A stretch of 64,000 nt of DNA, taken from NCBI GenBank assembly GCA_903923925.1, contig CAIXZF010000032.1, positions 1 through 64,000 of the forward strand, in the 5' to 3' direction. Shown here piece after piece: positions 1 to 64,000 of this stretch; position 1 is the stretch's first letter; every line of letters begins with the position of its first letter. The translations under genes and the position numbers were made by a program. This DNA comes from an uncultured Bacteroidales bacterium. GTDB lineage: Bacteria; Bacteroidota; Bacteroidia; Bacteroidales; CAIXZF01. The notes under the pieces were generated by a model. It ran no database searches. It had not been told where the DNA came from and saw nothing but the letters and a program-made list of their open reading frames with translations.

Positions 1-127
1 CCTTGTAGGAATATTTTGGAAAAGGTGTGTATTGATCTTCAGCAAGGGTAACGACCCAGTTGGTTCTGTTTTCATCAAAAGGTCCAAATACAAAAACTTT
101 CAGTTCGGTGTTGATTGTTGCTTCCAT
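1..127 (-). CDS. Partial small protein, paralog of the 3568-3924 gene
   Basis: The 5' end of a minus-strand gene that runs off the left edge; 42 codons are visible from the ATG at 127. The translation contains VFVFGPFDENRTNWVVTLAE and then a PKYSYK segment. This aligns with the second half of the 118-residue protein at 3568-3924 (VVFFEGPF, a W-x-V-x-L segment, then PKYAYK). It lacks that protein's Lys/Ser/Thr-rich N-terminal extension. The function is unknown. The upstream DNA (about 128-260) also resembles the DNA upstream of 3924, so gene and leader were probably duplicated together. The reading frame is directly visible and the relation to the second copy is clear. Confidence 0.7.
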   Translation of the reverse strand, partial: MEATINTELKVFVFGPFDENRTNWVVTLAEDQYTPFPKYSYK

Positions 128-179
128 TGTGCTAGATTTTTGAGGGTTCGTGAATTAATTATGCTTTTAATCCCTACCG

Positions 180-260
180 AAAGGAGCCAGCAAGTCAAGT
201 TTTGCCCCAGGCAACTTCAGCCCAACTTTACATGCAGTCAAGCGACTGAAAGGTAGTTTT
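180..260. promoter_or_regulatory. Conserved leader motif, copy 1
   Basis: Lies upstream of the partial gene at 1-127. It shares AGCCCAACTT, then a TTTAC/TTGAC element, then CTGAAAGG about 22 bases on, with the leader at 3990-4060. In plus-strand orientation it reads TTTAC-N22-TAGTTTTG, which resembles a Bacteroidota promoter pointing away from the gene. The role is not established. Confidence 0.4.
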
Positions 261-371
261 GCCATAATTAATCAGGAACAACCTGATAAAATCCAATGAA
301 AGCCACAATGCCGGACCAAAAGAATGGACCAGGTGTTGAAAACAGAAATATCCCAGGCAAAAACTGATCAT

Positions 372-404
372 AAAAAAAGGCTGGTTGACCCGCAACCAGC
401 CTTT
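372..404 (-). terminator. Intrinsic terminator of the radC-like gene
   Basis: A 12-bp perfect stem (AAAGGCTGGTTG with its complement) and a 5-base loop, followed in minus orientation by a run of seven T. It lies 24 bases after the stop codon of the JAB-domain gene. Confidence 0.85.
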
Positions 405-427
405 TGAAGCACTTTTTCTATAAAGTC

Positions 428-880
428 CTACAATTCCCCTTCGTCTGCGAAAGAGTAATAGTCATCCTCTGCCATAATGATGTGATCGAGAACAGCTATC
501 TCCAGGTATAAGCCTCCGTTTTTAAGTCTCTGGGTTAGTTTTATGTCGGCTTCGCTTGGGCGTTTGTTGCCACTCGGGTGGTTATGGGCAACAACAATAG
601 AAACTGCATGACATAGCAAAGCCGTCTGAAAGATCAGTTTTGGATCAGCTACAGTGCCAGTTATTCCTCCTGTTGAGATGGTTTTTACACCAATAACTTT
701 TGATGCTCTGTTGAGCAAGATCACCTTGAACGTTTCGCAATAATCCTGATCTTCCCAGGAGTCTTTGAGCAAATTAAAAGAGTCGCGTGAACATGTGAGT
801 TTTACCATGTTAGCGGCTTTTACTTTGTGAGAATAAGATACCTTGATCTCAGCTACATCCTGGTTGAATAGTGTTGTCAT
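428..880 (-). CDS. radC: RadC-like JAB-domain protein
   Basis: A 150-residue protein of the RadC/JAB (MPN+) family. The metal-binding signature is near residues 100-112: H-N-H-P-S-G followed by K-R-P-S-E-A-D, and then VLDHII. It lacks the N-terminal helix-hairpin-helix part of chromosomal RadC, which is usual for the short copies carried on Bacteroidota mobile elements. The molecular role of this family is unproven despite the DNA repair name. It has its own terminator and a 300-base leader that is nearly duplicated in front of the ArdC gene, which suggests common control. The start at 880 is supported by the leader hairpin lying 16 bases upstream, the same spacing as for ArdC. I use the symbol in the family sense only. 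Confidence 0.85.
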   Translation of the reverse strand: MTTLFNQDVAEIKVSYSHKVKAANMVKLTCSRDSFNLLKDSWEDQDYCETFKVILLNRASKVIGVKTISTGGITGTVADPKLIFQTALLCHAVSIVVAHNHPSGNKRPSEADIKLTQRLKNGGLYLEIAVLDHIIMAEDDYYSFADEGEL

Positions 881-1190
881 AGTAAAATGTGTTGCGACGC
901 ATCGTCTTGTTTTTGATGCGCCTGGTTAAACATTAAATTTTTGACGATTTCACCGAGACAGATGATTTGGGTCAAGGGGTTGGGTCATTCCCGATTGTTC
1001 ATCGGGATGAATAACCCGGAACGGTGCGAGTAATTCAAATAATAGAGCACCCTTGACGCAATTCAGAGGTATCCGCCTTCGGGTGCCGGCGGTCGCAGGT
1101 AACTTTGTAAAAAATTGAAGTACCGTGTGTTGGGGCGGTTAGCACCGCTCTCCCCAACCGGCCTGAAGGATTGGGGGTAAACTCTATTTC
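881..1190 (-). repeat. Structured leader, copy A (upstream of radC-like gene)
   Basis: About 300 bases shared with 5413-5715. In minus orientation a hairpin at 896-922 (GGCGCAUC pairing with GAUGCGUC, one G-U pair) precedes the start codon. Further out come a GTTTAACCAGG block, a GTCAAG block, CAAAGTTACC, and paired GCGGT/ACCGC and CCCCAA/TTGGGG segments at 1130-1187. Differences between the copies keep the start-proximal stem paired, which argues for a functional RNA structure. Confidence 0.6.
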
Positions 1191-1331
1191 TGAATTGTTA
1201 TAAGCACAAGAAAATGCACGGCAGGTTTTCCTGACGAGCTTTGAGGTTCGTTTTTATACTACTTAAGATTTATTATCCTCTAATACCAATATAAATTGCT
1301 AATAGTATTTTTTTTTTGCAGTATATGAAAT

Positions 1332-2087
1332 CTAAAAAAATCTAAACCGTTTAATAATTTTGGGATCATCGATAACAAGATATCGTTTCCATTGTCTTAA
1401 ACTTTCAATATCCTTATTAGTTATTTCTGTTCCAGTAAGTTTGAGAATACGTAGATCTTTGAGCTCTTTAATTAAAAGAAAATCACTTATACGATTCCCA
1501 AGAAACTCCCAACAATGAAAAAGGGAAAGTTTCTTAAGCTTAGTTAAATATTGAATTCCCTGTATTGATGAAAAAGGAAGAGTATTAATAAACAAAATTT
1601 CGATATTATTTAAATCTCGTAGAAAATCTAGATTGCTAAATTTACACCAAACCAGAGATAATTCTTTAAGATGAATAAATTTCCTTAGCAATTCTGAATC
1701 TATCTCAAAATCATATAGATTTATACTAGCAATATAGTTGTTTTTTATGTAATTAAGGTTTAGATAAACTTTGCTAGCAGAATATCCAGGGTGAAGTTCC
1801 AAAACTTTTACATTTTTTAAAAGAGTCAAATATTCATGATCTTCCTCCTTTATATGATATATCGTGACAAATTCCAAGTTTGGCAAAAGTTCCAAAATTT
1901 TTAAATCATCCTTACGAGCATCTATTTTCAAATATTTTGCATTTTGGAACTTTTGCCTATTTTTATAAATAGAATCCGCAACTGAGTCAAATTGTCTTGT
2001 AAGGTTGATATATTCTTCAGCGTAAGGGGAATTTGTCTTCTTCCAATATTCCAATACTTTATCTTGTGTATTTTCTAAGATAAACAT
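1332..2087 (-). CDS. Leucine-rich repeat protein
   Basis: A 251-residue protein rich in Leu, Ile and Asn. From about residue 60 onward it has spaced L-x-x-L-x-L patterns (LLPNLEFVTI, LLKNVKVLEL, FIHLKELSLV, LNNIEILFIN, LTKLKKLSLF, LKDLRILKLT) typical of an LRR solenoid. There is no signal peptide, so it is probably cytoplasmic. The gene is much richer in A+T than the flanking mobile-element genes, a sign of separate acquisition. LRR proteins bind partner proteins, but the partner here is unknown. It has no close neighbour that would define an operon. Confidence 0.6.
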   Translation of the reverse strand: MFILENTQDKVLEYWKKTNSPYAEEYINLTRQFDSVADSIYKNRQKFQNAKYLKIDARKDDLKILELLPNLEFVTIYHIKEEDHEYLTLLKNVKVLELHPGYSASKVYLNLNYIKNNYIASINLYDFEIDSELLRKFIHLKELSLVWCKFSNLDFLRDLNNIEILFINTLPFSSIQGIQYLTKLKKLSLFHCWEFLGNRISDFLLIKELKDLRILKLTGTEITNKDIESLRQWKRYLVIDDPKIIKRFRFF

Positions 2088-2200
2088 ACGCTAATATTAT
2101 ATAAATGTGTTATAAATTACCTTAAGAACTATTGTTCAATTATTAATATTGTTAATATAATCAATTGATAATCAAACTAAAACACTACTAAAGTTTTTTT

Positions 2201-2401
2201 CTAGTGGGTATTCCAATATGCAATTTCGGCATCATCTCCTTCGCCATACTCATCAATCCATGGATTAATTCTTCTATCACGCCTTGGGTCACCATCCATA
2301 ATAGGTTCATCGAATTCAAAATCATCTTCAATATTTGTATCAGAATCATCAAACATATTTTCAGATTCAAAACTCAATTCATCATCATTTATATCTTCCA
2401 T
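2201..2401 (-). CDS. Very acidic small protein
   Basis: A 66-residue protein in which well over a third of residues are Asp or Glu, with a few aromatic residues near the C-terminus (NPWIDEYGEG, AEIAYWNTH). I do not recognise a family. The composition recalls DNA-mimic proteins, but many small acidic proteins are not mimics. It follows the HEPN-like gene on the same strand with a 176-base gap and could be its partner. A shorter frame overlapping at 2188-2370 looks like a shadow. Confidence 0.45.
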   Translation of the reverse strand: MEDINDDELSFESENMFDDSDTNIEDDFEFDEPIMDGDPRRDRRINPWIDEYGEGDDAEIAYWNTH

Positions 2402-2577
2402 TGTTTTCGATTTTTTTAAGATATATCAATAAAAATAAGGTAAATAGAATACTTTATTTTCAATGTCAATAATTATTTACCGTTGATCATAAAACATGCC
2501 TCTAAAGAAGTTATTAAGCGTTTTCAAACTTTGCACTGGGCCCGAGACAATGCTTAGAAATGAATGTTTATTTCCTT

Positions 2578-3342
2578 TTAGCTGTTAGTGTTAATTATTT
2601 CTTTGAGTTTTTTAGTCGATGATTCTAAAAACTCTTTTATGATTTTAACAATTTCAATTGTCTCGTTTATTAATTTTTCGATTTCAGCCTCTATTTCATT
2701 ATTTGTCTGTTCCTGCAGTATTTCATCAGTTTCAGAACCAATTCTTGCCATTAAATCTTCCCAAATAACAATACCATTTAATAGCTTAATGTCTGCTTCT
2801 CCTATATGTAATTTTTTATGTCTTTCTTGTTTAAGTTGATCTATTTTATTAATTAATCTTTCAGTTATTGTGCTTATTTCATCATACCCTTCTTGCCTTG
2901 CTTTGTCTTTAAAGATATATGCAGAACTTTTTTCTAATTTGATTTCTAAGCTATAGGTCAAAGTTCCTAATCTTCCTAAAATATCATTGAATGTAGCCAT
3001 TCTGATAAAGTAATTCTCGTAATGATAATTATAGTAGGCTTCTTGAGATTCTAATTTGGGGTAATGTACAAGAATTAGTTTCCGTTCTTTATTTAAAAAT
3101 TGGATTGCCAATTCCAAATCATTTAATACGGTATAAAAATTCGTATAATAGCGAAGTATTTCCTTTAGTTTCAATTCTCGTTCAGTTCCATATTTGCTGT
3201 ATTTTAATTCAGGATTATTTAAGCATTCTTGCATATGTTTAGGTACGAATTGCAGAAGTGCATTAGCTAATTCAAGTTCGAATTGTGTTCCGGTCAAATG
3301 TTCTTTCAATTCCATTTTATTTTGTTTTTTTGAGGCTGACAT
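2578..3342 (-). CDS. HEPN-like protein (possible Cthe_2314 type)
   Basis: A 254-residue, mostly helical, charged protein. Near residues 173-180 it has Q-E-R-H-K-K-L-H, an R-x4-H arrangement like the catalytic motif of HEPN RNases. Upstream are long helices with aromatic residues (RYYTNFYTVLNDLEL, YYNYHYENYFIRM) like those of the Cthe_2314-type HEPN family. The C-terminus is a Glu/Ile-rich predicted coiled coil. HEPN proteins often cut RNA in toxin-antitoxin or abortive infection systems. The family call is from memory of pattern and is not certain. Context (ArdC, RadC, restriction-like operon) fits an accessory defence gene. Confidence 0.5.
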   Translation of the reverse strand: MSASKKQNKMELKEHLTGTQFELELANALLQFVPKHMQECLNNPELKYSKYGTERELKLKEILRYYTNFYTVLNDLELAIQFLNKERKLILVHYPKLESQEAYYNYHYENYFIRMATFNDILGRLGTLTYSLEIKLEKSSAYIFKDKARQEGYDEISTITERLINKIDQLKQERHKKLHIGEADIKLLNGIVIWEDLMARIGSETDEILQEQTNNEIEAEIEKLINETIEIVKIIKEFLESSTKKLKEIINTNS

Positions 3343-3525
3343 TTGCGCATTTTTATTTCTGCGTTTTTATTAAACATGCTCATTAACTGATTTTTCCGCT
3401 TAAAGGCCACTAATTTTGATCTATAAATCATATCTATCAAAAAGCCAATCAAATGTACATTACAAATATAAAAAACCTTTCGATGAAATCCATAGCCATA
3501 AGTAGTTAATTTTCAAAAGTTGGCA

Positions 3526-3550
3526 ATAAAAAACCCCTTTTTCAGGGGTT
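3526..3550 (-). terminator. Intrinsic terminator of the 118-residue gene
   Basis: Stem AACCCCT/AGGGGTT with a 5-base loop followed in minus orientation by a T-rich run, just after the stop codon at 3568. Confidence 0.8.
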
Positions 3551-3567
3551 CTTTAATTGGAGGGGTA

Positions 3568-3924
3568 TTATTTTGCCGTTGTTGCCATTGAGATGATCTC
3601 AGTGTTCTGGTCTTTTGCAATTCTTTCGGCTAAGGACTTTGCCTTTACGTAATACCAAACTTTGTAGGCATATTTGGGTTCAGCATCCAGGTCGGTGCCA
3701 AGAGAAACTGTCCAGTATGGTCTTTCAACTCCGTCTTTCGAATTCTCTCCGCAATCGCTGAAGGGGCCTTCGAAGAAAACAACCATCTTCTGGTCAGTTA
3801 TTTCTTTTTTGGTTTCAACTACCTGGGTAGCCTTTTCAGGAGCTGACGGATGGGAAGTTTCAACCTTTTTTGAAGTTCTTGGTTTACGATCCTTTTTTGA
3901 GGTGCTTGTTGAAGTTGTTTCCAT
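3568..3924 (-). CDS. Small mobile-element protein with basic N-terminal tail
   Basis: A 118-residue protein. Residues 1-45 are a low-complexity tail rich in Thr, Ser, Lys and Pro. Residues 46-118 form a compact domain containing MVVFFEGPF, a Cys, YWTVSLG, PKYAYKVWYYVKAKSLAERIA and a short C-terminal strand. The same domain without the tail begins at the left edge (1-127). I do not recognise a characterised family. The gene has its own terminator and a leader related to that of its paralog, so the two are probably co-regulated. Confidence 0.65.
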   Translation of the reverse strand: METTSTSTSKKDRKPRTSKKVETSHPSAPEKATQVVETKKEITDQKMVVFFEGPFSDCGENSKDGVERPYWTVSLGTDLDAEPKYAYKVWYYVKAKSLAERIAKDQNTEIISMATTAK

Positions 3925-3959
3925 GGTTTTAAGTTTTAAGGGTTAAAATTCAATTTTTA

Positions 3960-4075
3960 TGTTTTTATCAATTCCCGAAAGTCATTAGCTTGTCCAGTTT
4001 TTTGCAGAAACTTTAGCCCAACTTGACAAGTGATGAAATGGCTGAAAGGGATCTTTACATAAAAAAAGAATGGCC
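3960..4075. promoter_or_regulatory. Conserved leader motif, copy 2
   Basis: Contains AGCCCAACTTGAC, then GGCTGAAAGGGATCTTTAC about 12 bases on, matching the leader at 180-260 in order and spacing. Read on the plus strand it has a TTGAC and a CTTTA element about 25 bases apart, pointing away from the 118-residue gene. Confidence 0.4.
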
Positions 4076-4452
4076 CTTACAACTGTTACCGGAAACCTGC
4101 AAACCCGGAAAAGGATTGTACACATTGAAATTCAGGTGCACTGGATCTTGAGGTAGTCCGGGTTAAGTGGTTGAATCAGAAATAACCCTATTGTTTTCTT
4201 GAGGCACATTCAGTTATGCAGGATTCTCTGTTGAAAGAATACCTGGACCTAATTCTCTTACCCTCAATGCTGAATACAATTTTGTCATGATAAGTATTAT
4301 GAAAAGCATCATTGAAAGAATTGCACCAGAAAAAATCAGAAAACCATAGTTTAAAGCAGGCTAATATTCAGGAGAAGTTCACTGAAAAAGCTCAGCTGTG
4401 GCCAATCTTTTGAAAATTTCTCGTTTCCTTCATTTATTCTTTGCCTTACGAC
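4076..4452. other. Gap without a recognisable gene
   Basis: I find no convincing gene in this interval between the leader at 3960-4075 and the ArdC terminator. Only short frames without start-site or family support are present. It may be decayed mobile-element DNA. Confidence 0.5.
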
Positions 4453-4486
4453 CAAAAAAATGCCCGGCAGGGATTTCCTGCCGGGC
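4453..4486 (-). terminator. Intrinsic terminator of the ArdC gene
   Basis: Perfect 10-bp stem GCCCGGCAGG/CCTGCCGGGC with a 5-base loop and, in minus orientation, a run of seven T. It lies 18 bases after the ArdC stop codon. Confidence 0.9.
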
Positions 4487-4503
4487 TTCCGTATCAAAAT
4501 TAT

Positions 4504-5412
4504 TCAACACTGGTCAACCAATTCATTTTCCTGTTGGCTTGAATTACCGGATTCTTCCTGCTCTGCATAGGTGTGAAGTGGTCGTCCAAGGATGAAATTC
4601 ACTGCCTTTGAAGCCTGGGATGCAGCCCAGACCACCCAGGAGGTATTGTTCTCCAGAACTGTGAGCCAGGAGGCAATGTAGGAAGAAGTAAATGCACGTT
4701 CATAATCATTTCCGGTGATCTTATTCAGGAAACTTGCTCCGAGTTCAGCAATGAGTTCTTCCTTTGAATAAGCATGCTGGTCGGCTGAATAACCCAGCAG
4801 TTCACGTTTGAGGCGTAGTTCGTGGCCTGTTGAATGGATGAGCTCATGGTAAAGGCTGGCATAAAAAGCCTGGGAGTTCTTAAATTGAACTTTATGCGGC
4901 ATTTTTACAGTATCCAGGGCAGGGGAGTAGCAGGGCGAATAGGATGTTTTATACTCAATAACCGGTTTCTGAGGCATATTCTCAATAAGCGTTTCGGCGG
5001 TAAGGTTATCCGGGTATTGGGAATAGAATTGGCTCATTTTCTGAATCTTTTCCATTCCCTTCTGGTCGAAAGTACATTGGTCTGTGTTGAAAACATAGTA
5101 GTACTTGAGCATCCAGAAGTTTTTCTTGTTGCCATCGGCATCTACATCTGAAAGTGTTTTAGTAAAAACAACGAAGGAACCTTTTTCACCCTTGTTAACC
5201 ACACCACCATTTTGGCGAATTTGGTTAAATGATGCCCAAACCGGTGATTTAAAATGTGAAAAAGCCAGCAGCAGCTGGTTAATACCCTGGTAATGATGTC
5301 CGTTTAAGGAGATCGGTTCCGGGTTATTCCAGCATTTTTCCCAGGATCCTGCTGATTTCATTCCTTCGATTACCTGTTTTGTAATCTGTTCATAAATTTC
5401 GTTTGTCTTCAT
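4504..5412 (-). CDS. ardC: ArdC-type antirestriction protein
   Basis: About 302 residues with the two-part layout of ArdC/DUF1738 proteins. The N-terminal ssDNA-binding domain (residues about 1-120) has W-x-x-C-W-N-N-P, an NGHHYQGIN segment and GEKGSFVVF. The C-terminal zincin-like domain carries H-E-L-I-H-S-T-G-H near residue 190, followed by YSKEELIAELGASFL, which holds the third ligand region. ArdC proteins ride on conjugative plasmids and integrative elements and protect incoming DNA from restriction. I place the start at 5412 (MKTNEI): the leader hairpin is 18 bases upstream, matching the radC-like gene, whereas a start at 5436 would lie inside that hairpin. It has its own terminator. 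Confidence 0.88.
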   Translation of the reverse strand: MKTNEIYEQITKQVIEGMKSAGSWEKCWNNPEPISLNGHHYQGINQLLLAFSHFKSPVWASFNQIRQNGGVVNKGEKGSFVVFTKTLSDVDADGNKKNFWMLKYYYVFNTDQCTFDQKGMEKIQKMSQFYSQYPDNLTAETLIENMPQKPVIEYKTSYSPCYSPALDTVKMPHKVQFKNSQAFYASLYHELIHSTGHELRLKRELLGYSADQHAYSKEELIAELGASFLNKITGNDYERAFTSSYIASWLTVLENNTSWVVWAASQASKAVNFILGRPLHTYAEQEESGNSSQQENELVDQC

Positions 5413-5715
5413 AACAAAAAATGTGTTGTGGTGCATTTGAGATTTGAAAATGCACCTGGTTAAACAAAAATTTTGAACAAAGTCAACCGAGGAAACTGAT
5501 TTGTGTCAGGTGTTTAGGTCCATTGTGCAGCAATTGACAAAACCCGAAGGGGGCAGGTAATTCATAGATCCTTGCGCCCACTTGACACAATTCAGAAGCT
5601 GAACCTTAGGGAAGCTGGTTTACGCAGGTACCTTTGTGAGAAAATTGAAGTAACGTGCGCCGGGGCGGTTAGCACCACTCTCCCCAACCGGACTGGAGGA
5701 TTGGGGGTGAAAATA
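5413..5715 (-). repeat. Structured leader, copy B (upstream of ArdC)
   Basis: Related to 881-1190 over its whole length. In minus orientation a perfect 9-bp hairpin (GGUGCAUUU with AAAUGCACC) lies at 5430-5456. Relative to copy A it has C-G to U-A changes on both sides of the stem. The distal CGGTTAGCACC and CCCCAACCGG segments are nearly identical in the two copies. Confidence 0.6.
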
Positions 5716-5725
5716 TATTCTTAAC

Positions 5726-6067
5726 TTAACCAAGTAAAAAGACTAAATCCTTTCGTATGGTGACATTGATTTTTTTTACATACTTTAAAATCAAGCCTCT
5801 TTTTGGTAATTTAGCCTTAGTAAATTCATATTGAATATAATTATACAGCAAGCAATCATCTATTCTAACTGGACTCTTTAAGAATCTTTCAAGATCAAAA
5901 AAATCATTTATAATAGTAATAAATTTCCTGTCATTAAGTGATTTATACTTAGACAGTTTAGCAATAAGTGATTCTTCTGTTTCCTTATCTAGATAAGGGC
6001 AAATTGCCCATGTAATAATGTATTTTGGAGAAAGCTTCATTGGAGTAATTTTAAAGATTTGTAGCAA
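5726..6067 (-). CDS. Unknown protein, last gene of the restriction-like operon
   Basis: Up to 113 residues; translation could start at 6067 (overlapping the EVE gene by 17 bases) or at 6040 (MKLSPK, 104 residues). It is Lys/Ile/Leu-rich, with WAICPYLDKETEESLIAKLS and a basic C-terminal half (KAKLPKRGLILKYVKK). I recognise no domain. The overlap with the upstream gene points to translational coupling, so it is probably a component or accessory of the same system. The adjoining ArdC leader begins right after its stop. Confidence 0.6.
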   Translation of the reverse strand: MLQIFKITPMKLSPKYIITWAICPYLDKETEESLIAKLSKYKSLNDRKFITIINDFFDLERFLKSPVRIDDCLLYNYIQYEFTKAKLPKRGLILKYVKKINVTIRKDLVFLLG

Positions 6068-6464
6068 GTCTTTTGATTATCTCAAATTCAGCTATCGTTA
6101 ATGGCATCACTGATAATCTTGGTTGTCTAATCAACCCTATTTCTGAAAGAGATGGAGTGGATTTTATTACGGCAAGACTTAACGGTTTATCGAAAGAAGC
6201 AACTGGTTCGAAAGTTACACTTACCCATCTTGGATTGCTCGTTGTTGGATCCTGGTGCGATTCTTGAACTACTTTCATTTTGCCCATTATTGATCTATCT
6301 TCCTGGCTATGATAAAATAATACCTCGTCATCAATTTTCATTTTCTGAAGATTATTAGCAGATTGAGGATTCCGTATGGAGTATATCTCAAATTTGCCGT
6401 TTCTTAAACAATCTTTCCATGAATATCTAAATGGAGCGAATTTTACAAGCCAGTAACTCATCAT
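6051..6464 (-). CDS. EVE-domain protein
   Basis: A 137-residue single-domain protein of the EVE (PUA-like) family. Typical features in order are YWLVKFAPF at the N-terminus, an R-N-P-Q-S-A-N-N-L segment, D-D-E-V-L-F-Y-H-S, IMGKMKVVQE, a DPT...PRWVSV segment, and a C-terminal helix ITIAEFEIIKRL preceded by LIRQPRLSVMP. EVE domains have an aromatic pocket that can bind modified bases such as m6A or 5-methylcytosine derivatives, and they recur beside restriction-modification genes. Here the start codon directly abuts the methyltransferase stop codon, so the protein is very likely made with it and may read the modification or detect modified foreign DNA. The base it binds cannot be read from sequence. 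Confidence 0.85.
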   Translation of the reverse strand: MMSYWLVKFAPFRYSWKDCLRNGKFEIYSIRNPQSANNLQKMKIDDEVLFYHSQEDRSIMGKMKVVQESHQDPTTSNPRWVSVTFEPVASFDKPLSLAVIKSTPSLSEIGLIRQPRLSVMPLTIAEFEIIKRLATNL

Positions 6465-9400
6465 CTATTCATTTTTAAGACCATAAAGAACTAAATAATC
6501 ATCTGATTTCCCAAGGTTGCGCAAATTTTCTTTTTGAGCATTTGATAGCTTGGGATACCTTCGAGCATACCAGTTTTCCACTTCCATAATATCATCAGCA
6601 TTCAGCCCATATGCTTCATACACAAGTCTGTCAATTTCAATCTGTTCATTACTAGCATAATCATACCGGGGATTCACTTTCTGCTTCTTAATAATTTTTT
6701 TAACTTGATCTCGGATTTGTTCATTGGAGTCAACAATAGAATAAATAAGTTCATCATTATCATCAGTTTGTGAATTTACTGTATGGTTAATAAATGTAAT
6801 GAACTGATATCTCCATAATTTCGAAGAAAGGATTCCCAAATTATGCTCTCTTGTGAAAATTGAAATATAAATATCATTACAACCTGAATCAAAAATAGTA
6901 TCTGTGGCTAAACGGTAAGTTGGACTATATGCACCAACTCTTGAACAATCAATAGCTTTCGTAAAATAACTATCAGGACTTCTAATAATGGCACACATTG
7001 TTGTTTCATAACTTGGCTTAATGGCTTTATTTTCATTATTTTCTCTAATACGCTGTGCAATCGTATAAGTCTTCATCCTTTTTACAGCCCATTCGCTCCA
7101 ATCAATATAATAATTTGTTTGAACAAAATAATTCGGCATCCAACCGCCATCAGCGTCACTTTCTCCTCCTTTATCATACGGTACAATATACCTGCCCCCA
7201 AAATACCGTTCACTTTTAGAATTATTTTTAGAAATTCCCTTTCCAATTACCTCCAATCTCAAATCATTATTTCCTCTAATCTGATTTAAGTCATTCTCAT
7301 TTAATACAAAATCAATGAAATCATTAATGTCACTATAGTTTCCTCGAGCTTCTGGTTTCTGGAAAAAATAGGAATGATTATCGCCTGTTGCTAATCCTTG
7401 TTTGATATTAGCAATCTCCCCAAATCTAACTAAATCAATTTTTTTACCATTTATACTAATAACCCTTACTTGAACTCGTTTGCTTGCTAATATTCTGAAT
7501 TCAATTTCGGGCTTATTCCCTTCATCATTCCCTTCATTCATAATTAAATATAATTTGGGATCTGCAACGAAAAAGGGTAAACACCTATTGATTTTTATAA
7601 GGCTTTGCTGGTAATAATAGATCGCATAAGATTCAGTGCTTATGTTATCTGGAATGACTTGATTTACTGAAAAACCAACTCCTTCTGTTTCACGTAGTAA
7701 TTTATTAAAGCGATCATAATCATTATGAATGCTCACATTTGTCATATCGACCATTTGACAAATATGATTTTCATTAAATGTTGCGACAGGTCTATTATTT
7801 TCATCTAATGGAAAAACATTTCGCTCACAAATAATTATAGCCGTATTTACTGTCGCTCCAAAAGTGTCTTGATGTACACGTATCATTTTATGAATATAGT
7901 TGTTCATCATTTGTTTGCGGAGGGGAAGATGAGACCTAATCGTCATAAAGGTATCACTTACAATATAGGTTAAAACTCCGCCGTGTTTGAGAGGTGTTTC
8001 TTTATTCCCTGAGGTAAGAAACCTTGCAATAAAGGCACCATATGGATCTTTACTTTCAATACCTAAAGAATTACGAACTTCATCACTTATTTTTACACCT
8101 CCATAGGGAGGATTACCTATAACACAGTCGAATCCAATTCCTTTTAATTCAGGATAAAAGAAATCCATATTAAAGAATGGAGCAGCAATTGTGGCATGGG
8201 TGAACCAATGTCGTATTAACTCTTTATTTTGGCCTTTAATTCGTTTACCCGTTACCTGAAAACTGAAGGAGGGGAAAGCTAAATCCAAAACATCAACAAT
8301 TTCTTCGGTGACATGTAGTCGTTCTTCAATGGATAAATCTGGTTGATAATACTTTAATCGAGCAGATTCTAATTTAATAATGGCAGGAGAAGAGAACATG
8401 TCGGGATTAATATTTTTTAAACTATCAGCACATATAATCTTGGTTTCGATGTTTGGCATAGGAGTTATGCCATATTTAACATTCTGGTCTATTAAAAGAG
8501 AAATAAAAAATCTAAGCTTAGTAATTTGGACGGCAAGAGGTTGAATGTCAATACCATAGATACTGTCTCGAATTATCCCAAGTTTCCGGCTATAATCATC
8601 AACATGTGACCTAAGGATTTTTTGAAATTCAGGTCTATAATTCGAATCGACTGCTGATAGTTTGAGTTTGATCCAACGAGAATTATCAGGGTCAACAAAT
8701 TTTAAAATATCAACCAATCTATGAAGCATACCCATTGGAAAAGCACCTGATCCACAAGCAGGATCAAGCATTCTAAATCTGTCAATTGCACCCACAATCG
8801 ATTCACAGAATTCTTCGTCAACGACATCCAGTCGTTCATTGTAAATAAGATTCTTTAAAGCTGACAGTTGTTTTTTATGAATACTATTTCGCAGGTACAG
8901 GAATAGACTCTCATTTACCATTTCCCGGATAACTTTTCTTGGAGTATAATAACTACCTGTGAGTTTTCTAATGCTTTTTAATGTGCTTTCTTCAAGATTT
9001 GGATCTAATTCCGCTAATAGATTTTCAAATACAAGACCTAATAGTTCAGGATCTAACGCGATATCTTCTTCATAAGGTGTGTTTTCCTCTAATGTAAATT
9101 TGTACGATTTAAAAATACCATTTAACCCTTTATGCTCTACTCCTTCTTCAAATTCTTCAAATAATGATGGTTTTGAATCCTTTTTTACGGACTTAATTTT
9201 CTCTTTTATACCATAAAACAGGTAATTGGGAATTTGAAGAACAGTATCCTCAATACTTTCTTTAGCATTATCTTCTTCTAATTTATCAAAAATGCCTCCA
9301 TTCAAATAAGGTATCTTGATAAGCCATTCAATATCAAATTCTTTATGGATGTATTTGACCCACTTGAAATCCTTTATGGATTTCTTTTCTTTCTTATTCA

Positions 9401-10331
9401 ATGCATTAAAGAAAATGTTTTGCAGGATGCCTCTATAATAGCTGTTTGATTTAAGGAAATCTTTTTCGTTAGTATCATGAGTTAGTGGATAGTAGTTGCC
9501 TTCCCAATCTTTTAATTCTAACAACTCAGGTCGAACTAATCCTTTTTCTTTCACGAACCAACAAAACATCGTTCGAGCAAGTAACCTAACAAGAAAATTC
9601 TTAGTATTTTCTTTTTCCGGAATATAATCAGGTCGGATAGGGAGTTTGATATGTGTTGAAGCATAATAAAACCACTGTTGTAGATCAGAATAGAAATGAT
9701 CATTTAGTGCCTGGACAGTAAATACTGATTGCCAATATGTATATAATTTTTTGAATGAATTAACTTTCACTCTATCAATCATCAATCCTTGAAGAATTCT
9801 TATATGGGCTGCATGCGGATGTATTGTTGATATATCCTTCAGAAGAGTTACTTTTCCTGTCTTCTCACCATCACGCCATGGTTGTTTATAAGATGAACGC
9901 TCGCTATGGGCAAATGAAATATACTGTTCGTACTTAAAAACAACAATAACTGGCAAAAATTGGAATGCACGATTAAATGATCTCGATATTTCAGCTAGAT
10001 AACCTCTTGTTGGCATCAATCCTTTTGCTCTGGTTTTAAGGGTGATCCCGAAAACCACAACTCCATCATAGTCAGCTTTAATTTTTCTAACAGATTCAAT
10101 ATCGGTTAATGATTGCCTATTACTAAAAATGGCATCATTTATTATACCTAACAGATAGACATCTCCAATCAATTCATGCGCGGGATTATTTGGTTTGTAA
10201 CAATCACCTAAAATTACACTGGGACTGGCTGGCTCATCGGCAATATAGTTCACAGGAACATTAAGTTCCTTAAAGAAACTTTTAAGGGCATCAATAAACG
10301 AAATATTGGCAAAATTGGAGATTGAAATCAT
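6465..10331 (-). CDS. Large Eco57I-type N6-adenine DNA methyltransferase
   Basis: A 1288-residue protein. The SAM-binding motif I is L-D-P-A-C-G-S-G-A-F near residue 520 and catalytic motif IV is N-P-P-Y-G near residue 740, typical of gamma-class N6-adenine methyltransferases of the Eco57I/PglX/DrmMI group. Residues 1-450 form a large N-terminal region with no motif I can assign; no obvious PD-(D/E)xK core stood out. The region after about 900 probably holds target recognition (TaqI-like specificity), and the C-terminus repeats helical segments ending in RYPKLSNAQKENL. It lies one base after the helicase stop and abuts the EVE gene, so the genes form one operon. Expected role: mark host DNA for self-recognition, with the helicase/nuclease as effector. 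Confidence 0.88.
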   Translation of the reverse strand: MISISNFANISFIDALKSFFKELNVPVNYIADEPASPSVILGDCYKPNNPAHELIGDVYLLGIINDAIFSNRQSLTDIESVRKIKADYDGVVVFGITLKTRAKGLMPTRGYLAEISRSFNRAFQFLPVIVVFKYEQYISFAHSERSSYKQPWRDGEKTGKVTLLKDISTIHPHAAHIRILQGLMIDRVKVNSFKKLYTYWQSVFTVQALNDHFYSDLQQWFYYASTHIKLPIRPDYIPEKENTKNFLVRLLARTMFCWFVKEKGLVRPELLELKDWEGNYYPLTHDTNEKDFLKSNSYYRGILQNIFFNALNKKEKKSIKDFKWVKYIHKEFDIEWLIKIPYLNGGIFDKLEEDNAKESIEDTVLQIPNYLFYGIKEKIKSVKKDSKPSLFEEFEEGVEHKGLNGIFKSYKFTLEENTPYEEDIALDPELLGLVFENLLAELDPNLEESTLKSIRKLTGSYYTPRKVIREMVNESLFLYLRNSIHKKQLSALKNLIYNERLDVVDEEFCESIVGAIDRFRMLDPACGSGAFPMGMLHRLVDILKFVDPDNSRWIKLKLSAVDSNYRPEFQKILRSHVDDYSRKLGIIRDSIYGIDIQPLAVQITKLRFFISLLIDQNVKYGITPMPNIETKIICADSLKNINPDMFSSPAIIKLESARLKYYQPDLSIEERLHVTEEIVDVLDLAFPSFSFQVTGKRIKGQNKELIRHWFTHATIAAPFFNMDFFYPELKGIGFDCVIGNPPYGGVKISDEVRNSLGIESKDPYGAFIARFLTSGNKETPLKHGGVLTYIVSDTFMTIRSHLPLRKQMMNNYIHKMIRVHQDTFGATVNTAIIICERNVFPLDENNRPVATFNENHICQMVDMTNVSIHNDYDRFNKLLRETEGVGFSVNQVIPDNISTESYAIYYYQQSLIKINRCLPFFVADPKLYLIMNEGNDEGNKPEIEFRILASKRVQVRVISINGKKIDLVRFGEIANIKQGLATGDNHSYFFQKPEARGNYSDINDFIDFVLNENDLNQIRGNNDLRLEVIGKGISKNNSKSERYFGGRYIVPYDKGGESDADGGWMPNYFVQTNYYIDWSEWAVKRMKTYTIAQRIRENNENKAIKPSYETTMCAIIRSPDSYFTKAIDCSRVGAYSPTYRLATDTIFDSGCNDIYISIFTREHNLGILSSKLWRYQFITFINHTVNSQTDDNDELIYSIVDSNEQIRDQVKKIIKKQKVNPRYDYASNEQIEIDRLVYEAYGLNADDIMEVENWYARRYPKLSNAQKENLRNLGKSDDYLVLYGLKNE

Positions 10332-10332
10332 A

Positions 10333-13300
10333 TTAACTAATTATAAACCATGTAATTAAATCAAAATTTTCTTTTGAGTATTTTTCTGCCGGTCTACCCT
10401 CAGCCTTTATTTGCTCGATAGTCGCCTTACTGCCCTTTTTAAGTTTATTTATCAGATCGATGGCAACAGGCCCCATTTTCTGCTTAATTGTTCCATCAGG
10501 AAGAATTTCTTCTTCAATCACCTGTCTTGTGAGCCAGGAATTAAGCGAATCAGCAATTTTCTTGATCCATTCTGATTCTCCGTGATCAATTTCAGTCCGC
10601 ACATACCTGTTTTTATTCTTATGTTTGGCTAGTGCATCAAGAACCTCTTTTTGATTTAGAAAAACGGAAACCCCTTGGTAATTAATGTAAACCAGATCAA
10701 ATCCCTTGTAACTAAAAGTCTTAGTTTTAGATGGCCTGGTCGGATAGCCAAGCAATGCAATTATCCCTTCTTGTGGGCATATGTCCTTTTCTGCCTTAAA
10801 TCCTGTATAAATTGCTTTTGGTAAGGACCTATAATAATTTTCTGAACGTTTCAACTCTTCCAGAAGTTCTTGACGGTACGTTTCAAGGGAGAGGTCATCA
10901 AATCCGAGCCCCTGCTCGCTTACTTCAATATCCTCCCAGGTTGTTTGCATTTGTTCAAGCATCCTCGCTTTTTGCTTGATTTCCAATGATTCATCCTCAG
11001 CCATCTGTCGAAAAGATTCAGAAAACTCTAGTTGTACTTCAGAACCTGCAAGTTTCATAGCGGCCATTTTATGTTCTACACGACCTTGCAAATTCAAATA
11101 AGTATTGATGTTATCTGATGGCCAGAAGTTATATCCAAATATTATTTTGTTTGGTGAACCAAGCCTATCGATACGGCCCATACGCTGAATAACTCTGACC
11201 GGATTCCAATGGATATCATAGTTAATTACCATATCGCAATCCTGCAAGTTCTGTCCTTCACTTAGAACGTCTGTTGCAATTAAAATATCAACAGGGTTCA
11301 ATAATTTGTTATGTGTTGATTTATCTTTATCGGCTACCCATATTTCCCACTCCTCAAATTGTGAGTATGGTGACAACGCTTCTGAACTGGGTTCAAATGC
11401 CCATTCCTTTTCTTTAAAAAGTTTAGTAAATGGGGCAAACTGTTCCAGAATGTCCTCAAAATTCTTTGTTTCACCTTCTTTATTCCAAATTCTTGAGGCA
11501 TCTCCACTAACAACAGCAAGTTTATCAAATCCACGTGCTTTAAGCTGATCAAATAGATAATAGGCCGTATCCTTGTAAACTGTAAAAATTATAACTTTTT
11601 GATTGCCATTATTTTCTCCCTTTTTCCGTTTCTCTTTAATACTTTCGATCAACGTCTGTAGCTTGTCGTCATCACTTTTATGACTATTAGGCTTTTTAAC
11701 CTCCTTTTCTAGTTTCTTCTCAAACTGACTCAGGTTGCTTTTGAGAAGTTGTAATGCACTAATATCTTCCTTTAGGTCTTTTTTAAACCTTTCAATTCTA
11801 CCAGATTTATCGATATCAATTAGCCGGATCTTCCGTTTTTTACCTAATGTAAAATCGCCAACATCATCGGGCATGTCATCATCATCAAAAGGATCCATTT
11901 CATCTACATCAATTCCGGTATCCAATTTACTTTCCTGATACTGTTTAATTCTATCCAGCGCATTTTGATGATGTAAATGAATTTTATCAACTGTCTTACT
12001 GAACGAATACCAAGATGATTCAAGACGTTTTACCATCAAAATATAAATCATCTTAACCAAAAAATGGTCTCGCTGCTTTTCATCATGAATCTTTTCTATA
12101 TTTTCTTCTTGTTCAATATAAAATGATGGTTGGTAACCAGATAGCATTGGTGGGAAATGGTCGAACAATTCTTCAAAGCTTTCAAAATTCCCAATAAGCT
12201 TAGGAGTCACAAATTTATTGACAGGTTTTGCTTTCATTGGAAATTCAAGGTTGTTTTGATGGCCTTCAATCATTTTTCTGGTACGAGCAACAGTCAATGA
12301 ATCAGTCAACTTTGTGAAATTCGGAGGAAGCTCTTTTATGAAATCACCTATTTTAGGATTCGGTTCCGTCGTCCAGCGATTGAAAGCTTGTTGCGCAGAG
12401 CGGAATGTGGAATCAAGGTTTTTAATGTCTAATGATTCCTCAAAACCTTGAGAATCTCCTGCTACAATCAACTTAAACTGGTTCCTGATGTCCATCAAAG
12501 AATTATTAATAGGAGTTGCTGAAAGCATTAGTACTTTGAAATCTTCATTTTTTGAAAGAATTTCATCAACTAGATATCTATATCGTTTTGATTTATCATT
12601 TCTTAAATGATGACTTTCGTCGATTACAAATAACTTGGGCTTTTCATTAATGAATAATTTATCAGCCCTATCATGACATTTAAGCATCAAATCCAGGTTT
12701 AGATCTGTATGAAATCTTATAAAATACTCAAACTGATCTTTTTCAAATCGTGAATTGTGATGTTTTAAAAAGTTTCGCCAATTGCTCTGTAATTTTTTTG
12801 GGCAAACGAGAATAATTTCACGATTTTGTTGCTGATAAAACTTCATTACTCCAAGAGCAGTCCATGTTTTACCAAGTCCTACTGCATCAGCAAGTATTGC
12901 TCCATTATATTTCTGAAGCATCTTAATCAGGCTAAGTACTCCTTTTTGTTGAAATTCGTACAAGGCATTGTAAATCACTGAATTTTCTAAGCGGCCTATA
13001 TGGCGGTTAAATTCAGGATTATCTTTTTCCATAAGAAGTTCTTCTCCGAAGAGTTCAAATAGAACTTTGAAATACAATTCCTTAGGTGTATACTCAACAA
13101 ATATTTTTTTGATCTCATCAATCAGGAATTGCTTGAAGGGTTTTCTTTGGAGTTTGCCATCTTCATCAAAATAACTTTTATAATCATGAGCTTGGGGTCT
13201 AATCCAGAGTTGTTCAAACCATGCACTTAATTCATTATACTGTGGATCGGCTCCAAAATTCGCAATATTAAGTTCGACATTATTCGTCTTTTTTAGACCT

Positions 13301-13722
13301 GTACCTGCCTCTGTAAGATTTGAACTACCTGAGATATAGTAGTCTTTTTGAGGGTCCTTTTCTTTATTTTTGAATAAATAGACTTTAGCGTGACAGAAAT
13401 TAGGCTCAAGGGTTTTTGCTTGGACTTTATCCAATTCAAGAAAGGCCACAGCTTCTTTGGCTACCTTACTAAGTCTTAGTGCTGCTTCAATGTTGATATT
13501 TTCATTGAGCAAATCTAAAGCTCTGTCCTTGTCAGTATCAAAACTCACAATGTCTCCAAGTACGATCCTATACTTATTAATAATCTCTTTAGTGGCATTT
13601 GAAAGAAAGGCAAGAGCTCCAACCGTAAAGTATCCAGTAACTAATGACATGGTACCGGTTTTTGTATAGTAGGTTATCCATTCATGAACCTTAAGATTCT
13701 CATTTTCATTATCTAAAATCAT
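10333..13722 (-). CDS. PLD-nuclease / SNF2-helicase fusion
   Basis: A 1129-residue protein. Residues 1-180 form a PLD-type (HKD) nuclease domain with H-A-K-V-Y-L-F at 111 and G-S-S-N-L-T-E-A-G at about 132, the arrangement seen in HKD domains fused to Snf2 helicases. The helicase core follows: Walker A D-A-V-G-L-G-K-T at about 279-286, D-E-S-H-H at 369, SATPINN, a long insert with acidic stretches (DEMDPFDDDD) around 600, then the second RecA domain with LIATDVLSEGQNLQ, NYDIHWNP and Q-R-M-G-R-I-D-R-L-G. It is the first gene of the operon. It probably translocates on DNA and cleaves unmodified or foreign DNA through the PLD domain. DISARM, BREX, Hma and Mokosh systems share parts of this set but not this exact fusion and partner list. 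Confidence 0.88.
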   Translation of the reverse strand: MILDNENENLKVHEWITYYTKTGTMSLVTGYFTVGALAFLSNATKEIINKYRIVLGDIVSFDTDKDRALDLLNENINIEAALRLSKVAKEAVAFLELDKVQAKTLEPNFCHAKVYLFKNKEKDPQKDYYISGSSNLTEAGTGLKKTNNVELNIANFGADPQYNELSAWFEQLWIRPQAHDYKSYFDEDGKLQRKPFKQFLIDEIKKIFVEYTPKELYFKVLFELFGEELLMEKDNPEFNRHIGRLENSVIYNALYEFQQKGVLSLIKMLQKYNGAILADAVGLGKTWTALGVMKFYQQQNREIILVCPKKLQSNWRNFLKHHNSRFEKDQFEYFIRFHTDLNLDLMLKCHDRADKLFINEKPKLFVIDESHHLRNDKSKRYRYLVDEILSKNEDFKVLMLSATPINNSLMDIRNQFKLIVAGDSQGFEESLDIKNLDSTFRSAQQAFNRWTTEPNPKIGDFIKELPPNFTKLTDSLTVARTRKMIEGHQNNLEFPMKAKPVNKFVTPKLIGNFESFEELFDHFPPMLSGYQPSFYIEQEENIEKIHDEKQRDHFLVKMIYILMVKRLESSWYSFSKTVDKIHLHHQNALDRIKQYQESKLDTGIDVDEMDPFDDDDMPDDVGDFTLGKKRKIRLIDIDKSGRIERFKKDLKEDISALQLLKSNLSQFEKKLEKEVKKPNSHKSDDDKLQTLIESIKEKRKKGENNGNQKVIIFTVYKDTAYYLFDQLKARGFDKLAVVSGDASRIWNKEGETKNFEDILEQFAPFTKLFKEKEWAFEPSSEALSPYSQFEEWEIWVADKDKSTHNKLLNPVDILIATDVLSEGQNLQDCDMVINYDIHWNPVRVIQRMGRIDRLGSPNKIIFGYNFWPSDNINTYLNLQGRVEHKMAAMKLAGSEVQLEFSESFRQMAEDESLEIKQKARMLEQMQTTWEDIEVSEQGLGFDDLSLETYRQELLEELKRSENYYRSLPKAIYTGFKAEKDICPQEGIIALLGYPTRPSKTKTFSYKGFDLVYINYQGVSVFLNQKEVLDALAKHKNKNRYVRTEIDHGESEWIKKIADSLNSWLTRQVIEEEILPDGTIKQKMGPVAIDLINKLKKGSKATIEQIKAEGRPAEKYSKENFDLITWFIIS

Positions 13723-13822
13723 GGTCTTTTTTGAGGTTAAACTAGGTTATCCTTCAATTGGAAATCCAATGTGGCTTTATAATGTAAAAATGCACAAAAA
13801 TGCCATACAATCGTTTCTTTTT

Positions 13823-13857
13823 GCTTCTTTTCTTCTTTGGACAAAGAAAAAAGAAGC
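13823..13857. repeat. GCTTCTTTT palindrome, copy 1
   Basis: Inverted repeat: GCTTCTTTTCTTCTTT, loop GGAC, AAAGAAAAAAGAAGC, with a small asymmetry in one arm. A nearly identical palindrome is at 14400-14434. The A/T-rich arms make it a possible bidirectional terminator or a dispersed palindromic repeat; the pair brackets the 68-residue gene. Confidence 0.7.
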
Positions 13858-13887
13858 CAAGCATTTCCATTGAATATTTACGAGCAT

Positions 13888-13919
13888 AAAAAAACCGTTC
13901 CGGTTTCGTTCGGAACGGT
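13888..13919 (-). terminator. Intrinsic terminator of the 68-residue gene
   Basis: Stem ACCGTTCCG/CGGAACGGT with an 8-base loop, followed in minus orientation by seven T. Confidence 0.88.
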
Positions 13920-13934
13920 CTAAATAATAGTGAA

Positions 13935-14141
13935 TTAAGCTTTCTCCGTCTTGGCTTTATCCCAGCCCCTTAGCCAGGATTCTGACATGAGCTCATCCAG
14001 TGAAGAAGGGAAGAGATCAAAGGCATCCAGAAAACATTGATCATTTTGTGGGTCTCTGGGATAATTTCTTTCCCCTGCGCGTTGACCTAAGGCAATAAAA
14101 GACGTTTCTACTGATGAAGATAATGCTGTTGAATTTGTCAT
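13935..14141 (-). CDS. Small mobile-element protein of unknown function
   Basis: A 68-residue protein starting MTNSTALSSS and containing GQRAGERNYPRDPQNDQ and a C-terminal DELMSESWLRGWDKA segment. No family is recognised. I prefer the ATG at 14141 over upstream starts (to 14222), because the longer version runs into two direct copies of GGTGTGCCAG that look like leader sequence. It has its own terminator and a leader containing the conserved TTGAC and AGGTAACTTTG blocks, so it belongs to the same co-regulated set as the RadC-like, ArdC and 118-residue genes. Confidence 0.6.
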   Translation of the reverse strand: MTNSTALSSSVETSFIALGQRAGERNYPRDPQNDQCFLDAFDLFPSSLDELMSESWLRGWDKAKTEKA

Positions 14142-14239
14142 TGTGATTGGCTCCTGCCCTGGAGACTTGTGTTGGTTTCTGGCACACCGGATTAAAAATG
14201 AAATTTTTGCTTCCTGGCACACCGCGAAAAATAAATAAT

Positions 14240-14365
14240 GTCAGGGGTGTTGGTCAGTCCGATGAAGTCGGAGTGAATACACTGAAAGCGACAATGCCAT
14301 CAGGCGGTCGCCCTTGACAGTTTTAAGCCCCAGCGAATTTTTCATAGGTAACTTTGCTGAAATTT
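14240..14365. promoter_or_regulatory. Conserved leader motif, copy 5
   Basis: Contains CCCTTGAC at about 14312 and AGGTAACTTTG at about 14345, the same two blocks found at 1051-1106 and 5580-5637. The rest of the leader has diverged. Confidence 0.45.
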
Positions 14366-14399
14366 CGAGTTTAAATAGTGTGGGTAGGCTTTCTTTTTT

Positions 14400-14434
14400 G
14401 CTTCTTTTTTCTTTCGACCAAAGAAAAAAGAAGC
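14400..14434. repeat. GCTTCTTTT palindrome, copy 2
   Basis: Perfect 15-bp inverted repeat (GCTTCTTTTTTCTTT) with loop CGACC. It matches the palindrome at 13823-13857. Possible bidirectional terminator. Confidence 0.75.
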
Positions 14435-14513
14435 CGCCGTTTCTTAAAAATGAGCTGTTTTACCCGTTTTGAATCAGCAATAACCCGTAAAACCTTAAAA
14501 ACAAACAACATAC

Positions 14514-14545
14514 CACCACCAAACAAATTTTCTTGTTTGGTGGTG
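14514..14545. terminator. Hairpin downstream of the large terminase gene
   Basis: Perfect 13-bp stem CACCACCAAACAA/TTGTTTGGTGGTG with a 6-base loop. It is the first strong hairpin after the terminase stop codon (14706), but no clear T run follows on the minus strand. The rest of 14435-14705 shows no gene. Confidence 0.5.
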
Positions 14546-14705
14546 AGTGTTAACTGGCCGACCCGCTCAGCCTGTAAATGGCAATTGCCACGATCGCCAA
14601 AGCCGGATATATGACAAAATAAATCCAACCACCTGCCAGTGGAACTGGTCAAATGCAATTAAAAATCAAACCACTGGAAACAATTTGAAAGGAAATCCTG
14701 CCTGC

Positions 14706-16388
14706 CTATCTTACTTTGGGATCGCCCTGAAGCACGGTCTTGCCCTTAAGGATCTGGAAGAACTTCTTCCTGCAAATCCAGTATTTAAAGGCATCCGAAG
14801 GGTTGGTGGATTCTAAGGGCAAACGGGGAACGGGTAGTTTCTCGGACTTCTTAACCTTTACGATCCTGCCTTTGGACTTATCCATGGGTGCAAGTTCCAG
14901 TGAACTCTTGAGTTCCTTGCATTCGAAGGCATCAATGGCAATTGCCGGCAGGTCGGGGTTGTGGCCTGAGAGCATTTCATTCACCAGTTTGTATTCCTGC
15001 CAGTGTTCTATATTGCGCTGGTTCAGGCTCATAAGCATCACAATCCAACCGGTGCGCTTACCATCACGGATTTCGATAGCGCGTTTAAGCTGGCTGGCAA
15101 AGTCTTTCTTTGCGGCAGCATATTGATTGGCTGAACGGTCAAAATAAAGTTCCAGGACCTTATGCTGATGCCCCTGAAAGAAATCCAGAAACTTTGCAGC
15201 CAGCTGCTCAATGAAGTCAGGCACCAGGGTATACATAAACTTCAGGGCACGCATGGTCTTGCCCTGGTCCTGGCCAATGAGTAAACTCATCATGTTGCCT
15301 GCATCAAAGCCTGCCTCCAAAGGCTTGTCATGCCGGCAATAGCGTAATCCTTTGGAGCTTTGGGTAATGGGTTCCCTTAAGCCGAAACGGTCATAGAATT
15401 CATAATTGTATCCGTCGTAATAAAAGTTGCGTTCACCCAGGCTAAAATAAAACCGCTGGTCCTTTTGTAAACTTCCCGGTAACGATAATACCGATGTGCG
15501 AAACTCTTCCATTCCCAGTGTTTCCAAAAGGTTTTCAAAGTAGTCAAGGGTCAGCACATCACAATTGGCAAAGGAACTTACAATATAAAAGAATGTGGAA
15601 GCATGCCTGATCCTGATCAGGCGCTGTTTCCACTTGTAAAGGTTACGTTTAAGCTTGTCAATTTCCCCGGGCTTAAGAGGTGGATCCTGGTGCAGGGCGT
15701 TCACCAGTTCCAGTTGTATTTCATTGACAATAAAGGCAGTCTGGATAATCTTTACAATGGTATCCTTATCCATTTTCTTCTCCATCTCCAGAATCCAACC
15801 GTCATCACCCAGAGCAGGGTTTGGCATGTCGGTACAAAAGGTCTGCCCCATGAAATAATGCGAGCGGCTCAGCAGGGTAGCATCACCACGCAGGGTAGGG
15901 AAGAGGCGGTTGAGTTTGTCTTTCTTGAGGTATTTGGCCTCATCCCCAAACTGGTGTGCTACAGAAATGCCAGCATTGATGCTGGGCCTGTCCAGGCTTT
16001 TGAGAAAGAATTTACAACCGTTGAACGTGGAAATCGTATGCTTGTAATAAGTGCCAGGCACATAAGGCCGCTTCCAGATGGAGGGCGGTTCTTTGTCCAC
16101 AATATAATGGTAGTCCACATAAAATTTCTTCCGCTCCCAGCCAATAAAGATCTGTGGAAGGATATTGGTCAGAAGGTTTACATAGGTATCGGAAACAAAG
16201 GCAAAAGAAGCCCTGGGCATGTCATAGATCACAGCCATGCTTCGTTCAGCAAGGATTTCAGTGGATTTGGCCACACCACGCCCACCCACCAGGTAAAGGT
16301 TCTGCGGACTGATCAAGTCTATCAGGATCTTGATCCAGGTGGCATACTGGATTTCTGCCTGTTGTTCACTAAGGTTTATCCGTGCCAT
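14706..16388 (-). CDS. terL: Phage large terminase (packaging ATPase/nuclease)
   Basis: About 560 residues from MARINLSEQQ. The ATPase half has Walker A G-G-R-G-V-A-K-S-T near residue 36 and a Walker B-like F-G-D-E-A-K about 130 residues later. The nuclease half begins at A-G-F-D-A-G-N (acidic residue first) and continues through AKFLDFFQGH, LYFDRSANQY and IAIDAFECKEL. TerL pumps DNA into the procapsid and cuts it. The start at 16388 overlaps the preceding gene by 20 bases, typical of a phage late operon. It is the last gene of the visible morphogenesis run: a portal gene would normally follow but is absent. A deleted relative lies at 33050-33219. Confidence 0.85.
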   Translation of the reverse strand: MARINLSEQQAEIQYATWIKILIDLISPQNLYLVGGRGVAKSTEILAERSMAVIYDMPRASFAFVSDTYVNLLTNILPQIFIGWERKKFYVDYHYIVDKEPPSIWKRPYVPGTYYKHTISTFNGCKFFLKSLDRPSINAGISVAHQFGDEAKYLKKDKLNRLFPTLRGDATLLSRSHYFMGQTFCTDMPNPALGDDGWILEMEKKMDKDTIVKIIQTAFIVNEIQLELVNALHQDPPLKPGEIDKLKRNLYKWKQRLIRIRHASTFFYIVSSFANCDVLTLDYFENLLETLGMEEFRTSVLSLPGSLQKDQRFYFSLGERNFYYDGYNYEFYDRFGLREPITQSSKGLRYCRHDKPLEAGFDAGNMMSLLIGQDQGKTMRALKFMYTLVPDFIEQLAAKFLDFFQGHQHKVLELYFDRSANQYAAAKKDFASQLKRAIEIRDGKRTGWIVMLMSLNQRNIEHWQEYKLVNEMLSGHNPDLPAIAIDAFECKELKSSLELAPMDKSKGRIVKVKKSEKLPVPRLPLESTNPSDAFKYWICRKKFFQILKGKTVLQGDPKVR

Positions 16389-16965
16389 CTTCCATGAATT
16401 CAACGTCGATAATGCCGGCATCCTGCCGCAGTTTGTGCTTGTCGTGGGCTGTTACATCTAATTTATCAATAAAACCGGCAAGTTCCGAACGGCTCACCTT
16501 GGGGATCCCCAGCTTTGTCGGATCCATCTGGATGATGATCACCCGGCGGTCGAGCAATTCATCGGGCAGTGCAGGGGGCTCCTCCCGGAACAGGCCCCGC
16601 ATTTCAGCGGCTGTCTGCAAACAGCGGCGGTAATTCTCAATCTCATTGCGCTCCCATGCCAGGGCAGCAGCATATTCAAGCTTCTCGGCATAGACATTGC
16701 GCCAGGCTTCCTTCTTTACCTGGTTATCAGAATAAAAGAAGTTTAAGGCATCCACGAACAAACGCCCAGCATGCTGCCTGGTTACACCGTAAACCTTAAC
16801 AATGTGGTTAATGATAAAGGCCTTGGTCTTGTATTTTGAATAAAACGAGCGGATCAATTCCAGCTGGTCGATATACTCCACAAGGTGTGCAGGGATCTTC
16901 TCCCGGCCATGTTCAATGTAAGCCTGGATCAGTTCGTACTTTTCTTTGGTTTTCTCAAGATCCAT
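16369..16965 (-). CDS. Phage protein, possible small terminase partner
   Basis: About 198 residues starting MDLEKTKEKYEL. The middle region has AFIINHIVKVYGVTRQHAGRLFVDAL, which reads as a helix-turn-helix, and the C-terminal half has RRVIIIQMDPTKLGIP. It lies directly before terL and overlaps both neighbours, so a small-terminase or packaging DNA-recognition role is likely. A longer frame up to 17142 exists but runs through the upstream gene and looks like out-of-frame translation. Confidence 0.6.
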   Translation of the reverse strand: MDLEKTKEKYELIQAYIEHGREKIPAHLVEYIDQLELIRSFYSKYKTKAFIINHIVKVYGVTRQHAGRLFVDALNFFYSDNQVKKEAWRNVYAEKLEYAAALAWERNEIENYRRCLQTAAEMRGLFREEPPALPDELLDRRVIIIQMDPTKLGIPKVSRSELAGFIDKLDVTAHDKHKLRQDAGIIDVEFMEDGTDKP

Positions 16966-17257
16966 TGAGCAGGTGTTCTTTAAAGAGTTCCAATTTGCGT
17001 TGTTCCAGCTTTTTCTCCAGGATCTGAATGGCAGAGATGCTGCCGGAAGAAGCAGAACGGCAGAGTTCAATGTCCCGTTTGGCTTCATTTTCCAGCATGC
17101 CACGGTCAAAATGCAACCGCAGCAAACTGTCAGGGTCCTCATATTCTGCCTGGAAAAAATCAGGGTCTTGTTTTAAATACATGGCAATCTTGCGCACAGT
17201 AAACCCCGAACCTGCCAGTTGCTCTATTTCATCCCATTGTGCTTGATCAAGTTCCAT
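16955..17257 (-). CDS. Small HTH phage protein, terminase small subunit-like
   Basis: A 100-residue protein. Its N-terminal half, IEQLAGSGFTVRKIAMYLKQDPDFF, is a helix-turn-helix of the kind found in small terminases. The second half is helical (SGSISAIQILEKKLEQRKLELF), fitting an oligomerisation segment. It overlaps the next gene by 11 bases. Either this protein or the next one, or both together, would select DNA for TerL. Confidence 0.6.
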   Translation of the reverse strand: MELDQAQWDEIEQLAGSGFTVRKIAMYLKQDPDFFQAEYEDPDSLLRLHFDRGMLENEAKRDIELCRSASSGSISAIQILEKKLEQRKLELFKEHLLNGS

Positions 17258-17259
17258 GG

Positions 17260-17859
17260 CTAACTAGTCTGAATACAGGATTTCCGGAAATTGTAAATCC
17301 GTTCGGACTGGACAAACATATACTGCTCATACTGGGCATTCTCGGAAAAATTGCCTGAGCCTTCCACAATAAAGTGGCCTTCGGAAGTTTTCATCAGTGT
17401 TACCTTGGAATGGTTCCAGGTGTACGAAGCAGAAAATTCCGGACGGCGGCACAGGACTTCAAGCTGCTCATATACCTTGGGCATCCTGAATTTAATGGAA
17501 TCGCTGATGGTGATATGGATCTTCAGGATGCGGCCTTTGTCCAGGTAGTTTATAATGGAGTGTAGAATCCGGCTGCTGATGCTATAGGTTGAAATGATCA
17601 GCTCCTCAAGTTTCCCCTGTTGTTTGATCATGAAGGGGATAAAGGTGAAGGCATTGAAACTGTTCAGGGTCCAGATGCAAAAGATTTCTCCTTCCAAAGG
17701 GAGTGTTCCGACCAATTGTTTAATGGTCTCAACCTTGTAAAAGTGTTCCTGCAGGAAGCGTTCTTTTAAAATCAGGGAACCATCAGTCTGGTCTGATGGT
17801 TCCTTTTTAAGCGATCCAAGATCGAACAATCCCATAAATCTATCTTGAGGTGAGTTCAT
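17260..17859 (-). CDS. Phage-encoded PLD-like (HKD) protein
   Basis: About 200 residues. The C-terminal third has an HKD motif, H-S-K-V-T-L-M, followed by G-S-G-N-F-S-E-N-A-Q. The fold before it (FCIWTLNSFNAFTFIPF, LEELIISTYSIS) fits a single-HKD nuclease that would act as a dimer. It sits between the structural and terminase genes, a place where phages encode DNA-processing nucleases. The start may be 17859 (MNSPQDRF) or 17835 (MGLFDLG); the second lies 5 bases after the upstream stop. The HKD domain is unrelated in surrounding sequence to the one in the 10333-13722 helicase. Confidence 0.7.
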   Translation of the reverse strand: MNSPQDRFMGLFDLGSLKKEPSDQTDGSLILKERFLQEHFYKVETIKQLVGTLPLEGEIFCIWTLNSFNAFTFIPFMIKQQGKLEELIISTYSISSRILHSIINYLDKGRILKIHITISDSIKFRMPKVYEQLEVLCRRPEFSASYTWNHSKVTLMKTSEGHFIVEGSGNFSENAQYEQYMFVQSERIYNFRKSCIQTS

Positions 17860-18646
17860 TTTCAACGGCCACAAGCAAACGTTCCTTGGAGGAAAGGTTT
17901 TCATGGCGCTGTTCGTTCAACTCAGGTTTATCTCCCTTTTCCAGTGCTTTATGGAGCTTGGTGATCGAGCTGCGAAGGTTACCTTTCATCTTTGCCAGGT
18001 CTGTGGCATTCATGCTGCGGATGGCAGAAAGTTCCCGCAATTCCTCAAAAATGGGGTGTTTGCCAAGGATTTCCCCGGTGGTTTTGTAGTGGTTAAGTTC
18101 CTCCCAGATCAGGCGGTTTTCAATGAAATTTTCAACCGTAGCCCTGGCATATTCCAGAAGCTGGGCCTCATTTTCAGCGGTAAAGCAATCCTCATGCGCT
18201 TTTCGGTAAGTATCATAGGCTGTAAGCATATCAGATACCAGGATCTTCAATTCCGGCGGGCAGTTTGTTTCCTTCAAAAAAGGAAATTCCTCTCGGATTC
18301 GGATGGCCTTACGGGCATTATCCGGCAGGTTGGACTTAAGGCATTGAATATCCGTCGGATCAATCTTTTCTGCAGCCAGCGGCTCCGGAACAACAGGAGC
18401 AGGTTCTTCTTTTACCTCCTTTTTGTATTGATGCACCGGGATGGAAAGCATGTGGCGGAAATCATCGGGTTCGATCACTGCAAGCTTGCGGAGTTCCTCC
18501 TGCAGGAGCTGAAGGTTAAATGGGTTTTCACCTTGTCGGTTAAACGTTTTCTTTAAAGCAAGGTTGTTACCATGCTGATAATAAAGGGCTAAGCCGGTGT
18601 TGAATTTCCGGTCATATTTCAACCAGTTTGTGATCTTGTTTTTCAT
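17840..18646 (-). CDS. Phage operon protein of unknown function
   Basis: A 268-residue charged helical protein. It has a Pro/Glu/Lys linker near residue 75-95 (KKEVKEEPAPVVPEP) between two helical parts, the second with LAKMKGNLRSSITKLHKALEKG. No family recognised. Its place between the capsid genes and the terminase genes suggests a head, scaffold or packaging accessory. The N-terminus (KNKITNWLKYDRKFNTGLALYY) is short and basic. Confidence 0.6.
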   Translation of the reverse strand: MKNKITNWLKYDRKFNTGLALYYQHGNNLALKKTFNRQGENPFNLQLLQEELRKLAVIEPDDFRHMLSIPVHQYKKEVKEEPAPVVPEPLAAEKIDPTDIQCLKSNLPDNARKAIRIREEFPFLKETNCPPELKILVSDMLTAYDTYRKAHEDCFTAENEAQLLEYARATVENFIENRLIWEELNHYKTTGEILGKHPIFEELRELSAIRSMNATDLAKMKGNLRSSITKLHKALEKGDKPELNEQRHENLSSKERLLVAVENELTSR

Positions 18647-18719
18647 GGAATGCGTATTTATCCAAAGCTGTTATCCTTTGATACAAAAGTGCAATTGCCA
18701 TGCATAAAGGGAAAGGACG

Positions 18720-18753
18720 AAAAAAGAGCAGCCCGGAGTTCCGTCCGGGCTGC
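18720..18753 (-). terminator. Intrinsic terminator after the structural gene at 18798
   Basis: Perfect 10-bp stem GCAGCCCGGA/TCCGGGCTGC with a 6-base loop and, in minus orientation, CTCTTTTTT. It separates the capsid genes from the packaging genes. Confidence 0.85.
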
Positions 18754-18797
18754 CTGAGAAAAGAATCAATAATCAACACAACACAAATATACTCAAT

Positions 18798-19613
18798 CTA
18801 GCTTCTTGATTGCTCAATAAAGATGAAGGTGGAAACAGAATCCTTAAAGGCCTTGAAAGTAATCCTGGCTCCGGCTAATCCAGTCCAGACATTTCCACTT
18901 GCAAGAATATATGGAGCTCCTTCAATCGTTGAAGGATGCGCCCCTCCTGATCCCAGCAGGGTGTACAAACCTCCGTCAACCGGATTCGTCATCGCACTAA
19001 TCTCTACCGGAGCAGCAGTTCCGGAGGTCAGCTGGTACTCACCAGGGCCTGCACCCACATTGATGCTCACGGCATCAGCTGCAACAGTACCCATTACATC
19101 AGCAAGGGTAAAGGTTCCTATGTAATCAGCTACATCCGGGCCTTTCTGGGCACTTTTGAAGGTCATAGTGGCCTTGTTCTTATCCTTGTCCCATTCGGCC
19201 TTAAATGCCAGGCGAAGCGGGGCACAAGGTGAACCGTAGAGCGTCTTGGTTCCATCGGAACACTTTTCAATGATGATCCCGACTGCCTTACCGAGCCAGT
19301 TGGAACGGAATTCCTTAATTTCCTTCAGGTTGCCCGGGTGATCAAACTCCACGTTCTGGATCACGCCTTCAGCATCGGTGTCACCCTGGCTTTCGGCTCC
19401 TGCTTTAATGGTATCCTGGGTAGCATACAACAGGATGCCATAGGTGCTGGTCTTGAAAATCAGGGACTGCGGGATTACCACTCCCAGGGCATCTCGCAGA
19501 AATCCTCCGGATACATCATCCCAGTCAAAGACAAAGATTTTATCCTTCATATTGCCACCATTGCCCGGCATAATGGTGCTAGGCTTGGCGACATTTACTT
19601 TTGTATACGACAT
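18798..19613 (-). CDS. Phage structural protein sharing the capsid C-terminal domain
   Basis: A 271-residue, beta-rich protein with no signal peptide. The N-terminal 180 residues (KIFVFDWDDVSGGFLRDALG, LYATQDTIKAGAESQGD) look like a tail-tube or head-decoration fold. Residues about 185-271 form a module with EISAMTNPVDGGLYTLLGSG, STIEG and FIFIEQSRS that resembles the two modules at the C-terminus of the neighbouring capsid protein. It is probably a head decoration or connector protein. It is transcribed with the capsid gene, separated by a hairpin, and followed by a terminator. Confidence 0.65.
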   Translation of the reverse strand: MSYTKVNVAKPSTIMPGNGGNMKDKIFVFDWDDVSGGFLRDALGVVIPQSLIFKTSTYGILLYATQDTIKAGAESQGDTDAEGVIQNVEFDHPGNLKEIKEFRSNWLGKAVGIIIEKCSDGTKTLYGSPCAPLRLAFKAEWDKDKNKATMTFKSAQKGPDVADYIGTFTLADVMGTVAADAVSINVGAGPGEYQLTSGTAAPVEISAMTNPVDGGLYTLLGSGGAHPSTIEGAPYILASGNVWTGLAGARITFKAFKDSVSTFIFIEQSRS

Positions 19614-19655
19614 AATATCAAAGATTTAAAGATGTTAAGTTAAACTATCACTATA

Positions 19656-19679
19656 ACCCGGGCACCGAAATGCCCGGGT
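19656..19679 (-). promoter_or_regulatory. GC-rich hairpin between two capsid-module genes
   Basis: Perfect 9-bp stem ACCCGGGCA/TGCCCGGGT with a 6-base loop and no T run after it. Probably an attenuating or RNA-protecting hairpin that sets the ratio of the two structural proteins, not a full terminator. Confidence 0.5.
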
Positions 19680-19685
19680 GTAATC

Positions 19686-21785
19686 CTATCCTCTGGAGAT
19701 CTCGTAGAATTTCTGATCTGTACGGCTTTTCACCAGTTTGATCCACTTACCTGCCGACAGGGTCATGGCAGCAGTGAGTGAGAAGTTCCCGGCATTAGCA
19801 ATGGTGGAAGCATTGGTGCTTCCGGCACCATGCAGGGTGTAGATGCGGTCATAGATCGCATTGTCAAGGTTGGTGATGGCACAGGTAGCAGTGTTCGGAT
19901 CGGTGATAAAGGTGTCGCCTCCGGTAACATCCGGGGTGGCATCATCCGGATCAAACCCCTGGATGCCTGAAGTAGAAGTCTCCCGGGAAATTTCGATGAA
20001 TTTTCCGTCGGAGCGTTTGATCACGGTGAGCACATCACCAACTTCCGGTTCCCAGGCAGCAGTGAGGGTGGAGAAGTTGCCTGATTTGGCAATGGTAACA
20101 GCATGCGAAGCACTGCCGCATTTGAGTTTCACCGGAACTCCCACCACGGCATCATCAATATTGGTGATGGTTGTGGCCTGAGTATTGGCAACCGATACCA
20201 GGCTGGTATGGTTGGCCACCGATGGGGTTGCATCATCGGCATTCATTTCAATGAAAACAGTGGATGGAATGTCGACATCGTTGCAGAAAATAAGCTGGGT
20301 GCTGTAATCCGTTGGGATTTCATCGGCTGAGTTGTATTTCTTTCCAACCATGTATGCCCAGATGCTTTCCTTCCAGTTTGACCAGACCTTCAGTGACCAG
20401 TCTTCCTGCTCGAAGAAGAAATTGTACATTTCCCCTTTCTGGTCTTCAAAAAGGGCAATGTTCCCCTGGAGTGTCCAGATCATGCGTTTGCGGTTTCCTG
20501 CATTCGGAATGGCTTTAATGGAAACATTCGGGTATTCCTTCACAAACATGATATCAGGATTGTAATCCTGGTTCAGGCCATAGAGCTGTTCATTGTTTTT
20601 GTGATAAGCTGTAATGGCATCGGTTGACATGTACAATACCAGATTACCGGTATCCCTGACAACTGTTGGAACAAGAGCAGTAGCCCTGCGGATGTAATCA
20701 GAAATTGTGGATTCTGTCCATTCGCCCAGGGCAAAGGTGCGGATCTGGTAAGAGGCAATCTTTTTCTTGATGAACTCAAACAAACCATCGGAAGCCTCCA
20801 TGGCTTTTCCGGGATTGTTGAGTACAGGATCTTTCCGGATCCCTGCCACACGGCGTTGTTCGCGCTCGTTGTGTAGTTTCTTGCCGGTTTCCACCATGAT
20901 GAACTCGATAAACGACCACTTCATGGTATTGCTGCCCTCTTTGTTCAGGTAGCCAATCCAGGTCTTTTCGAGTTTCTTCAGGTCTTTGAACTTGTAGGCA
21001 AACATCACATCATGCATGCGAAGTTCTTCCGGTTCAAATTTGTAACCACCTTTGACCACATTGTTGAACTCGCTGGAAGTATTATCCGCCTGGGAGAATT
21101 CATCCAGGAAAACATTCACCAGGGTAGCCCTGTCCTGGTAACCACTCTCCAATGGGAAAAGGCTTTCCAGGGAAGGCAGTTTCAAAAGAAACGACTGAAT
21201 CCTGTCTTGTTTGCGGATCCGGTAAAAGTCACCAAGGTCTGCCTTGAGACTTTCGTAATCCAGCACGCTTTGCTTTGGTGTGGGAATGTCAATTCCTTCA
21301 CGGTCAGCCATCAATGAGGCAAATGCACGCTTGTTATAGGGATGGCGTTCATCAATTGCCATAAATGGCATATTGACTCCGAACAGGAATTTGTCATTTG
21401 TAACAGGATCAGCCTGGGTATTTGCACCAGCTGGCCTGGAATCGGTTTCAGGCAAATCACTGAGCAGATCAATCTGGGTCTGCTGTGATGCGACTTTTTG
21501 TGTTAGGGAGTCTTTCTCGGAAAGCAGCACATTCTTATCTGCCTCGAGTGCAGATACTTTTCTCTGGCTTTCAGAAAGCTGGGCTTTAAGTGTAACAAGC
21601 AAACCGGCTTCTTCCGAAGATGCCGTTTCCTCATCGAGCACTTTGGTGAACTTCACAACGTAGTCTTCCCCGAACTCATCAACGATCTTTTGTCGCTGGG
21701 CAGAAGTCAGGATTTTCCTGCCTTCTTTCTCTTCGAAGGCCGTTGCGCCCAGGAAGACCAGCATCATCGAAAGGATTTTCTTCAT
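19686..21785 (-). CDS. Major capsid protein with scaffold-like N-terminus
   Basis: A 699-residue protein directly downstream of the prohead protease. Residues 1-120 include a coiled coil (LKAQLSESQRKVSALEADKN) that fits a cleavable scaffold domain. Residues about 130-510 are the likely capsid core, with RMHDVMFAYKFKDLKKLE, FIKKKIASYQIRTFALGEW, NLVLYMSTDAITAYHKNN and IKAIPNAGNRKRMIWT. Residues about 520-699 carry two tandem beta-modules ending in KFIEISRE and KFYEISRG. The first 15 residues (MKKILSMMLVFLGATAF) look like a signal peptide, odd for a capsid protein, and would be removed with the scaffold. Capsid identity rests on context and layout rather than a diagnostic motif. Confidence 0.75.
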   Translation of the reverse strand: MKKILSMMLVFLGATAFEEKEGRKILTSAQRQKIVDEFGEDYVVKFTKVLDEETASSEEAGLLVTLKAQLSESQRKVSALEADKNVLLSEKDSLTQKVASQQTQIDLLSDLPETDSRPAGANTQADPVTNDKFLFGVNMPFMAIDERHPYNKRAFASLMADREGIDIPTPKQSVLDYESLKADLGDFYRIRKQDRIQSFLLKLPSLESLFPLESGYQDRATLVNVFLDEFSQADNTSSEFNNVVKGGYKFEPEELRMHDVMFAYKFKDLKKLEKTWIGYLNKEGSNTMKWSFIEFIMVETGKKLHNEREQRRVAGIRKDPVLNNPGKAMEASDGLFEFIKKKIASYQIRTFALGEWTESTISDYIRRATALVPTVVRDTGNLVLYMSTDAITAYHKNNEQLYGLNQDYNPDIMFVKEYPNVSIKAIPNAGNRKRMIWTLQGNIALFEDQKGEMYNFFFEQEDWSLKVWSNWKESIWAYMVGKKYNSADEIPTDYSTQLIFCNDVDIPSTVFIEMNADDATPSVANHTSLVSVANTQATTITNIDDAVVGVPVKLKCGSASHAVTIAKSGNFSTLTAAWEPEVGDVLTVIKRSDGKFIEISRETSTSGIQGFDPDDATPDVTGGDTFITDPNTATCAITNLDNAIYDRIYTLHGAGSTNASTIANAGNFSLTAAMTLSAGKWIKLVKSRTDQKFYEISRG

Positions 21786-21795
21786 GTAAACGATA

Positions 21796-22698
21796 TTAAT
21801 GGTGATTTATCAGCGAAATGAGTTTGTGTTTAATGCCCAGGGCAGACGCTTCTTCGATGGCCTGTTCCAGTGTGCCGATTTTATGGGCCAGTCCCAGTTC
21901 AATAGCACGGGGTGCATTGAACATGGCACCTGAAAAAGCTTCAGAATCAGGTTTCAAACCAAGGTTGTCACGGATGGTCTTGTGAAAGATCTCATTGGTG
22001 AAATCCAGGTCATCAAGGATGGGCTGTTGATCCCCTGCAAGCAGTGATCGAACCTCCTGGTCTTTGTGGATGGCTTTGGTGGCATACAGGTCGTAGACCG
22101 TAATGCCCAGCTTTTCTTTGAGAAAACCATTGACATCCGTAAACGAGGTTTTCACACCAATGGAACCGAAGCGGTCCAGCTGGGATGAAGCATAAATGAC
22201 ATTTGTTGCAGATACCAGCCACATGCCGGCAGAGGCGGCCATGTTCATGACATAAGCCACCGATGGTAAAGGGCTTTTGGCAATGGTTTCAGCGGCAAGA
22301 TCCGTGAGGAATACCATGCCACCAGGCGTATTCACAAGAAACAGCATGGACCCAACCGAAGGATTGGCTTCAGCCATGCGGATGGTATTGATGATTTCCT
22401 GGGTTTTGCCGGCATACAGCACTCCCTGGATCGGGATAATTGCCACGGAATTTTCCGGAAGGGCTGGATTAGCCAGTTCTGATGGGTTTGCAATGGAAAG
22501 ATTGGAAGTCAACCTCGGAAGTTCAACCGTATTGCTTTCACCGAATTCGGCTTCCACCATTTGGTTGCCATTGAGGTAAGAAAGGAATATGGGAATGTAA
22601 TTAAGGATTTCCTGACGGTAGATAAGCCAGCGTGCGCAAAGAATGTCAGAGATCAGGGGTTTCACGGATAGAGAAGGTTGACGGTACAATATTATCAT
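21796..22698 (-). CDS. S49-family prohead protease
   Basis: Up to 300 residues with a ClpP/SppA-type fold: VAIIPIQGVLY, a GSMLFLVNTPGGMV oxyanion segment, the nucleophile in A-A-S-A-G-M near residue 155 and a lysine in LYATKAIHKD near 205, forming the Ser/Lys dyad of S49 peptidases. Phage members of this family mature the procapsid by cutting the scaffold. The gene lies 10 bases before the capsid gene. The start at 22698 gives an N-terminal segment (LISDILCARWLIYRQE) that is plausible; a later start at the MVEAEF methionine is possible. Confidence 0.85.
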   Translation of the reverse strand: MIILYRQPSLSVKPLISDILCARWLIYRQEILNYIPIFLSYLNGNQMVEAEFGESNTVELPRLTSNLSIANPSELANPALPENSVAIIPIQGVLYAGKTQEIINTIRMAEANPSVGSMLFLVNTPGGMVFLTDLAAETIAKSPLPSVAYVMNMAASAGMWLVSATNVIYASSQLDRFGSIGVKTSFTDVNGFLKEKLGITVYDLYATKAIHKDQEVRSLLAGDQQPILDDLDFTNEIFHKTIRDNLGLKPDSEAFSGAMFNAPRAIELGLAHKIGTLEQAIEEASALGIKHKLISLINHH

Positions 22699-22742
22699 GT
22701 ACCCTCATCAGGGGAAAGGACGTAAAACTGAAGGGAAGGTGT

Positions 22743-23189
22743 TTACAGCAGGTAGGCAGGATCCACAGAACGGCGTTGAAAAGTAAAAATCCTTCCGGCT
22801 TTATCCACAGCAAAACTCATCTTCAGGGTGCAGGGATTTTCCAGATCCCCAAGCAACTTCCTTATCCCGGAATTGAAGGTAATGGAGACCAGGTAACGCT
22901 GGTTCTCCATATTATCCAACATAGACCGGGTGGATTCATCCTCACCCGGAAACAGGAACTCCAGTTTCTGGATAAAAAATGGCCCTGCTGGATCGTCCTG
23001 TTGCTCTTCCTCAAAATGGATCTTGCCAGGAGAAGCATACACAAGGTTCCAACCCAAACCACCCGGTTTAAAATTGACAGAGCAGTAAACAGGATTCTCA
23101 CCAAAGTTTACCGAAAGCACATCCTGAACAGGTGAGATTTCCACCTTGCAGATTTGTGGATTAAGGTTGTCGTTTTTCTTGTATATCAT
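22743..23189 (-). CDS. Phage operon protein of unknown function
   Basis: A 148-residue, beta-rich protein (VEISPVQDVLSVNFG, PGGLGWNLVYASPGKIHFEEE, FTFQRRSVDP). No motif recognised. Located between a 157-residue gene and the prohead protease and read in the same direction, so probably a virion or assembly component. Confidence 0.55.
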   Translation of the reverse strand: MIYKKNDNLNPQICKVEISPVQDVLSVNFGENPVYCSVNFKPGGLGWNLVYASPGKIHFEEEQQDDPAGPFFIQKLEFLFPGEDESTRSMLDNMENQRYLVSITFNSGIRKLLGDLENPCTLKMSFAVDKAGRIFTFQRRSVDPAYLL

Positions 23190-23232
23190 GACTAAAGGCT
23201 AGAGCAAAATTTACGCGATTGTAGATTTATTT

Positions 23233-23706
23233 TTAAATGACTGTTTTACAGTCTTTTATACGCCGTTTGTTCAACATCCTGTTAAAATCACGGTAAAAAG
23301 CGAAAAAGCTGAGGTCTTCCTCCCGGATATTATGCAATTCCATAAACATAATGGTGGCCACTTTACGGTCTTCACCCTGCCGCATTTTCTCGCGAATGAA
23401 GACATGGTAATTGTACACAAACTCTCTTTCAATCTCCTGCCGGAATGCGATCCGGTCATGGAAGCCGAGGTAATTGTGGGATTCCAGGTTCTTCAGTTTT
23501 GTGTAAGGCAAAGCGATCTCAATGCAGCCATCCTGCCGGAATACCTGCCTGGAATTCTCCGGCGGCCTGCCAAGATGCCGGATCAGAAACGAGTTATGGT
23601 CAGACTTACGCGGAAACATGATAGGTTCCTCCGGCCCATAAAGTGCCAGGAGATACTGCTTGATCATGGGCCTTACTTCAAGCAGGATGGTGATAGGAGA
23701 GGGCAT
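23233..23706 (-). CDS. Phage protein of unknown function, first late-operon gene
   Basis: A 157-residue basic protein: MIKQYLLALYGPEEPIMFP near the N-terminus, IEIALPYTKLKN in the middle and FYRDFNRMLNKRRIKD at the C-terminus. Related small proteins with a KxYLxxxYG opening are common on Bacteroidota mobile elements, but I know no function. It is the first gene after the GTGC repeat array, so that array may hold its promoter. Confidence 0.6.
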   Translation of the reverse strand: MPSPITILLEVRPMIKQYLLALYGPEEPIMFPRKSDHNSFLIRHLGRPPENSRQVFRQDGCIEIALPYTKLKNLESHNYLGFHDRIAFRQEIEREFVYNYHVFIREKMRQGEDRKVATIMFMELHNIREEDLSFFAFYRDFNRMLNKRRIKDCKTVI

Positions 23707-23841
23707 GGTTGAAAATTGAACCGTAAATTTCCAACCAGTACAAGTGATAACAAAGGAAATTGTATTGGCAATGACTCCAACTTTTTACCCACAACAAACA
23801 TAAGGGTGACCAATAAAACCTGGTAAAAAAGAGTACAGATG

Positions 23842-24006
23842 GTGCAAAGGTTCAGAAATGATCTTATTGTATTGATTATTAATCACATAACTGATTTTCG
23901 AAAAGTACTTTACAGCACTTCGTGCAAACAGTGCAAAAAAGTGCGAAAAAAGTGCATACGTATTGTTATGATATTCATACATTTGTGATGAGTGCGCACT
24001 AAAGCA
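23842..24006. repeat. Iteron-like GTGC repeat array
   Basis: Seven or more copies of a GTGCAAA-type word. Four are direct and about one helical turn apart (23922, 23931, 23941, 23952), one is outlying at 23842, and inverted copies lie at 23915 and 24004. A perfect palindrome AGTGCGCACT is at 23991-24000. AT-rich DNA (24007-24076) follows. Such phased repeats bind a replication initiator or a regulator. The remainder of the 370-base gap upstream of the late operon shows no gene. Confidence 0.6.
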
Positions 24007-24076
24007 CAAAATTTTCTCATATTATTATTATCGATCTCCTCTTAAAATTATAATTAAAATAATAATTATATAGTGT
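24007..24076. other. AT-rich tract next to the repeat array
   Basis: About 70 bases almost entirely A and T (apart from a short TCGATCTCCTC), immediately beside the GTGC repeats. It is a possible DNA-unwinding element of an element-borne origin, or the promoter region of the plus-strand gene at 24077. Confidence 0.35.
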
Positions 24077-24562
24077 ATGTATAAAACTTTTTACAATTTT
24101 GGATATTATTTTTACTGGGTGCTTTATTCTCAAATGTTTTTCATGTTACCAGGGGTCAAGTTAATTCAATATAATTATTTAAGCGAATTTGAGGTGTATA
24201 TGCTCGACGTATTGATTTTATATTTGATTTCAGTTTATTTGTTAAAGCGTATTATAATTTACGATAATAAAATTGTTTTTACCTATTTAACTCGTTTCTT
24301 TTCGAGGGAGATAAGCATAGAGTATGAAAAAATAAGACGTATAAGTCACATTAATAGCATAACTAGTGGAGCGAACGATGAAATGCGAATATATTTACAG
24401 AATAAGAAACTTCCATTCTTCTTCGTGCTTCCCAAGTCCTTTATGAAAAAGAAAAACAGAATCACGAAGTTGGAATTTCTTGATTTCTTTAGTAATAAGG
24501 GAATTAGTTGTACTTCAAATACAATCGAAAAATACATGAAAAAGAACAACGAACTTAATTAG
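24077..24562 (+). CDS. Small membrane protein (inserted accessory gene)
   Basis: A 161-residue protein with two hydrophobic segments in the first 65 residues (FGYYFYWVLYSQMFFMLPG and MLDVLILYLISVYLL), followed by a short basic cytoplasmic domain with VFTYLTRFFSREISIEYEKIRRI, reminiscent of small membrane-anchored PH-like domains. The gene is on the strand opposite to the phage operon and is much richer in A+T, as expected for a late-acquired cargo (moron) gene. Function unknown. Confidence 0.55.
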   Translation: MYKTFYNFGYYFYWVLYSQMFFMLPGVKLIQYNYLSEFEVYMLDVLILYLISVYLLKRIIIYDNKIVFTYLTRFFSREISIEYEKIRRISHINSITSGANDEMRIYLQNKKLPFFFVLPKSFMKKKNRITKLEFLDFFSNKGISCTSNTIEKYMKKNNELN

Positions 24563-24675
24563 CAATACCAATTGTGCTTATTCGATTTCAAGTATATTTG
24601 AAATGCAGAATATCCAAAATATTTGAAAGTAGTATTACTACTTTGCTTTCCTCGATAGAAATACAAGAATAGTTT

Positions 24676-25281
24676 ATGAACTTTTTAAAAAGAATTAAAA
24701 CCAAACTACTGTTTATTACATTAATCCTCATTGAATGCCTTATTTTATGGGGGCAATACAATTATGTGACTGATCATTGTGGATGCGGGCCTCCTCATGG
24801 CATTGGGATGGCAATTACTGATATATTTTTTCCAGTTGTTTGGATTATTACTGCCTTAGTTATTATAGTAGCTATTTTTGAAGAAAAGTGGAATAAGATA
24901 ATATATGTTCTGATAATTCTTCTGTCAACACATCTTGGGCATATAGTTGTTGATGGATTTTATAATGTTGATAAGGAATCGCTAAAATATAATCAAACTG
25001 TTATTGATGAATTCTATACAGAAACTAGTATTGGTGGATATATAGATTTTGACCTCAGTCTGTATAAGGATCATTACAAGATAGTTAAGCACCTTGGGGA
25101 TGAATGTGGTTGTTTATTTATTGGTAAATATATCAGACGAAATGATACCATTTTTTTTGATGAAGTTATTAAAAATAAAGAACTTAATATGACTAGTAAC
25201 AACTATTTTATCGAAAAAGGCGATACTTTGTTTATTCCTGATCACCAGAGTATCGTATTAATTAAATATATAAAACGCTAA
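24676..25281 (+). CDS. Small membrane protein with C-terminal extracytoplasmic domain
   Basis: A 201-residue protein with three hydrophobic segments in the first 100 residues (LLFITLILIECLILWG, VVWIITALVIIVAIF, IIYVLIILLSTHLGHIVV), a His/Cys-rich loop (DHCGCGPPHGIG) and a soluble C-terminal part with DLSLYKDHYKIVKHLGDECGC. The paired Cys in CGC occur twice. It is AT-rich and faces the primase gene, overlapping its 3' end by 24 bases tail to tail. Probably cargo together with the preceding gene. Function unknown. Confidence 0.6.
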   Translation: MNFLKRIKTKLLFITLILIECLILWGQYNYVTDHCGCGPPHGIGMAITDIFFPVVWIITALVIIVAIFEEKWNKIIYVLIILLSTHLGHIVVDGFYNVDKESLKYNQTVIDEFYTETSIGGYIDFDLSLYKDHYKIVKHLGDECGCLFIGKYIRRNDTIFFDEVIKNKELNMTSNNYFIEKGDTLFIPDHQSIVLIKYIKR

Positions 25282-28200
25282 AGTAATAAACTCAATTCCA
25301 CCAGTTTTATCATGATTCGGCCTTCCATCTGAATTCTTCCCTTGCTTCGGATTTACCTGAAGATCCCGAAAACTTGCCCAAGCCACCAGCTTCTTAAAAA
25401 ACATATTGGAAGTAAAGAACTTCCGTTGTGTTGGATTCCTGTCCAGAAAGTCATTGTAAAGATCCCGCCTTGGAATCCTTTCTCCAAGGGGATAAGCATT
25501 TTCTGAGGTGGCAGGTTCATCATCAGAAACCCCATAATATTCATCTGCCCAGGAGATGAAATTCTCACCGATGAACTGACGTAAGCGGCGGCGTTCAAGC
25601 CGTTCGGTAGGTGGGGAGATCAATCCACTCTTACCTTCACCCCAGCCTTTTTGCTGCACCTTAAAATACAACTGAAGGCAGGCTGCCATGAAGTTGTAAA
25701 AGAGATTCCATTGTTTCTCGTCCCATTCTTCAAAAAAATTGATGCCAAAATCATCAATGGGTTTGTAGTCATCGGAATAATAATCCGAGAATGCAATCAA
25801 AGCCTGGCGGTCACGGTAGGATGCCGTGCTGCCATTAATTGCGTGGTTGGTGGTGATATAAATTTTGGCGGTGTCTTTCTCCGGCAGTGTAAACTTGCCG
25901 ATGCCTTTGCAGTTTACTGCCATACGGCCGGTAATAACCGGGAAAAAGAATTCAAAATCCACATTGGCACGAACGTCGTCAATAAAGATGTTCTTGGTCT
26001 TCTCGGTCACTTCCTCGAAAAGGAAGGGATCTTCGGTCAGGTCTTTTGCTTTACCACCGATATATACCTGGGGAATAATCTTGCCAATGGCAATTCCAAG
26101 CAGGCTCTTTCCGGAGCGGCCATTGCTGTCGCCCACTTCTGAAAGTTTACCATCCATGGCAATGACAGCCTTTTCGCAGCTTTTATCCCGGTGTTCATGC
26201 AGCAAATAACCCAGGTGGGTCATCTTAGCCAGAAAATGAAGCTGGATTTCAAAGCGTTCTTCATTACTTAATACTACTCCCTTAATGGGTTTTCTGGTCT
26301 TTGAATCCAGGTGTTTGCGCCAGAAAAAATCACCTGTGTTCCAGATAAATTGTAAAAAGTGACAATCCCAGGCCTTTTCAGAGATTTCCACTGAAAACTG
26401 GCCGATATGGTCACTCAGACTTGCCCTTAGGTTCTCATGCTTTGACAGCAGGCTTTCATCGATGCGTTCCACATCAATGAAATCCTTGTTCATGAGCTTT
26501 GCATCGAAATGAATGATCTGGTTTTCCCAGATGTAGTTCTGTAGTTCTGTCAGGGGCTTATCCTCAATTTTATCTGAAGTTATTTTCCAGTATTTGTCCT
26601 TGAAATACAAGTACTGAAAGCTCTTGTCGGCTGATTCAAAGACAGGATGCATGAAATCGATGTTGCTCAGGCTGTCAGGACCGAAATACCCCTTGGCATT
26701 GCGGTAAAGCATGTCCATCACCTCACCCTTGATATCCTTTGAAAGGATTTCCTTAGTGAACTCAATCACGTAATCTTTGATCTGGTAAGGTTCCACCAGC
26801 CGGATCACCTTGCCTTCCTGCTGCGAGAACTCATACCTGCGGTTGGCCATCATCAGTCGCCCGAATCCCCGGCGTTTGAGAAAGGTATATGCATTCATAT
26901 ACCGGAACTTGTGCTGGTAATACTCATTTCCGGCTCGGTCGGATTTCGAAAGGGCCTCCCAGTATTGTTCATCTTCCTGCAGGGGCTGTGCAGGTTCAAT
27001 CTTACCCTTTGCATTGAACTTCCATTTGTGACGGCCAATAATGAACTCCGGCAAAGTTTCCAGCTCTTCCTTGTATTTGAGGGCAAAGGTCTCGGCACTT
27101 TGCAGGTTCCAGTATTCAAGCAGCTTCAGATCTGAAACTGCGCTGATCTTGTACAATTGCACATACTGGCCTTTTCCGTCCTTCTCATTGATGGCCTGGT
27201 CGATATCACTGTACAAGTCATTCTCCTGAAGCTTTAATGTGCCGTTCAAAAGATCATCGAGACCTTTCTCATGATTATTATTATCGATTACATGGGCAAA
27301 GTAAAGTTCCAGGTAAATGCCCAGGTTTACGAAAGTCTTGAAGTAATCCCGGAAATTCCTTACTGCAAAATAAAAGGAGTAGGGGCGTTGGTCTACCCTG
27401 ACAGAAGCCTTCAGGTCATTCGACAAATGATCCCAGTCGGCATCCAGGACAAAGATCACTTCTTCAACCAGGCAGGATTGAACGATCAACTGAAGCTCAT
27501 AAGGCAGTTTTCCCTGGTAACCGATGTTCTGGATGCCCATGATCCCCACACTTGGTAATCCGTGTTTACAGGCCTTCAAGGCTTTTTTCTCACCTTCCTG
27601 GATATACAGGCGTTTAATCGGGCGCTTATCCTTGTAAATCTTCCGGATTACCTCAGGGATGAACAGATGGGATCCGGAGCCAGCCGGACTTTGGTATTTA
27701 ATAGGCCGGCCATGTTTATCACGGTGCAGGTCCGGATTCTGGAACCGGACCCGGAAAAGATGTTCTGAGCGGCTGGTCTTGGGTTTTACATACGTAACGG
27801 GCTTACCTTCCAGGTCGTAGTACCAGATGATCATATCATCACCGGCAGTCAGGCGTCCGTATTCATCCCGGGTACCGGCTTCAAAGGTGTTTACTACCGT
27901 TGTTGTATCATCATCCTTTACAACAAGCGCTTTCTGGTCTTCATCAGTCAGGCCGGAAAGTGCCAGCTGGGTATCCCTGAATGTGATCTCCTTAGCAGAT
28001 TCCTTTCTTTGTGGACCTTTTGGTTTTTTTTCATCGACAATGATATTGTACTTATCGGCAAGCCATTTAAGGGCTTCCGGGTAATTCATGCCTTGAAACT
28101 CAATCAGAAAATCCACCGGGGATTTTCCGCCAAAATCACAGGAAAAGCACTTGTACAAGCCTTTCTGCGGATTGACAATCAAACCCTTGTTTTTGCCTGT

Positions 28201-28326
28201 AATTCCGCATTTGGGGCAAGCCATGGATAGATTCTTCCCATTCTTCGTCAGGTTGTGGAAGCTGCCAATTACTTCTTCAATTCGGGCTGCTGAAAGGATT
28301 GTCTGGACAGTTTCCTTTGGGATCAT
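25258..28326 (-). CDS. Phage primase-helicase (CHC2 + Toprim + SF3-like ATPase)
   Basis: A 1022-residue multidomain replication protein. An N-terminal zinc finger has C-P-K-C at about 37-40 and Y-K-C-F-S-C at about 58-63, of the DnaG CHC2 type. A Toprim-like part near residues 240-300 has LYIQEGEKKALKACKHG and EVIFVLDADWD. A C-terminal ATPase has Walker A G-D-S-N-G-R-S-G-K-S near 730, Walker B IFIDDV near 785, and a sensor with ITTNHAI, as in SF3/D5-type primase-helicases. It would prime and unwind element DNA, giving replication independent of the host DnaG/DnaB. It follows the DnaA domain-IV-like gene by 12 bases. Confidence 0.88.
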   Translation of the reverse strand: MIPKETVQTILSAARIEEVIGSFHNLTKNGKNLSMACPKCGITGKNKGLIVNPQKGLYKCFSCDFGGKSPVDFLIEFQGMNYPEALKWLADKYNIIVDEKKPKGPQRKESAKEITFRDTQLALSGLTDEDQKALVVKDDDTTTVVNTFEAGTRDEYGRLTAGDDMIIWYYDLEGKPVTYVKPKTSRSEHLFRVRFQNPDLHRDKHGRPIKYQSPAGSGSHLFIPEVIRKIYKDKRPIKRLYIQEGEKKALKACKHGLPSVGIMGIQNIGYQGKLPYELQLIVQSCLVEEVIFVLDADWDHLSNDLKASVRVDQRPYSFYFAVRNFRDYFKTFVNLGIYLELYFAHVIDNNNHEKGLDDLLNGTLKLQENDLYSDIDQAINEKDGKGQYVQLYKISAVSDLKLLEYWNLQSAETFALKYKEELETLPEFIIGRHKWKFNAKGKIEPAQPLQEDEQYWEALSKSDRAGNEYYQHKFRYMNAYTFLKRRGFGRLMMANRRYEFSQQEGKVIRLVEPYQIKDYVIEFTKEILSKDIKGEVMDMLYRNAKGYFGPDSLSNIDFMHPVFESADKSFQYLYFKDKYWKITSDKIEDKPLTELQNYIWENQIIHFDAKLMNKDFIDVERIDESLLSKHENLRASLSDHIGQFSVEISEKAWDCHFLQFIWNTGDFFWRKHLDSKTRKPIKGVVLSNEERFEIQLHFLAKMTHLGYLLHEHRDKSCEKAVIAMDGKLSEVGDSNGRSGKSLLGIAIGKIIPQVYIGGKAKDLTEDPFLFEEVTEKTKNIFIDDVRANVDFEFFFPVITGRMAVNCKGIGKFTLPEKDTAKIYITTNHAINGSTASYRDRQALIAFSDYYSDDYKPIDDFGINFFEEWDEKQWNLFYNFMAACLQLYFKVQQKGWGEGKSGLISPPTERLERRRLRQFIGENFISWADEYYGVSDDEPATSENAYPLGERIPRRDLYNDFLDRNPTQRKFFTSNMFFKKLVAWASFRDLQVNPKQGKNSDGRPNHDKTGGIEFITLAFYIFN

Positions 28327-28338
28327 AGCTTGTTGGGT

Positions 28339-28611
28339 TTAGTTAATGAGTGATTCAATGCGTTTGAGTTCTTCGGCAAAAGCTTTATCGGTTTCGACCA
28401 GGTTCTTGATGCAGCGGATCCCATGACGGATGGTATTGTAATCCTTGCGATAGCGAAGCGCAATGGTACCAATGTGTTGTTTGTGCAGTTTCTTCATCAG
28501 GTACCAGGCCAGATGGCGTGGTAACACAAATTCTCTCCGATTTGAAGAGGAGTGAAGTGCTTCCGGGGTTTTGCCAAAGAAGCTTGCCACCGTAAATTCT
28601 ATGTTAAACAT
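28339..28611 (-). CDS. Free-standing DnaA domain IV-like DNA-binding protein
   Basis: About 90 residues. The segment R-R-E-F-V-L-P-R-H-L-A-W-Y-L through HIGTIALRYRKDYNTIRHGIRCI and LVETDKAF aligns over its length with the C-terminal domain of the host DnaA at 62510-63949 (R-E-I-V-Q-A-R-Q-L-A-M-F-F, SLATIGLHCGNKDHATVLHACRTV, LIETDKQF). There is no AAA+ ATPase domain. The start at 28611 (MFNIEFTV) is preferred to 28638. Domain IV of DnaA recognises the 9-mer DnaA box, so this protein probably binds a related site in the element's origin or a promoter. It is immediately upstream of the primase-helicase. Confidence 0.8.
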   Translation of the reverse strand: MFNIEFTVASFFGKTPEALHSSSNRREFVLPRHLAWYLMKKLHKQHIGTIALRYRKDYNTIRHGIRCIKNLVETDKAFAEELKRIESLIN

Positions 28612-28731
28612 AATACCAGGTCGGGTCCAGTACGTCATAGTAGTGGAATTGATGCCAGTTCAACGTAGGCAGCCCGAAAGCTGCCTACTGTTGAAGCGTT
28701 GAACATGGCTGCTTGCATATCTTAAAGTGAA

Positions 28732-28998
28732 TTAGTTCCCGGACATATCCTGGATTAGATGAAGGATGTCGGTGCATCCGAGCGGCTTCAGCATTTCGAA
28801 GACAATCTGCAGTTTGGTAATCCCGATTTCAGTGGTGCCAATACGGTAATAGTACCAGGTTCGGCTCGAAATATTCATTTTAGCTGGTATCTCCCGCATA
28901 AGTCGTTCATAATCAGACTTAGAGAGGTTAATCTCCATCCAGTTCTGGATATTATTGGGATACCTTTGTCGTTTTTTTAGTAAAAGAATGTTGTCCAT
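28732..28998 (-). CDS. Small putative regulator, divergent from the repressor
   Basis: An 88-residue protein with MREIPAKMNISSRTWYYYRIGTTEIGITKLQIVFEML, which reads as a helix-turn-helix of Cro/XRE type without clear family assignment. It starts 113 bases from the oppositely oriented XRE repressor gene, the layout of a lysis-lysogeny switch, and is the first gene of the early minus-strand operon. Confidence 0.55.
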   Translation of the reverse strand: MDNILLLKKRQRYPNNIQNWMEINLSKSDYERLMREIPAKMNISSRTWYYYRIGTTEIGITKLQIVFEMLKPLGCTDILHLIQDMSGN

Positions 28999-29029
28999 GT
29001 AGTATTGCGATGTAAGAATTTTTCCTTAA

Positions 29030-29047
29030 ATTTGACAAATCGTCTAA
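29030..29047. promoter_or_regulatory. Candidate repressor operator
   Basis: Imperfect inverted repeat TTTGAC-AAAT-CGTCTAA in the divergent region between the 88-residue gene and the XRE gene; a second TTGACAAA half-site lies about 40 bases nearer the repressor gene. Confidence 0.4.
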
Positions 29048-29111
29048 CAAAATTAAAAACTATCAACAAACTTGACAAAAGAATGAAAAATATTTTCAAA
29101 AATAATTACAA

Positions 29112-29474
29112 GTGTCTGTAAATAAACAGCTTGAAATATTGCTTGAAGAGCTTGGTGTTTCACAGCGTGAATTCGCCAGGGAGACCTCGCTTTCGAACCA
29201 AACGGTAAATAATATTATCGCTGGCAGGCATGTCACCAAATCGGATATTATTGAGAAGATTCTGACCAGGTATCCGGATTTGAATATGAATTGGTTTTTC
29301 ACAGGGATTGGACAGCATTGGACAAGTGAAAATGGAAAAAGAACGATAGCCAATGTATTGAGTACAGGTACACAAATATTAATGGATCAGTCAAAAGAAA
29401 TTGAGCACTTAAAAGAGATCATCAAGTTGAAGGATGAGATCATTGAAGGGCTCAAAGCACAGATAAAGAAGTAA
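29112..29474 (+). CDS. XRE-family phage repressor
   Basis: A 120-residue protein starting at GTG. The N-terminal helix-turn-helix is L-G-V-S-Q-R-E-F-A-R-E-T-S-L-S-N-Q-T-V-N-N-I-I-A-G-R, typical of Cro/CI-type regulators, followed by YPDLNMNWFFTGIGQHW, a segment common to Bacteroidota phage repressors. The C-terminus is a coiled coil (EIEHLKEIIKLKDEIIEGLKAQ) for dimerisation. It is on the strand opposite to the phage genes and likely keeps them silent. No RecA-cleavable S24 domain is present, so induction must work differently. Confidence 0.85.
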   Translation: MSVNKQLEILLEELGVSQREFARETSLSNQTVNNIIAGRHVTKSDIIEKILTRYPDLNMNWFFTGIGQHWTSENGKRTIANVLSTGTQILMDQSKEIEHLKEIIKLKDEIIEGLKAQIKK

Positions 29475-29631
29475 TAATTATTAACCATTACAGGGTACGG
29501 AAAGATGCTAAACTTCTTTCGGAAGAATTATCATAAAAGTGCGTGGACACAGTGGACATAATGTAATTCACTGGGCGTCAGAGGCATACAAGGGTGTGGA
29601 CTTCCCCATCTTCCACCCGAAAACAATAAAT

Positions 29632-29699
29632 GCCCGAATTCAGAAAGAAATTACAGGAACATTGCTCTGTAAATATTTTTCTCATTTCGGGCTTTTTTT
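29632..29699 (+). terminator. Probable terminator of the repressor gene
   Basis: Outer stem GCCCGAA/TTCGGGC enclosing an inner stem TTACAG/CTGTAA, followed by CTTTTTTTG on the plus strand. Confidence 0.6.
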
Positions 29700-29710
29700 G
29701 TGATTTCATG

Positions 29711-29742
29711 TTTGTATTCCTGTAATATATTTCTTATCTTTA
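29711..29742 (+). promoter_or_regulatory. Bacteroidota-type promoter of the T9SS propeller gene
   Basis: TTTG at 29711, 20 bases, then TATCTTTA at 29735-29742, close to the TTTG/TAnnTTTG consensus of the Bacteroidota primary sigma factor. It implies a leader of about 95 bases. Confidence 0.6.
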
Positions 29743-29842
29743 TTCGATTATTATTACTCGCCAATTCAAGCATTTTATCTCATCTACTTGCTTGTATATT
29801 AGGAGTAGTTTTTCTAAATAACAACAGAAATCTCTTACAACT

Positions 29843-32032
29843 ATGAAAATATTTAGCAGGTTACTACTCTTATGTATCCTTTTGCTTAGTGGTTTTAAAG
29901 TAGTATTTGGTCAGCAATTTATTAATTACACCAACGGTAACGAGGTGACTGCTATTGTGGAAAACAACCTGGGCATTTGGACTGGAACCAGTGGCGGACT
30001 CGTATGGTATTCTCATGATTTTACCCAACACTTTGTAAATACACATACAAACAGCAATCTCCCGGGAAATGACATTCGCGATATTTGTAAAGGTAAAAAC
30101 AATGAATTGTGGGCTATATTCAATTATCCTTTCTGCCTGGGGCATTTTACCGGCCAAACCTGGGAGATTCTTCCAACAGATTCATTAGCCACTCCAATCC
30201 CATTAATGGTGATGAATTCTAAGTGTATTACTATTGACACAGCGGGCACTGTATGGATTGGAACAAACTTTGGTATCCTTAAATATGATGGGAGTCAATT
30301 CACAGTGTATGATGAATATAATACACCTGTTTCTAACTTTATTGTTGATGATATCACTGTTGACCAGTCAAACAGGATCATTGCAGGTGCCTGGGGAGGA
30401 TTGGTAATTTTTGATGGACAATCATGGAACTATTATTCCAAAACAAACTCAGCTTACCCTTTTGATTTTGGTCCCAATAGTCTGGATGTTGCCGCAGACG
30501 GTACAATTTGGTTTTCATCATTCAGAGGAGGAATCTGTGGTTTTGATGGGACATCCTTCAATAAATTCGACACTATTAATTCCCTGCTTCCTGGTTGTTA
30601 TCCAGCAAAACTGGTAATTGACCAATCGGGTATAATTTGGGTGAGTTGTATCGAGCAACAGAATTTAGGAATCAGAGGCGGTCTTGCGCGGTTTGACGGT
30701 ATAAACTGGACGATTTATGATCAGACCAATACTCCATTTATTACTTGCAGATTTTCAACTTTGGCCTGTATGAATGATGGAAGCATCCTAATGCTGAACG
30801 ACAGCTTATATCGGTTTAATACGCAAGTATGGTCTACCTTAGTTACTTCCAATTCCTATTTGCCTGGAAATATTGTTGATAAGCTTATGATTACTCCTGC
30901 TAATGACCTATGGGTTACCACTTATAGTAATGGGATTAGTAAGATCAATGGTCATAACTGGCAAAATTACCTTCCAAATGCATCAATTTTTCCATGTGTT
31001 TATTATGAAAGTGCATCCTGTGGTCCTGACAGCTCTGCTTACTTTTCATTCACCAATTGTGGCTACATGTCAAGTGGACAGCGATTCAAAAAATACAAAG
31101 ACGGGAATTGGAGTACAGTTGCTTTTGATTCAACGTCATATCAAATGTTCGATATGGTTTGTGCAAACGATGGTGATTTTTGGTGGGTCTCATATAATAA
31201 TCAAGGCTACAGTGTTATTAATGAATGTAATGGAATTTTAAATACTTACGTTTTACCTGCATCTCAGTTTTTTAATTATCAAAAAATCTTAATCAAAAGT
31301 GATTCACTGGTGATTGTTTTCGGAAGTGATGATGCTTACCTTATTAAGCAAGGACTGATTACCTATCAGACCATTGGGACCTACCCGGATGGCAGGATTA
31401 TAGATGTTAAAACCGGTCCGGATGGCATTGTTTATGGCTTATTTGATAAATGTGCCTATAATACCCTGTATTGTTTTAATGGGAACGATTGGAGTCTGTT
31501 CCCACATCCTGGTTTCCAGGGCGGGAGTATCAGTTGTTTTAACTGGGACCCTTCCGGAAACCTTTGGTTAGGGTATAGCGGAACCGGTGGTGGTTTCTCC
31601 ATATATGACGGCCAAAACTGGACTAATTTTCATGTCAGTACCCACCCGATTCCCGGTGGTTATTATGGGAATTTGGTTTTCGATGCTTTTGGTAATGCAT
31701 GGTTTGGAGTTGAACAGGGAGGGTTGCTGGTATATAATCCGAATGGAGTTTATTTAGGCACTAATAATCCTCCGACAACAGAAAAAAATAAAAGTATTAC
31801 TTGTTATCCAAATCCATCAAATGGAGTAATAGCAGTTGATTTACAGTACATTATACCATACGAGGCAACAATTAATGTTTACAATTCCTCAGGTAGCATC
31901 GTGCTTCAGACATTCAATCATGGGCAGAGCCTCGTAAATTTAAATCTTTCAAATCAAACTTCAGGATTATACCTGATAAAGGTTACGGATATTACGGGGC
32001 TTCGAACTGCTAAAGTAATATTAACCAAATAA
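29843..32032 (+). CDS. Secreted beta-propeller-like protein with T9SS sorting domain
   Basis: A 729-residue protein. A signal peptide (MKIFSRLLLLCILLLSGFKVVFGQ) is followed by repeated short blades of the form DxSGxIWxGTxxGGLxxFDGxxWxxY (for example TVWIGTNFGILKYDG, RIIAGAWGGLVIFDG, NLWLGYSGTGGGFSIYDG), like the two-component-regulator propeller repeats. The last 75 residues (CYPNPSNGVIAVDL, NVYNSSGSIVLQTF, SGLYLIKVTD) are a type A T9SS C-terminal sorting signal, so the protein is exported across the outer membrane and attached to or released from the cell surface. No enzyme domain is visible. It has its own promoter and a downstream hairpin and marks the return to chromosomal genes. Confidence 0.85.
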   Translation: MKIFSRLLLLCILLLSGFKVVFGQQFINYTNGNEVTAIVENNLGIWTGTSGGLVWYSHDFTQHFVNTHTNSNLPGNDIRDICKGKNNELWAIFNYPFCLGHFTGQTWEILPTDSLATPIPLMVMNSKCITIDTAGTVWIGTNFGILKYDGSQFTVYDEYNTPVSNFIVDDITVDQSNRIIAGAWGGLVIFDGQSWNYYSKTNSAYPFDFGPNSLDVAADGTIWFSSFRGGICGFDGTSFNKFDTINSLLPGCYPAKLVIDQSGIIWVSCIEQQNLGIRGGLARFDGINWTIYDQTNTPFITCRFSTLACMNDGSILMLNDSLYRFNTQVWSTLVTSNSYLPGNIVDKLMITPANDLWVTTYSNGISKINGHNWQNYLPNASIFPCVYYESASCGPDSSAYFSFTNCGYMSSGQRFKKYKDGNWSTVAFDSTSYQMFDMVCANDGDFWWVSYNNQGYSVINECNGILNTYVLPASQFFNYQKILIKSDSLVIVFGSDDAYLIKQGLITYQTIGTYPDGRIIDVKTGPDGIVYGLFDKCAYNTLYCFNGNDWSLFPHPGFQGGSISCFNWDPSGNLWLGYSGTGGGFSIYDGQNWTNFHVSTHPIPGGYYGNLVFDAFGNAWFGVEQGGLLVYNPNGVYLGTNNPPTTEKNKSITCYPNPSNGVIAVDLQYIIPYEATINVYNSSGSIVLQTFNHGQSLVNLNLSNQTSGLYLIKVTDITGLRTAKVILTK

Positions 32033-32045
32033 GTTTATTCAACTT

Positions 32046-32073
32046 CGGAATCCTTTCCATAAAAAAGATTCCG
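32046..32073 (+). terminator. Hairpin after the T9SS propeller gene
   Basis: Stem CGGAATC/GATTCCG with a 14-base loop, followed by a short T-rich stretch, 14 bases after the stop codon. Confidence 0.5.
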
Positions 32074-32143
32074 ATTTGTTTCAAAATCCGGCTTTGAATT
32101 GGCATGCTGATAAGGAGGTTGTGCGGATTTACAGCGTCTCAAC

Positions 32144-32710
32144 CTATAAGAGAAAGAACCAGCTTAAAGGGATTTGAATGCAATCATCTTTTATTGTTGG
32201 TACAGAAATACCGCTCGAAACTAATATTCCATAACGGTAGTTGATTTTGGAGGATTTTATTTGTTTAAGGGAAGTTTTACTGCTGCCTATTTCAAGCAAA
32301 ACTGGCGTATCTCTAGTTTCAATTACAAAATCGGGATTGACTTCATTATTTCCTGTAGTAAAAGAAATAATTCCGTCTGTCAGCACTCTTCTGAGGTACA
32401 TTACAACAATATCTTCAATTAATTTACTTCTAAACTGTTTTGGAAGAGTTTGGCCATAAAGGCTTGACAATAAGGCTCTTCTTAGTGAAGGAGACATAAA
32501 TAATGCCTTTTTGTTTTTAGAGATTTTGGTGTCGAGACCACCATAAGGTAATAGCACATTAAGCAGTTCAGCTTTTGCTAAAATATCAATAAGCTCATTT
32601 ACATCATTTTGTTTTACCCCAATTATACCTGCCAGTTTCTCTGGATTAATTTCGTCAGAACCAGCTAGTCTGAGGATTATTTTTTCAATTTTAGTATAAT
32701 CTGTATACGT
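32144..32710 (-). pseudogene. C-terminal remnant of an AAA-type ATPase (DUF4143)
   Basis: An open frame of about 188 codons with no plausible start, bounded upstream by a stop at 32711-32713. It begins with a winged-helix-like part (KIEKIILRLAGSDEINPEKLAGIIGV, then NELIDILAKAELL) and ends with a restriction-fold-like part (PDFVIETRDTPVLLEIGSSK, YRYGILVSSG). This is the C-terminal half of the widespread AAA_14/DUF4143 ATPases; the N-terminal P-loop domain is missing. A short version starting at GTG (32557) could be translated but would lack the ATPase. Confidence 0.65.
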
Positions 32711-32963
32711 TCACTTTGGCTTGAGTCAAAATTATTGCATCCTCTGTCTTTTCATCATTAACTTTAATCTCAGCCCAAACTAAAATTTTTGCATCACAAA
32801 GCGACATTGCCAATTTTATTGGTTCACCATGCCTGGATTTATATTCATTTACATAATCATGTATCAAACATTTAATAATCGCAATCGAAGAACCAGCAAG
32901 GCTAAGTTGGGCTAATTCTATCTCGCTCCCAAAAAAGCAAGGGTAGTGTATACCTTTTCCGAT
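32691..32963 (-). pseudogene. Open-frame remnant of unknown origin
   Basis: About 90 codons open between stops, with GSEIELAQLSLAGSSIAIIKCLIHDYVNEYKSRHGEP and KLAMSLCDAKILVWAEIKVND. It has no upstream ATG; the first Met is internal. The residue pattern looks protein-like, so I read it as a decayed gene. It overlaps the end of the ATPase remnant by 20 bases in another frame. Confidence 0.35.
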
Positions 32964-33049
32964 TCAATTTTGTGATGTTTACAATAATTCTACACCAAAT
33001 GGCACAAAACTGTTACAAAAGAAGATATCAAAATGACTTTACGCAATTA

Positions 33050-33219
33050 ATCAACAAAAAATATTAACATTCTGGAGTTCCTTGCATTCAAAGGCTTCTA
33101 TTGTAATTGTCGGCAGTTCTAAAAATCTATTGGGGTGATTCCGGAAGAAATCGAGGAACTTTGATGCCAATCCCTGAACAAACTTGTGGATAATTGCATA
33201 AAACTTTTGAACAACTTGG
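33050..33219 (-). pseudogene. Internally deleted large-terminase remnant
   Basis: An open frame encoding KFVQGLASKFLDFF then FLELPTITIEAFECKEL. The first part matches the intact TerL segment FIEQLAAKFLDFF and the second matches LPAIAIDAFECKEL, but about 60 residues between them are missing and the join is in frame. The DNA also matches (GAGTTCCTTGCATTC in both). It is the trace of a second, related phage-like element next to the intact one. Confidence 0.75.
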
Positions 33220-33240
33220 CGTCAGGTACATATTTTAGTT

Positions 33241-33273
33241 AAAAAGCGAAAGGCCGTCCTTGCGGGACAGCCT
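33241..33273 (-). terminator. Hairpin beside the terminase remnant
   Basis: Stem AGGCTGTCC/GGACGGCCT (one G-U pair) and, in minus orientation, a following CTTTTT. It would terminate the pseudogene at 33307 or is left over from the decayed element. Confidence 0.6.
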
Positions 33274-33306
33274 CTGCTTCCAATTAACTTAACTTATTAT
33301 TCAACT

Positions 33307-33614
33307 TTACTGCAAACACACAAAAGTGCCATCAGATTTTATTCGGATTCTCCTATGAGCCTGGGATAAACCAAGGTGGATAAAATATTCAAGACTTCCA
33401 TCGGCAAGCGTCAGTTGTTTAGATTGCTCCCTTGGTGTGTAGCCTTGCAAAATCAATAGATGCATCCGGATAATAATTATCGACATAGGTCGTAATTTTT
33501 TTGAGGGAGTTCACTACTTGACAGTAATGAGGTGGCAGACTGATCCTTTTTACATGATGTGAAAGCTGCTACTGAAGCCAGTAACAAAATTATCATTAGT
33601 TTTTTTATACATTG
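33307..33614 (-). pseudogene. Frameshifted lipoprotein with PepSY-like domain
   Basis: Three reading frames join into one protein. The first is a lipoprotein signal MIILLLASVAAFTSCKKD (Met at 33596), preceded by KKL in the same frame. The second has KKITTYVDNYYPDASIDFA. The third has LADGSLEYFIHLG and IRIKSDGTFVCLQ up to the stop at 33307. The order fits small periplasmic PepSY-like (DUF2874) proteins of Bacteroidota. At least two frameshifts break it, one in a run of A (CTCAAAAAAATT). Sequencing error cannot be excluded, but the setting among other remnants supports decay. Confidence 0.6.
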
Positions 33615-34060
33615 TTGAATTAGATTTGTCTGCATTCTCGCATTTCGGCACTGCGTTCAAACTTTCAAAGGATTAGAGCAGGAAGTAGATATCAACCATG
33701 TAATATTTTTTAGTTAAGATTTGAAAGTAAGTAAGGCAAAAGTGGAAAAGGTTGCCTAAAGAACGAATATTAAAATACAAAAGTGTAACCTTCTGGCTCG
33801 GAACAGTGACAAATTAGGATAACATGATCATGGTGTTCTGAGAATTTGGAAAGGATTCTGATACAAACGATCCTCCAGGTTTATCCCCAGGTAGTCCTCC
33901 ATAACAGGGCAGTGATAGGTATGATAAGTTTTTGTTTCCTTGAAGGTGGTATAAAAATCAATTGAAATTTACACTGTTATTTGATAATTGAGAGTTCGGA
34001 TTATTTTGTAATTCCTGGTAATCTGTAATTCCTGAATAATAATCAAACTATCATCTCTGC
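33615..34060. other. Gap without a confident gene
   Basis: A minus-strand open stretch ending near 33835 reads KETKTYHTYHCPVMEDYLG and looks weakly protein-like, but it has no start and no recognised family. Otherwise I see nothing. Confidence 0.35.
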
Positions 34061-34537
34061 TCAGAGAAGCAGATCTTCCAGTTCATTGCCGTAATCAAAC
34101 TGCAAATCTTCATGCAAAGCGGTGATTTTCTTTTGGATCAGCTCCAGCTGAGCAGTGTACATATTTGTTAACCTGGGATTATATCGGATTGGAGGGGAAA
34201 AACCTTTGAGCTTTTTGCAGAAATGCAACAATAATTCGACCTCAGTTTCTTTCTTCTGAGAGTACTTTACTTGTCTTTTGGTAGTTGTCAGGATTTTTCT
34301 GACCTGCTTTTTAATAATGTATGGACTCTTTTTATTTATCAATTCAAATTGCTCATCAATTTCCTTTTTTACACCTTCAATGTATGCTTTCTCATCATCA
34401 GACTCAAACAATAAATAGGTGAGGAGTTCTTTATTCTCCTTTTTGAATTTCGATAAACGAAGACAAATTTCCAACAGTTCTTTTGCCGGGCGAACAGATA
34501 ATTCCTGTTTAAGTTCTTTAAGAGTTACGGGCTTCAT
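34061..34537 (-). CDS. Uncharacterised helical protein
   Basis: About 158 residues from MKPVTLKELKQELSVRPAKELLEICLRL, which opens like the small Bacteroidota proteins of unknown role that share this N-terminal helix pair. The rest is basic and helical (KKQVRKILTTTKRQVKYSQKKETEVELLLHFCKKL). The frame extends upstream to 34618 but that part overlaps the next gene; the ATG at 34537 fits the domain start. No signal peptide, so cytoplasmic. Confidence 0.65.
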   Translation of the reverse strand: MKPVTLKELKQELSVRPAKELLEICLRLSKFKKENKELLTYLLFESDDEKAYIEGVKKEIDEQFELINKKSPYIIKKQVRKILTTTKRQVKYSQKKETEVELLLHFCKKLKGFSPPIRYNPRLTNMYTAQLELIQKKITALHEDLQFDYGNELEDLLL

Positions 34538-34593
34538 GAAAGGGAAATATTCAACAAAGATAGACTTATCAAAGTGTTTGCTGTCTATTATCC

Positions 34594-35928
34594 TTAAAAA
34601 CCATATCCAATAAGGCAATAAAAACGTTTTGTGCGGGATGTAAGATTATTTACATCCGACATTCCATTTCCTGTTTCATAACGCATTTCAGCTGTAAATC
34701 TTTTTTGTTTTACTCCCATTCCAGCACAGATTCCTCTTTCCCATTTCTTGGTGAATCTTAAGGCATCAACCTCTGTTTTAATTTCAGGAGCATAAAGTCT
34801 TGAAATTAACTCCATGTGATTTTTATTTAAAATCGCCCACCCATTCGATAATCCGGCATTGAAAAAAAGCTTGTAGTGCCCGATGAAATACTTAAGCCGA
34901 ACCATATTGTTCATTTTCAAATAGGTGTACTTTAATGATGAATTATAGATAAAATAGTAATCCGGATTATAATAATCGGTATAACTTCCTTCAAACTTAC
35001 TGGAAGTCATAATAAATTCATTGTAAACAGACCATTTTCCATTATTTCTGGGCAGGATCAATTCCATATTGACTCCTGCAGAAATATTCAATGAAGGTTT
35101 ATATCCGGCATTGTAAATTTCCGGATGACTTTGGGTTTTATCAACGAAACTTAAAGTAGTAAGTGTTACACCTGCAAGCGCTCCATACTGGATTCTCAAT
35201 TTTTCTGTTTTCTTCTGAAAGGTGATTTTATCTTTAGTGCACGTATAATAATACTCGAAAAGATCCTCCAGACTTTCTTTATGATATAAGGTCTGGTTTG
35301 CGATTTCAACAATAAATGGGCAGTCCTGCAGATACAGGATCAACTGGCCAACATAAGTTAGGTTTTTAAAAATCCGGGTAGGTGCCTGCTGCTGATATGG
35401 CTTGTAATTATCAGGGGTGGATTTACGGGATTCTATTTCCTCCAAATGACCCAAATATCTTTTGTAAATCAGTAATTGATAGCTTGTATCCAGTTTAATA
35501 TAGAAGTTCATTTTATCGAACTTATTCGAATACTGATAGAGACTTTTGACACCAATAATCATAGCCTGCAGGAATGCAGTGTCCTTTTTAATCTGCAATT
35601 CGCTTTCATACAAGAGGTTATTTGTAATGTTTGAAGTGGTTTCAGTTTTAACGATAGCACTTTCGTAAATTTCATCTGAAACGGCAAAACCTTTAATATC
35701 CAAGGGTGTAAAGTATGAAACCGTTGCTCCAATTTCTTTTCTGAATGCTATTTTTGTCGGGTTTCGCTCCCAGTTCCGGTAATCAATTAAACCATGAACA
35801 GTGTCACCATTTAATTTAAGGAAATAGCCCGGCAAATAATTTTCCTGGCTGAAGGAGGTCTGGAAAATGAAAATTCCGAAAATCGTCAGAAAAAGCTTTT
35901 TACTTGTTTTTTTAGGAAGCATATTCAA
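34594..35928 (-). CDS. Outer-membrane beta-barrel-type protein
   Basis: A 444-residue protein with a signal peptide (KKLFLTIFGIFIFQTSFSQ). The first half is a soluble domain opening with GYFLKLNGDTVHGLIDYRNW, common to a Bacteroidota surface-protein group. The second half (from about residue 245) has alternating hydrophobic strands (GALAGVTLTTLSF, LNISAGVNMELIL, YFIGHYKLFFNAGLSNG) and ends in an aromatic residue (LIGYGF), as PorT-like outer-membrane barrels do. Function unknown. Confidence 0.7.
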   Translation of the reverse strand: MNMLPKKTSKKLFLTIFGIFIFQTSFSQENYLPGYFLKLNGDTVHGLIDYRNWERNPTKIAFRKEIGATVSYFTPLDIKGFAVSDEIYESAIVKTETTSNITNNLLYESELQIKKDTAFLQAMIIGVKSLYQYSNKFDKMNFYIKLDTSYQLLIYKRYLGHLEEIESRKSTPDNYKPYQQQAPTRIFKNLTYVGQLILYLQDCPFIVEIANQTLYHKESLEDLFEYYYTCTKDKITFQKKTEKLRIQYGALAGVTLTTLSFVDKTQSHPEIYNAGYKPSLNISAGVNMELILPRNNGKWSVYNEFIMTSSKFEGSYTDYYNPDYYFIYNSSLKYTYLKMNNMVRLKYFIGHYKLFFNAGLSNGWAILNKNHMELISRLYAPEIKTEVDALRFTKKWERGICAGMGVKQKRFTAEMRYETGNGMSDVNNLTSRTKRFYCLIGYGF

Positions 35929-36055
35929 GTGATTAGTAGAGATAGTACCTTTATAGTTGTTTTCAGGAGCTTAGCGCCATCAATAATACAAAAAAACCGT
36001 TAATCAGAAAAATTGAGTTATTGGTTCTTTTAGACCATTCTAAATTATCAAGTTT

Positions 36056-37552
36056 ATGTTTATGTCGAATACTTTAAAATCATACAAAATATTTTCATTG
36101 GGGATCTTTGTTTTGTATATTTTCAGCACATGTGAAATTGCTCATTCTCAATCGTTAATTACAGGACACTTAAAGTATTTTAATGCAAGTTTCACGCCGA
36201 TGGATGGTGTAGATATCTTTTTATATAATAGCCAGGAACAGCTTATTGATTCAGTTAAAACAGATCAGAACGGATATTTCTATTTTGATGGGCTTCCGGC
36301 AGGTATATATACAGTTATTCCGGATTGCAATAAGCAATGGGGAGGTGTCAATAGTTTAGACGCAATGCTGGTTCAGAAACATTTTACCAGTATTAACCTG
36401 TTAAATGGATTGCCTTTACAGGCAGCTGATATTAATGGCTCTAATTCTGTAAATTCTGTTGATGCTTTACAGATTCTTCAACGTTTTGTGGGTTTTATCA
36501 ACTCATTTGATGCCGGGGACTGGACGTTTGAAAATGCCGAAATTACCCTGGATGGAATTACAAATGTTTCGCATGACCTTTATGGTATTTCTTATGGTGA
36601 TGTGAATGCTTCCTTTACACCAAAACCCTGCATTCCAGCTCCAACGCTGGCAAATGCAGGTCCTGATCAAACAGGATTAATTGGAAATGCAGCTGTTTTA
36701 AACGGGAATCTCCCATTAAATGGAACAGGACATTGGCAGGTACTCAGTGGCACTTCCTATACCTTTTCCGGTGTTACTATACCTGCTGCCACATTTTCAG
36801 GCGCCTCAGGAAACACGTATATCCTCATCTGGAATATTACGAACGAGTGTTATACAACTGTGGATACAGTTGTAATTGGCTTTTCAGCCCAAACAATGAA
36901 TTACCCTTGTCCCGGTATTCCATCCTTCAACTATGGCGGACAAACATACAATACTGTAAAGATTGGCACCCAATGCTGGATGAAGGAAAATCTGAATATT
37001 GGAACGATGGTAATCGATAACAACACTGGCACACAGCATTCCCACTGCAGCAACAATGGAATTATCGAGAAGTATTGCTATAACAATGACCCGCTGAATT
37101 GTGCTGTTTATGGTGGCTTATACGACTGGAATGAGATGATGCAATATTCTAATTTAGCAGGAGGGCAGGGAATCTGTCCGACGGGATGGCATATCCCGAC
37201 TGATGCTGAATTATGTACATTGTCGCTCTTTCTGGATTCCCAGGTAAATTGCAGTGCTTCAGGGTATTCCGGGGTAAATGCTGCCGGAAAAATGAAAGAA
37301 ACAGGTCTTACTCACTGGAGTGCACCAAACCAGGGTGCTACAAATGAGAGTGGATTTACAGCACTTGCTGCTGGTTATCGCTATCCTTACGGGTATCCGG
37401 GCTCGCTTACGCAGGGTATTTACATCTGGGCCTCTACAGAATATGACCCAACTCAGGGGTATACCCGAAACCTGGGGATGTATAATGCCAACATCAGCCG
37501 TTTTCATTACACAAAGTATTACGGGTTTACTGCAAGGTGTTTAAAAAATTAG
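36056..37552 (+). CDS. Secreted FISUMP-domain protein with dockerin-like segment
   Basis: A 498-residue protein with an N-terminal signal segment ending near AHSQ. Residues about 35-85 form a prealbumin-like (CarboxypepD_reg-type) domain with TDQNGYFYFDGLPAGIYTV. Residues 95-140 contain two dockerin-like helices (NSLDAMLVQKHF and NSVDALQILQRFVG), then a Pro-rich link. From about 290 a FISUMP (Fibrobacter major paralogous) domain follows: YNTVKIGTQCWMKENL, CPTGWHIPTDAE, GYRYP and RCLKN at the end. A T9SS sorting domain is absent. It probably acts at the cell surface; the role is unknown. The stop overlaps the converging gene by 4 bases. Confidence 0.8.
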   Translation: MFMSNTLKSYKIFSLGIFVLYIFSTCEIAHSQSLITGHLKYFNASFTPMDGVDIFLYNSQEQLIDSVKTDQNGYFYFDGLPAGIYTVIPDCNKQWGGVNSLDAMLVQKHFTSINLLNGLPLQAADINGSNSVNSVDALQILQRFVGFINSFDAGDWTFENAEITLDGITNVSHDLYGISYGDVNASFTPKPCIPAPTLANAGPDQTGLIGNAAVLNGNLPLNGTGHWQVLSGTSYTFSGVTIPAATFSGASGNTYILIWNITNECYTTVDTVVIGFSAQTMNYPCPGIPSFNYGGQTYNTVKIGTQCWMKENLNIGTMVIDNNTGTQHSHCSNNGIIEKYCYNNDPLNCAVYGGLYDWNEMMQYSNLAGGQGICPTGWHIPTDAELCTLSLFLDSQVNCSASGYSGVNAAGKMKETGLTHWSAPNQGATNESGFTALAAGYRYPYGYPGSLTQGIYIWASTEYDPTQGYTRNLGMYNANISRFHYTKYYGFTARCLKN

Positions 37553-38400
37553 GATGAGCGGCCTTTTACCAGACTCATTCCTTTTGAAAGCGGAATAAAA
37601 AGTATAAGAAATAAGAAATTGATAATCAGAGCAGTTATCATCGTAAAGTAGAAACTACTGAACCATGGTTCCACTTTTGCAATAGCCGAGAGTGCAAAAT
37701 TCCCAATCCAAAGCGTTGAAAGATTGAAAAGGAAAACGATAAGGATACTAAAGATAAAGCCTTTAAAAGCACTTTTAATATCAGGAAGGCTGAGTGTGAT
37801 TGAACTTCCAATGGAGAATTGCAGGTAAAAAAAGAGTGTAATTTTCCACCAGGAAGTTTTATTTCCAAATAAAATAAGATTTCCAAGGTGACGAAAATCA
37901 TCATATAACCCAAAAAAAACGGTCTTTAATGAAGATATGTGTGAAAAGGATTCCAGTGTAAGCAGAACAGCTCCACCTGGTTTAAAACCTATTCCGAATA
38001 AAAAGTAAGTGATTATATATAAGCTGATTGAACACATCAGCACCGGCCCAATTCCGATAAACAGGTTCCCGATTTCATGGTAAATATTCCATGATTTGTA
38101 CGTATGTGTTACTGATCCGAAAGATCCATCCTTTGCAGATGGATCAAATAATTTTATACCCGTAATTTTGTGCCCGAACAAAAAGGCAAATAATGCGTGG
38201 CCAAGTTCATGTACTGGTGTTCCTATCCATTTAAATCCATAGATAAATCCGTTTCTCCCGAAAATTGCAAATCCTGTTCTGCTGAGACTGATTGAAATAA
38301 AATTCATCAGGAAAGACAGGATTGCCAAGGGACCCAGCAATACCATAATCTGGGTTGCAGTCGCAATTAGAACGTTTATTAGGTATTCTGTGAATGGCAC
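37549..38400 (-). CDS. Membrane M50-like metalloprotease homolog
   Basis: A 283-residue polytopic membrane protein with the zinc motif H-E-L-G-H at residues near 62-66 (GTPVHELGHALFAFLFGHKI), followed by several hydrophobic segments (FIGIGPVLMCSISLYIITYFLFGIG, FIFSILIVFLFNL, MITALIINFLFLILFI). This is the layout of site-2-protease-like M50 family members found in Bacteroidota. The second conserved aspartate motif (NxxPxxxxDG) is not apparent, so activity is uncertain. Confidence 0.65.
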   Translation of the reverse strand: MPFTEYLINVLIATATQIMVLLGPLAILSFLMNFISISLSRTGFAIFGRNGFIYGFKWIGTPVHELGHALFAFLFGHKITGIKLFDPSAKDGSFGSVTHTYKSWNIYHEIGNLFIGIGPVLMCSISLYIITYFLFGIGFKPGGAVLLTLESFSHISSLKTVFFGLYDDFRHLGNLILFGNKTSWWKITLFFYLQFSIGSSITLSLPDIKSAFKGFIFSILIVFLFNLSTLWIGNFALSAIAKVEPWFSSFYFTMITALIINFLFLILFIPLSKGMSLVKGRSS

Positions 38401-38437
38401 TAATCTGAAAATATTTAATCAAATATAGTGTGTAATT

Positions 38438-38504
38438 TACCACGGAGACACAGAGAGCATGGAGAAAATTACTAAATCTCTGTGCTCTCCTTGCCTCCGT
38501 GGTA
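38438..38504. repeat. Long imperfect palindrome TACCACGGAG
   Basis: Arms of 21 bases (TACCACGGAGACACAGAGAGC and, inverted, TACCACGGAGGCAAGGAGAGC) around a 25-base centre that itself holds GGAGA/TCTC pairs. Similar CCACGGAGACACAGAGAG words are familiar as dispersed intergenic repeats in many bacteria. Confidence 0.7.
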
Positions 38505-38702
38505 TTTTATTAATGTATCAAACTGATTTTCTTTACAATAGAGCTTGTTTTTACCAGAAACTGAAACAGTTTGAATCGCTTCCCCAATCAGGTTATTTAA
38601 GTACAATTCGCACTGCAAATTTGCTGGAAGATAAACCTCAATATTTTCGTAAAAAACCAGGGATGAAACCTGACTGTGGGAGAACTCAAAACTAAGCAGC
38701 AA
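38472..38702 (-). pseudogene. Possible remnant of a T9SS sorting domain
   Basis: A 76-codon frame with IEVYLPANLQCELYLNNLIGEAIQTVSVSGKN, which looks like the middle of a T9SS C-terminal domain. It has no preceding cargo domain, and its end runs into the palindrome. Probably a leftover. Low certainty. Confidence 0.3.
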
Positions 38703-38834
38703 TAAAAAATATTTTTCTCATCTATTCCGACTTGGGTTTCCATTTCCATCTAAATAATTAGAAATCCAAAACAATCCATAAGCTTTGCGCCTTCATAGCG
38801 CCCTTTACGTTAAAAGGACGCTAGAAGTAGCATA

Positions 38835-39278
38835 CTATTCTTCTAAAAGCTGTTCAGTTAATATTACAGCGGTTTGGACATAATGATCGCAGTTCACGCG
38901 AAATAAATCAAGCTCATGAATTGTCTTCAGATCCTCAGGATCGTTCATGTTCAGATCATTAAGTAATTCCTTACAATTCATAGCGCCATTAAGCTTTTTG
39001 AATTCTTCAATAAACCTGTTCGATAATTCGTAAGTAATAGTTTTTTTTGCAGGATCATCATTGTACCCATTTCCATATTTAAGGCCAATGGCCATTAATG
39101 CAGCTGTTACAGCGCCACATGTATGCTGCCGCTTTGCTATGCCACCACCGAAAGCACTGGCAATTTTAAGACAATCATCCTCCCTCATGCCCAGATCATC
39201 AGCAAAAACAGACAATACAGACTGTGCACAATTGAAGTTACTTTTAAATTTATCTGTTGCTTTTTCGGATTTTGACAT
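38835..39278 (-). CDS. C_GCAxxG_C_C family protein
   Basis: A 147-residue protein matching the small redox-type family named after its cysteines: FNCAQSV at residue 15, FGGGIAKRQHTCGAVTAALMAIG in the middle (here with C-G-A in the motif), N-C-K-E-L and N-C-D-H-Y near the end. Spaced cysteines suggest metal or haem binding, but no reaction is established. Divergent from the esterase gene 58 bases away. Confidence 0.8.
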   Translation of the reverse strand: MSKSEKATDKFKSNFNCAQSVLSVFADDLGMREDDCLKIASAFGGGIAKRQHTCGAVTAALMAIGLKYGNGYNDDPAKKTITYELSNRFIEEFKKLNGAMNCKELLNDLNMNDPEDLKTIHELDLFRVNCDHYVQTAVILTEQLLEE

Positions 39279-39300
39279 AGTTTTAATTCGGATTGAATTG

Positions 39301-39332
39301 TTGGCTAAATTTATTGAATATTATTAGCTTTG
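39301..39332 (+). promoter_or_regulatory. Promoter of the esterase gene, giving a near-leaderless mRNA
   Basis: TTGG at 39301 and TAGCTTTG at 39325-39332, 20 bases apart, match the Bacteroidota consensus. The ATG begins only 5 bases after the -7 element, so the transcript would start at or next to the start codon. Confidence 0.5.
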
Positions 39333-39336
39333 ACGT

Positions 39337-40479
39337 ATGAATAATTTCATTCGGTTTTTTATTCTTAGTCTTCCAGTTTTATTATGCTGGAATGCAAATT
39401 CACAGGGCTTTGGGAATTTTTTAAGCAGACTCAACTATCTCCCTGAATCTGTTCGGCAGGCAAAAGTGGATAGTTTCAGAATATCAAATAAACAATATCC
39501 TCTTATTGAGTCAGATACGATAGCTTACTTTATCTGTTACACAGATTACAAACAGTTAGCTGTAGCCGGTGATGCAACAAGCTGGAGGCCAGATTTACCC
39601 TTGATCAGGATACCCGGAACCAACTTCTGGTATGCTAAAGGAATTTATCCGAAGGATGCCAGAATTGAATATAAATTTGTTGCAGATGGTCAGAAATGGT
39701 TGCTCGATTCTTTAAATCCTCACATTGGAGTAGGTGGGTTTGGTATGAAGTCGGAACTAATCATGCCCGGGTATAAAATGCCTTCTGAAATTATCGGAAA
39801 TAATGAAATACCGAGGGGAACACTAAAGGACACAAGTTTTTACAGTAAGCAGATGAGTGAGACCCGAAAATATATCCTTTACTTTCCTGCAGGCTACGAG
39901 GATTCCAAAAAGGATTATCCTGTTGTAATATTCAATGATGGAGAAGATTACATTACCTATGCTCATATACATGAAATATTGGATTATATGGCCTTCGACC
40001 AGCTTCCGCTCATAGGAGTTTTTGTGGTTCCTGTTCAAAGAGATGCGGAATATTCCGGGAAAAGGCAGAAAGCCTATACAAATTTCATTGTGAAGGAACT
40101 CATGCCATATCTTGATATAACATATCGCATTAAGGCAGGTCCTGAAAACCATACAATTGCTGGAATTTCTAATGGTGGAAATATATCCTTATGGATTAGT
40201 GTGAATCATTCAGAAGTCTTTGGTAAAGTTATTGCCCAATCCTCAAACGTTCAGAATTCAATCTTGAAAATATTCTCAACTAAACCAAAAATCCCTTTAA
40301 AGATTTATTTAAATATTGGGAAATACGACATACCTGCTTTAATCCCGATGAACGAAAAACTTTCATACATTCTTGATCACAAAGGCTATTCCTTTTCGAA
40401 CCACACCTATCCTGAAGGCCATAACTGGGGATTCTGGAGTGCCCATACAAAAGAGGCTATTTATTATTTATTCCGATAA
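39337..40479 (+). CDS. Secreted esterase of the Fes/esterase D group
   Basis: A 380-residue protein. After a signal peptide (FFILSLPVLLCWNANSQ), residues about 60-125 form an early-set domain like CBM48 (VAGDATSWRPDLPL, RIEYKFVADGQKWLLD). The alpha/beta-hydrolase domain follows, with YPVVIFNDGEDY, the nucleophile in G-I-S-N-G-G near 275 and the catalytic histidine in E-G-H-N-W-G-F-W near 365. This is the layout of enterochelin-esterase-like and feruloyl-esterase-like proteins acting in the periplasm or outside. Substrate unknown. The 3' end overlaps the converging gene by 12 bases. Confidence 0.82.
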   Translation: MNNFIRFFILSLPVLLCWNANSQGFGNFLSRLNYLPESVRQAKVDSFRISNKQYPLIESDTIAYFICYTDYKQLAVAGDATSWRPDLPLIRIPGTNFWYAKGIYPKDARIEYKFVADGQKWLLDSLNPHIGVGGFGMKSELIMPGYKMPSEIIGNNEIPRGTLKDTSFYSKQMSETRKYILYFPAGYEDSKKDYPVVIFNDGEDYITYAHIHEILDYMAFDQLPLIGVFVVPVQRDAEYSGKRQKAYTNFIVKELMPYLDITYRIKAGPENHTIAGISNGGNISLWISVNHSEVFGKVIAQSSNVQNSILKIFSTKPKIPLKIYLNIGKYDIPALIPMNEKLSYILDHKGYSFSNHTYPEGHNWGFWSAHTKEAIYYLFR

Positions 40480-42945
40480 ATTGAAGCTGTTAGTCATCGA
40501 ATAAGGAACATTCATAAAATCATCCAATAAGGTACAGCGATAGGTTTTAAAGGTTTCTGTGCGGTAGTATTTGAAATAAAAGTCCTCCAGGTTTTGTCCG
40601 GGCAGAAAAACCCTTCTTAAGTAATCATTATCCACATAATTATCGCCTTCATATTCATGAAATCCGAAGCTGTAATAATCGCAAATATGCAGCATCAGGC
40701 TGGCCATGGCTTTTTGCTCATCATTTCTGGCACAGCTCAAAGCTTTCGAATAATACTGTTTCGCAATAGTTAACCCATAATAGTTTCCGGATTGTATTTT
40801 ATTCTTTTGTTTGGATATGGGTCCGAAAAGAAAATCATTCATATTTTCCCCATACGTTTCATCAGCTGTTCCGGTTCCATAACTTACCATCATCCATGAA
40901 TTTCCAAAATAGGAACAGTTGAAATATGCATGTCCCAGTTTAATGTACTCTTCGGCATGAGAAGATGTACCTGTCTCTGTTGATTTCTTCAAGGAAATAA
41001 GCGTTTTAATAAATTTCAGCTTACTGAAAGGATACTTGAAATCACGCTTCCAAACATAATCGAAACACTTGGGAAGGAAAGGGTTTTCATTTAGATTCTG
41101 AGCGAAATCTTCAGTGGTTCTGTAATAGGATTGCGGGATCTTCTCAAGCGATTTCTCAGTTTCATTCAGATCATTGTTCCTAAAGGCAATTGTCGCTCTC
41201 AGATCGTAGCAATCATTGAGTGAAGGTAGTTTTTGATTGCAGAGATAGGTTTCAAAACTACTTTTCCTCCTTTTCGTTATTAATTCGATCAACTGATCCA
41301 TATCGTTTAAACTCGCTTGCCTGTCGAACCATCCAATAAAGAAATACCGCCAGCTACTGGGCCAGGCATATTCACCATAGTCTTCATACCAGGAATAATC
41401 TTCATATTTAACCTTGTATTGCTCTGATTTGAGGAACATTAGACCTGCCTCAGCAATATTTCCGTTTTTATAATAGGCTGAACTAATCACCCTTAGAAGC
41501 GAGTATAAACATTTATTAGTCTGGTTATTTGTTGAGGCAATCCTTTCTAAAAGCACAATACTGCTGAGTAATTCATGCCTTGTTTTATCAGTGTTAAGAT
41601 TACAAGTTCTTAAATTCAGAAGGCTGCTGCAAATACCTTTCTGGATTTTTATTGATGAATTCGCCCTTGAATCTATTTTAAGAAGATAGGATAAAGCCAA
41701 TTCATTTTTAGAATTCATATACGACAAATGTGCAATTGCCAGGTTTAAATAATCCTCATTCTCACCATCAGCAAAGGGGAGGCAATGCAATAGGAAACTC
41801 TTGAATTCAGCAAGATAGGCAAGGTCGGTTTTAAGGTTTTTATCCCTCACAAGGTCATAATTATCCCATCTGTATAAACTATCTTTCAAATCAATCGCAG
41901 GTCCGTATTCAGTGTACATTGGAGTGTAAATCCAGTCTTCGAGTTTGTTAATCTCCCGCATGATCAGTGGTGCAAAATATTTACTTTTAAGCAGGAACTT
42001 CTGCATTTCCCTGAGTTTGAAAAGGGCAGGAGCAGGGTAATTCAGAAGCAACATTGACTGGATTACTCCTTTTTCATAATCGGTTTTCGTTAGCTTTAAT
42101 GTTGAGGAGATCACCCCAGGTTTTGTATTAAAGTATTGCATAACAGCCACTTTCTTCTCATCGCATTGATCAAAAACCTGACTGTAAAGGTAATTTGCCA
42201 GAACATGATTCCCTTTCCTGTCAATCGACTTAGCTTTAAATAGCAATGCCCAGGCTTTAAGGATAGTTGGCTCTTTACATTTGGCAAAATACTTGTCGTA
42301 CAAGCGGATACTCATATCATCCATAGTTTCATAATAGTTCAGACGAACCAGCTGAAAAGCATACCTGAGCTTCAGGAAGGGGTCTTTTATCGTTTCAATA
42401 AAACTACCATCTCTGTCGAATTCAAGGTTATGAATGCCGTAATTAGTATGCACATTTCCATCCCAGCTTTCCCATCTGCTGCCTGTTCCGGGAATTGAGA
42501 AACTCAGGTATTCGAGCTCTTTGGCAAAACAGAGATACTTTAACTCAGCGGCAAATGCTGGTTGACAAAGTGCACGTATGAAACTATTTCCTTCAAATTC
42601 AGCAGTTAGCCTGCCATGTTGAAGGGCATTTTCAAAGACTTCAGGTGGTGTTTGGTAGAGAATGAAATCGATGTCCTTTATTGCTACCTTTTTACCCATA
42701 TGTTTATGCCATTCCGTGCAATTCTTCAGGGCATCATTATTTTCAGGATCAGGGATATATGAATTGAAATAATTGGCTGAATAGTAAAATGGTCTGAATG
42801 CCGACATTCCGGAAAGCTCTGCCCTGAACAGTGAAAGCCTGATTGTTTCATCCAACTCATAAAATCCGCAGGCCAATGTTGATTTCGCTGGCCATAACAG
42901 AAAGCTAATTATTAAGAATGGAATAATACTTCTTAATGTTTTCAA
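40468..42945 (-). CDS. Large secreted helical-repeat protein of unknown function
   Basis: An 825-residue protein with a signal peptide ending near STLACGFYE. It opens with a conserved-looking stretch (CGFYELDETIRLSLF, FRPFYYSANYF) and continues as helical, TPR/SEL1-like repeats (HLSYMNSKNELALSYLLKI, SSAYYKNGNIAEAGLMFL, YKLGHAYFNCSYFGNSWMM region). I recall such proteins as uncharacterised in Bacteroidota. Its start lies inside the preceding gene (41-base overlap), so the pair is translationally coupled and probably works together. Confidence 0.65.
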   Translation of the reverse strand: MKTLRSIIPFLIISFLLWPAKSTLACGFYELDETIRLSLFRAELSGMSAFRPFYYSANYFNSYIPDPENNDALKNCTEWHKHMGKKVAIKDIDFILYQTPPEVFENALQHGRLTAEFEGNSFIRALCQPAFAAELKYLCFAKELEYLSFSIPGTGSRWESWDGNVHTNYGIHNLEFDRDGSFIETIKDPFLKLRYAFQLVRLNYYETMDDMSIRLYDKYFAKCKEPTILKAWALLFKAKSIDRKGNHVLANYLYSQVFDQCDEKKVAVMQYFNTKPGVISSTLKLTKTDYEKGVIQSMLLLNYPAPALFKLREMQKFLLKSKYFAPLIMREINKLEDWIYTPMYTEYGPAIDLKDSLYRWDNYDLVRDKNLKTDLAYLAEFKSFLLHCLPFADGENEDYLNLAIAHLSYMNSKNELALSYLLKIDSRANSSIKIQKGICSSLLNLRTCNLNTDKTRHELLSSIVLLERIASTNNQTNKCLYSLLRVISSAYYKNGNIAEAGLMFLKSEQYKVKYEDYSWYEDYGEYAWPSSWRYFFIGWFDRQASLNDMDQLIELITKRRKSSFETYLCNQKLPSLNDCYDLRATIAFRNNDLNETEKSLEKIPQSYYRTTEDFAQNLNENPFLPKCFDYVWKRDFKYPFSKLKFIKTLISLKKSTETGTSSHAEEYIKLGHAYFNCSYFGNSWMMVSYGTGTADETYGENMNDFLFGPISKQKNKIQSGNYYGLTIAKQYYSKALSCARNDEQKAMASLMLHICDYYSFGFHEYEGDNYVDNDYLRRVFLPGQNLEDFYFKYYRTETFKTYRCTLLDDFMNVPYSMTNSFNLSE

Positions 42946-44047
42946 TTCCGTAATGATTAATATAGTTGATATCCCAGGAGAATAGTGTAATCCGGCGATT
43001 TTTTGACGGTTTTAGTGCTTTGTGCAGATAAACAGCCATTTTTTCCAGCTCCATAACCGACAATTGCTCTATCCTGATTTCATCACCAAAACGCAAATAC
43101 ATATTTCTTAAAACCTGATCGGTTTTCACGATATAGCGGTTGGGCCCTTTTCGTTGAAAATTGAAAGTGTCTTTCTCAAAATCCATTGTTTCCGCTTGCG
43201 TGATCAATTCCTTGAATTTTCCTCCTCTGAAAAGCACTCCCCAGCTGAAAACCGGTATTGCGATGTCAAGTTTAACAGGATAGGAGGCTCCATCAACATA
43301 TTTTTTTAATTCTTCAGTAGAACTTATTGAGTTCTCTACATTGTAATCTTTCGGATTATCAATGCTGTAACACATAAGCAATCCTCTGGTTACTGGCGGA
43401 ATTCCAGCTTTTTTTCTGTATTTATACTGCCAGAGTCTGATTGTTGACGAAATTTCATACTCTGGTATATACTTTTTTAACTGCCTTAAGAGGAAGAAGT
43501 ATTTGTCGCGGGTTTTAGAACTCCAGTCGCAATCGATGAGGATTTCTGTAAAACGCTTTTTTGATGCTTTAAAAGTTATCGGATAGAGTGAATCTGAAAT
43601 CTGATGCATTCTGTCCCATTCCAGATTTTTGTTGTAGCTGAGCGTACTGGCTTCATCGTTCGCAAAGTAGCTGCACATTTTATCAATCTGTTGCTTTGAT
43701 TTTCTTGCAATTCTTGATGCCAATGAATCCAGTTTGCTTGAGTCTGAATTTTCAAGTACAGCATTTGTTATAAAAACGGAAGGTGTAATGTCGCTGTATT
43801 TTAGCAAATCTTTTCCAGAGCCATAAACTGATGCCACCGGGAAAGCCTCCTTTTCGTAAGGATTCCAATCCACATCAAAAAAGCGGACATAAAAATGCCC
43901 GATATTTAGTTGCTGTATGGTTTTAATCTCATCCTGACTAAGATCCATAGTTGTTTTCCAGTAACAGAAGGATCTATTTTCCTTAGGCGCCTGTTTGCAA
44001 CCGAAAAAAATGAGAATAAAACATCCAATTATCAACAAGTTTCGCAT
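42905..44047 (-). CDS. Lipoprotein of unknown function, paired with the 825-residue gene
   Basis: A 380-residue protein with a lipoprotein signal (LLIIGCFILIFFGCKQ). It then alternates strands and helices (HFYVRFFDVDWNPYEKEAFPVA, ITPSVFITNAVLEN, FTEILIDCDWSS, PVTRGLLMCYS, LDIAIPVFSWGVLFRGG, ITLFSWDINYINHYG), a pattern resembling a glycoside-hydrolase-like TIM barrel. No catalytic residue can be assigned. Overlap with the next gene implies a joint role at the inner face of the outer membrane or in the periplasm. Confidence 0.65.
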   Translation of the reverse strand: MRNLLIIGCFILIFFGCKQAPKENRSFCYWKTTMDLSQDEIKTIQQLNIGHFYVRFFDVDWNPYEKEAFPVASVYGSGKDLLKYSDITPSVFITNAVLENSDSSKLDSLASRIARKSKQQIDKMCSYFANDEASTLSYNKNLEWDRMHQISDSLYPITFKASKKRFTEILIDCDWSSKTRDKYFFLLRQLKKYIPEYEISSTIRLWQYKYRKKAGIPPVTRGLLMCYSIDNPKDYNVENSISSTEELKKYVDGASYPVKLDIAIPVFSWGVLFRGGKFKELITQAETMDFEKDTFNFQRKGPNRYIVKTDQVLRNMYLRFGDEIRIEQLSVMELEKMAVYLHKALKPSKNRRITLFSWDINYINHYGIENIKKYYSILNN

Positions 44048-44112
44048 GAAGCAAAGGTATTAAATAGCAAACCAAGTAGTGTAACTCAGGTTCAGCTTTT
44101 CCATAGTGGTTT

Positions 44113-44871
44113 TTAGCATCGTACTTTGATATATTCAGTAATTTTCTCAACAACGGCATCTTTCTCACAATCCCTGAACATCTCATGATCGGTTTTTTCG
44201 AACCACAGAATCTGCTTAAACATTGAAGGTGTTGATACCTCATTGTAAATAACATCTGCACTTTTGGCTGCTATCCTGGTGTCGACGCGACTTTGAAGAA
44301 TAAGCAACGGCATTTCTATCTTGCCAAGATGCTTTCGGGCAACATCTGTAAATTCCAGAAACGACAGCACCGTATCCATTGGTGCCCAAAGGTAGTTGGG
44401 ATGATTAACAGCATAAACTTTATTGGAATAAACTGGACCGATCGGCCATTTATTGAATAGCCTGCTTGCCAACGGAACCATGAAATTCAGTAGTTTTCCA
44501 GGTGCAAGCGGAGAAATAGGCAGAATCGCCGCTGCAACCAGAATAAGGCTATCAATTTTATCCTTGTATTTTGCACCCAGCATAATTGCGACCAGTCCGC
44601 CCATGCTGTGGCCAATTACAATTACCTTCTCAACTTCATTTAGCAAGGTTAGCAGGGCCGTTTCAGCATCCGACACCCAATCCTGCCAGGTAACGCCCCG
44701 GAGAGACTCTGGTGAATCCTTTCCATGACCACGCAATACAGGTATTGAGACTTTTAACCCTAATGACTTTAATGGTTCCTCTATAGATAGCACTGTTTCC
44801 GGATTCCCGGTAAGGCCATGCAGCACGAGAATGCCAGTGGACGGTTTTGTATGATTGGTATTTGACATCAA
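44113..44871 (-). CDS. Alpha/beta hydrolase, carboxylesterase/monoglyceride lipase type
   Basis: A 252-residue cytoplasmic hydrolase. Features are L-H-G-L-T-G-N oxyanion loop near residue 18, the nucleophile elbow G-H-S-M-G-G near 93, the acid in LQSRVDTRI near 197 and the histidine in T-D-H-E-M-F near 228. This is the Est30-like carboxylesterase layout. The substrate is likely a short-chain ester or monoacylglycerol. Monocistronic; divergent from the adenylate kinase-like gene. Confidence 0.85.
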   Translation of the reverse strand: MMSNTNHTKPSTGILVLHGLTGNPETVLSIEEPLKSLGLKVSIPVLRGHGKDSPESLRGVTWQDWVSDAETALLTLLNEVEKVIVIGHSMGGLVAIMLGAKYKDKIDSLILVAAAILPISPLAPGKLLNFMVPLASRLFNKWPIGPVYSNKVYAVNHPNYLWAPMDTVLSFLEFTDVARKHLGKIEMPLLILQSRVDTRIAAKSADVIYNEVSTPSMFKQILWFEKTDHEMFRDCEKDAVVEKITEYIKVRC

Positions 44872-44927
44872 TATTTTAGTAATCTTAGGTTTAAATCCTG
44901 CTATTGTATCAAAGTTAATAAAATGTC

Positions 44928-44959
44928 TGAAACTATCTTCAGCACTTTTCTTATATTTG
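44928..44959 (+). promoter_or_regulatory. Promoter of the tandem adenylate kinase gene
   Basis: TATATTTG at 44952-44959 matches the Bacteroidota -7 element; the upstream element is weak (TCTG about 22 bases before). A GTGAG/CTCAC inverted repeat follows directly at 44959-44971. Confidence 0.45.
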
Positions 44960-44991
44960 TGAGTAAGCTCACAATCTAAAATGCCACTACC

Positions 44992-46161
44992 ATGCTAAAC
45001 ATCGCGCTATTTGGGCCTCCGGGTGCAGGAAAAGGGACTCAGTCTGAATTTCTTATCAGTAAGTACAAATTATTCTACATTTCCACAGGGGAACTCCTGC
45101 GCAAGGAAATGAGCGAGAACACTGAACTCGGCAAAGAAGCCAAAGATATTATTGCTGCCGGCGGCCTTGTTTCAGATGAAATAATCGTTCAGATAATCGA
45201 AAACACAATACGGGAACATCCGGAATCAAACGGATTCCTTTTCGATGGTTTTCCGAGAACCTACATACAGGCCTATATTCTCGAAGGTCTAATGCGTAAA
45301 CTGAAGACCAGCCTGACTTGCCTGATCAGCCTTGAAGTAACGGAAGAAGAATCAGTAAGTCGTTTGCTTAACCGGGGTTTAACGTCGGGCAGGAGTGACG
45401 ATAATGAAGTCGTTATCCGAAACCGTTTGAAAGAATACTACGACAAGACCCTGCCAGTTCTTAATTTCTATAAAGATCGGGGGATTTGTCTTGAAATTAA
45501 CGGATCATCCGGAATTGAAGAAGTTCACCAGGAAATTGTGAAACTGATTGAGAAAGAATTAAGCAAGAAACACCTTAATATTGTATTGTTCGGTTATCCC
45601 GGTTGTGGCAGAGGCTCGCAGGGAAAAGCACTGGCAAAAACATTCGGGCTGGAATACATTGCCACTGGCCCTATGCTTGAAGAAGAAATTAAAATAGGAT
45701 CTGCTACAGGTATGAAAATCAAGGAATTGTACGAAAATGGTCAATTGGTTCCCGATGACATTGTTGTGCCCTTGATTGAAAAAAGGCTAATGACCTCCAA
45801 AGAGGTAAAAGGCTTTATCTTCAAAGGATTTCCCAGGACTTTAGTACAATCCTATATCCTTGACGGCCTTCTGAAAACACAGGCAAACTCTATGTTGCAA
45901 ATCATTGAAATTGAAGTCCCTACGCTTGAATTGATAAAGCGTCTCGATGCCAGAAGCAAAACAAAGGATTGCATGCCCTATGATACAAGTACCTCAAAGA
46001 TTGTTCAGCGTCTGGCAGAACATGAAACTAAAACCGTTCCGGTAATCAGAAAGTATAATCAACAACACGGGGTAATTACCATTAATGGGATGGGCACTTT
46101 TGAGGATGTTAACAAACGGCTGTCGTTTGAAATCGAAAACGGATTGAGAAATATGTGGTAA
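44992..46161 (+). CDS. adk: Tandem adenylate kinase with degenerate second domain
   Basis: A 389-residue protein made of two adenylate-kinase domains. Domain 1 (1-188) has an intact P-loop G-P-P-G-A-G-K-G-T, D-G-F-P-R-T and the LID arginine region GLTSGRSDDNEVVIRNRL; it should interconvert ATP, AMP and ADP. Domain 2 (194-389) keeps the fold but has G-Y-P-G-C-G-R-G-S (the P-loop Lys replaced by Arg), K-G-F-P-R-T (Asp replaced by Lys) and an altered LID (SKTKDCMPYDTST). It is therefore probably not catalytic and may be regulatory. The usual bacterial enzyme is a single domain of about 190-215 residues. A separate canonical adk may exist elsewhere in the genome. Confidence 0.85.
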   Translation: MLNIALFGPPGAGKGTQSEFLISKYKLFYISTGELLRKEMSENTELGKEAKDIIAAGGLVSDEIIVQIIENTIREHPESNGFLFDGFPRTYIQAYILEGLMRKLKTSLTCLISLEVTEEESVSRLLNRGLTSGRSDDNEVVIRNRLKEYYDKTLPVLNFYKDRGICLEINGSSGIEEVHQEIVKLIEKELSKKHLNIVLFGYPGCGRGSQGKALAKTFGLEYIATGPMLEEEIKIGSATGMKIKELYENGQLVPDDIVVPLIEKRLMTSKEVKGFIFKGFPRTLVQSYILDGLLKTQANSMLQIIEIEVPTLELIKRLDARSKTKDCMPYDTSTSKIVQRLAEHETKTVPVIRKYNQQHGVITINGMGTFEDVNKRLSFEIENGLRNMW

Positions 46162-46183
46162 AGAATATTCCGGGAATTATTCT

Positions 46184-46191
46184 TACCTTTG
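46184..46191 (+). promoter_or_regulatory. -7 element of the Omp28-like gene
   Basis: TACCTTTG matches TAnnTTTG exactly; the upstream element is not clear. It would give a leader of about 55 bases and supports the start at 46251. Confidence 0.5.
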
Positions 46192-46250
46192 AAATACAAA
46201 TAGATTTCCACCTGAAAACCTTTTATTACGTCAAACTAAACCCTGTAACC

Positions 46251-48098
46251 ATGAAAAAAAGTTACCTATTTTTTGTTTTATTTCTAATTTGTGGCTGGCA
46301 AATTCAGGCTCAAACCACATTGTACTCCAGTGATTTTGAGTCCTATACTGTAGGACTGAAAATTGCACAACAGGCAGGTGCTCCCTGGACCACCTGGACG
46401 AATGCTCCTGGAGGTACTGAAGATGCTGTAGTTTCCAGCACTCAGTCGCATAGTACGTCAAAATCAGTTTATGTTACAACTAATAACGACCTGGTTTTGA
46501 ATCTTTTTGATAAATCTGCCGGCAGATTTAAACTTAGCTGGTGGATGTATGTTGAATCAGGTAAAACCGGTTATTTTAATGTTTTAAGCGATTTTGCAGC
46601 TGCAAACAGTCTCTGGGCATTCCAAACCTATATGTATAATGATTCAATTTATGTAGATGCTGGTGGTACCTCTGCTGTTAAAACAACTTTTGCTCCGAAT
46701 ACCTGGAAACACCTTGTTTTAATTGTTGACATGGATGACGATTTCGCTACATTCTATATCGACAATGTAGAACTTGTAAGTTACAAATGGAGTAAAGGTG
46801 CCCAGGGAACTGGCAACAGTCTGAAATTAGATGGTATAGATTTTTACGGATGGGATGGTGCAAGCGCTCCAAGTCCAACCACCTACACTACTTCAGGTTA
46901 TTACATCGACGATTTATCAATAGATTCAGTGCCTGCTCCGGCTGCTCCGATTAACCTTAATGCAGTTCTTGCAAGTCCTGATATTAATGTTAGCTGGAAT
47001 GCTCTTTCACCAACACCTGATTTATATAAATTAAGCCGCAATGGAAAAATCGTTGCTGCTACGAATAACATTAACTACACTGATGTTTCTCCATGGGCAA
47101 ACACTTACGTTTACGGAGTTCGTGCACATTATATCGGATCAGGATATTCTCACAGCTCAAACACAGATACTGTATCTGTTCCCGGTGGTGTTGAACGCAA
47201 CCTCGTTTTGATGGAAGGTGGAACCGGAACCTGGTGTACCTATTGTCCAGGCGCAGCCAAAGGCTTACGTGACCTTATTGAGGTTAATAATAAGAATGCA
47301 GTTGCTGTTGAATATCACAGCGGTGATTCCTATGAAATTCCAGCTGGTGTTGCAAGAATTAACTACTACACAATCACCGGTTTCCCCACTGTAATCGCCG
47401 ATGGCGTTATTAAAGCTGTTGGTGGTAATGCCACAACTTCAATGTATCCTACCTATCTGCCAATGTATAATGAGAGAATTGCAAATCCTGCATTTCATAT
47501 TATTACATGCAATATTGTTTCTACTTCTTTTCAGAATTATCAGGCTACAATTACTGTTGAAGAAACGTTTACTGCTTTTGCTGGTGGTTTAAAACTTCTT
47601 ACTGCTTTAACTGAATCTAATATTCCGGAAGCCTGGTTAGGACAAACTGAAGTTGATTTTGCCTGTCGCGGTATGTACCCTGATGAAAACGGTACCGACC
47701 TTAATTTCTCTGTTAATCCAACTCAGACTGTAACCTTGAATTTCTCAACAGCAGGTTTTGTGAAAAATAACTGTGAGTTTGTAATGTGGGTGCAGCATAC
47801 CTCTTCAATGGAAGTTACTCAGACCATGAAAGTTGATCTTTCTACAATTGTTGGTATGGAAGAATTAAAAGGACAACGTATCAGTGTTTATCCTAATCCA
47901 GCCAGTAACTACGTAATGGTTATGACAAATGGAAAAGGTTTAATTGAAATTTACGATGTTACCGGAAAACTTCAACTTTCTTCAAGAATTACAGACACTA
48001 ACCAATATGTCGATATTTCAGGATTAAGTAAAGGTGTTTATTTCCTAAAAACCGCTAATTCAGAAACTAATTTTACGCAGAAACTTGTTGTCCAGTAA
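46251..48098 (+). CDS. Secreted Omp28-like protein with LamG-like and T9SS domains
   Basis: 615 residues from MKKSYLFFVLFLICGWQIQAQ, a clear signal peptide; the frame extends upstream to 46155 but that part is unlike coding sequence. Residues about 20-240 form a concanavalin/LamG-like domain (FDKSAGRFKLSWWMYVESG, TWKHLVLIVDMDDDFATFYIDN). A short fibronectin III-like domain follows. Residues about 320-560 match Omp28-type proteins, with a thioredoxin-like W-C-T-Y-C-P motif and FPTVIADG. The end (SVYPNPASNYVMV, IEIYDVTGKL, KGVYFLKT) is a T9SS sorting domain. A surface-exposed redox or adhesion role is possible. Confidence 0.85.
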   Translation: MKKSYLFFVLFLICGWQIQAQTTLYSSDFESYTVGLKIAQQAGAPWTTWTNAPGGTEDAVVSSTQSHSTSKSVYVTTNNDLVLNLFDKSAGRFKLSWWMYVESGKTGYFNVLSDFAAANSLWAFQTYMYNDSIYVDAGGTSAVKTTFAPNTWKHLVLIVDMDDDFATFYIDNVELVSYKWSKGAQGTGNSLKLDGIDFYGWDGASAPSPTTYTTSGYYIDDLSIDSVPAPAAPINLNAVLASPDINVSWNALSPTPDLYKLSRNGKIVAATNNINYTDVSPWANTYVYGVRAHYIGSGYSHSSNTDTVSVPGGVERNLVLMEGGTGTWCTYCPGAAKGLRDLIEVNNKNAVAVEYHSGDSYEIPAGVARINYYTITGFPTVIADGVIKAVGGNATTSMYPTYLPMYNERIANPAFHIITCNIVSTSFQNYQATITVEETFTAFAGGLKLLTALTESNIPEAWLGQTEVDFACRGMYPDENGTDLNFSVNPTQTVTLNFSTAGFVKNNCEFVMWVQHTSSMEVTQTMKVDLSTIVGMEELKGQRISVYPNPASNYVMVMTNGKGLIEIYDVTGKLQLSSRITDTNQYVDISGLSKGVYFLKTANSETNFTQKLVVQ

Positions 48099-48117
48099 AG
48101 GATACTGATTTATTTTA

Positions 48118-48154
48118 AAAAGCGGCTACCTGAAATGATCAGGCAGCCGCTTTT
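48118..48154. terminator. Bidirectional terminator between converging genes
   Basis: Stem AAAAGCGGCT-A-CCTG with its complement CAGG-C-AGCCGCTTTT, 7-base loop. T runs lie on both sides, so it serves the Omp28-like gene and the histidine kinase gene. Confidence 0.85.
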
Positions 48155-48233
48155 CTTTAAAACGCAAAGAGAGTAGTGGAGGTGCAAAAGACGCAAGGTT
48201 TATTGTTGTTTGCAAGACCTCCAGGAAACGAAA

Positions 48234-49730
48234 TCAACTAAGAACTTCAGTCAGCAGCTGAAGAAGTTTTTTCTTTTCGAATGGTTTTGCCAGGTAATGA
48301 TTTATGCCACCTGCCTGAAGCTTATCTTTGTCCTCCCTTGTAGTGTAACCTGTAACAGCAATTACCGGAATGTCTCTATAGCCAGGTATATTCCTTATTT
48401 CCTTAGTTGCCCGCAACCCATCCATACCAATACCAAGATTGATATCCATTAAAATAACATCATATTGTTTTGAGGAAGTAAGCCGGATTGCCGTCAGCCC
48501 ATCAATTGCTTTATCAACCTGGTAGTAAGAGCTTAAATATATTTCAAGTAATTCAAGATTAAACCGATTATCTTCAACTACCAGGATTAATGGTTTATTT
48601 AGTATATCTGAAGGATTTTCCAAAGGGTTTTGTTCTGCAACCTGATTGATAACTGCTGAAACAGATAATTTTGGTGCCTCGGCTTCCGGAAGAAGCAAAC
48701 TAAAAGTGGACCCCAGTCCAAGCTGACTTTCCACTTTAATACTCCCTTTCATCATGAGTGCCATCCTTTTTGATAGCGACAATCCTATTCCTGTCCCTTC
48801 ATATTCACGACCAAATCCAACACTTACCTGCCGGAATTCATTGAAAATTATACGTTGATTCTCAGGAGCAATTCCAATTCCTGTATCCTTAACATTCACA
48901 AAAATAGTTTTTAAATTGTCATTTAGTCCAACAGAAATCGATATACTTACAGAACCTTCATGAGTAAATTTAATAGCATTATCAACCAAACTATCAATAA
49001 TTCTCTCAAAAAATGTCTTATCAATAATGGCATAATGATCTGGTTGAAGCAGAAAATTCAATTTAATTCCCTTTTTCTGTGCATCCTTGAAATATCTTTT
49101 AATCAAATTATCAATGAGTTCTCCAACATCATGAGTTTCAAAGTGAAGCTTCGAATTATCACCATCAATATCGGCAAGATCCATTATTGCATTTAGAGTT
49201 GTCATTAGCTTTTTTCCTGAGGCAGTTATGATTTTAGCCATTTTGGAATGTTCAGAATCTCTTACCATTTCTGTCAAAAGTTCAGAAAACCCCATTATTC
49301 CGTTTAATGGTGAGCGAAGTTCGTAACTGATATTAGAAAGAAGGGTAGATTTTAATTTGCGGTCATTGATATCTGCCACCATACAAAGATTCCCGATAAA
49401 TACTCCCTCATTATCACAAACAGCGGAAGTAGAAATTAGCCCCCATGTAAATGCTCCCTTTGCCAGTATAAACCTGATTTCAAATCGTTTAATGCTTTTT
49501 GAAGGCAGACTCGTTTTAGATTGATTGAATTTAAGCAGATCTTCTTCAACTATAAAATCAGTAATTGGATGTCCAATAATTTCGTTTTCGGTTTTTTCCA
49601 GAAAACCTGCCATCATTTTATTGACAAATTCAACCTTGAAAAGGCTGTCAGTTAGGATAACGCCTTCATTTGCAGTTTCCACAATTTGCTTGAATAAGGC
49701 ATTACTCAGGACATGGTGATTAATTGACAT
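48234..49730 (-). CDS. Hybrid PAS histidine kinase lacking the phospho-acceptor His
   Basis: A 498-residue soluble protein. A PAS domain (residues about 10-125, with NEGVILTDSLFKVEFVN) is followed by a dimerisation helix reading S-N-I-S-Y-E-L-R-S-P-L-N-G. The usual phospho-acceptor His is a Tyr (codon TAC at 49323-49325). The ATPase domain is complete (D-N-A-I-K-F-T, D-T-G-I-G-I, G-T-G-I-G-L-S-L) and a C-terminal receiver has its phosphorylatable Asp in ILMDINL and the Lys in LAKPF. It can probably bind ATP but not autophosphorylate at the standard site. It may act as a phosphatase, a scaffold or a receiver driven by another kinase. Monocistronic. Confidence 0.88.
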   Translation of the reverse strand: MSINHHVLSNALFKQIVETANEGVILTDSLFKVEFVNKMMAGFLEKTENEIIGHPITDFIVEEDLLKFNQSKTSLPSKSIKRFEIRFILAKGAFTWGLISTSAVCDNEGVFIGNLCMVADINDRKLKSTLLSNISYELRSPLNGIMGFSELLTEMVRDSEHSKMAKIITASGKKLMTTLNAIMDLADIDGDNSKLHFETHDVGELIDNLIKRYFKDAQKKGIKLNFLLQPDHYAIIDKTFFERIIDSLVDNAIKFTHEGSVSISISVGLNDNLKTIFVNVKDTGIGIAPENQRIIFNEFRQVSVGFGREYEGTGIGLSLSKRMALMMKGSIKVESQLGLGSTFSLLLPEAEAPKLSVSAVINQVAEQNPLENPSDILNKPLILVVEDNRFNLELLEIYLSSYYQVDKAIDGLTAIRLTSSKQYDVILMDINLGIGMDGLRATKEIRNIPGYRDIPVIAVTGYTTREDKDKLQAGGINHYLAKPFEKKKLLQLLTEVLS

Positions 49731-49824
49731 TCCTACAATTTTATAAGTTCACAAGCTAGATGAAAGAAAAGCATTAAAAGTAATTATGATTTAAATGTAA
49801 AATAAATTAATCCTATAAAAAGAC

Positions 49825-52221
49825 CTAATCACTAACAGACAGAGTGTCCTGACTAATAGAATCGTTTTTGGGGAGTATGGTATGACAAGTATACGTCTTT
49901 GTTAGTTTAAAATCAGGCTTGGGGAATTTCCCTTTTAAATGTTTGTAATTTTTATCTTTCAGAACCTTTTCCCAGAAAAGTCCGAAAATTGGTAGTGCTG
50001 TTTTGCATCCCTCACCTAATTCCGAAGTTTTAAAGTGAATAAACCTGCTTTCTCCTCCAACCCAGGCACCGGCAACCAGGTGAGGGCTAACTCCAATAAA
50101 CCATCCATCAGAATGATTTGAGGATGTTCCTGTTTTCCCGCCAAAATCAGTATTATACCTGAATAAATCATAATCAAAAAGTGCTTGCGTTGTTGCCCCT
50201 GGCTCTGTGAGCCCGGCCATGAGCATCTGATTCATGTAAAAGGCTGTTTCTTCGCTGATAACCCTCTTTTTCTGAGGCTCAGAATTGTAGATAATGTTTC
50301 CATCCATGTCTTCAATTCTTGTAATAAATACCGGTTCAACGGAATAACCCTTATTTACCATAGGGCAATACGCATTAACAAGTTCATAAAGAGAAACATC
50401 ACTAGAACCCAGGCAAACAGATGGAACATCATTTAACTTTGTCTTAATTCCCATCTTATATGCATATTCAATTACCTTTTCCCATCCGATTTTTTGAGTA
50501 ACCTGAACAGCAATGGAATTAATTGACTTTGCAAATGCATATTTCAGAGTTACTTCCCTGCCACTAAATGATGCATCAGCATTTCTGGGACTCCATGACA
50601 TCGGCTTCCCATTTTCCGTGTATTTATAAGTAACAGGAATATCAGAAAACTGGTCACAGGGTCCATAAGTTGAATCAATGGCAGCTGTGTATACAAATGC
50701 TTTAAACGTTGACCCTGGCTGTCGTTTCGACTGTTTAACATGATCAAATTTGAAATACTTGTGATTAATTCCACCTACCCAGGCTTTAACCTCTCCGCTT
50801 TCCTGATCCATTGCAATAAATCCGGCATGTAAAAAATGATTAAAATACCTGATTGAATCCAGAAAACTAATTACAGTATCCCGTTCGCCTTTCCAGGAAA
50901 ATACTCTTACCGGGTGTGGCAGATTCATGTAGTAATTTACAGAATCAGGTATGCTCGCATATTTTTTCGATAGTGAAGCATAAAAGTTTGTATTTCTTGC
51001 AATGTTCTCAATATAATACGGTAATTCAACTCCATCTTTATCAGACCATGGCGGAGCGCCACTCCAATGCTGGTAGAATCGTTTCTGAAGACGTTTCATC
51101 TGCGTGGTAACAGCTTCTTCAGCATAAGCCTGAAGCTTGGAGTCTATCGAACAATGAATCTTTAAACCGTCTGCAAAAAGATCATAATCATTTTCTTTTA
51201 ACCAGGATCTCAAATAGGCACTTACAGCATCCCTCAGATAGGAGCCATTATCATCATTGGCACTTTCAGGGTGGTAATTCAGTTGTAAAGGTAAGTTTGA
51301 TAGAGAATCTAATGCATTTTGAGTTAGTAAACCTGCTTTAAGCATCTGGCCAAAAACAATATTGCGTCTGTCTTTTGCATTTTCCGGGTGAGAAACCGGA
51401 CTATAATAGCTTGGTGCTTTCAGCATCCCTACAAGAAGTGCTATTTGCCCGGTGCTTAAATTTGATGGGTTGCAACTGAAAAATGTTTTGGCAGCAATTT
51501 TTAAACCAAATGAATTAGAACCAAAGTCAATTGTGTTGCAGTACATTGTAAGAATTTCTTCTTTACTATATAAAATTTCTATCTTTATTGCTGCAATCCA
51601 TTCCTTTGCTTTGTAAACAAGGGCATTAAGTCCCGGAATATAACCAAACAAACCTTTAGAATAATTACTCCTGGTTTTAAATAAATTCTTCACAAGTTGC
51701 TGAGTAATTGTACTCCCACCTCTGCGCTCGCCTTTAGCCATATACCAGAATATGCTAAGGGTCGCTTTCAGGTCAACTCCATGATGACTGTAAAACCGGC
51801 TATCTTCAGTAGAAATTAATGCATTAATAAACTCCTTCGGAATTTCTTCATACTTCATTGGCTGACGGTTTTCATCAAAATACCTGGCCATAAGCTTTCC
51901 ATCAGAAGAAAATAATTCAGAAGTAATTTTTAAATCCGGATTGTTGATATGCCTGATTTTTGGTGATTTTCCGAATAACCAAAGGAAATTCATATCAACC
52001 ATTAGCAATAACAACAGAAAAAGCACCAAAAAATTCATTGTCCTCCATAGAATCTTTTTTTTCGTACTTGCCGCCGGGGGTAACAATAAAAAACTTCCAA
52101 TTATAAAACTGAGTTTCTCGATAAGGAATAATCCCAAGCTATTGGTCATATTAATAAGCCACTGGCTGTAAGGATGCTTCCTGACAATACTAAAGAAGGG
52201 TTTGATTTTTGAAAGCTCCAT
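49825..52221 (-). CDS. mrcA: Class A penicillin-binding protein (PBP1-like)
   Basis: A 798-residue bifunctional peptidoglycan synthase. A long cytoplasmic N-terminus (about 60 residues) precedes one membrane segment (FLVLFLLLLLMVDMNFLWLFG). The GT51 transglycosylase domain has T-E-D-S-R-F-Y-S-H-H-G and GGSTITQQLVKN. The transpeptidase domain has the active serine in G-S-T-F-K near residue 503, the SxN motif in KSINS and K-T-G-T near 692. It polymerises and cross-links peptidoglycan at the inner membrane. The extended N-terminus and LPPAAS segment are unusual. Last gene of the fabG-to-PBP run, 19 bases after the previous gene. Confidence 0.9.
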   Translation of the reverse strand: MELSKIKPFFSIVRKHPYSQWLINMTNSLGLFLIEKLSFIIGSFLLLPPAASTKKKILWRTMNFLVLFLLLLLMVDMNFLWLFGKSPKIRHINNPDLKITSELFSSDGKLMARYFDENRQPMKYEEIPKEFINALISTEDSRFYSHHGVDLKATLSIFWYMAKGERRGGSTITQQLVKNLFKTRSNYSKGLFGYIPGLNALVYKAKEWIAAIKIEILYSKEEILTMYCNTIDFGSNSFGLKIAAKTFFSCNPSNLSTGQIALLVGMLKAPSYYSPVSHPENAKDRRNIVFGQMLKAGLLTQNALDSLSNLPLQLNYHPESANDDNGSYLRDAVSAYLRSWLKENDYDLFADGLKIHCSIDSKLQAYAEEAVTTQMKRLQKRFYQHWSGAPPWSDKDGVELPYYIENIARNTNFYASLSKKYASIPDSVNYYMNLPHPVRVFSWKGERDTVISFLDSIRYFNHFLHAGFIAMDQESGEVKAWVGGINHKYFKFDHVKQSKRQPGSTFKAFVYTAAIDSTYGPCDQFSDIPVTYKYTENGKPMSWSPRNADASFSGREVTLKYAFAKSINSIAVQVTQKIGWEKVIEYAYKMGIKTKLNDVPSVCLGSSDVSLYELVNAYCPMVNKGYSVEPVFITRIEDMDGNIIYNSEPQKKRVISEETAFYMNQMLMAGLTEPGATTQALFDYDLFRYNTDFGGKTGTSSNHSDGWFIGVSPHLVAGAWVGGESRFIHFKTSELGEGCKTALPIFGLFWEKVLKDKNYKHLKGKFPKPDFKLTKTYTCHTILPKNDSISQDTLSVSD

Positions 52222-52240
52222 CAGGAAATTTCTGCTATAT

Positions 52241-53008
52241 TTAAATATATCCTACTATTTTATATACGACGTAACCGAGAATTTCATGAATTAATGTATC
52301 ATAGAAAAGAAGACTCCTTACATCCGGAATAAACAGATGCTGAACCGAATAAACTCTTCTTCCTGTATATTTATTCGTAGGAAATGGAGTGACAAAAATT
52401 CCTGCCTTTACAAAACAAGCAACCGATCTTCGCATGTGGCATGATGAAGTTATTAGCAGGTAACGCCCATTCGGACAATTCTGAGCAATTATTTTAGCAG
52501 AGTTTATAGCATTCTGCCGGGTGTTATCGGATGTAGAATCAACCAGAATATCCTGAGCAGGGATTCCAATTTTTACAAGGTAAGTTTTTAACAATGCTGC
52601 CTCCAGCATATCCCTGTAAATTAAATGCCCTGCTCCGCCAGAAATCAGCATTTTCTTTATTTTACCTTCTTTGTATAATTCAAGAGCCTGGAGAAATCTG
52701 TCGGTATTGGCTCTGAAGATGAGCCGGTCATTCTCTTTATCATGCTGAATCATTCCACCCCCCAGAATAATTCCAAGGTCGTAAGTGCCCTTTAATTGCT
52801 CTTTTGTAGTAATGGGTACTTCCCAAAGACGCATAAATTCATCGGCAAGGAAATTATTGCTTACAAACAAACAGATTATCAGGGTTAGTGCAAGGTAACG
52901 TTTTGATTTCCTTGGATTTCTTGAGAACAAAGCTGCTATTACCAGGAAAATTATCCAGACAAGCGGAGACAACAGGTATTCGATTATTTTTGAAATGACA
53001 AAAAACAT
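52241..53008 (-). CDS. ElyC/SanA/YdcF-family (DUF218) membrane protein
   Basis: A 255-residue protein with two N-terminal hydrophobic segments (YLLSPLVWIIFLVIAALF, YLALTLIICLFVSNNFL) and a DUF218 domain: DLGIILGGGM, TDRFLQALELYKEGKIKKMLISGGAG, S-D-N-T-R-Q-N-A and LITSSCHMRRS. Members such as ElyC are linked to envelope and lipid-carrier metabolism, in keeping with the PBP gene that follows directly. The reaction is not settled. It lies 8 bases after the upstream gene and is probably cotranscribed with it. Confidence 0.82.
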   Translation of the reverse strand: MFFVISKIIEYLLSPLVWIIFLVIAALFSRNPRKSKRYLALTLIICLFVSNNFLADEFMRLWEVPITTKEQLKGTYDLGIILGGGMIQHDKENDRLIFRANTDRFLQALELYKEGKIKKMLISGGAGHLIYRDMLEAALLKTYLVKIGIPAQDILVDSTSDNTRQNAINSAKIIAQNCPNGRYLLITSSCHMRRSVACFVKAGIFVTPFPTNKYTGRRVYSVQHLFIPDVRSLLFYDTLIHEILGYVVYKIVGYI

Positions 53009-53016
53009 GGGTGTGG

Positions 53017-55098
53017 CTAATAACTACCGGCACGTTTCCGCAGGAACCATTCCGTTGATAAAAGGCCCAGTATAATCAACAAAATATAGAAAAGATTTAT
53101 TAAATCCGTGAATTGCTTATGAGCATATGAGATTGTCTTGATATCATCACGTTTTAATAGTGTATTTGCAAGATCATCAAGTTGTTTTGGATAGAACATA
53201 CTCCCTTTATGCTTGCCTGCAAGGTTATTGAGCATATTGTGATCGGCAGTTGTATTGTAAGTTTCAAGGTTAAGTACACTCACAGAAAATTCGCCTACCT
53301 GCTGATATAACTTCTCGCCGACCTTAGTCTTCGCCAGATACTTGTAGGAACCCGGAGGAAAAACTCCTGCATTTAACGTATAGGAACTACCTGATTTAGT
53401 AAATGCATACGGAAAACTCTTCTGCTGTTCATTGGTAATAGTGAGTTCAACTTCAGGATCAGTTATTAACTCATAGCTCTGGTTATATACCTCAGCTGAG
53501 AACATTAATGGCTCATTTTCATAGTTGTTATTATTTACAAAAACTCTGAAAAAGCTTTTATTAACCTTAACCGACAAATATTGAATCGTTTTTGTGATAA
53601 TTTCATCAAAGGCTTCATGATTATTTTTAATCAGGTAGTCGTTAAGCCGCCATCTCCAGATTCCTTCACCGGAAATTACTGCAAATTTTTTATTCAGGTC
53701 GCTGCTGAACAGAATAATTGGTCGTTCTGTAGTTATTCCATTAATTCTTTGATAGAATAATACATCAGAAGAATTCTGAACCTTGTATGAACCAAAAGGG
53801 CATTGAAGAGGAGGGAAGTCGAGAAGAACCTTTTTTGTTTGCTCGCTTAAAGTAAACAAGGCAAAATTATTTGAGAATGCAGGTTGTGCATCTGTAAAAC
53901 CCGATTTTTCAATCAGAACCTGAATTCCTTGTTTTAACTGATTAAAGGAGTTGAAATTTGTATTACTTCCCAGAATATAAAGTACTGGCAAACCTTGTTC
54001 AGATGCCTGAGTTGTAATATTGGCAATATTGCGTTTCAAGGATGGTAATTGATGAAGAATCAGTATGTTGTACTTATTTAGTGGTTCATTGAATTGATCA
54101 ATAAATCGTGTAGTTACCTCATAATTGAAACTTGATTCCAAAGCTTGTTTAATAGCTGTAATATCAGGATGTGGGGCATCAGCAAGAATAAGTACCTTTT
54201 CTTTACCCTCCATAACTTCAACAAAAATATCTCTGCGGTTATTATCCGTGTTGATTTCGCCTTCGAACTGGTTGAGCTTGATTACATAATGCTGAATTCC
54301 GGTTTCCCTGGCTTCTATCTGAACATTAATTGTTTCAGAATACCGTTCGGAGGTTATGTAAATTTCCTTTGAGAAAACACTTTTATCTGCTTTAGTAATA
54401 TCAATAGTGGCCCGCTGTCCTTTGAGTTTGTTGGCACTTACAAGTATCTCAACCGGGAATTTGTTACCAAGATAGGCTATTTTATTTGCATTGACCTTTG
54501 AGAGCAAAATGTCTTTCTGCAATGATGTATCACCCATTGCAACTGTATATACAGGAAATTTAAAACTTTCACCTGAATATAAAGGACTATTCCCTTTATT
54601 AAAAATCCCATCTGATAATAAAACTAAAGCTCCTACATTCCTGTTTGAATAGCGCTCCTGTATATCACCGAACATGGCTGAAATATCCGTAAACCTATCG
54701 GCAAAAGTTAATGCTTTACTTTCGTCAATTTTCTCCCCGAAATTATAGGATTTTACTTCGAATTTTGATTCAAGTTTCTCTTTGAACGATTTTAAATCCT
54801 CTATAAATTTTGTCTTATAATATGAAGAATCTTTATTAATCAGTACCGATTCGGAATTATCGCGGGCAAGAATGATTACAGGTTTCTCTGATTCTTTATT
54901 CAGTGTTTTAATCAGAGGTGACAAAAGCAAAAAAGAAATTAATGTAATTGCAGTAAAACGCAGTGCAGCAAGAACATAGATCAGGTTTGCAGAAAAATCA
55001 TTTTTCTTATCTCTGTAGTATAATATATATGAATAAACACCGCCCAATAAAAGGCAGAATAAGAAAAACCAGAAAGGGTATTCAGTTACTACGCTCAA
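53017..55098 (-). CDS. Membrane-anchored VWA-like protein
   Basis: A 693-residue protein. Two hydrophobic segments open it (FWFFLFCLLLGGVYSYILYY, LAALRFTAITLISFLLLSPL), then a von Willebrand A-like domain: VIILARDNSES (a DxSxS-type metal site with Asn), ALVLLSDGIFN and VYTVAMGD. The middle is beta-rich. The C-terminus has one more membrane helix (LINLFYILLIILGLLSTEWFL). This is the layout of Bacteroidota BatA-like/aerotolerance-type membrane proteins with large periplasmic regions. Role unknown, probably a protein-assembly or envelope function. It follows fabG by 25 bases. Confidence 0.72.
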   Translation of the reverse strand: MSVVTEYPFWFFLFCLLLGGVYSYILYYRDKKNDFSANLIYVLAALRFTAITLISFLLLSPLIKTLNKESEKPVIILARDNSESVLINKDSSYYKTKFIEDLKSFKEKLESKFEVKSYNFGEKIDESKALTFADRFTDISAMFGDIQERYSNRNVGALVLLSDGIFNKGNSPLYSGESFKFPVYTVAMGDTSLQKDILLSKVNANKIAYLGNKFPVEILVSANKLKGQRATIDITKADKSVFSKEIYITSERYSETINVQIEARETGIQHYVIKLNQFEGEINTDNNRRDIFVEVMEGKEKVLILADAPHPDITAIKQALESSFNYEVTTRFIDQFNEPLNKYNILILHQLPSLKRNIANITTQASEQGLPVLYILGSNTNFNSFNQLKQGIQVLIEKSGFTDAQPAFSNNFALFTLSEQTKKVLLDFPPLQCPFGSYKVQNSSDVLFYQRINGITTERPIILFSSDLNKKFAVISGEGIWRWRLNDYLIKNNHEAFDEIITKTIQYLSVKVNKSFFRVFVNNNNYENEPLMFSAEVYNQSYELITDPEVELTITNEQQKSFPYAFTKSGSSYTLNAGVFPPGSYKYLAKTKVGEKLYQQVGEFSVSVLNLETYNTTADHNMLNNLAGKHKGSMFYPKQLDDLANTLLKRDDIKTISYAHKQFTDLINLFYILLIILGLLSTEWFLRKRAGSY

Positions 55099-55123
55099 AG
55101 TGATAAAGAGTAAATCCCGTTAA

Positions 55124-55870
55124 TTAAGTTAACATACCTCCACAAACACTGATTACCTGACCTGTTACATAGGTGGATAAATCCGACGCAAGGAAAAGTG
55201 CAACATTCGCAACATCTTCGGGGTAACCCGGCCTTCGCAGCGGAATTGACTCAATCCAGACTTTGCGAACATCATCATTAAGCTTGGCTGTCATTTCTGT
55301 TTCAATAAACCCGGGAGCAATGGCATTGCAACGGATATTTCTGGATCCGATTTCTTTTGCGATTGATTTTGTGAATCCTATCATTCCCGCTTTTGAAGCT
55401 GAATAATTAGACTGACCGGCATTTCCTTCAACACCAACAACAGAACTCATATTTACAATAGAGCCGGAACGCTGTTTCAGCATTACTTTCTGAACAGCTT
55501 TTGTCAGGTTAAAAACAGACTTAAGATTAACTTTAATAACTAAATCCCATTCCATTTCGCTCATGCGCATCAGCAGGTTATCACGGGTAATTCCAGCATT
55601 GTTTACCAGTACATCAATTCTGCCAAAATCATTCATGATGTTATCGATCAGAATGTCAGCATGTTCAAATGAGCTGGCATCCGATGCATAGGCTTTAGCT
55701 TTTACACCCATAGCCTTAAGTTCATCCTCCAGATTCCTGGCATTATCATCGTATGCAAGATCAGAAAAGGCAATATTTGCCCCGGCCTTTGCAAATTGAA
55801 GAGCTATGGCACGTCCAATTCCCCTTGATGCTCCTGTGATTAATGCAGTCCTATTTTCAAGTAATTTCAT
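55124..55870 (-). CDS. fabG: 3-oxoacyl-ACP reductase FabG
   Basis: A 248-residue short-chain dehydrogenase. It has the NADPH-binding T-G-A-S-R-G-I-G near residue 12, VNNAGITRDNLLMRM, which is typical of FabG, the catalytic Ser in NMSSVVG, and the Y-S-A-S-K motif near residue 155, then IAPGFIETEMT. It reduces 3-oxoacyl-ACP in each fatty-acid elongation cycle in the cytoplasm. First gene of a run with envelope genes. A TATCTTTGC element lies upstream. Confidence 0.92.
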   Translation of the reverse strand: MKLLENRTALITGASRGIGRAIALQFAKAGANIAFSDLAYDDNARNLEDELKAMGVKAKAYASDASSFEHADILIDNIMNDFGRIDVLVNNAGITRDNLLMRMSEMEWDLVIKVNLKSVFNLTKAVQKVMLKQRSGSIVNMSSVVGVEGNAGQSNYSASKAGMIGFTKSIAKEIGSRNIRCNAIAPGFIETEMTAKLNDDVRKVWIESIPLRRPGYPEDVANVALFLASDLSTYVTGQVISVCGGMLT

Positions 55871-55892
55871 TTCAATTCTAATTTAATATGAT

Positions 55893-55901
55893 GCAAAGAT
55901 A
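55893..55901 (-). promoter_or_regulatory. -7 element of the fabG promoter
   Basis: In minus orientation TATCTTTGC, an exact match to the Bacteroidota -7 consensus, 22 bases before the fabG start. The candidate upstream TTTG is 27 bases away, longer than usual. Confidence 0.5.
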
Positions 55902-55963
55902 AAAAAAATGGTTTTAAGTCTCATTTATCAAACTTTGCTAATGCTGTAACTAGTTATATTACA

Positions 55964-58900
55964 CTAAATCCACTTTATCAGGTTAAAATCCTGCCTGTGT
56001 GGTAAATGCTGGCTTTTGGGGAAAATTCTGAATGCATAGTCATAAACTCCTGATTTTGATGCCGGAATTTCACAAACAAATGTTGCCTGATTATTCTCAA
56101 TGCTTACCATCTGCATCTCTTCTGATCTGGTTATTTTAGTTACTTCATCATTTTCTTTCTGACCAAAAATTACTTCAATACCAATGTCTTCCTGGCTTAA
56201 ATCTCCAAGGTTTATCACTATTTCTGCCTGGAAATTCTCACCAAGATTGAGCGGATGTTGCGTAGAATCCGGAATTTTCAATGAAAGTACTTCCAGATTT
56301 TCAAAACCTGCAGTTACCTTACGTTTCCATGCCGCAATTTTTTTAGCCTTTTCATACTTACCAGCCTGAATAAAGGTTGAACGCATAAAGAGTCTGGAAT
56401 AGTATTTTTCAATATACTCATCCAACATTCGTTTCATCGTAAAATGAGGAGCAATTTCCGAAATCGTATTTTTAATGTATAAAATCCAATCCGTTGGTAT
56501 TCCTTCACTATTATGCCTGTAAAAAATTGGTGCTATTTCTTCTTCAATAACATCATAAATGGTTTCCGCATCAAGCTCATCCTGGAACATCTGATTCGCA
56601 TATGTACGGGTTTCTTTTAGTGCCCATCCTGCACCTGGTTTGTAGCCTTCAGCCCACCATCCGTCTAAAACACTCAGGTTTACAATTCCATTCATAATTG
56701 CTTTTTCTCCACTGGTCCCTGATGCCTCAAGCGGCCTGGTTGGAGTATTGAGCCAGATATCAACACCACTTATCAATTTTCGGGCAAGATTCATGTCGTA
56801 ATTTTCGACAAAAATTACTTTTCCCATAAATTCTGGTCTTCTTGAAACTTCGATAATCTTTTTGATAAGATCCTGGCCGGCTTTGTCATGTGGATGCGCC
56901 TTCCCAGCAAAAATCAGTCGTATCGGTTTTTCAGGATGGTTGAGAATTTGGGCGAGATGCTCAAGATTTGAGAACAAAAGATGAGCTCTCTTATAAGTAG
57001 CAAACCTTCTGGCAAAACCTATGGTCAACGCTTCTTTTTCTAATGATTCCATTACATTCAGGATGAATCCCGGGCTTTCCTGCCTCCTGGTCATCTCATT
57101 TGTTAGTCTTACCTTAAGGAAATCGATTAGCTCTGAACGTAAAGTATTCCTGATTTCCCAGATTTTCTGGTCAGGAACAGCATGGATTTTACTCCAGTGT
57201 TTAGGATTCGACTGGTCCAGATAAAAATCTTCACCAAAAACATCTTTATAGAGTTCTAGCCATCTTCTTGATGTCCAGGTAGGTAAATGCACTCCGTTAG
57301 TTACATATCCAATGTGACTTTCTTCAGGAAAATATCCAGGAAAAAGCCCCTTGAACATTTCCTGGGTAACTTTGCCATGTATTCTGCTCACTCCATTAAC
57401 TTCCTGAGAAAGCTTTAAAGCAAGAACACTCATGGAAAACTTTTCATCTGGTTTGTTTTCAATAAACCTTCCAAGATTCATAAATGTCTCCCAGCTTATT
57501 CCAAGCCTGTTGGCATAATGTGGAATATATGCCCTTAAAAGATCCTCGCTAAACGCATCATGACCAGCCGGAACTGGCGTATGAGTTGTAAACAGAGTTG
57601 ACCCTCTTACTACTTCAAGAGCTTGCTCAAAAGTCAGTTTTTCATCCTGTACAAACTTTCTGAGACGCTCCAGTCCTATAAAGGCCGCATGACCCTCATT
57701 ACAATGATAAATATCAGGATTTTCTTCAATAGCATCTATCATTCTTATTCCACCAACTCCAATGAGTAATTCCTGTTTGAAACGGTTCTCCCAGTCACCT
57801 CCATAAAGCTGATGTGTAATAGAACGGTCAACTTCAATATTTTCTTCAATATCTGTATCCAGCAAATAAAGTGGAATACGACCAACCTCTGCTTTCCATA
57901 CTTTAGCATATAGATTTCTGCCAGGTAAAGCTAAGGATATTGTAATCCACTCTCCTGCAGCATTGCGTACAGGTTGTATACATAAATGACTGAATTTCTG
58001 AGGAATTGTATGGGATATCTGATCACCCATCATAGATATTTCCTGTTTAAAATATCCATAGCGGTAGAGCAATCCAATTCCCATAATATTAAAATTACTG
58101 TCGCTTGCCTGCTTCAAAAAATCACCGGCAAGTACGCCTAATCCTCCTGAAAAGATTTTCAATGTATCATCAATACCGAATTCCATGCTGAAATAGGCAA
58201 CTTTACGTTTGGGCATGTTAACAGCTTCAGCCATATAAGCATCAAACTTTTCTGTCACCTTTTCTAACTTCGAAATAAAATTTTTATCGAGGGCAAGTCG
58301 TTTTAACTGATCGAAACTCAGCATTTCAATCAAACGGATGGGGTTGCACTCCGATTCCTGCCAAAAACCTTTATCAATTAGTTCAAATATTTCCTTAGCA
58401 TCATCATTCCAGCTCCACCAGAGATTTTTAGCAAGTCGCTGCAATCCATTAAGCTGAGTTGGCAAACTTGGTTTTACCAATAATTTTTTCCAGACAGGCT
58501 GATTGCTCTTAACAGTTTCAAAAACAGAATAAAGTTCAATATTCTGCTTAGTCTTGAATAAATGTGAGCGGTCTGAAACTTTATTTAAGGCAATTGAATA
58601 AGCCTTTGAATATTCTCCAATCAGATTACTCCATTTCGCATATCCTGCCAAATCTCTTGATTGAATTCGTATTGCCTTTAGCTCTTCCTCATTCATCCTG
58701 GAGAATTCACTAAAAATCTCTGTTATTTTATCAATGACAAAAACTGAATTCTCTTCTGTACGCTCTACAACATGCAGGGCCATACCAAGTTCGTCTGCAT
58801 GTTGAGTCATCCAAAGCCCGAATCCTGTTAATGAAGTTGTAATTGTAGGAATATGGAAAGCCAGGCTCTCAAGAGGAGTATATCCCCATGGCTCATAATA

Positions 58901-60211
58901 CGATGGGAATACCGAAAGGTCGAATCCAATGAGCAGATCATAATAATCCATGTTAAAAATTCCATCATACCCATTCAGGTAGGCTGGAACAAAAATAATC
59001 TTCACCTGATCATCCGAACTGTTATGCATGCCATTCCGCTTAATCCTGCTCAGAATAAGATCGAAATCCGGATCATATAAATCGTGCGAAAGGAAACTAT
59101 CAATTTGAGGATTGTTGCTTTCCAGAGAATTCATGCGCTGAAGGACTTCATTTCTTGGTCCTGTCTGATTTGCAGGAACTGTAATAAAAGCAACAACTTT
59201 TTTATCGAGATCTTTTACCTGATTTAATTTCCACAGTGAATCAATAAAAAGGTCGATCCCCTTGTTTCTGAATTCATATCTACCACTGTTAATGATAAGC
59301 ATTGTATTACTTTCGATTTTCTGTCCAGTCACTGCCTCAGCCACATTCAGCAGTTTCTTACGTGCTTTTTCTCTGGCCTTGACGAAAAGATTATCAGCCG
59401 GAACAAAACTGTCTTCAAATCCATTCGGAGTTACAATATCAACTTCTTTACCAAGAAAATAGCTGCATTCTCTAACAGTTAACTGCGAAACAGTAGTAAA
59501 TGCATCACATTGATTGGCAGCTATTTTTTCTAATGAATACTTTGCTCTGACACCAAGATTATTTGCGAGTGTATCAGGCTGATAAACATTGAGATCCTGA
59601 TATAGAGGCATTGTATTGCCCGCAATTGATCTTCCCAGAACTGTTGCATGGGTTGTAAAAATCCCACCCACCTGTGGCACTTTATCCTTCAGATATAATA
59701 TTCCGGTACCCGTCATCCATTCATGAAAATGCGAAATAATTTTATCCTGAGCATTCAGGTTGAACTTATAAAAACTTTCTATAATCAGAGCAGATGCATA
59801 CCCAAAAAGTGCAGGTTCAACATAATCCCATTGTCCTGTTATTGAGTCTAACTGATATTTTATCCAGAAATCGGCTAATATTTTATCCTTAAGAGGAAAA
59901 TATGGCGTGAAATCTACAAGTATTGCTATTGGTTTTCCCTTAATATTCCATCTGCCCATCCTGAAATGAAGGCCATCAGCTTCTGCCCATTCTCTCCAGG
60001 CCTTAAATAAATTCTTATCTTCAATAAACTCAGGGTTTTCCTGCGTTTCTTTCCAAACATCCGGGCCAATTACGAAATAGTTGTCCTTGTATTTTTCGAC
60101 CATGGTCAGTGCTTTTGTGGAAACTACTGTATAGATTCCACCTACTTTATTACACACTTCCCAACTTACTTCAAAAATGTAATCAGGTTCTTTTAAAATA
60201 CCGTTATTCAT
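55964..60211 (-). CDS. Fused glycogen synthase (GT3-type) and alpha-glucan phosphorylase (GT35)
   Basis: A 1415-residue two-enzyme fusion. Residues 1 to about 560 are a eukaryote-like GT3 glycogen synthase: WEVCNKVGGIYTVVSTKA at the N-terminus, ISHFHEWMTG and the E-x7-E acceptor motif in S-Y-Y-E-P-W-G-Y-T-P-L-E-S. Residues about 600-1320 are an archaeal-type alpha-glucan phosphorylase: YFSMEFGIDDTLKIFSGGLG, YHCNEGHAAFIGLERL, FARRFATYKRA, LNTPTRPLEASG and the PLP lysine in T-S-G-E-K-A. The two domains build and degrade glycogen. Such fusions are known in Bacteroidota. A C-terminal beta-domain of about 100 residues follows. Confidence 0.88.
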   Translation of the reverse strand: MNNGILKEPDYIFEVSWEVCNKVGGIYTVVSTKALTMVEKYKDNYFVIGPDVWKETQENPEFIEDKNLFKAWREWAEADGLHFRMGRWNIKGKPIAILVDFTPYFPLKDKILADFWIKYQLDSITGQWDYVEPALFGYASALIIESFYKFNLNAQDKIISHFHEWMTGTGILYLKDKVPQVGGIFTTHATVLGRSIAGNTMPLYQDLNVYQPDTLANNLGVRAKYSLEKIAANQCDAFTTVSQLTVRECSYFLGKEVDIVTPNGFEDSFVPADNLFVKAREKARKKLLNVAEAVTGQKIESNTMLIINSGRYEFRNKGIDLFIDSLWKLNQVKDLDKKVVAFITVPANQTGPRNEVLQRMNSLESNNPQIDSFLSHDLYDPDFDLILSRIKRNGMHNSSDDQVKIIFVPAYLNGYDGIFNMDYYDLLIGFDLSVFPSYYEPWGYTPLESLAFHIPTITTSLTGFGLWMTQHADELGMALHVVERTEENSVFVIDKITEIFSEFSRMNEEELKAIRIQSRDLAGYAKWSNLIGEYSKAYSIALNKVSDRSHLFKTKQNIELYSVFETVKSNQPVWKKLLVKPSLPTQLNGLQRLAKNLWWSWNDDAKEIFELIDKGFWQESECNPIRLIEMLSFDQLKRLALDKNFISKLEKVTEKFDAYMAEAVNMPKRKVAYFSMEFGIDDTLKIFSGGLGVLAGDFLKQASDSNFNIMGIGLLYRYGYFKQEISMMGDQISHTIPQKFSHLCIQPVRNAAGEWITISLALPGRNLYAKVWKAEVGRIPLYLLDTDIEENIEVDRSITHQLYGGDWENRFKQELLIGVGGIRMIDAIEENPDIYHCNEGHAAFIGLERLRKFVQDEKLTFEQALEVVRGSTLFTTHTPVPAGHDAFSEDLLRAYIPHYANRLGISWETFMNLGRFIENKPDEKFSMSVLALKLSQEVNGVSRIHGKVTQEMFKGLFPGYFPEESHIGYVTNGVHLPTWTSRRWLELYKDVFGEDFYLDQSNPKHWSKIHAVPDQKIWEIRNTLRSELIDFLKVRLTNEMTRRQESPGFILNVMESLEKEALTIGFARRFATYKRAHLLFSNLEHLAQILNHPEKPIRLIFAGKAHPHDKAGQDLIKKIIEVSRRPEFMGKVIFVENYDMNLARKLISGVDIWLNTPTRPLEASGTSGEKAIMNGIVNLSVLDGWWAEGYKPGAGWALKETRTYANQMFQDELDAETIYDVIEEEIAPIFYRHNSEGIPTDWILYIKNTISEIAPHFTMKRMLDEYIEKYYSRLFMRSTFIQAGKYEKAKKIAAWKRKVTAGFENLEVLSLKIPDSTQHPLNLGENFQAEIVINLGDLSQEDIGIEVIFGQKENDEVTKITRSEEMQMVSIENNQATFVCEIPASKSGVYDYAFRIFPKSQHLPHRQDFNLIKWI

Positions 60212-60246
60212 TGTATTATATTTTTAAAAAGAATGTTAATAATCAT

Positions 60247-60978
60247 CTAAGCCTCATTTCCTGAGGAAATGAGGAAAACTGCAGGTCTTTTGTTAATATC
60301 TATTAATTTACTTGATTTCCAATTACTTATAGGTTTTGAGATTATTGTCTCATTGGTACAACTCAGATCCAGAGCTACACAAAGCCATGTGTTATCTCCA
60401 CATACCTTTAACAACACTTCAAGGAATTGGTTGTTGCGATAGGGTGTTTCAATAAAAATATGTGTTGAAGAATCCTTTCTGGCCATTCGTTCAATGTCTT
60501 TCAAACTCCTCGATCTTTCCGATTTTTCCACTGGAAGATAGCCATGAAAACAGAAATTCTGTCCATTAAAGCCCGAAGCCATTAGTGCCAGAAATATTGA
60601 TGAAGGACCCGTTAGTGGTATAACCCTGATACCCGACAAATGAGCCTGTTTTACAATAAGTGAACCTGGATCAGCAACACATGGCAAACCCGCCTCTGAA
60701 AGAATCCCTATATCTTTACCATCAAATGCAGGCTTTAGGTAGGTCGAAACATCATATTTATCGCTGTGTTCATTAAACACCATGAACTCTTTTGGATCTT
60801 CCTGAAGATTTATACCTAAGACGGTTAAAAATCTTCTGGCTGATTTAATTTCTTCTACAATAAAAAATCCTATTCTGCTAACCAAAATAATGTTTTCTGG
60901 TGGAATAACCTTGCCCGGCATCGACGCACCTAATAACGATGGAATAAGATATAAATTTCCTTTTGTATTTGAAGACAT
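60247..60978 (-). CDS. RsmI-like tetrapyrrole-family methyltransferase
   Basis: A 243-residue SAM-dependent methyltransferase of the tetrapyrrole-methylase fold. It has GILSEAGLPCVADPGS, VIPLTGPSSIFLALMASGF, F-H-G-Y-L-P and FIETPYRN, all typical of RsmI (16S rRNA 2'-O-methyl C1402). The N-terminus is unlike canonical RsmI (it lacks the GTLYLVATPIGN opening, having GNLYLIPSLLG). It is the Bacteroidota side group found near dnaA, so the exact substrate is uncertain. It lies 11 bases after the preceding gene. Confidence 0.8.
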   Translation of the reverse strand: MSSNTKGNLYLIPSLLGASMPGKVIPPENIILVSRIGFFIVEEIKSARRFLTVLGINLQEDPKEFMVFNEHSDKYDVSTYLKPAFDGKDIGILSEAGLPCVADPGSLIVKQAHLSGIRVIPLTGPSSIFLALMASGFNGQNFCFHGYLPVEKSERSRSLKDIERMARKDSSTHIFIETPYRNNQFLEVLLKVCGDNTWLCVALDLSCTNETIISKPISNWKSSKLIDINKRPAVFLISSGNEA

Positions 60979-60989
60979 TTATCGCCGAA

Positions 60990-61958
60990 TTAAAATTTTA
61001 TCCATGGTAAATCATTCAAATCAACGTTCCCTCCCGAAATAATCAGACAAATATTTTTATAACGTTCAGATATTTTATTTTCAATCAGGGCAGCCAGAGG
61101 AACCGCAGATGAAGGTTCTATAATAATCTTCATTCGTTCCCATACTAACCTCATTGCAGCTATAATTCCTTCTTCAGTTACAGTCACAATATCCTCAACA
61201 TGATTGCAAATAATAGGGTAGGTGATACTACCGAGAGAAGTTCTTAATCCATCAGCGATAGTATCCGGAGCAACAGAAGGTACGAATGTAGCTGTTTTAA
61301 ACGATTGGTAAGCATCATCTGCATTTACTGGTTCTGCAGCAATTACTTTGATTGATTTCCCAAAATAATGAACAGCAAGTGCTGTACCACTCAATAATCC
61401 ACCACCTCCAACAGGGGCAATAACTAAATCAAGACTCTCAATATCAGTTATCGCTTCAAGACAAGCTGTTGCCTGTCCGGCTATAATTCTCAGATTATTA
61501 TAAGGATGTATTTCTGTAGCACCTGTTCTTCGAATAACTTCCTCCAGTGTTAATTCCCTGTCCTCAAGTGTGGGTCGGCAAAACGTAATTTTACCATTAT
61601 AATAAATGACTCCATCTATTTTAACCTTTGAAGAATTCTCCGGCATCACTATATGAGCCGTAATTCCTTTAATTTTTGCCGCTCTGGCAAGCGCTTGTGC
61701 ATGATTCCCTGATGAATGAGTTGCAACTCCTTTCAATAATTCTGATTCAGGAAGAGATAAAACAGCATTGCAGGCACCTCTCGATTTAAATGCCCCGGCT
61801 TTCTGAAAATTCTCGCATTTAAAAAATACTTTTCTGCCTGTAATCTCATTAATTATTTGAGATGAAAGTACTGGAGTATGGTGGATATAGGGTTTGATTC
61901 TATCTTGAGCATCAAGGATATCCTGCTTTGAAGGTTTCAGAATTTTTGGAACTATCAT
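60990..61958 (-). CDS. PLP-dependent threonine/serine dehydratase or racemase
   Basis: A 322-residue fold-type II PLP enzyme. It has KCENFQKAGAFKSRGACNA with the PLP lysine, THSSGNHAQALA, the phosphate-binding G-G-G-G-L-L-S-G near residue 182 and CLIISGGNVDLNDL at the end. Length without a regulatory ACT domain and overall sequence fit serine racemase / catabolic threonine ammonia-lyase. Reaction: deamination of Thr or Ser, or Ser racemisation. Its stop and start overlap neighbours in a tight run with the phosphatase (4-base overlap). Confidence 0.82.
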   Translation of the reverse strand: MIVPKILKPSKQDILDAQDRIKPYIHHTPVLSSQIINEITGRKVFFKCENFQKAGAFKSRGACNAVLSLPESELLKGVATHSSGNHAQALARAAKIKGITAHIVMPENSSKVKIDGVIYYNGKITFCRPTLEDRELTLEEVIRRTGATEIHPYNNLRIIAGQATACLEAITDIESLDLVIAPVGGGGLLSGTALAVHYFGKSIKVIAAEPVNADDAYQSFKTATFVPSVAPDTIADGLRTSLGSITYPIICNHVEDIVTVTEEGIIAAMRLVWERMKIIIEPSSAVPLAALIENKISERYKNICLIISGGNVDLNDLPWIKF

Positions 61959-62428
61959 TTCACTTGCAACTGTATTTTTTTTATAAGAACTTCTGTAGCT
62001 TTATCCAGCAGTTTGTAAACTGCCTCAAAGTCATGCATATCACCGGTCCAGGGATCAGGAACTTTATTGTTTTCGCCTGGTTCAAGTAAATTCATCAAAA
62101 AATCAACTTTCTCCTGATCTTTTTTTGTTCTGGCTTTAAATATAACATCTCTGTAATTGATATGATCCATTACATAAATTATATCAAATATTTCAAAATC
62201 ATCGGGTCTGAAAAGCCTTGCAGTAAGCTGACTGATATCTACTCCATTTTTATTTGCAACCCTGATAGCTCTGATATCAGGATTCTCGCCTGTATGGAAT
62301 GGTTCAAAGCCCGCAGAATCAACCTCTACTTTAGCAGTAAGACCAGCCACTTGAAGTTTCTTTTGCATAATTCCTTCGGCTAAAGGACTTCGGCAGATGT
62401 TACCAAGGCAAACAAATAATATTTTCAT
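61955..62428 (-). CDS. Low-molecular-weight protein tyrosine phosphatase
   Basis: A 157-residue protein. The catalytic P-loop is C-L-G-N-I-C-R-S at residues 7-14 and the general acid is in D-P-W-T-G near residue 128. The enzyme dephosphorylates phosphotyrosine in the cytoplasm. It is commonly next to dnaA in Bacteroidota. The first gene of a small run with the dehydratase and the RsmI-like gene. Confidence 0.9.
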   Translation of the reverse strand: MKILFVCLGNICRSPLAEGIMQKKLQVAGLTAKVEVDSAGFEPFHTGENPDIRAIRVANKNGVDISQLTARLFRPDDFEIFDIIYVMDHINYRDVIFKARTKKDQEKVDFLMNLLEPGENNKVPDPWTGDMHDFEAVYKLLDKATEVLIKKIQLQVK

Positions 62429-62455
62429 GGGCAGAATTTTTCAGTGCGCAAAAAT

Positions 62456-62490
62456 AATAAAACCCATCGCTTTTCAGGATGGGTTTTATT
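62456..62490. terminator. Terminator of dnaA
   Basis: Perfect 13-bp stem AATAAAACCCATC with its complement and a 9-base loop, with T-rich ends in both orientations; it lies between the dnaA stop (62510) and the phosphatase start (62428). Confidence 0.85.
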
Positions 62491-62509
62491 GAGTAATACA
62501 ATCTTTGCT

Positions 62510-63949
62510 TTAAATCTTTATTTTTTTCTCCAGATCTTCAACATAATTTCTGAATTGCTTGTCGGTTTCAATCAGGTTAATCACAGTACGGCAGGCGTGA
62601 AGAACAGTTGCATGATCTTTATTCCCGCAATGCAGTCCAATTGTTGCAAGAGAAGATTTGGTGTGTTTTTTAGCAAAAAACATGGCCAGCTGCCTGGCTT
62701 GTACGATTTCCCGCTTTCGTGTTTTTGAATTAATCATATCAACAGGAAGATTGAAATAGTCACAAACAATTTTCTGGATAAAATCTATCGAAATTTCTTT
62801 TGAAGTATTCTTTACAAACTTATCAATCATCTGACGGGCAAGGTCTAGATTAATTGCTTTTTTGTTAAGCGTAGACTGTGCCAGAATGGAAACCATTGCA
62901 CCTTCCAGTTCCCTGACATTGGTTGAAATACTGTATGCCAGGTACTCAATAACATCGGCAGGCATTTCAACACCATCATTATAGAGTTTCTTTTTAATAA
63001 TCCCCATACGGGTATCAAAATCGGGTATTTGAAGATCGGCTGCAAGCCCCCATTTAAATCTTGATAGCAAGCGCTGTTCCATACCCTTAAGTTCAACAGG
63101 TGGTTTATCAGAAGTGATAATCAGCTGTTTCCCTTTCTGATGTAAATGATTGAAAATATGGAAAAAAACATTTTGAGTTTTTTCTTTACCAGCCAAACCA
63201 TGTATATCATCGATGATAAGTACATCAATCATCTGGTAAAAATGGATAAAGTCGTTATGGTTATTATTTCTGACAGCATCAACGAACTGATGCATAAACT
63301 GTTCTGTTGTAACATAAAGAACAGTTTTGTCAGGAAAATTATTTTTTACCTCTATACCAATTGCGTGTACCAGGTGCGTTTTACCTAATCCGGTTGCACT
63401 GTAAATAAATAAGGGATTAAAAGCTGTTTTTCCTGGATTCTGGGCTACCGCATACCCGGCTGATCTGGCTAAACGATTACAATCGCCTTCAACAAAATTG
63501 TCAAATGAGTAATTTTCTATTAGTTGCGATTGAACATTAATTTTTTTAAGCCCTGGTATAATAAAGGGGTTTGGAATTTCTTTTGATTTTCCCTGGTTTA
63601 GATCAATCGGCATTGAAACATCAGGATTCTTTAAAGCTTTTTTATTACCGGTTGGAGCTGTAACCGTATATGGATCATTGGCATTGTCGTAGGAGCCGTC
63701 CATAACTATACTGTATTCCAATCTCCCATTGCTGCCTAACTCATTTTTAATTGTTTTTTTCAGCAATGTAATATAATGTTCTTCGAGCCATTCATAAAAA
63801 AATTGACTTGGTACCTGAATAGTAAGAACATTATCTTCCAATTTAACGGGCTTAATCGGCTCAAACCAGGTTTTGAATTTTTGATAACTGATATTGTCCC
63901 GAATAATTCGTAAACAATTCTCCCAAACCTCTGAATGAGTATTTTCCAT
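62510..63949 (-). CDS. dnaA: Chromosomal replication initiator DnaA
   Basis: A 479-residue protein with all four DnaA domains. The N-terminal domain opens with VWENCLRIIRDNISYQKFKTW. The AAA+ domain has Walker A S-A-T-G-L-G-K-T-H near residue 185 (Ala-Thr in place of the more common Gly-Gly), Walker B VLIIDDIHGL near 245, and the sensor region LLSRFKWGL. Domain IV binds DnaA boxes, with QARQLAMFFAKKHT and the signature N-K-D-H-A-T-V-L-H-A. It melts oriC and loads the replicative helicase. No cluster of DnaA boxes is visible in the 50 bases upstream, so oriC is probably outside the window. Confidence 0.97.
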   Translation of the reverse strand: MENTHSEVWENCLRIIRDNISYQKFKTWFEPIKPVKLEDNVLTIQVPSQFFYEWLEEHYITLLKKTIKNELGSNGRLEYSIVMDGSYDNANDPYTVTAPTGNKKALKNPDVSMPIDLNQGKSKEIPNPFIIPGLKKINVQSQLIENYSFDNFVEGDCNRLARSAGYAVAQNPGKTAFNPLFIYSATGLGKTHLVHAIGIEVKNNFPDKTVLYVTTEQFMHQFVDAVRNNNHNDFIHFYQMIDVLIIDDIHGLAGKEKTQNVFFHIFNHLHQKGKQLIITSDKPPVELKGMEQRLLSRFKWGLAADLQIPDFDTRMGIIKKKLYNDGVEMPADVIEYLAYSISTNVRELEGAMVSILAQSTLNKKAINLDLARQMIDKFVKNTSKEISIDFIQKIVCDYFNLPVDMINSKTRKREIVQARQLAMFFAKKHTKSSLATIGLHCGNKDHATVLHACRTVINLIETDKQFRNYVEDLEKKIKI

Positions 63950-64000
63950 TAACTCGATAATTTTTAACTTAAGTGATTATAAGGTGTATAATCGCCTAAA

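Follow-up and report, generated by a model that had tools for sequence, protein, structure and literature searches.

Antirestriction proteins are needed fast and briefly when a phage or another mobile element enters a cell, and, to our knowledge, the timing of their expression is known in few cases. In plasmid F, the Frpo region, similar in length to the leaders described here, lies in front of antirestriction genes. In phage Mu, the antirestriction gene mom is controlled at the level of translation via a start-region hairpin that is opened by the small zinc-finger protein Com (PMC6483171). Two RNA groups have been described close to genes of this kind, namely, STAXI, whose repeated pseudoknot-type units lie in the vicinity of antirestriction and DNA-handling genes in mobile elements, and the radC RNA motif (RF01754), which precedes radC-type genes and is a candidate cis-regulatory RNA (both in PMC2864571).

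The leaders considered here are a previously uncatalogued, strongly covarying RNA that precedes antirestriction and related genes of prophage-like elements. No Rfam family, STAXI and RF01754 included, matches them in the window (the whole analysed stretch of 64,000 nucleotides from an uncultured Bacteroidales bacterium) at gathering thresholds, in positions 800-6000 with E values of up to 5 allowed, or in eight related loci with a limit of 0.5. The genes and hairpins that are relevant first are the following:

428-880, minus strand: radC-like JAB-domain gene, 150 aa (PF04002, E 2e-38)
896-922, minus strand: start-proximal hairpin of the radC leader, GGCGCAUC-loop-GAUGCGUC
4504-5412, minus strand: ardC antirestriction gene (PF08401 and PF18818)
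5430-5456, minus strand: start-proximal hairpin of the ardC leader, GGUGCAUUU-loop-AAAUGCACC
21796-22698, minus strand: head maturation protease, S49 (phrog_53, E 7e-39)

As judged from its counterparts in C64 and C210, ardC starts at 5412 (MKTNEIY) and not at the listed 5436, in agreement with the start used in the preliminary description of this DNA. Since the window encodes, besides the head maturation protease, further phage families, the element is considered prophage-like; at another locus with such a leader (L113), the neighbours are a tape measure protein and an endolysin. As a separate observation, a 571-aa ORF at 14706-16421 (minus strand), which carries GGRGVAKST near its N terminus and has no Pfam or PHROG match, resembles, by eye, a terminase large subunit. 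The stretch between the marked genes at 6051-13722 (minus strand), with an EVE-domain ORF, an Eco57I-type methylase (1288 aa) and an SNF2/PLD-type helicase (1129 aa), looks like a defence cargo island.

The preliminary description had pointed to a covarying hairpin just before each of the two genes. Both hairpins are indeed present on the minus strand upstream of the radC and ardC starts, and, between them, two pairs change from C-G to U-A and one from G-U to G-C, exactly as claimed. Two hairpins by themselves would be weak evidence, because stems of at least 8 pairs (loop 4-12) arise by chance in 7.5% of random 45-mers of the window and stems of at least 9 pairs in 3.4%; it is this frequency that speaks for the view that we are dealing with a DNA operator palindrome or with chance hairpins devoid of any RNA role. 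Over seven homologous copies, the eight-pair stem is paired in 96.4% of the cells, as compared to 84.5 +/- 2.7 after shuffling (0 of 500 shuffles reached the observed value) and far less for slid structures, and 4 of the 8 pairs show two-sided changes. The covariation score is 0.452; shuffling lowers it to 0.191, and slid structures reach 0.155 at most. Hence, the pairing and the covariation, on whose persistence in further copies the preliminary description had staked its proposal, are both retained. As the seven copies derive from just two genomes and two gene lineages, the independent events among them are few, and, with so small and related a set, the covariation would by itself be suggestive rather than final. 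In a diverged copy, the stem is almost wholly new (GAGcAAUUA/UAAUUcCUC). Such change of the arms with the pairing kept is contrary to the behaviour of a protein-binding DNA palindrome, so that the palindrome or chance explanation appears scarcely credible. The claim that selection acts on RNA structure is further borne out by the covarying copies in other genomes, described below, and by the excess of G-U over A-C mismatches on the sense strand. As expected of a cis-regulatory structured RNA leader, pairing is maintained via compensatory changes, in front of homologous and non-homologous genes, on the sense strand.

Each of the two hairpins is the 3' end of a conserved leader of about 300 nt, a feature that had been overlooked in the preliminary description:

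881-1188, minus strand: conserved radC leader, ~300 nt (bounds from homology)
5413-5719, minus strand: conserved ardC leader, ~300 nt (from homology)

The regions upstream of radC and ardC are homologous over ~280 bases, from the CCCCCAATCC hairpin to the start codon, and are 73% identical. In the same genome, further copies precede another radC (C62) and another ardC (C64), a diverged copy precedes a broken ardC (C62), and truncated copies are found in C72 and C37. The related genome KTt_bin-0590 (G040) has the same ardC / 118-aa ORF / radC layout as the window, with both leaders present. Elsewhere in the order, diverged leaders precede genes for ArdC homologs (G100, G284, G237, G196 and others), but are absent, by eye, at most of the remoter ardC homologs (L023, L026, L028-L030, L034-L039, L041, L043, L046); queries with ArdC and RadC against genome and viral contigs yielded only two further loci. 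Two side observations concern the 118-aa gene. First, C72 (locus L015) contains three separate 3' fragments of this gene (4854-5012, 6342-6491 and 9355-9492), one of them joined to a truncated leader, a hint that cargo has recombined more than once at these sequences. Second, the leaders at 3925-4060 and 129-260 of the window (minus strand) share another conserved pattern, AAGTTGGGCT[AG]AAGTT..., which precedes two related-looking ORFs, namely, the 118-aa ORF at 3568-3924 and one that runs off the window start (ATG at ~128).

The upstream part of the leader, hereafter module 1, has a core that is common to the window and to other genomes and consists of a mini-hairpin (CCC-GUU-GGG, CC-UUCG-GG or CCG-UUC-CGG), UUCA, a stem designated P3, and UGACC. 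The sequence of P3 varies freely, yet 25 of the 26 copies form the stem; its pairs comprise 149 Watson-Crick and 4 G-U, and not a single A-C. RNAalifold on a MAFFT alignment of all module-1 sequences did not recover the fold, since bulges shift the arms; therefore, P3 was scored arm by arm. A covariance model of the core, R2, was built from eight unbulged copies of other genomes only, with the window and its relative left out (96.6% paired, 7 of 11 pairs changed on both sides). This model finds both window leaders:

968-1027, minus strand: module-1 core of the radC leader, with mini-hairpin, UUCA, P3 and UGACC (R2 29.3 bits, E 5e-6)
5502-5554, minus strand: module-1 core of the ardC leader (R2 24.0 bits, E 1.9e-4)

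Since R2 stems from other genomes, the homology of the window leaders was predicted rather than fitted; R2 also matches the leaders in C64 and C62 and both copies in G040.

In other genomes, the start-proximal part of the leader is usually not a simple hairpin but a 50-nt unit (module 2) of two hairpins with complementary loops, which ends 7-9 nt before the ATG and contains the invariant sequences GCCAG..GCC and AGGGCA. Copies of this unit were gathered first by a pattern, with the loops fixed and helix 2 unconstrained apart from one pyrimidine, and then with a model, R1, to a total of 45 distinct copies. In helix 2 (R-u-CCNN with NNGG-Y), 99.1% of 225 cells are paired, 64 cells are changed on both sides, and 4 of the 5 pairs vary on both sides. 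The covariation score is 0.788, as compared to 0.242 for shuffled and at most 0.144 for slid structures, and the few mismatches are of the G-U (7) rather than the A-C (1) type. When column pairs were scanned without supervision and with no prior structure, the top four pairs were the four variable pairs of helix 2. Kinship among the copies inflates such counts, but both the slid controls and the variety of pair types speak against kinship as the cause of the covariation.

In hairpin 1, at one pair, GGC/GCC is replaced by GGU/ACC three times and by GGG/CCC once, and a locus outside that set (L141) shows GGU/ACC again, as a fifth two-sided change. The loop of hairpin 1 contains GCC and that of hairpin 2 GGC, which are complementary in every copy and invariant (with one U-G), so that a contact between the loops, that is, a kissing complex, can be proposed as a possibility on the basis of the sequences. 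Because GCC and GGC do not vary, covariation says nothing on this contact. We also considered an H-type pseudoknot, with the second GCC pairing with the loop; in three copies, however, this GCC is replaced by ACC and the first GCC is unchanged, and it is with the upstream GGC that the second GCC covaries. For both these reasons, hairpin 1 combined with a loop-loop contact is preferred.

The window itself contains a third, related leader at ~14142-14375, which had been missed in the preliminary description:

13935-14141, minus strand: 68-aa ORF, MTNSTALSSS..., with module 2 directly before its ATG at 14141
14142-14191, minus strand: module 2, two hairpins with complementary loops, possibly a kissing complex (R1 53.4 bits, E 3.7e-11)
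14237-14291, minus strand: module-1 core of the third leader, TTCA-CTCCGA..TCGGA-CTGACC, a weak assignment made by eye (R2 15.2 bits, E 0.08)

The R1 match was obtained with a model built from other genomes only, and R1 has no further match elsewhere in the same genome. Thus, one and the same element carries two forms, the simple hairpin at radC and ardC and the two-hairpin unit at the 68-aa ORF. These forms differ in sequence; judging from their position, they would be functionally equivalent. Such an exchange is not unique to the window, since, in another genome (G199), the leader of a full-length radC likewise consists of module 1 together with a simple GC hairpin.

Module 2 precedes ardC, radC and small element genes, including genes inside operons that lack the upstream part of the leader. 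In one locus (L110), there are eight copies of module 2 as compared to two module-1 cores, and operon-internal copies are also found in L062, L063, L067 and L111. Of the 36 instances that the pattern retrieved, 33 have 12-13 nt between GGGCA and the ATG and two have 15-16 nt; the remaining one lacks an ATG start. Taken together, the recurrence of module 2 at operon-internal genes, at a fixed distance from the ATG and without module 1, makes control of translation the most likely role, and the repetition of its copies suggests a single shared factor. Bacteroidetes lack Shine-Dalgarno sequences, and initiation of translation in these bacteria depends on mRNA structure (PMC3155529, PMC6847099), so that a conserved structure near the start should matter.

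We therefore lean, with some reserve, towards the view that the leaders are cis-acting structured RNAs in the mRNAs of prophage-like cargo genes, with module 2 as a putative translational operator. Module 1, a long imperfect hairpin with the mini-hairpin and P3, stands at operon starts and would probably act once per transcript, in stability, antitermination or sensing. Module 2, represented by the two-hairpin unit in most copies or by the simple hairpin at radC and ardC of the window, stands by the start codon. In the folded state, its hairpin 2 would extend up to 7-9 nt from the AUG and hinder the initiating ribosome; a factor made by the element (or by the host) would bind or open the module and, in this way, set the translation of all marked genes jointly. 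Against the operator reading, the simple hairpins of the window end 15 nt (radC) and 17 nt (ardC) before the ATG, that is, at the edge of the ribosome footprint, with the AUG outside the stem. The preliminary description had suggested a shared translational or antitermination switch. The structure is indeed common to several element genes, and translational control appears to be the best reading, whereas antitermination is neither supported nor contradicted.

The antitermination idea is consistent with phage biology. If it were generalized, module 1, and perhaps module 2, would be a put-like antiterminator or an attenuator of the cargo operons, in line with the location of the long, branched and conserved module 1 at operon starts and with the phage genes in the neighbourhood. 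Such a transcriptional leader does not predict operon-internal copies of module 2 at a fixed distance from the ATG without module 1, and no T-run follows the hairpins of the window on their 3' side, so that we regard it as unlikely. Stable structures near the 5' end are common stabilizers of mRNA, and the copies in front of the individual genes could be sites of processing; the hairpins might, accordingly, shield the transcript or serve as a nuclease site. The invariant loops and the fixed distance to the ATG exceed the needs of a stabilizer, which renders this explanation distinctly unlikely. A ligand-sensing riboswitch might likewise have a compact, conserved fold, with invariant loops, beside a start codon, but no metabolite is common to antirestriction, RadC-like and small uncharacterized genes, and several copies occur within one operon; we deem a riboswitch very unlikely.

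One more explanation, in which the leader would act as DNA, is linked to a conserved box at the 5' foot of module 1:

1100-1107, minus strand: conserved box CAAAGTTA, module 1 5' foot (equivalents at 5629-5636 and 14349-14356)

This box, CAAAG[GT]TA, is present in all full copies of the window type and in 14 of 20 leaders elsewhere, where it lies at -157 to -202, at a near-constant distance. The -7 promoter element of Bacteroidetes is TAnnTTTG, and the reverse complement of CAAAG[GT]TA fits it, on the antisense strand; a search of the sense strand upstream of module 1 gave a TAnnTTTG promoter in just 1 of 20 leaders. The box could be an antisense promoter, a single-stranded-DNA promoter or an RNA motif. 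In the second case, the template strand would fold upon entry and drive early antirestriction transcription, as in Frpo. The length of ~300 nt, the location in front of ardC, and the fit of the antisense strand of the CAAAGNTA box to the -7 element at the foot of the long hairpin are compatible with such a promoter. Still, the G-U rather than A-C mismatches indicate sense RNA, the neighbours are genes of double-stranded-DNA phages (tape measure, endolysin, head protease), no relaxase occurs among the subset of genes scanned with Pfam or PHROGs, and a conserved -33 element was looked for and not found. In addition, several copies have C(UUCG)G loops, a feature that was used as an argument for RNA in the case of STAXI (PMC2864571). 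Altogether, a Frpo-like promoter appears most improbable.

The leader family is confined, within the genomes sampled, to ~5% of those of the same order, with none outside it. The module-2 pattern matches 20 of 393 genomes of the order (a handful of them chance-like by sequence) versus one control match, and 8 of 395 genomes of the phylum, all chance-like and similar in number to the control matches. R2 matches 15 of 295 genomes of the order, that of the window included, and none of the 197 others in the phylum sample; R1 matches none of the 197 others in the class sample. The genome samples overlap between the pattern, R1 and R2 searches. Leader DNA has no match among plasmid and phage records, apart from two chance-level 35-bp matches to Synechococcus phages, and a search of viral contigs with the exact patterns was negative; the carriers are, therefore, rare in these collections or are not free phages.

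One could go further and envisage a translational regulon of a phage, in which the loop-joined two-hairpin unit stands before each antirestriction or early gene and one factor of the element reads all of them. This extension is tentative and, in our opinion, rather doubtful; if true, these genes would be translated together upon entry or induction. An RNA unit shared by such genes would offer a handle on the timing of antirestriction in Bacteroidales-like bacteria. Module 2 is also a signature that is absent from Rfam, and a small gene that follows it becomes an anti-defence candidate. In this respect, a family of tiny proteins (43-77 aa, SIYF.GYA...DPEKL.FE) is encoded after module 2 or module 1 in several genomes (L119 at 5976-6146, L120-L122, L112 at 7394, and L143); they are candidates for a regulator or an anti-defence gene.

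Among the known systems, Frpo differs from the leaders described here in that the mismatch bias and the phage context of the latter argue for RNA. RF01754 shares the position upstream of radC-type genes, but belongs to Proteobacteria. STAXI is alike in that repeated units lie near antirestriction genes of mobile elements; it is, however, enterobacterial, and its pseudoknot is repeated two to three times in tandem, whereas here one module per gene is followed by the ATG. The com-mom pair of Mu can serve as a working model of such control. A CxxC zinc-ribbon ORF of 71-73 aa is found among the marked genes of several elements (L062, L063, L067, L068 and L110), although the search made revealed none in the window, and it is only a guess, by analogy with Com, that its product might be the factor that acts on module 2. 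In Mu, the hairpin of mom contains the start codon, whereas the hairpins here end 7-17 nt before the ATG; the RNA fold is different, and the single target of the Mu system contrasts with the many genes that are marked in the elements described here.
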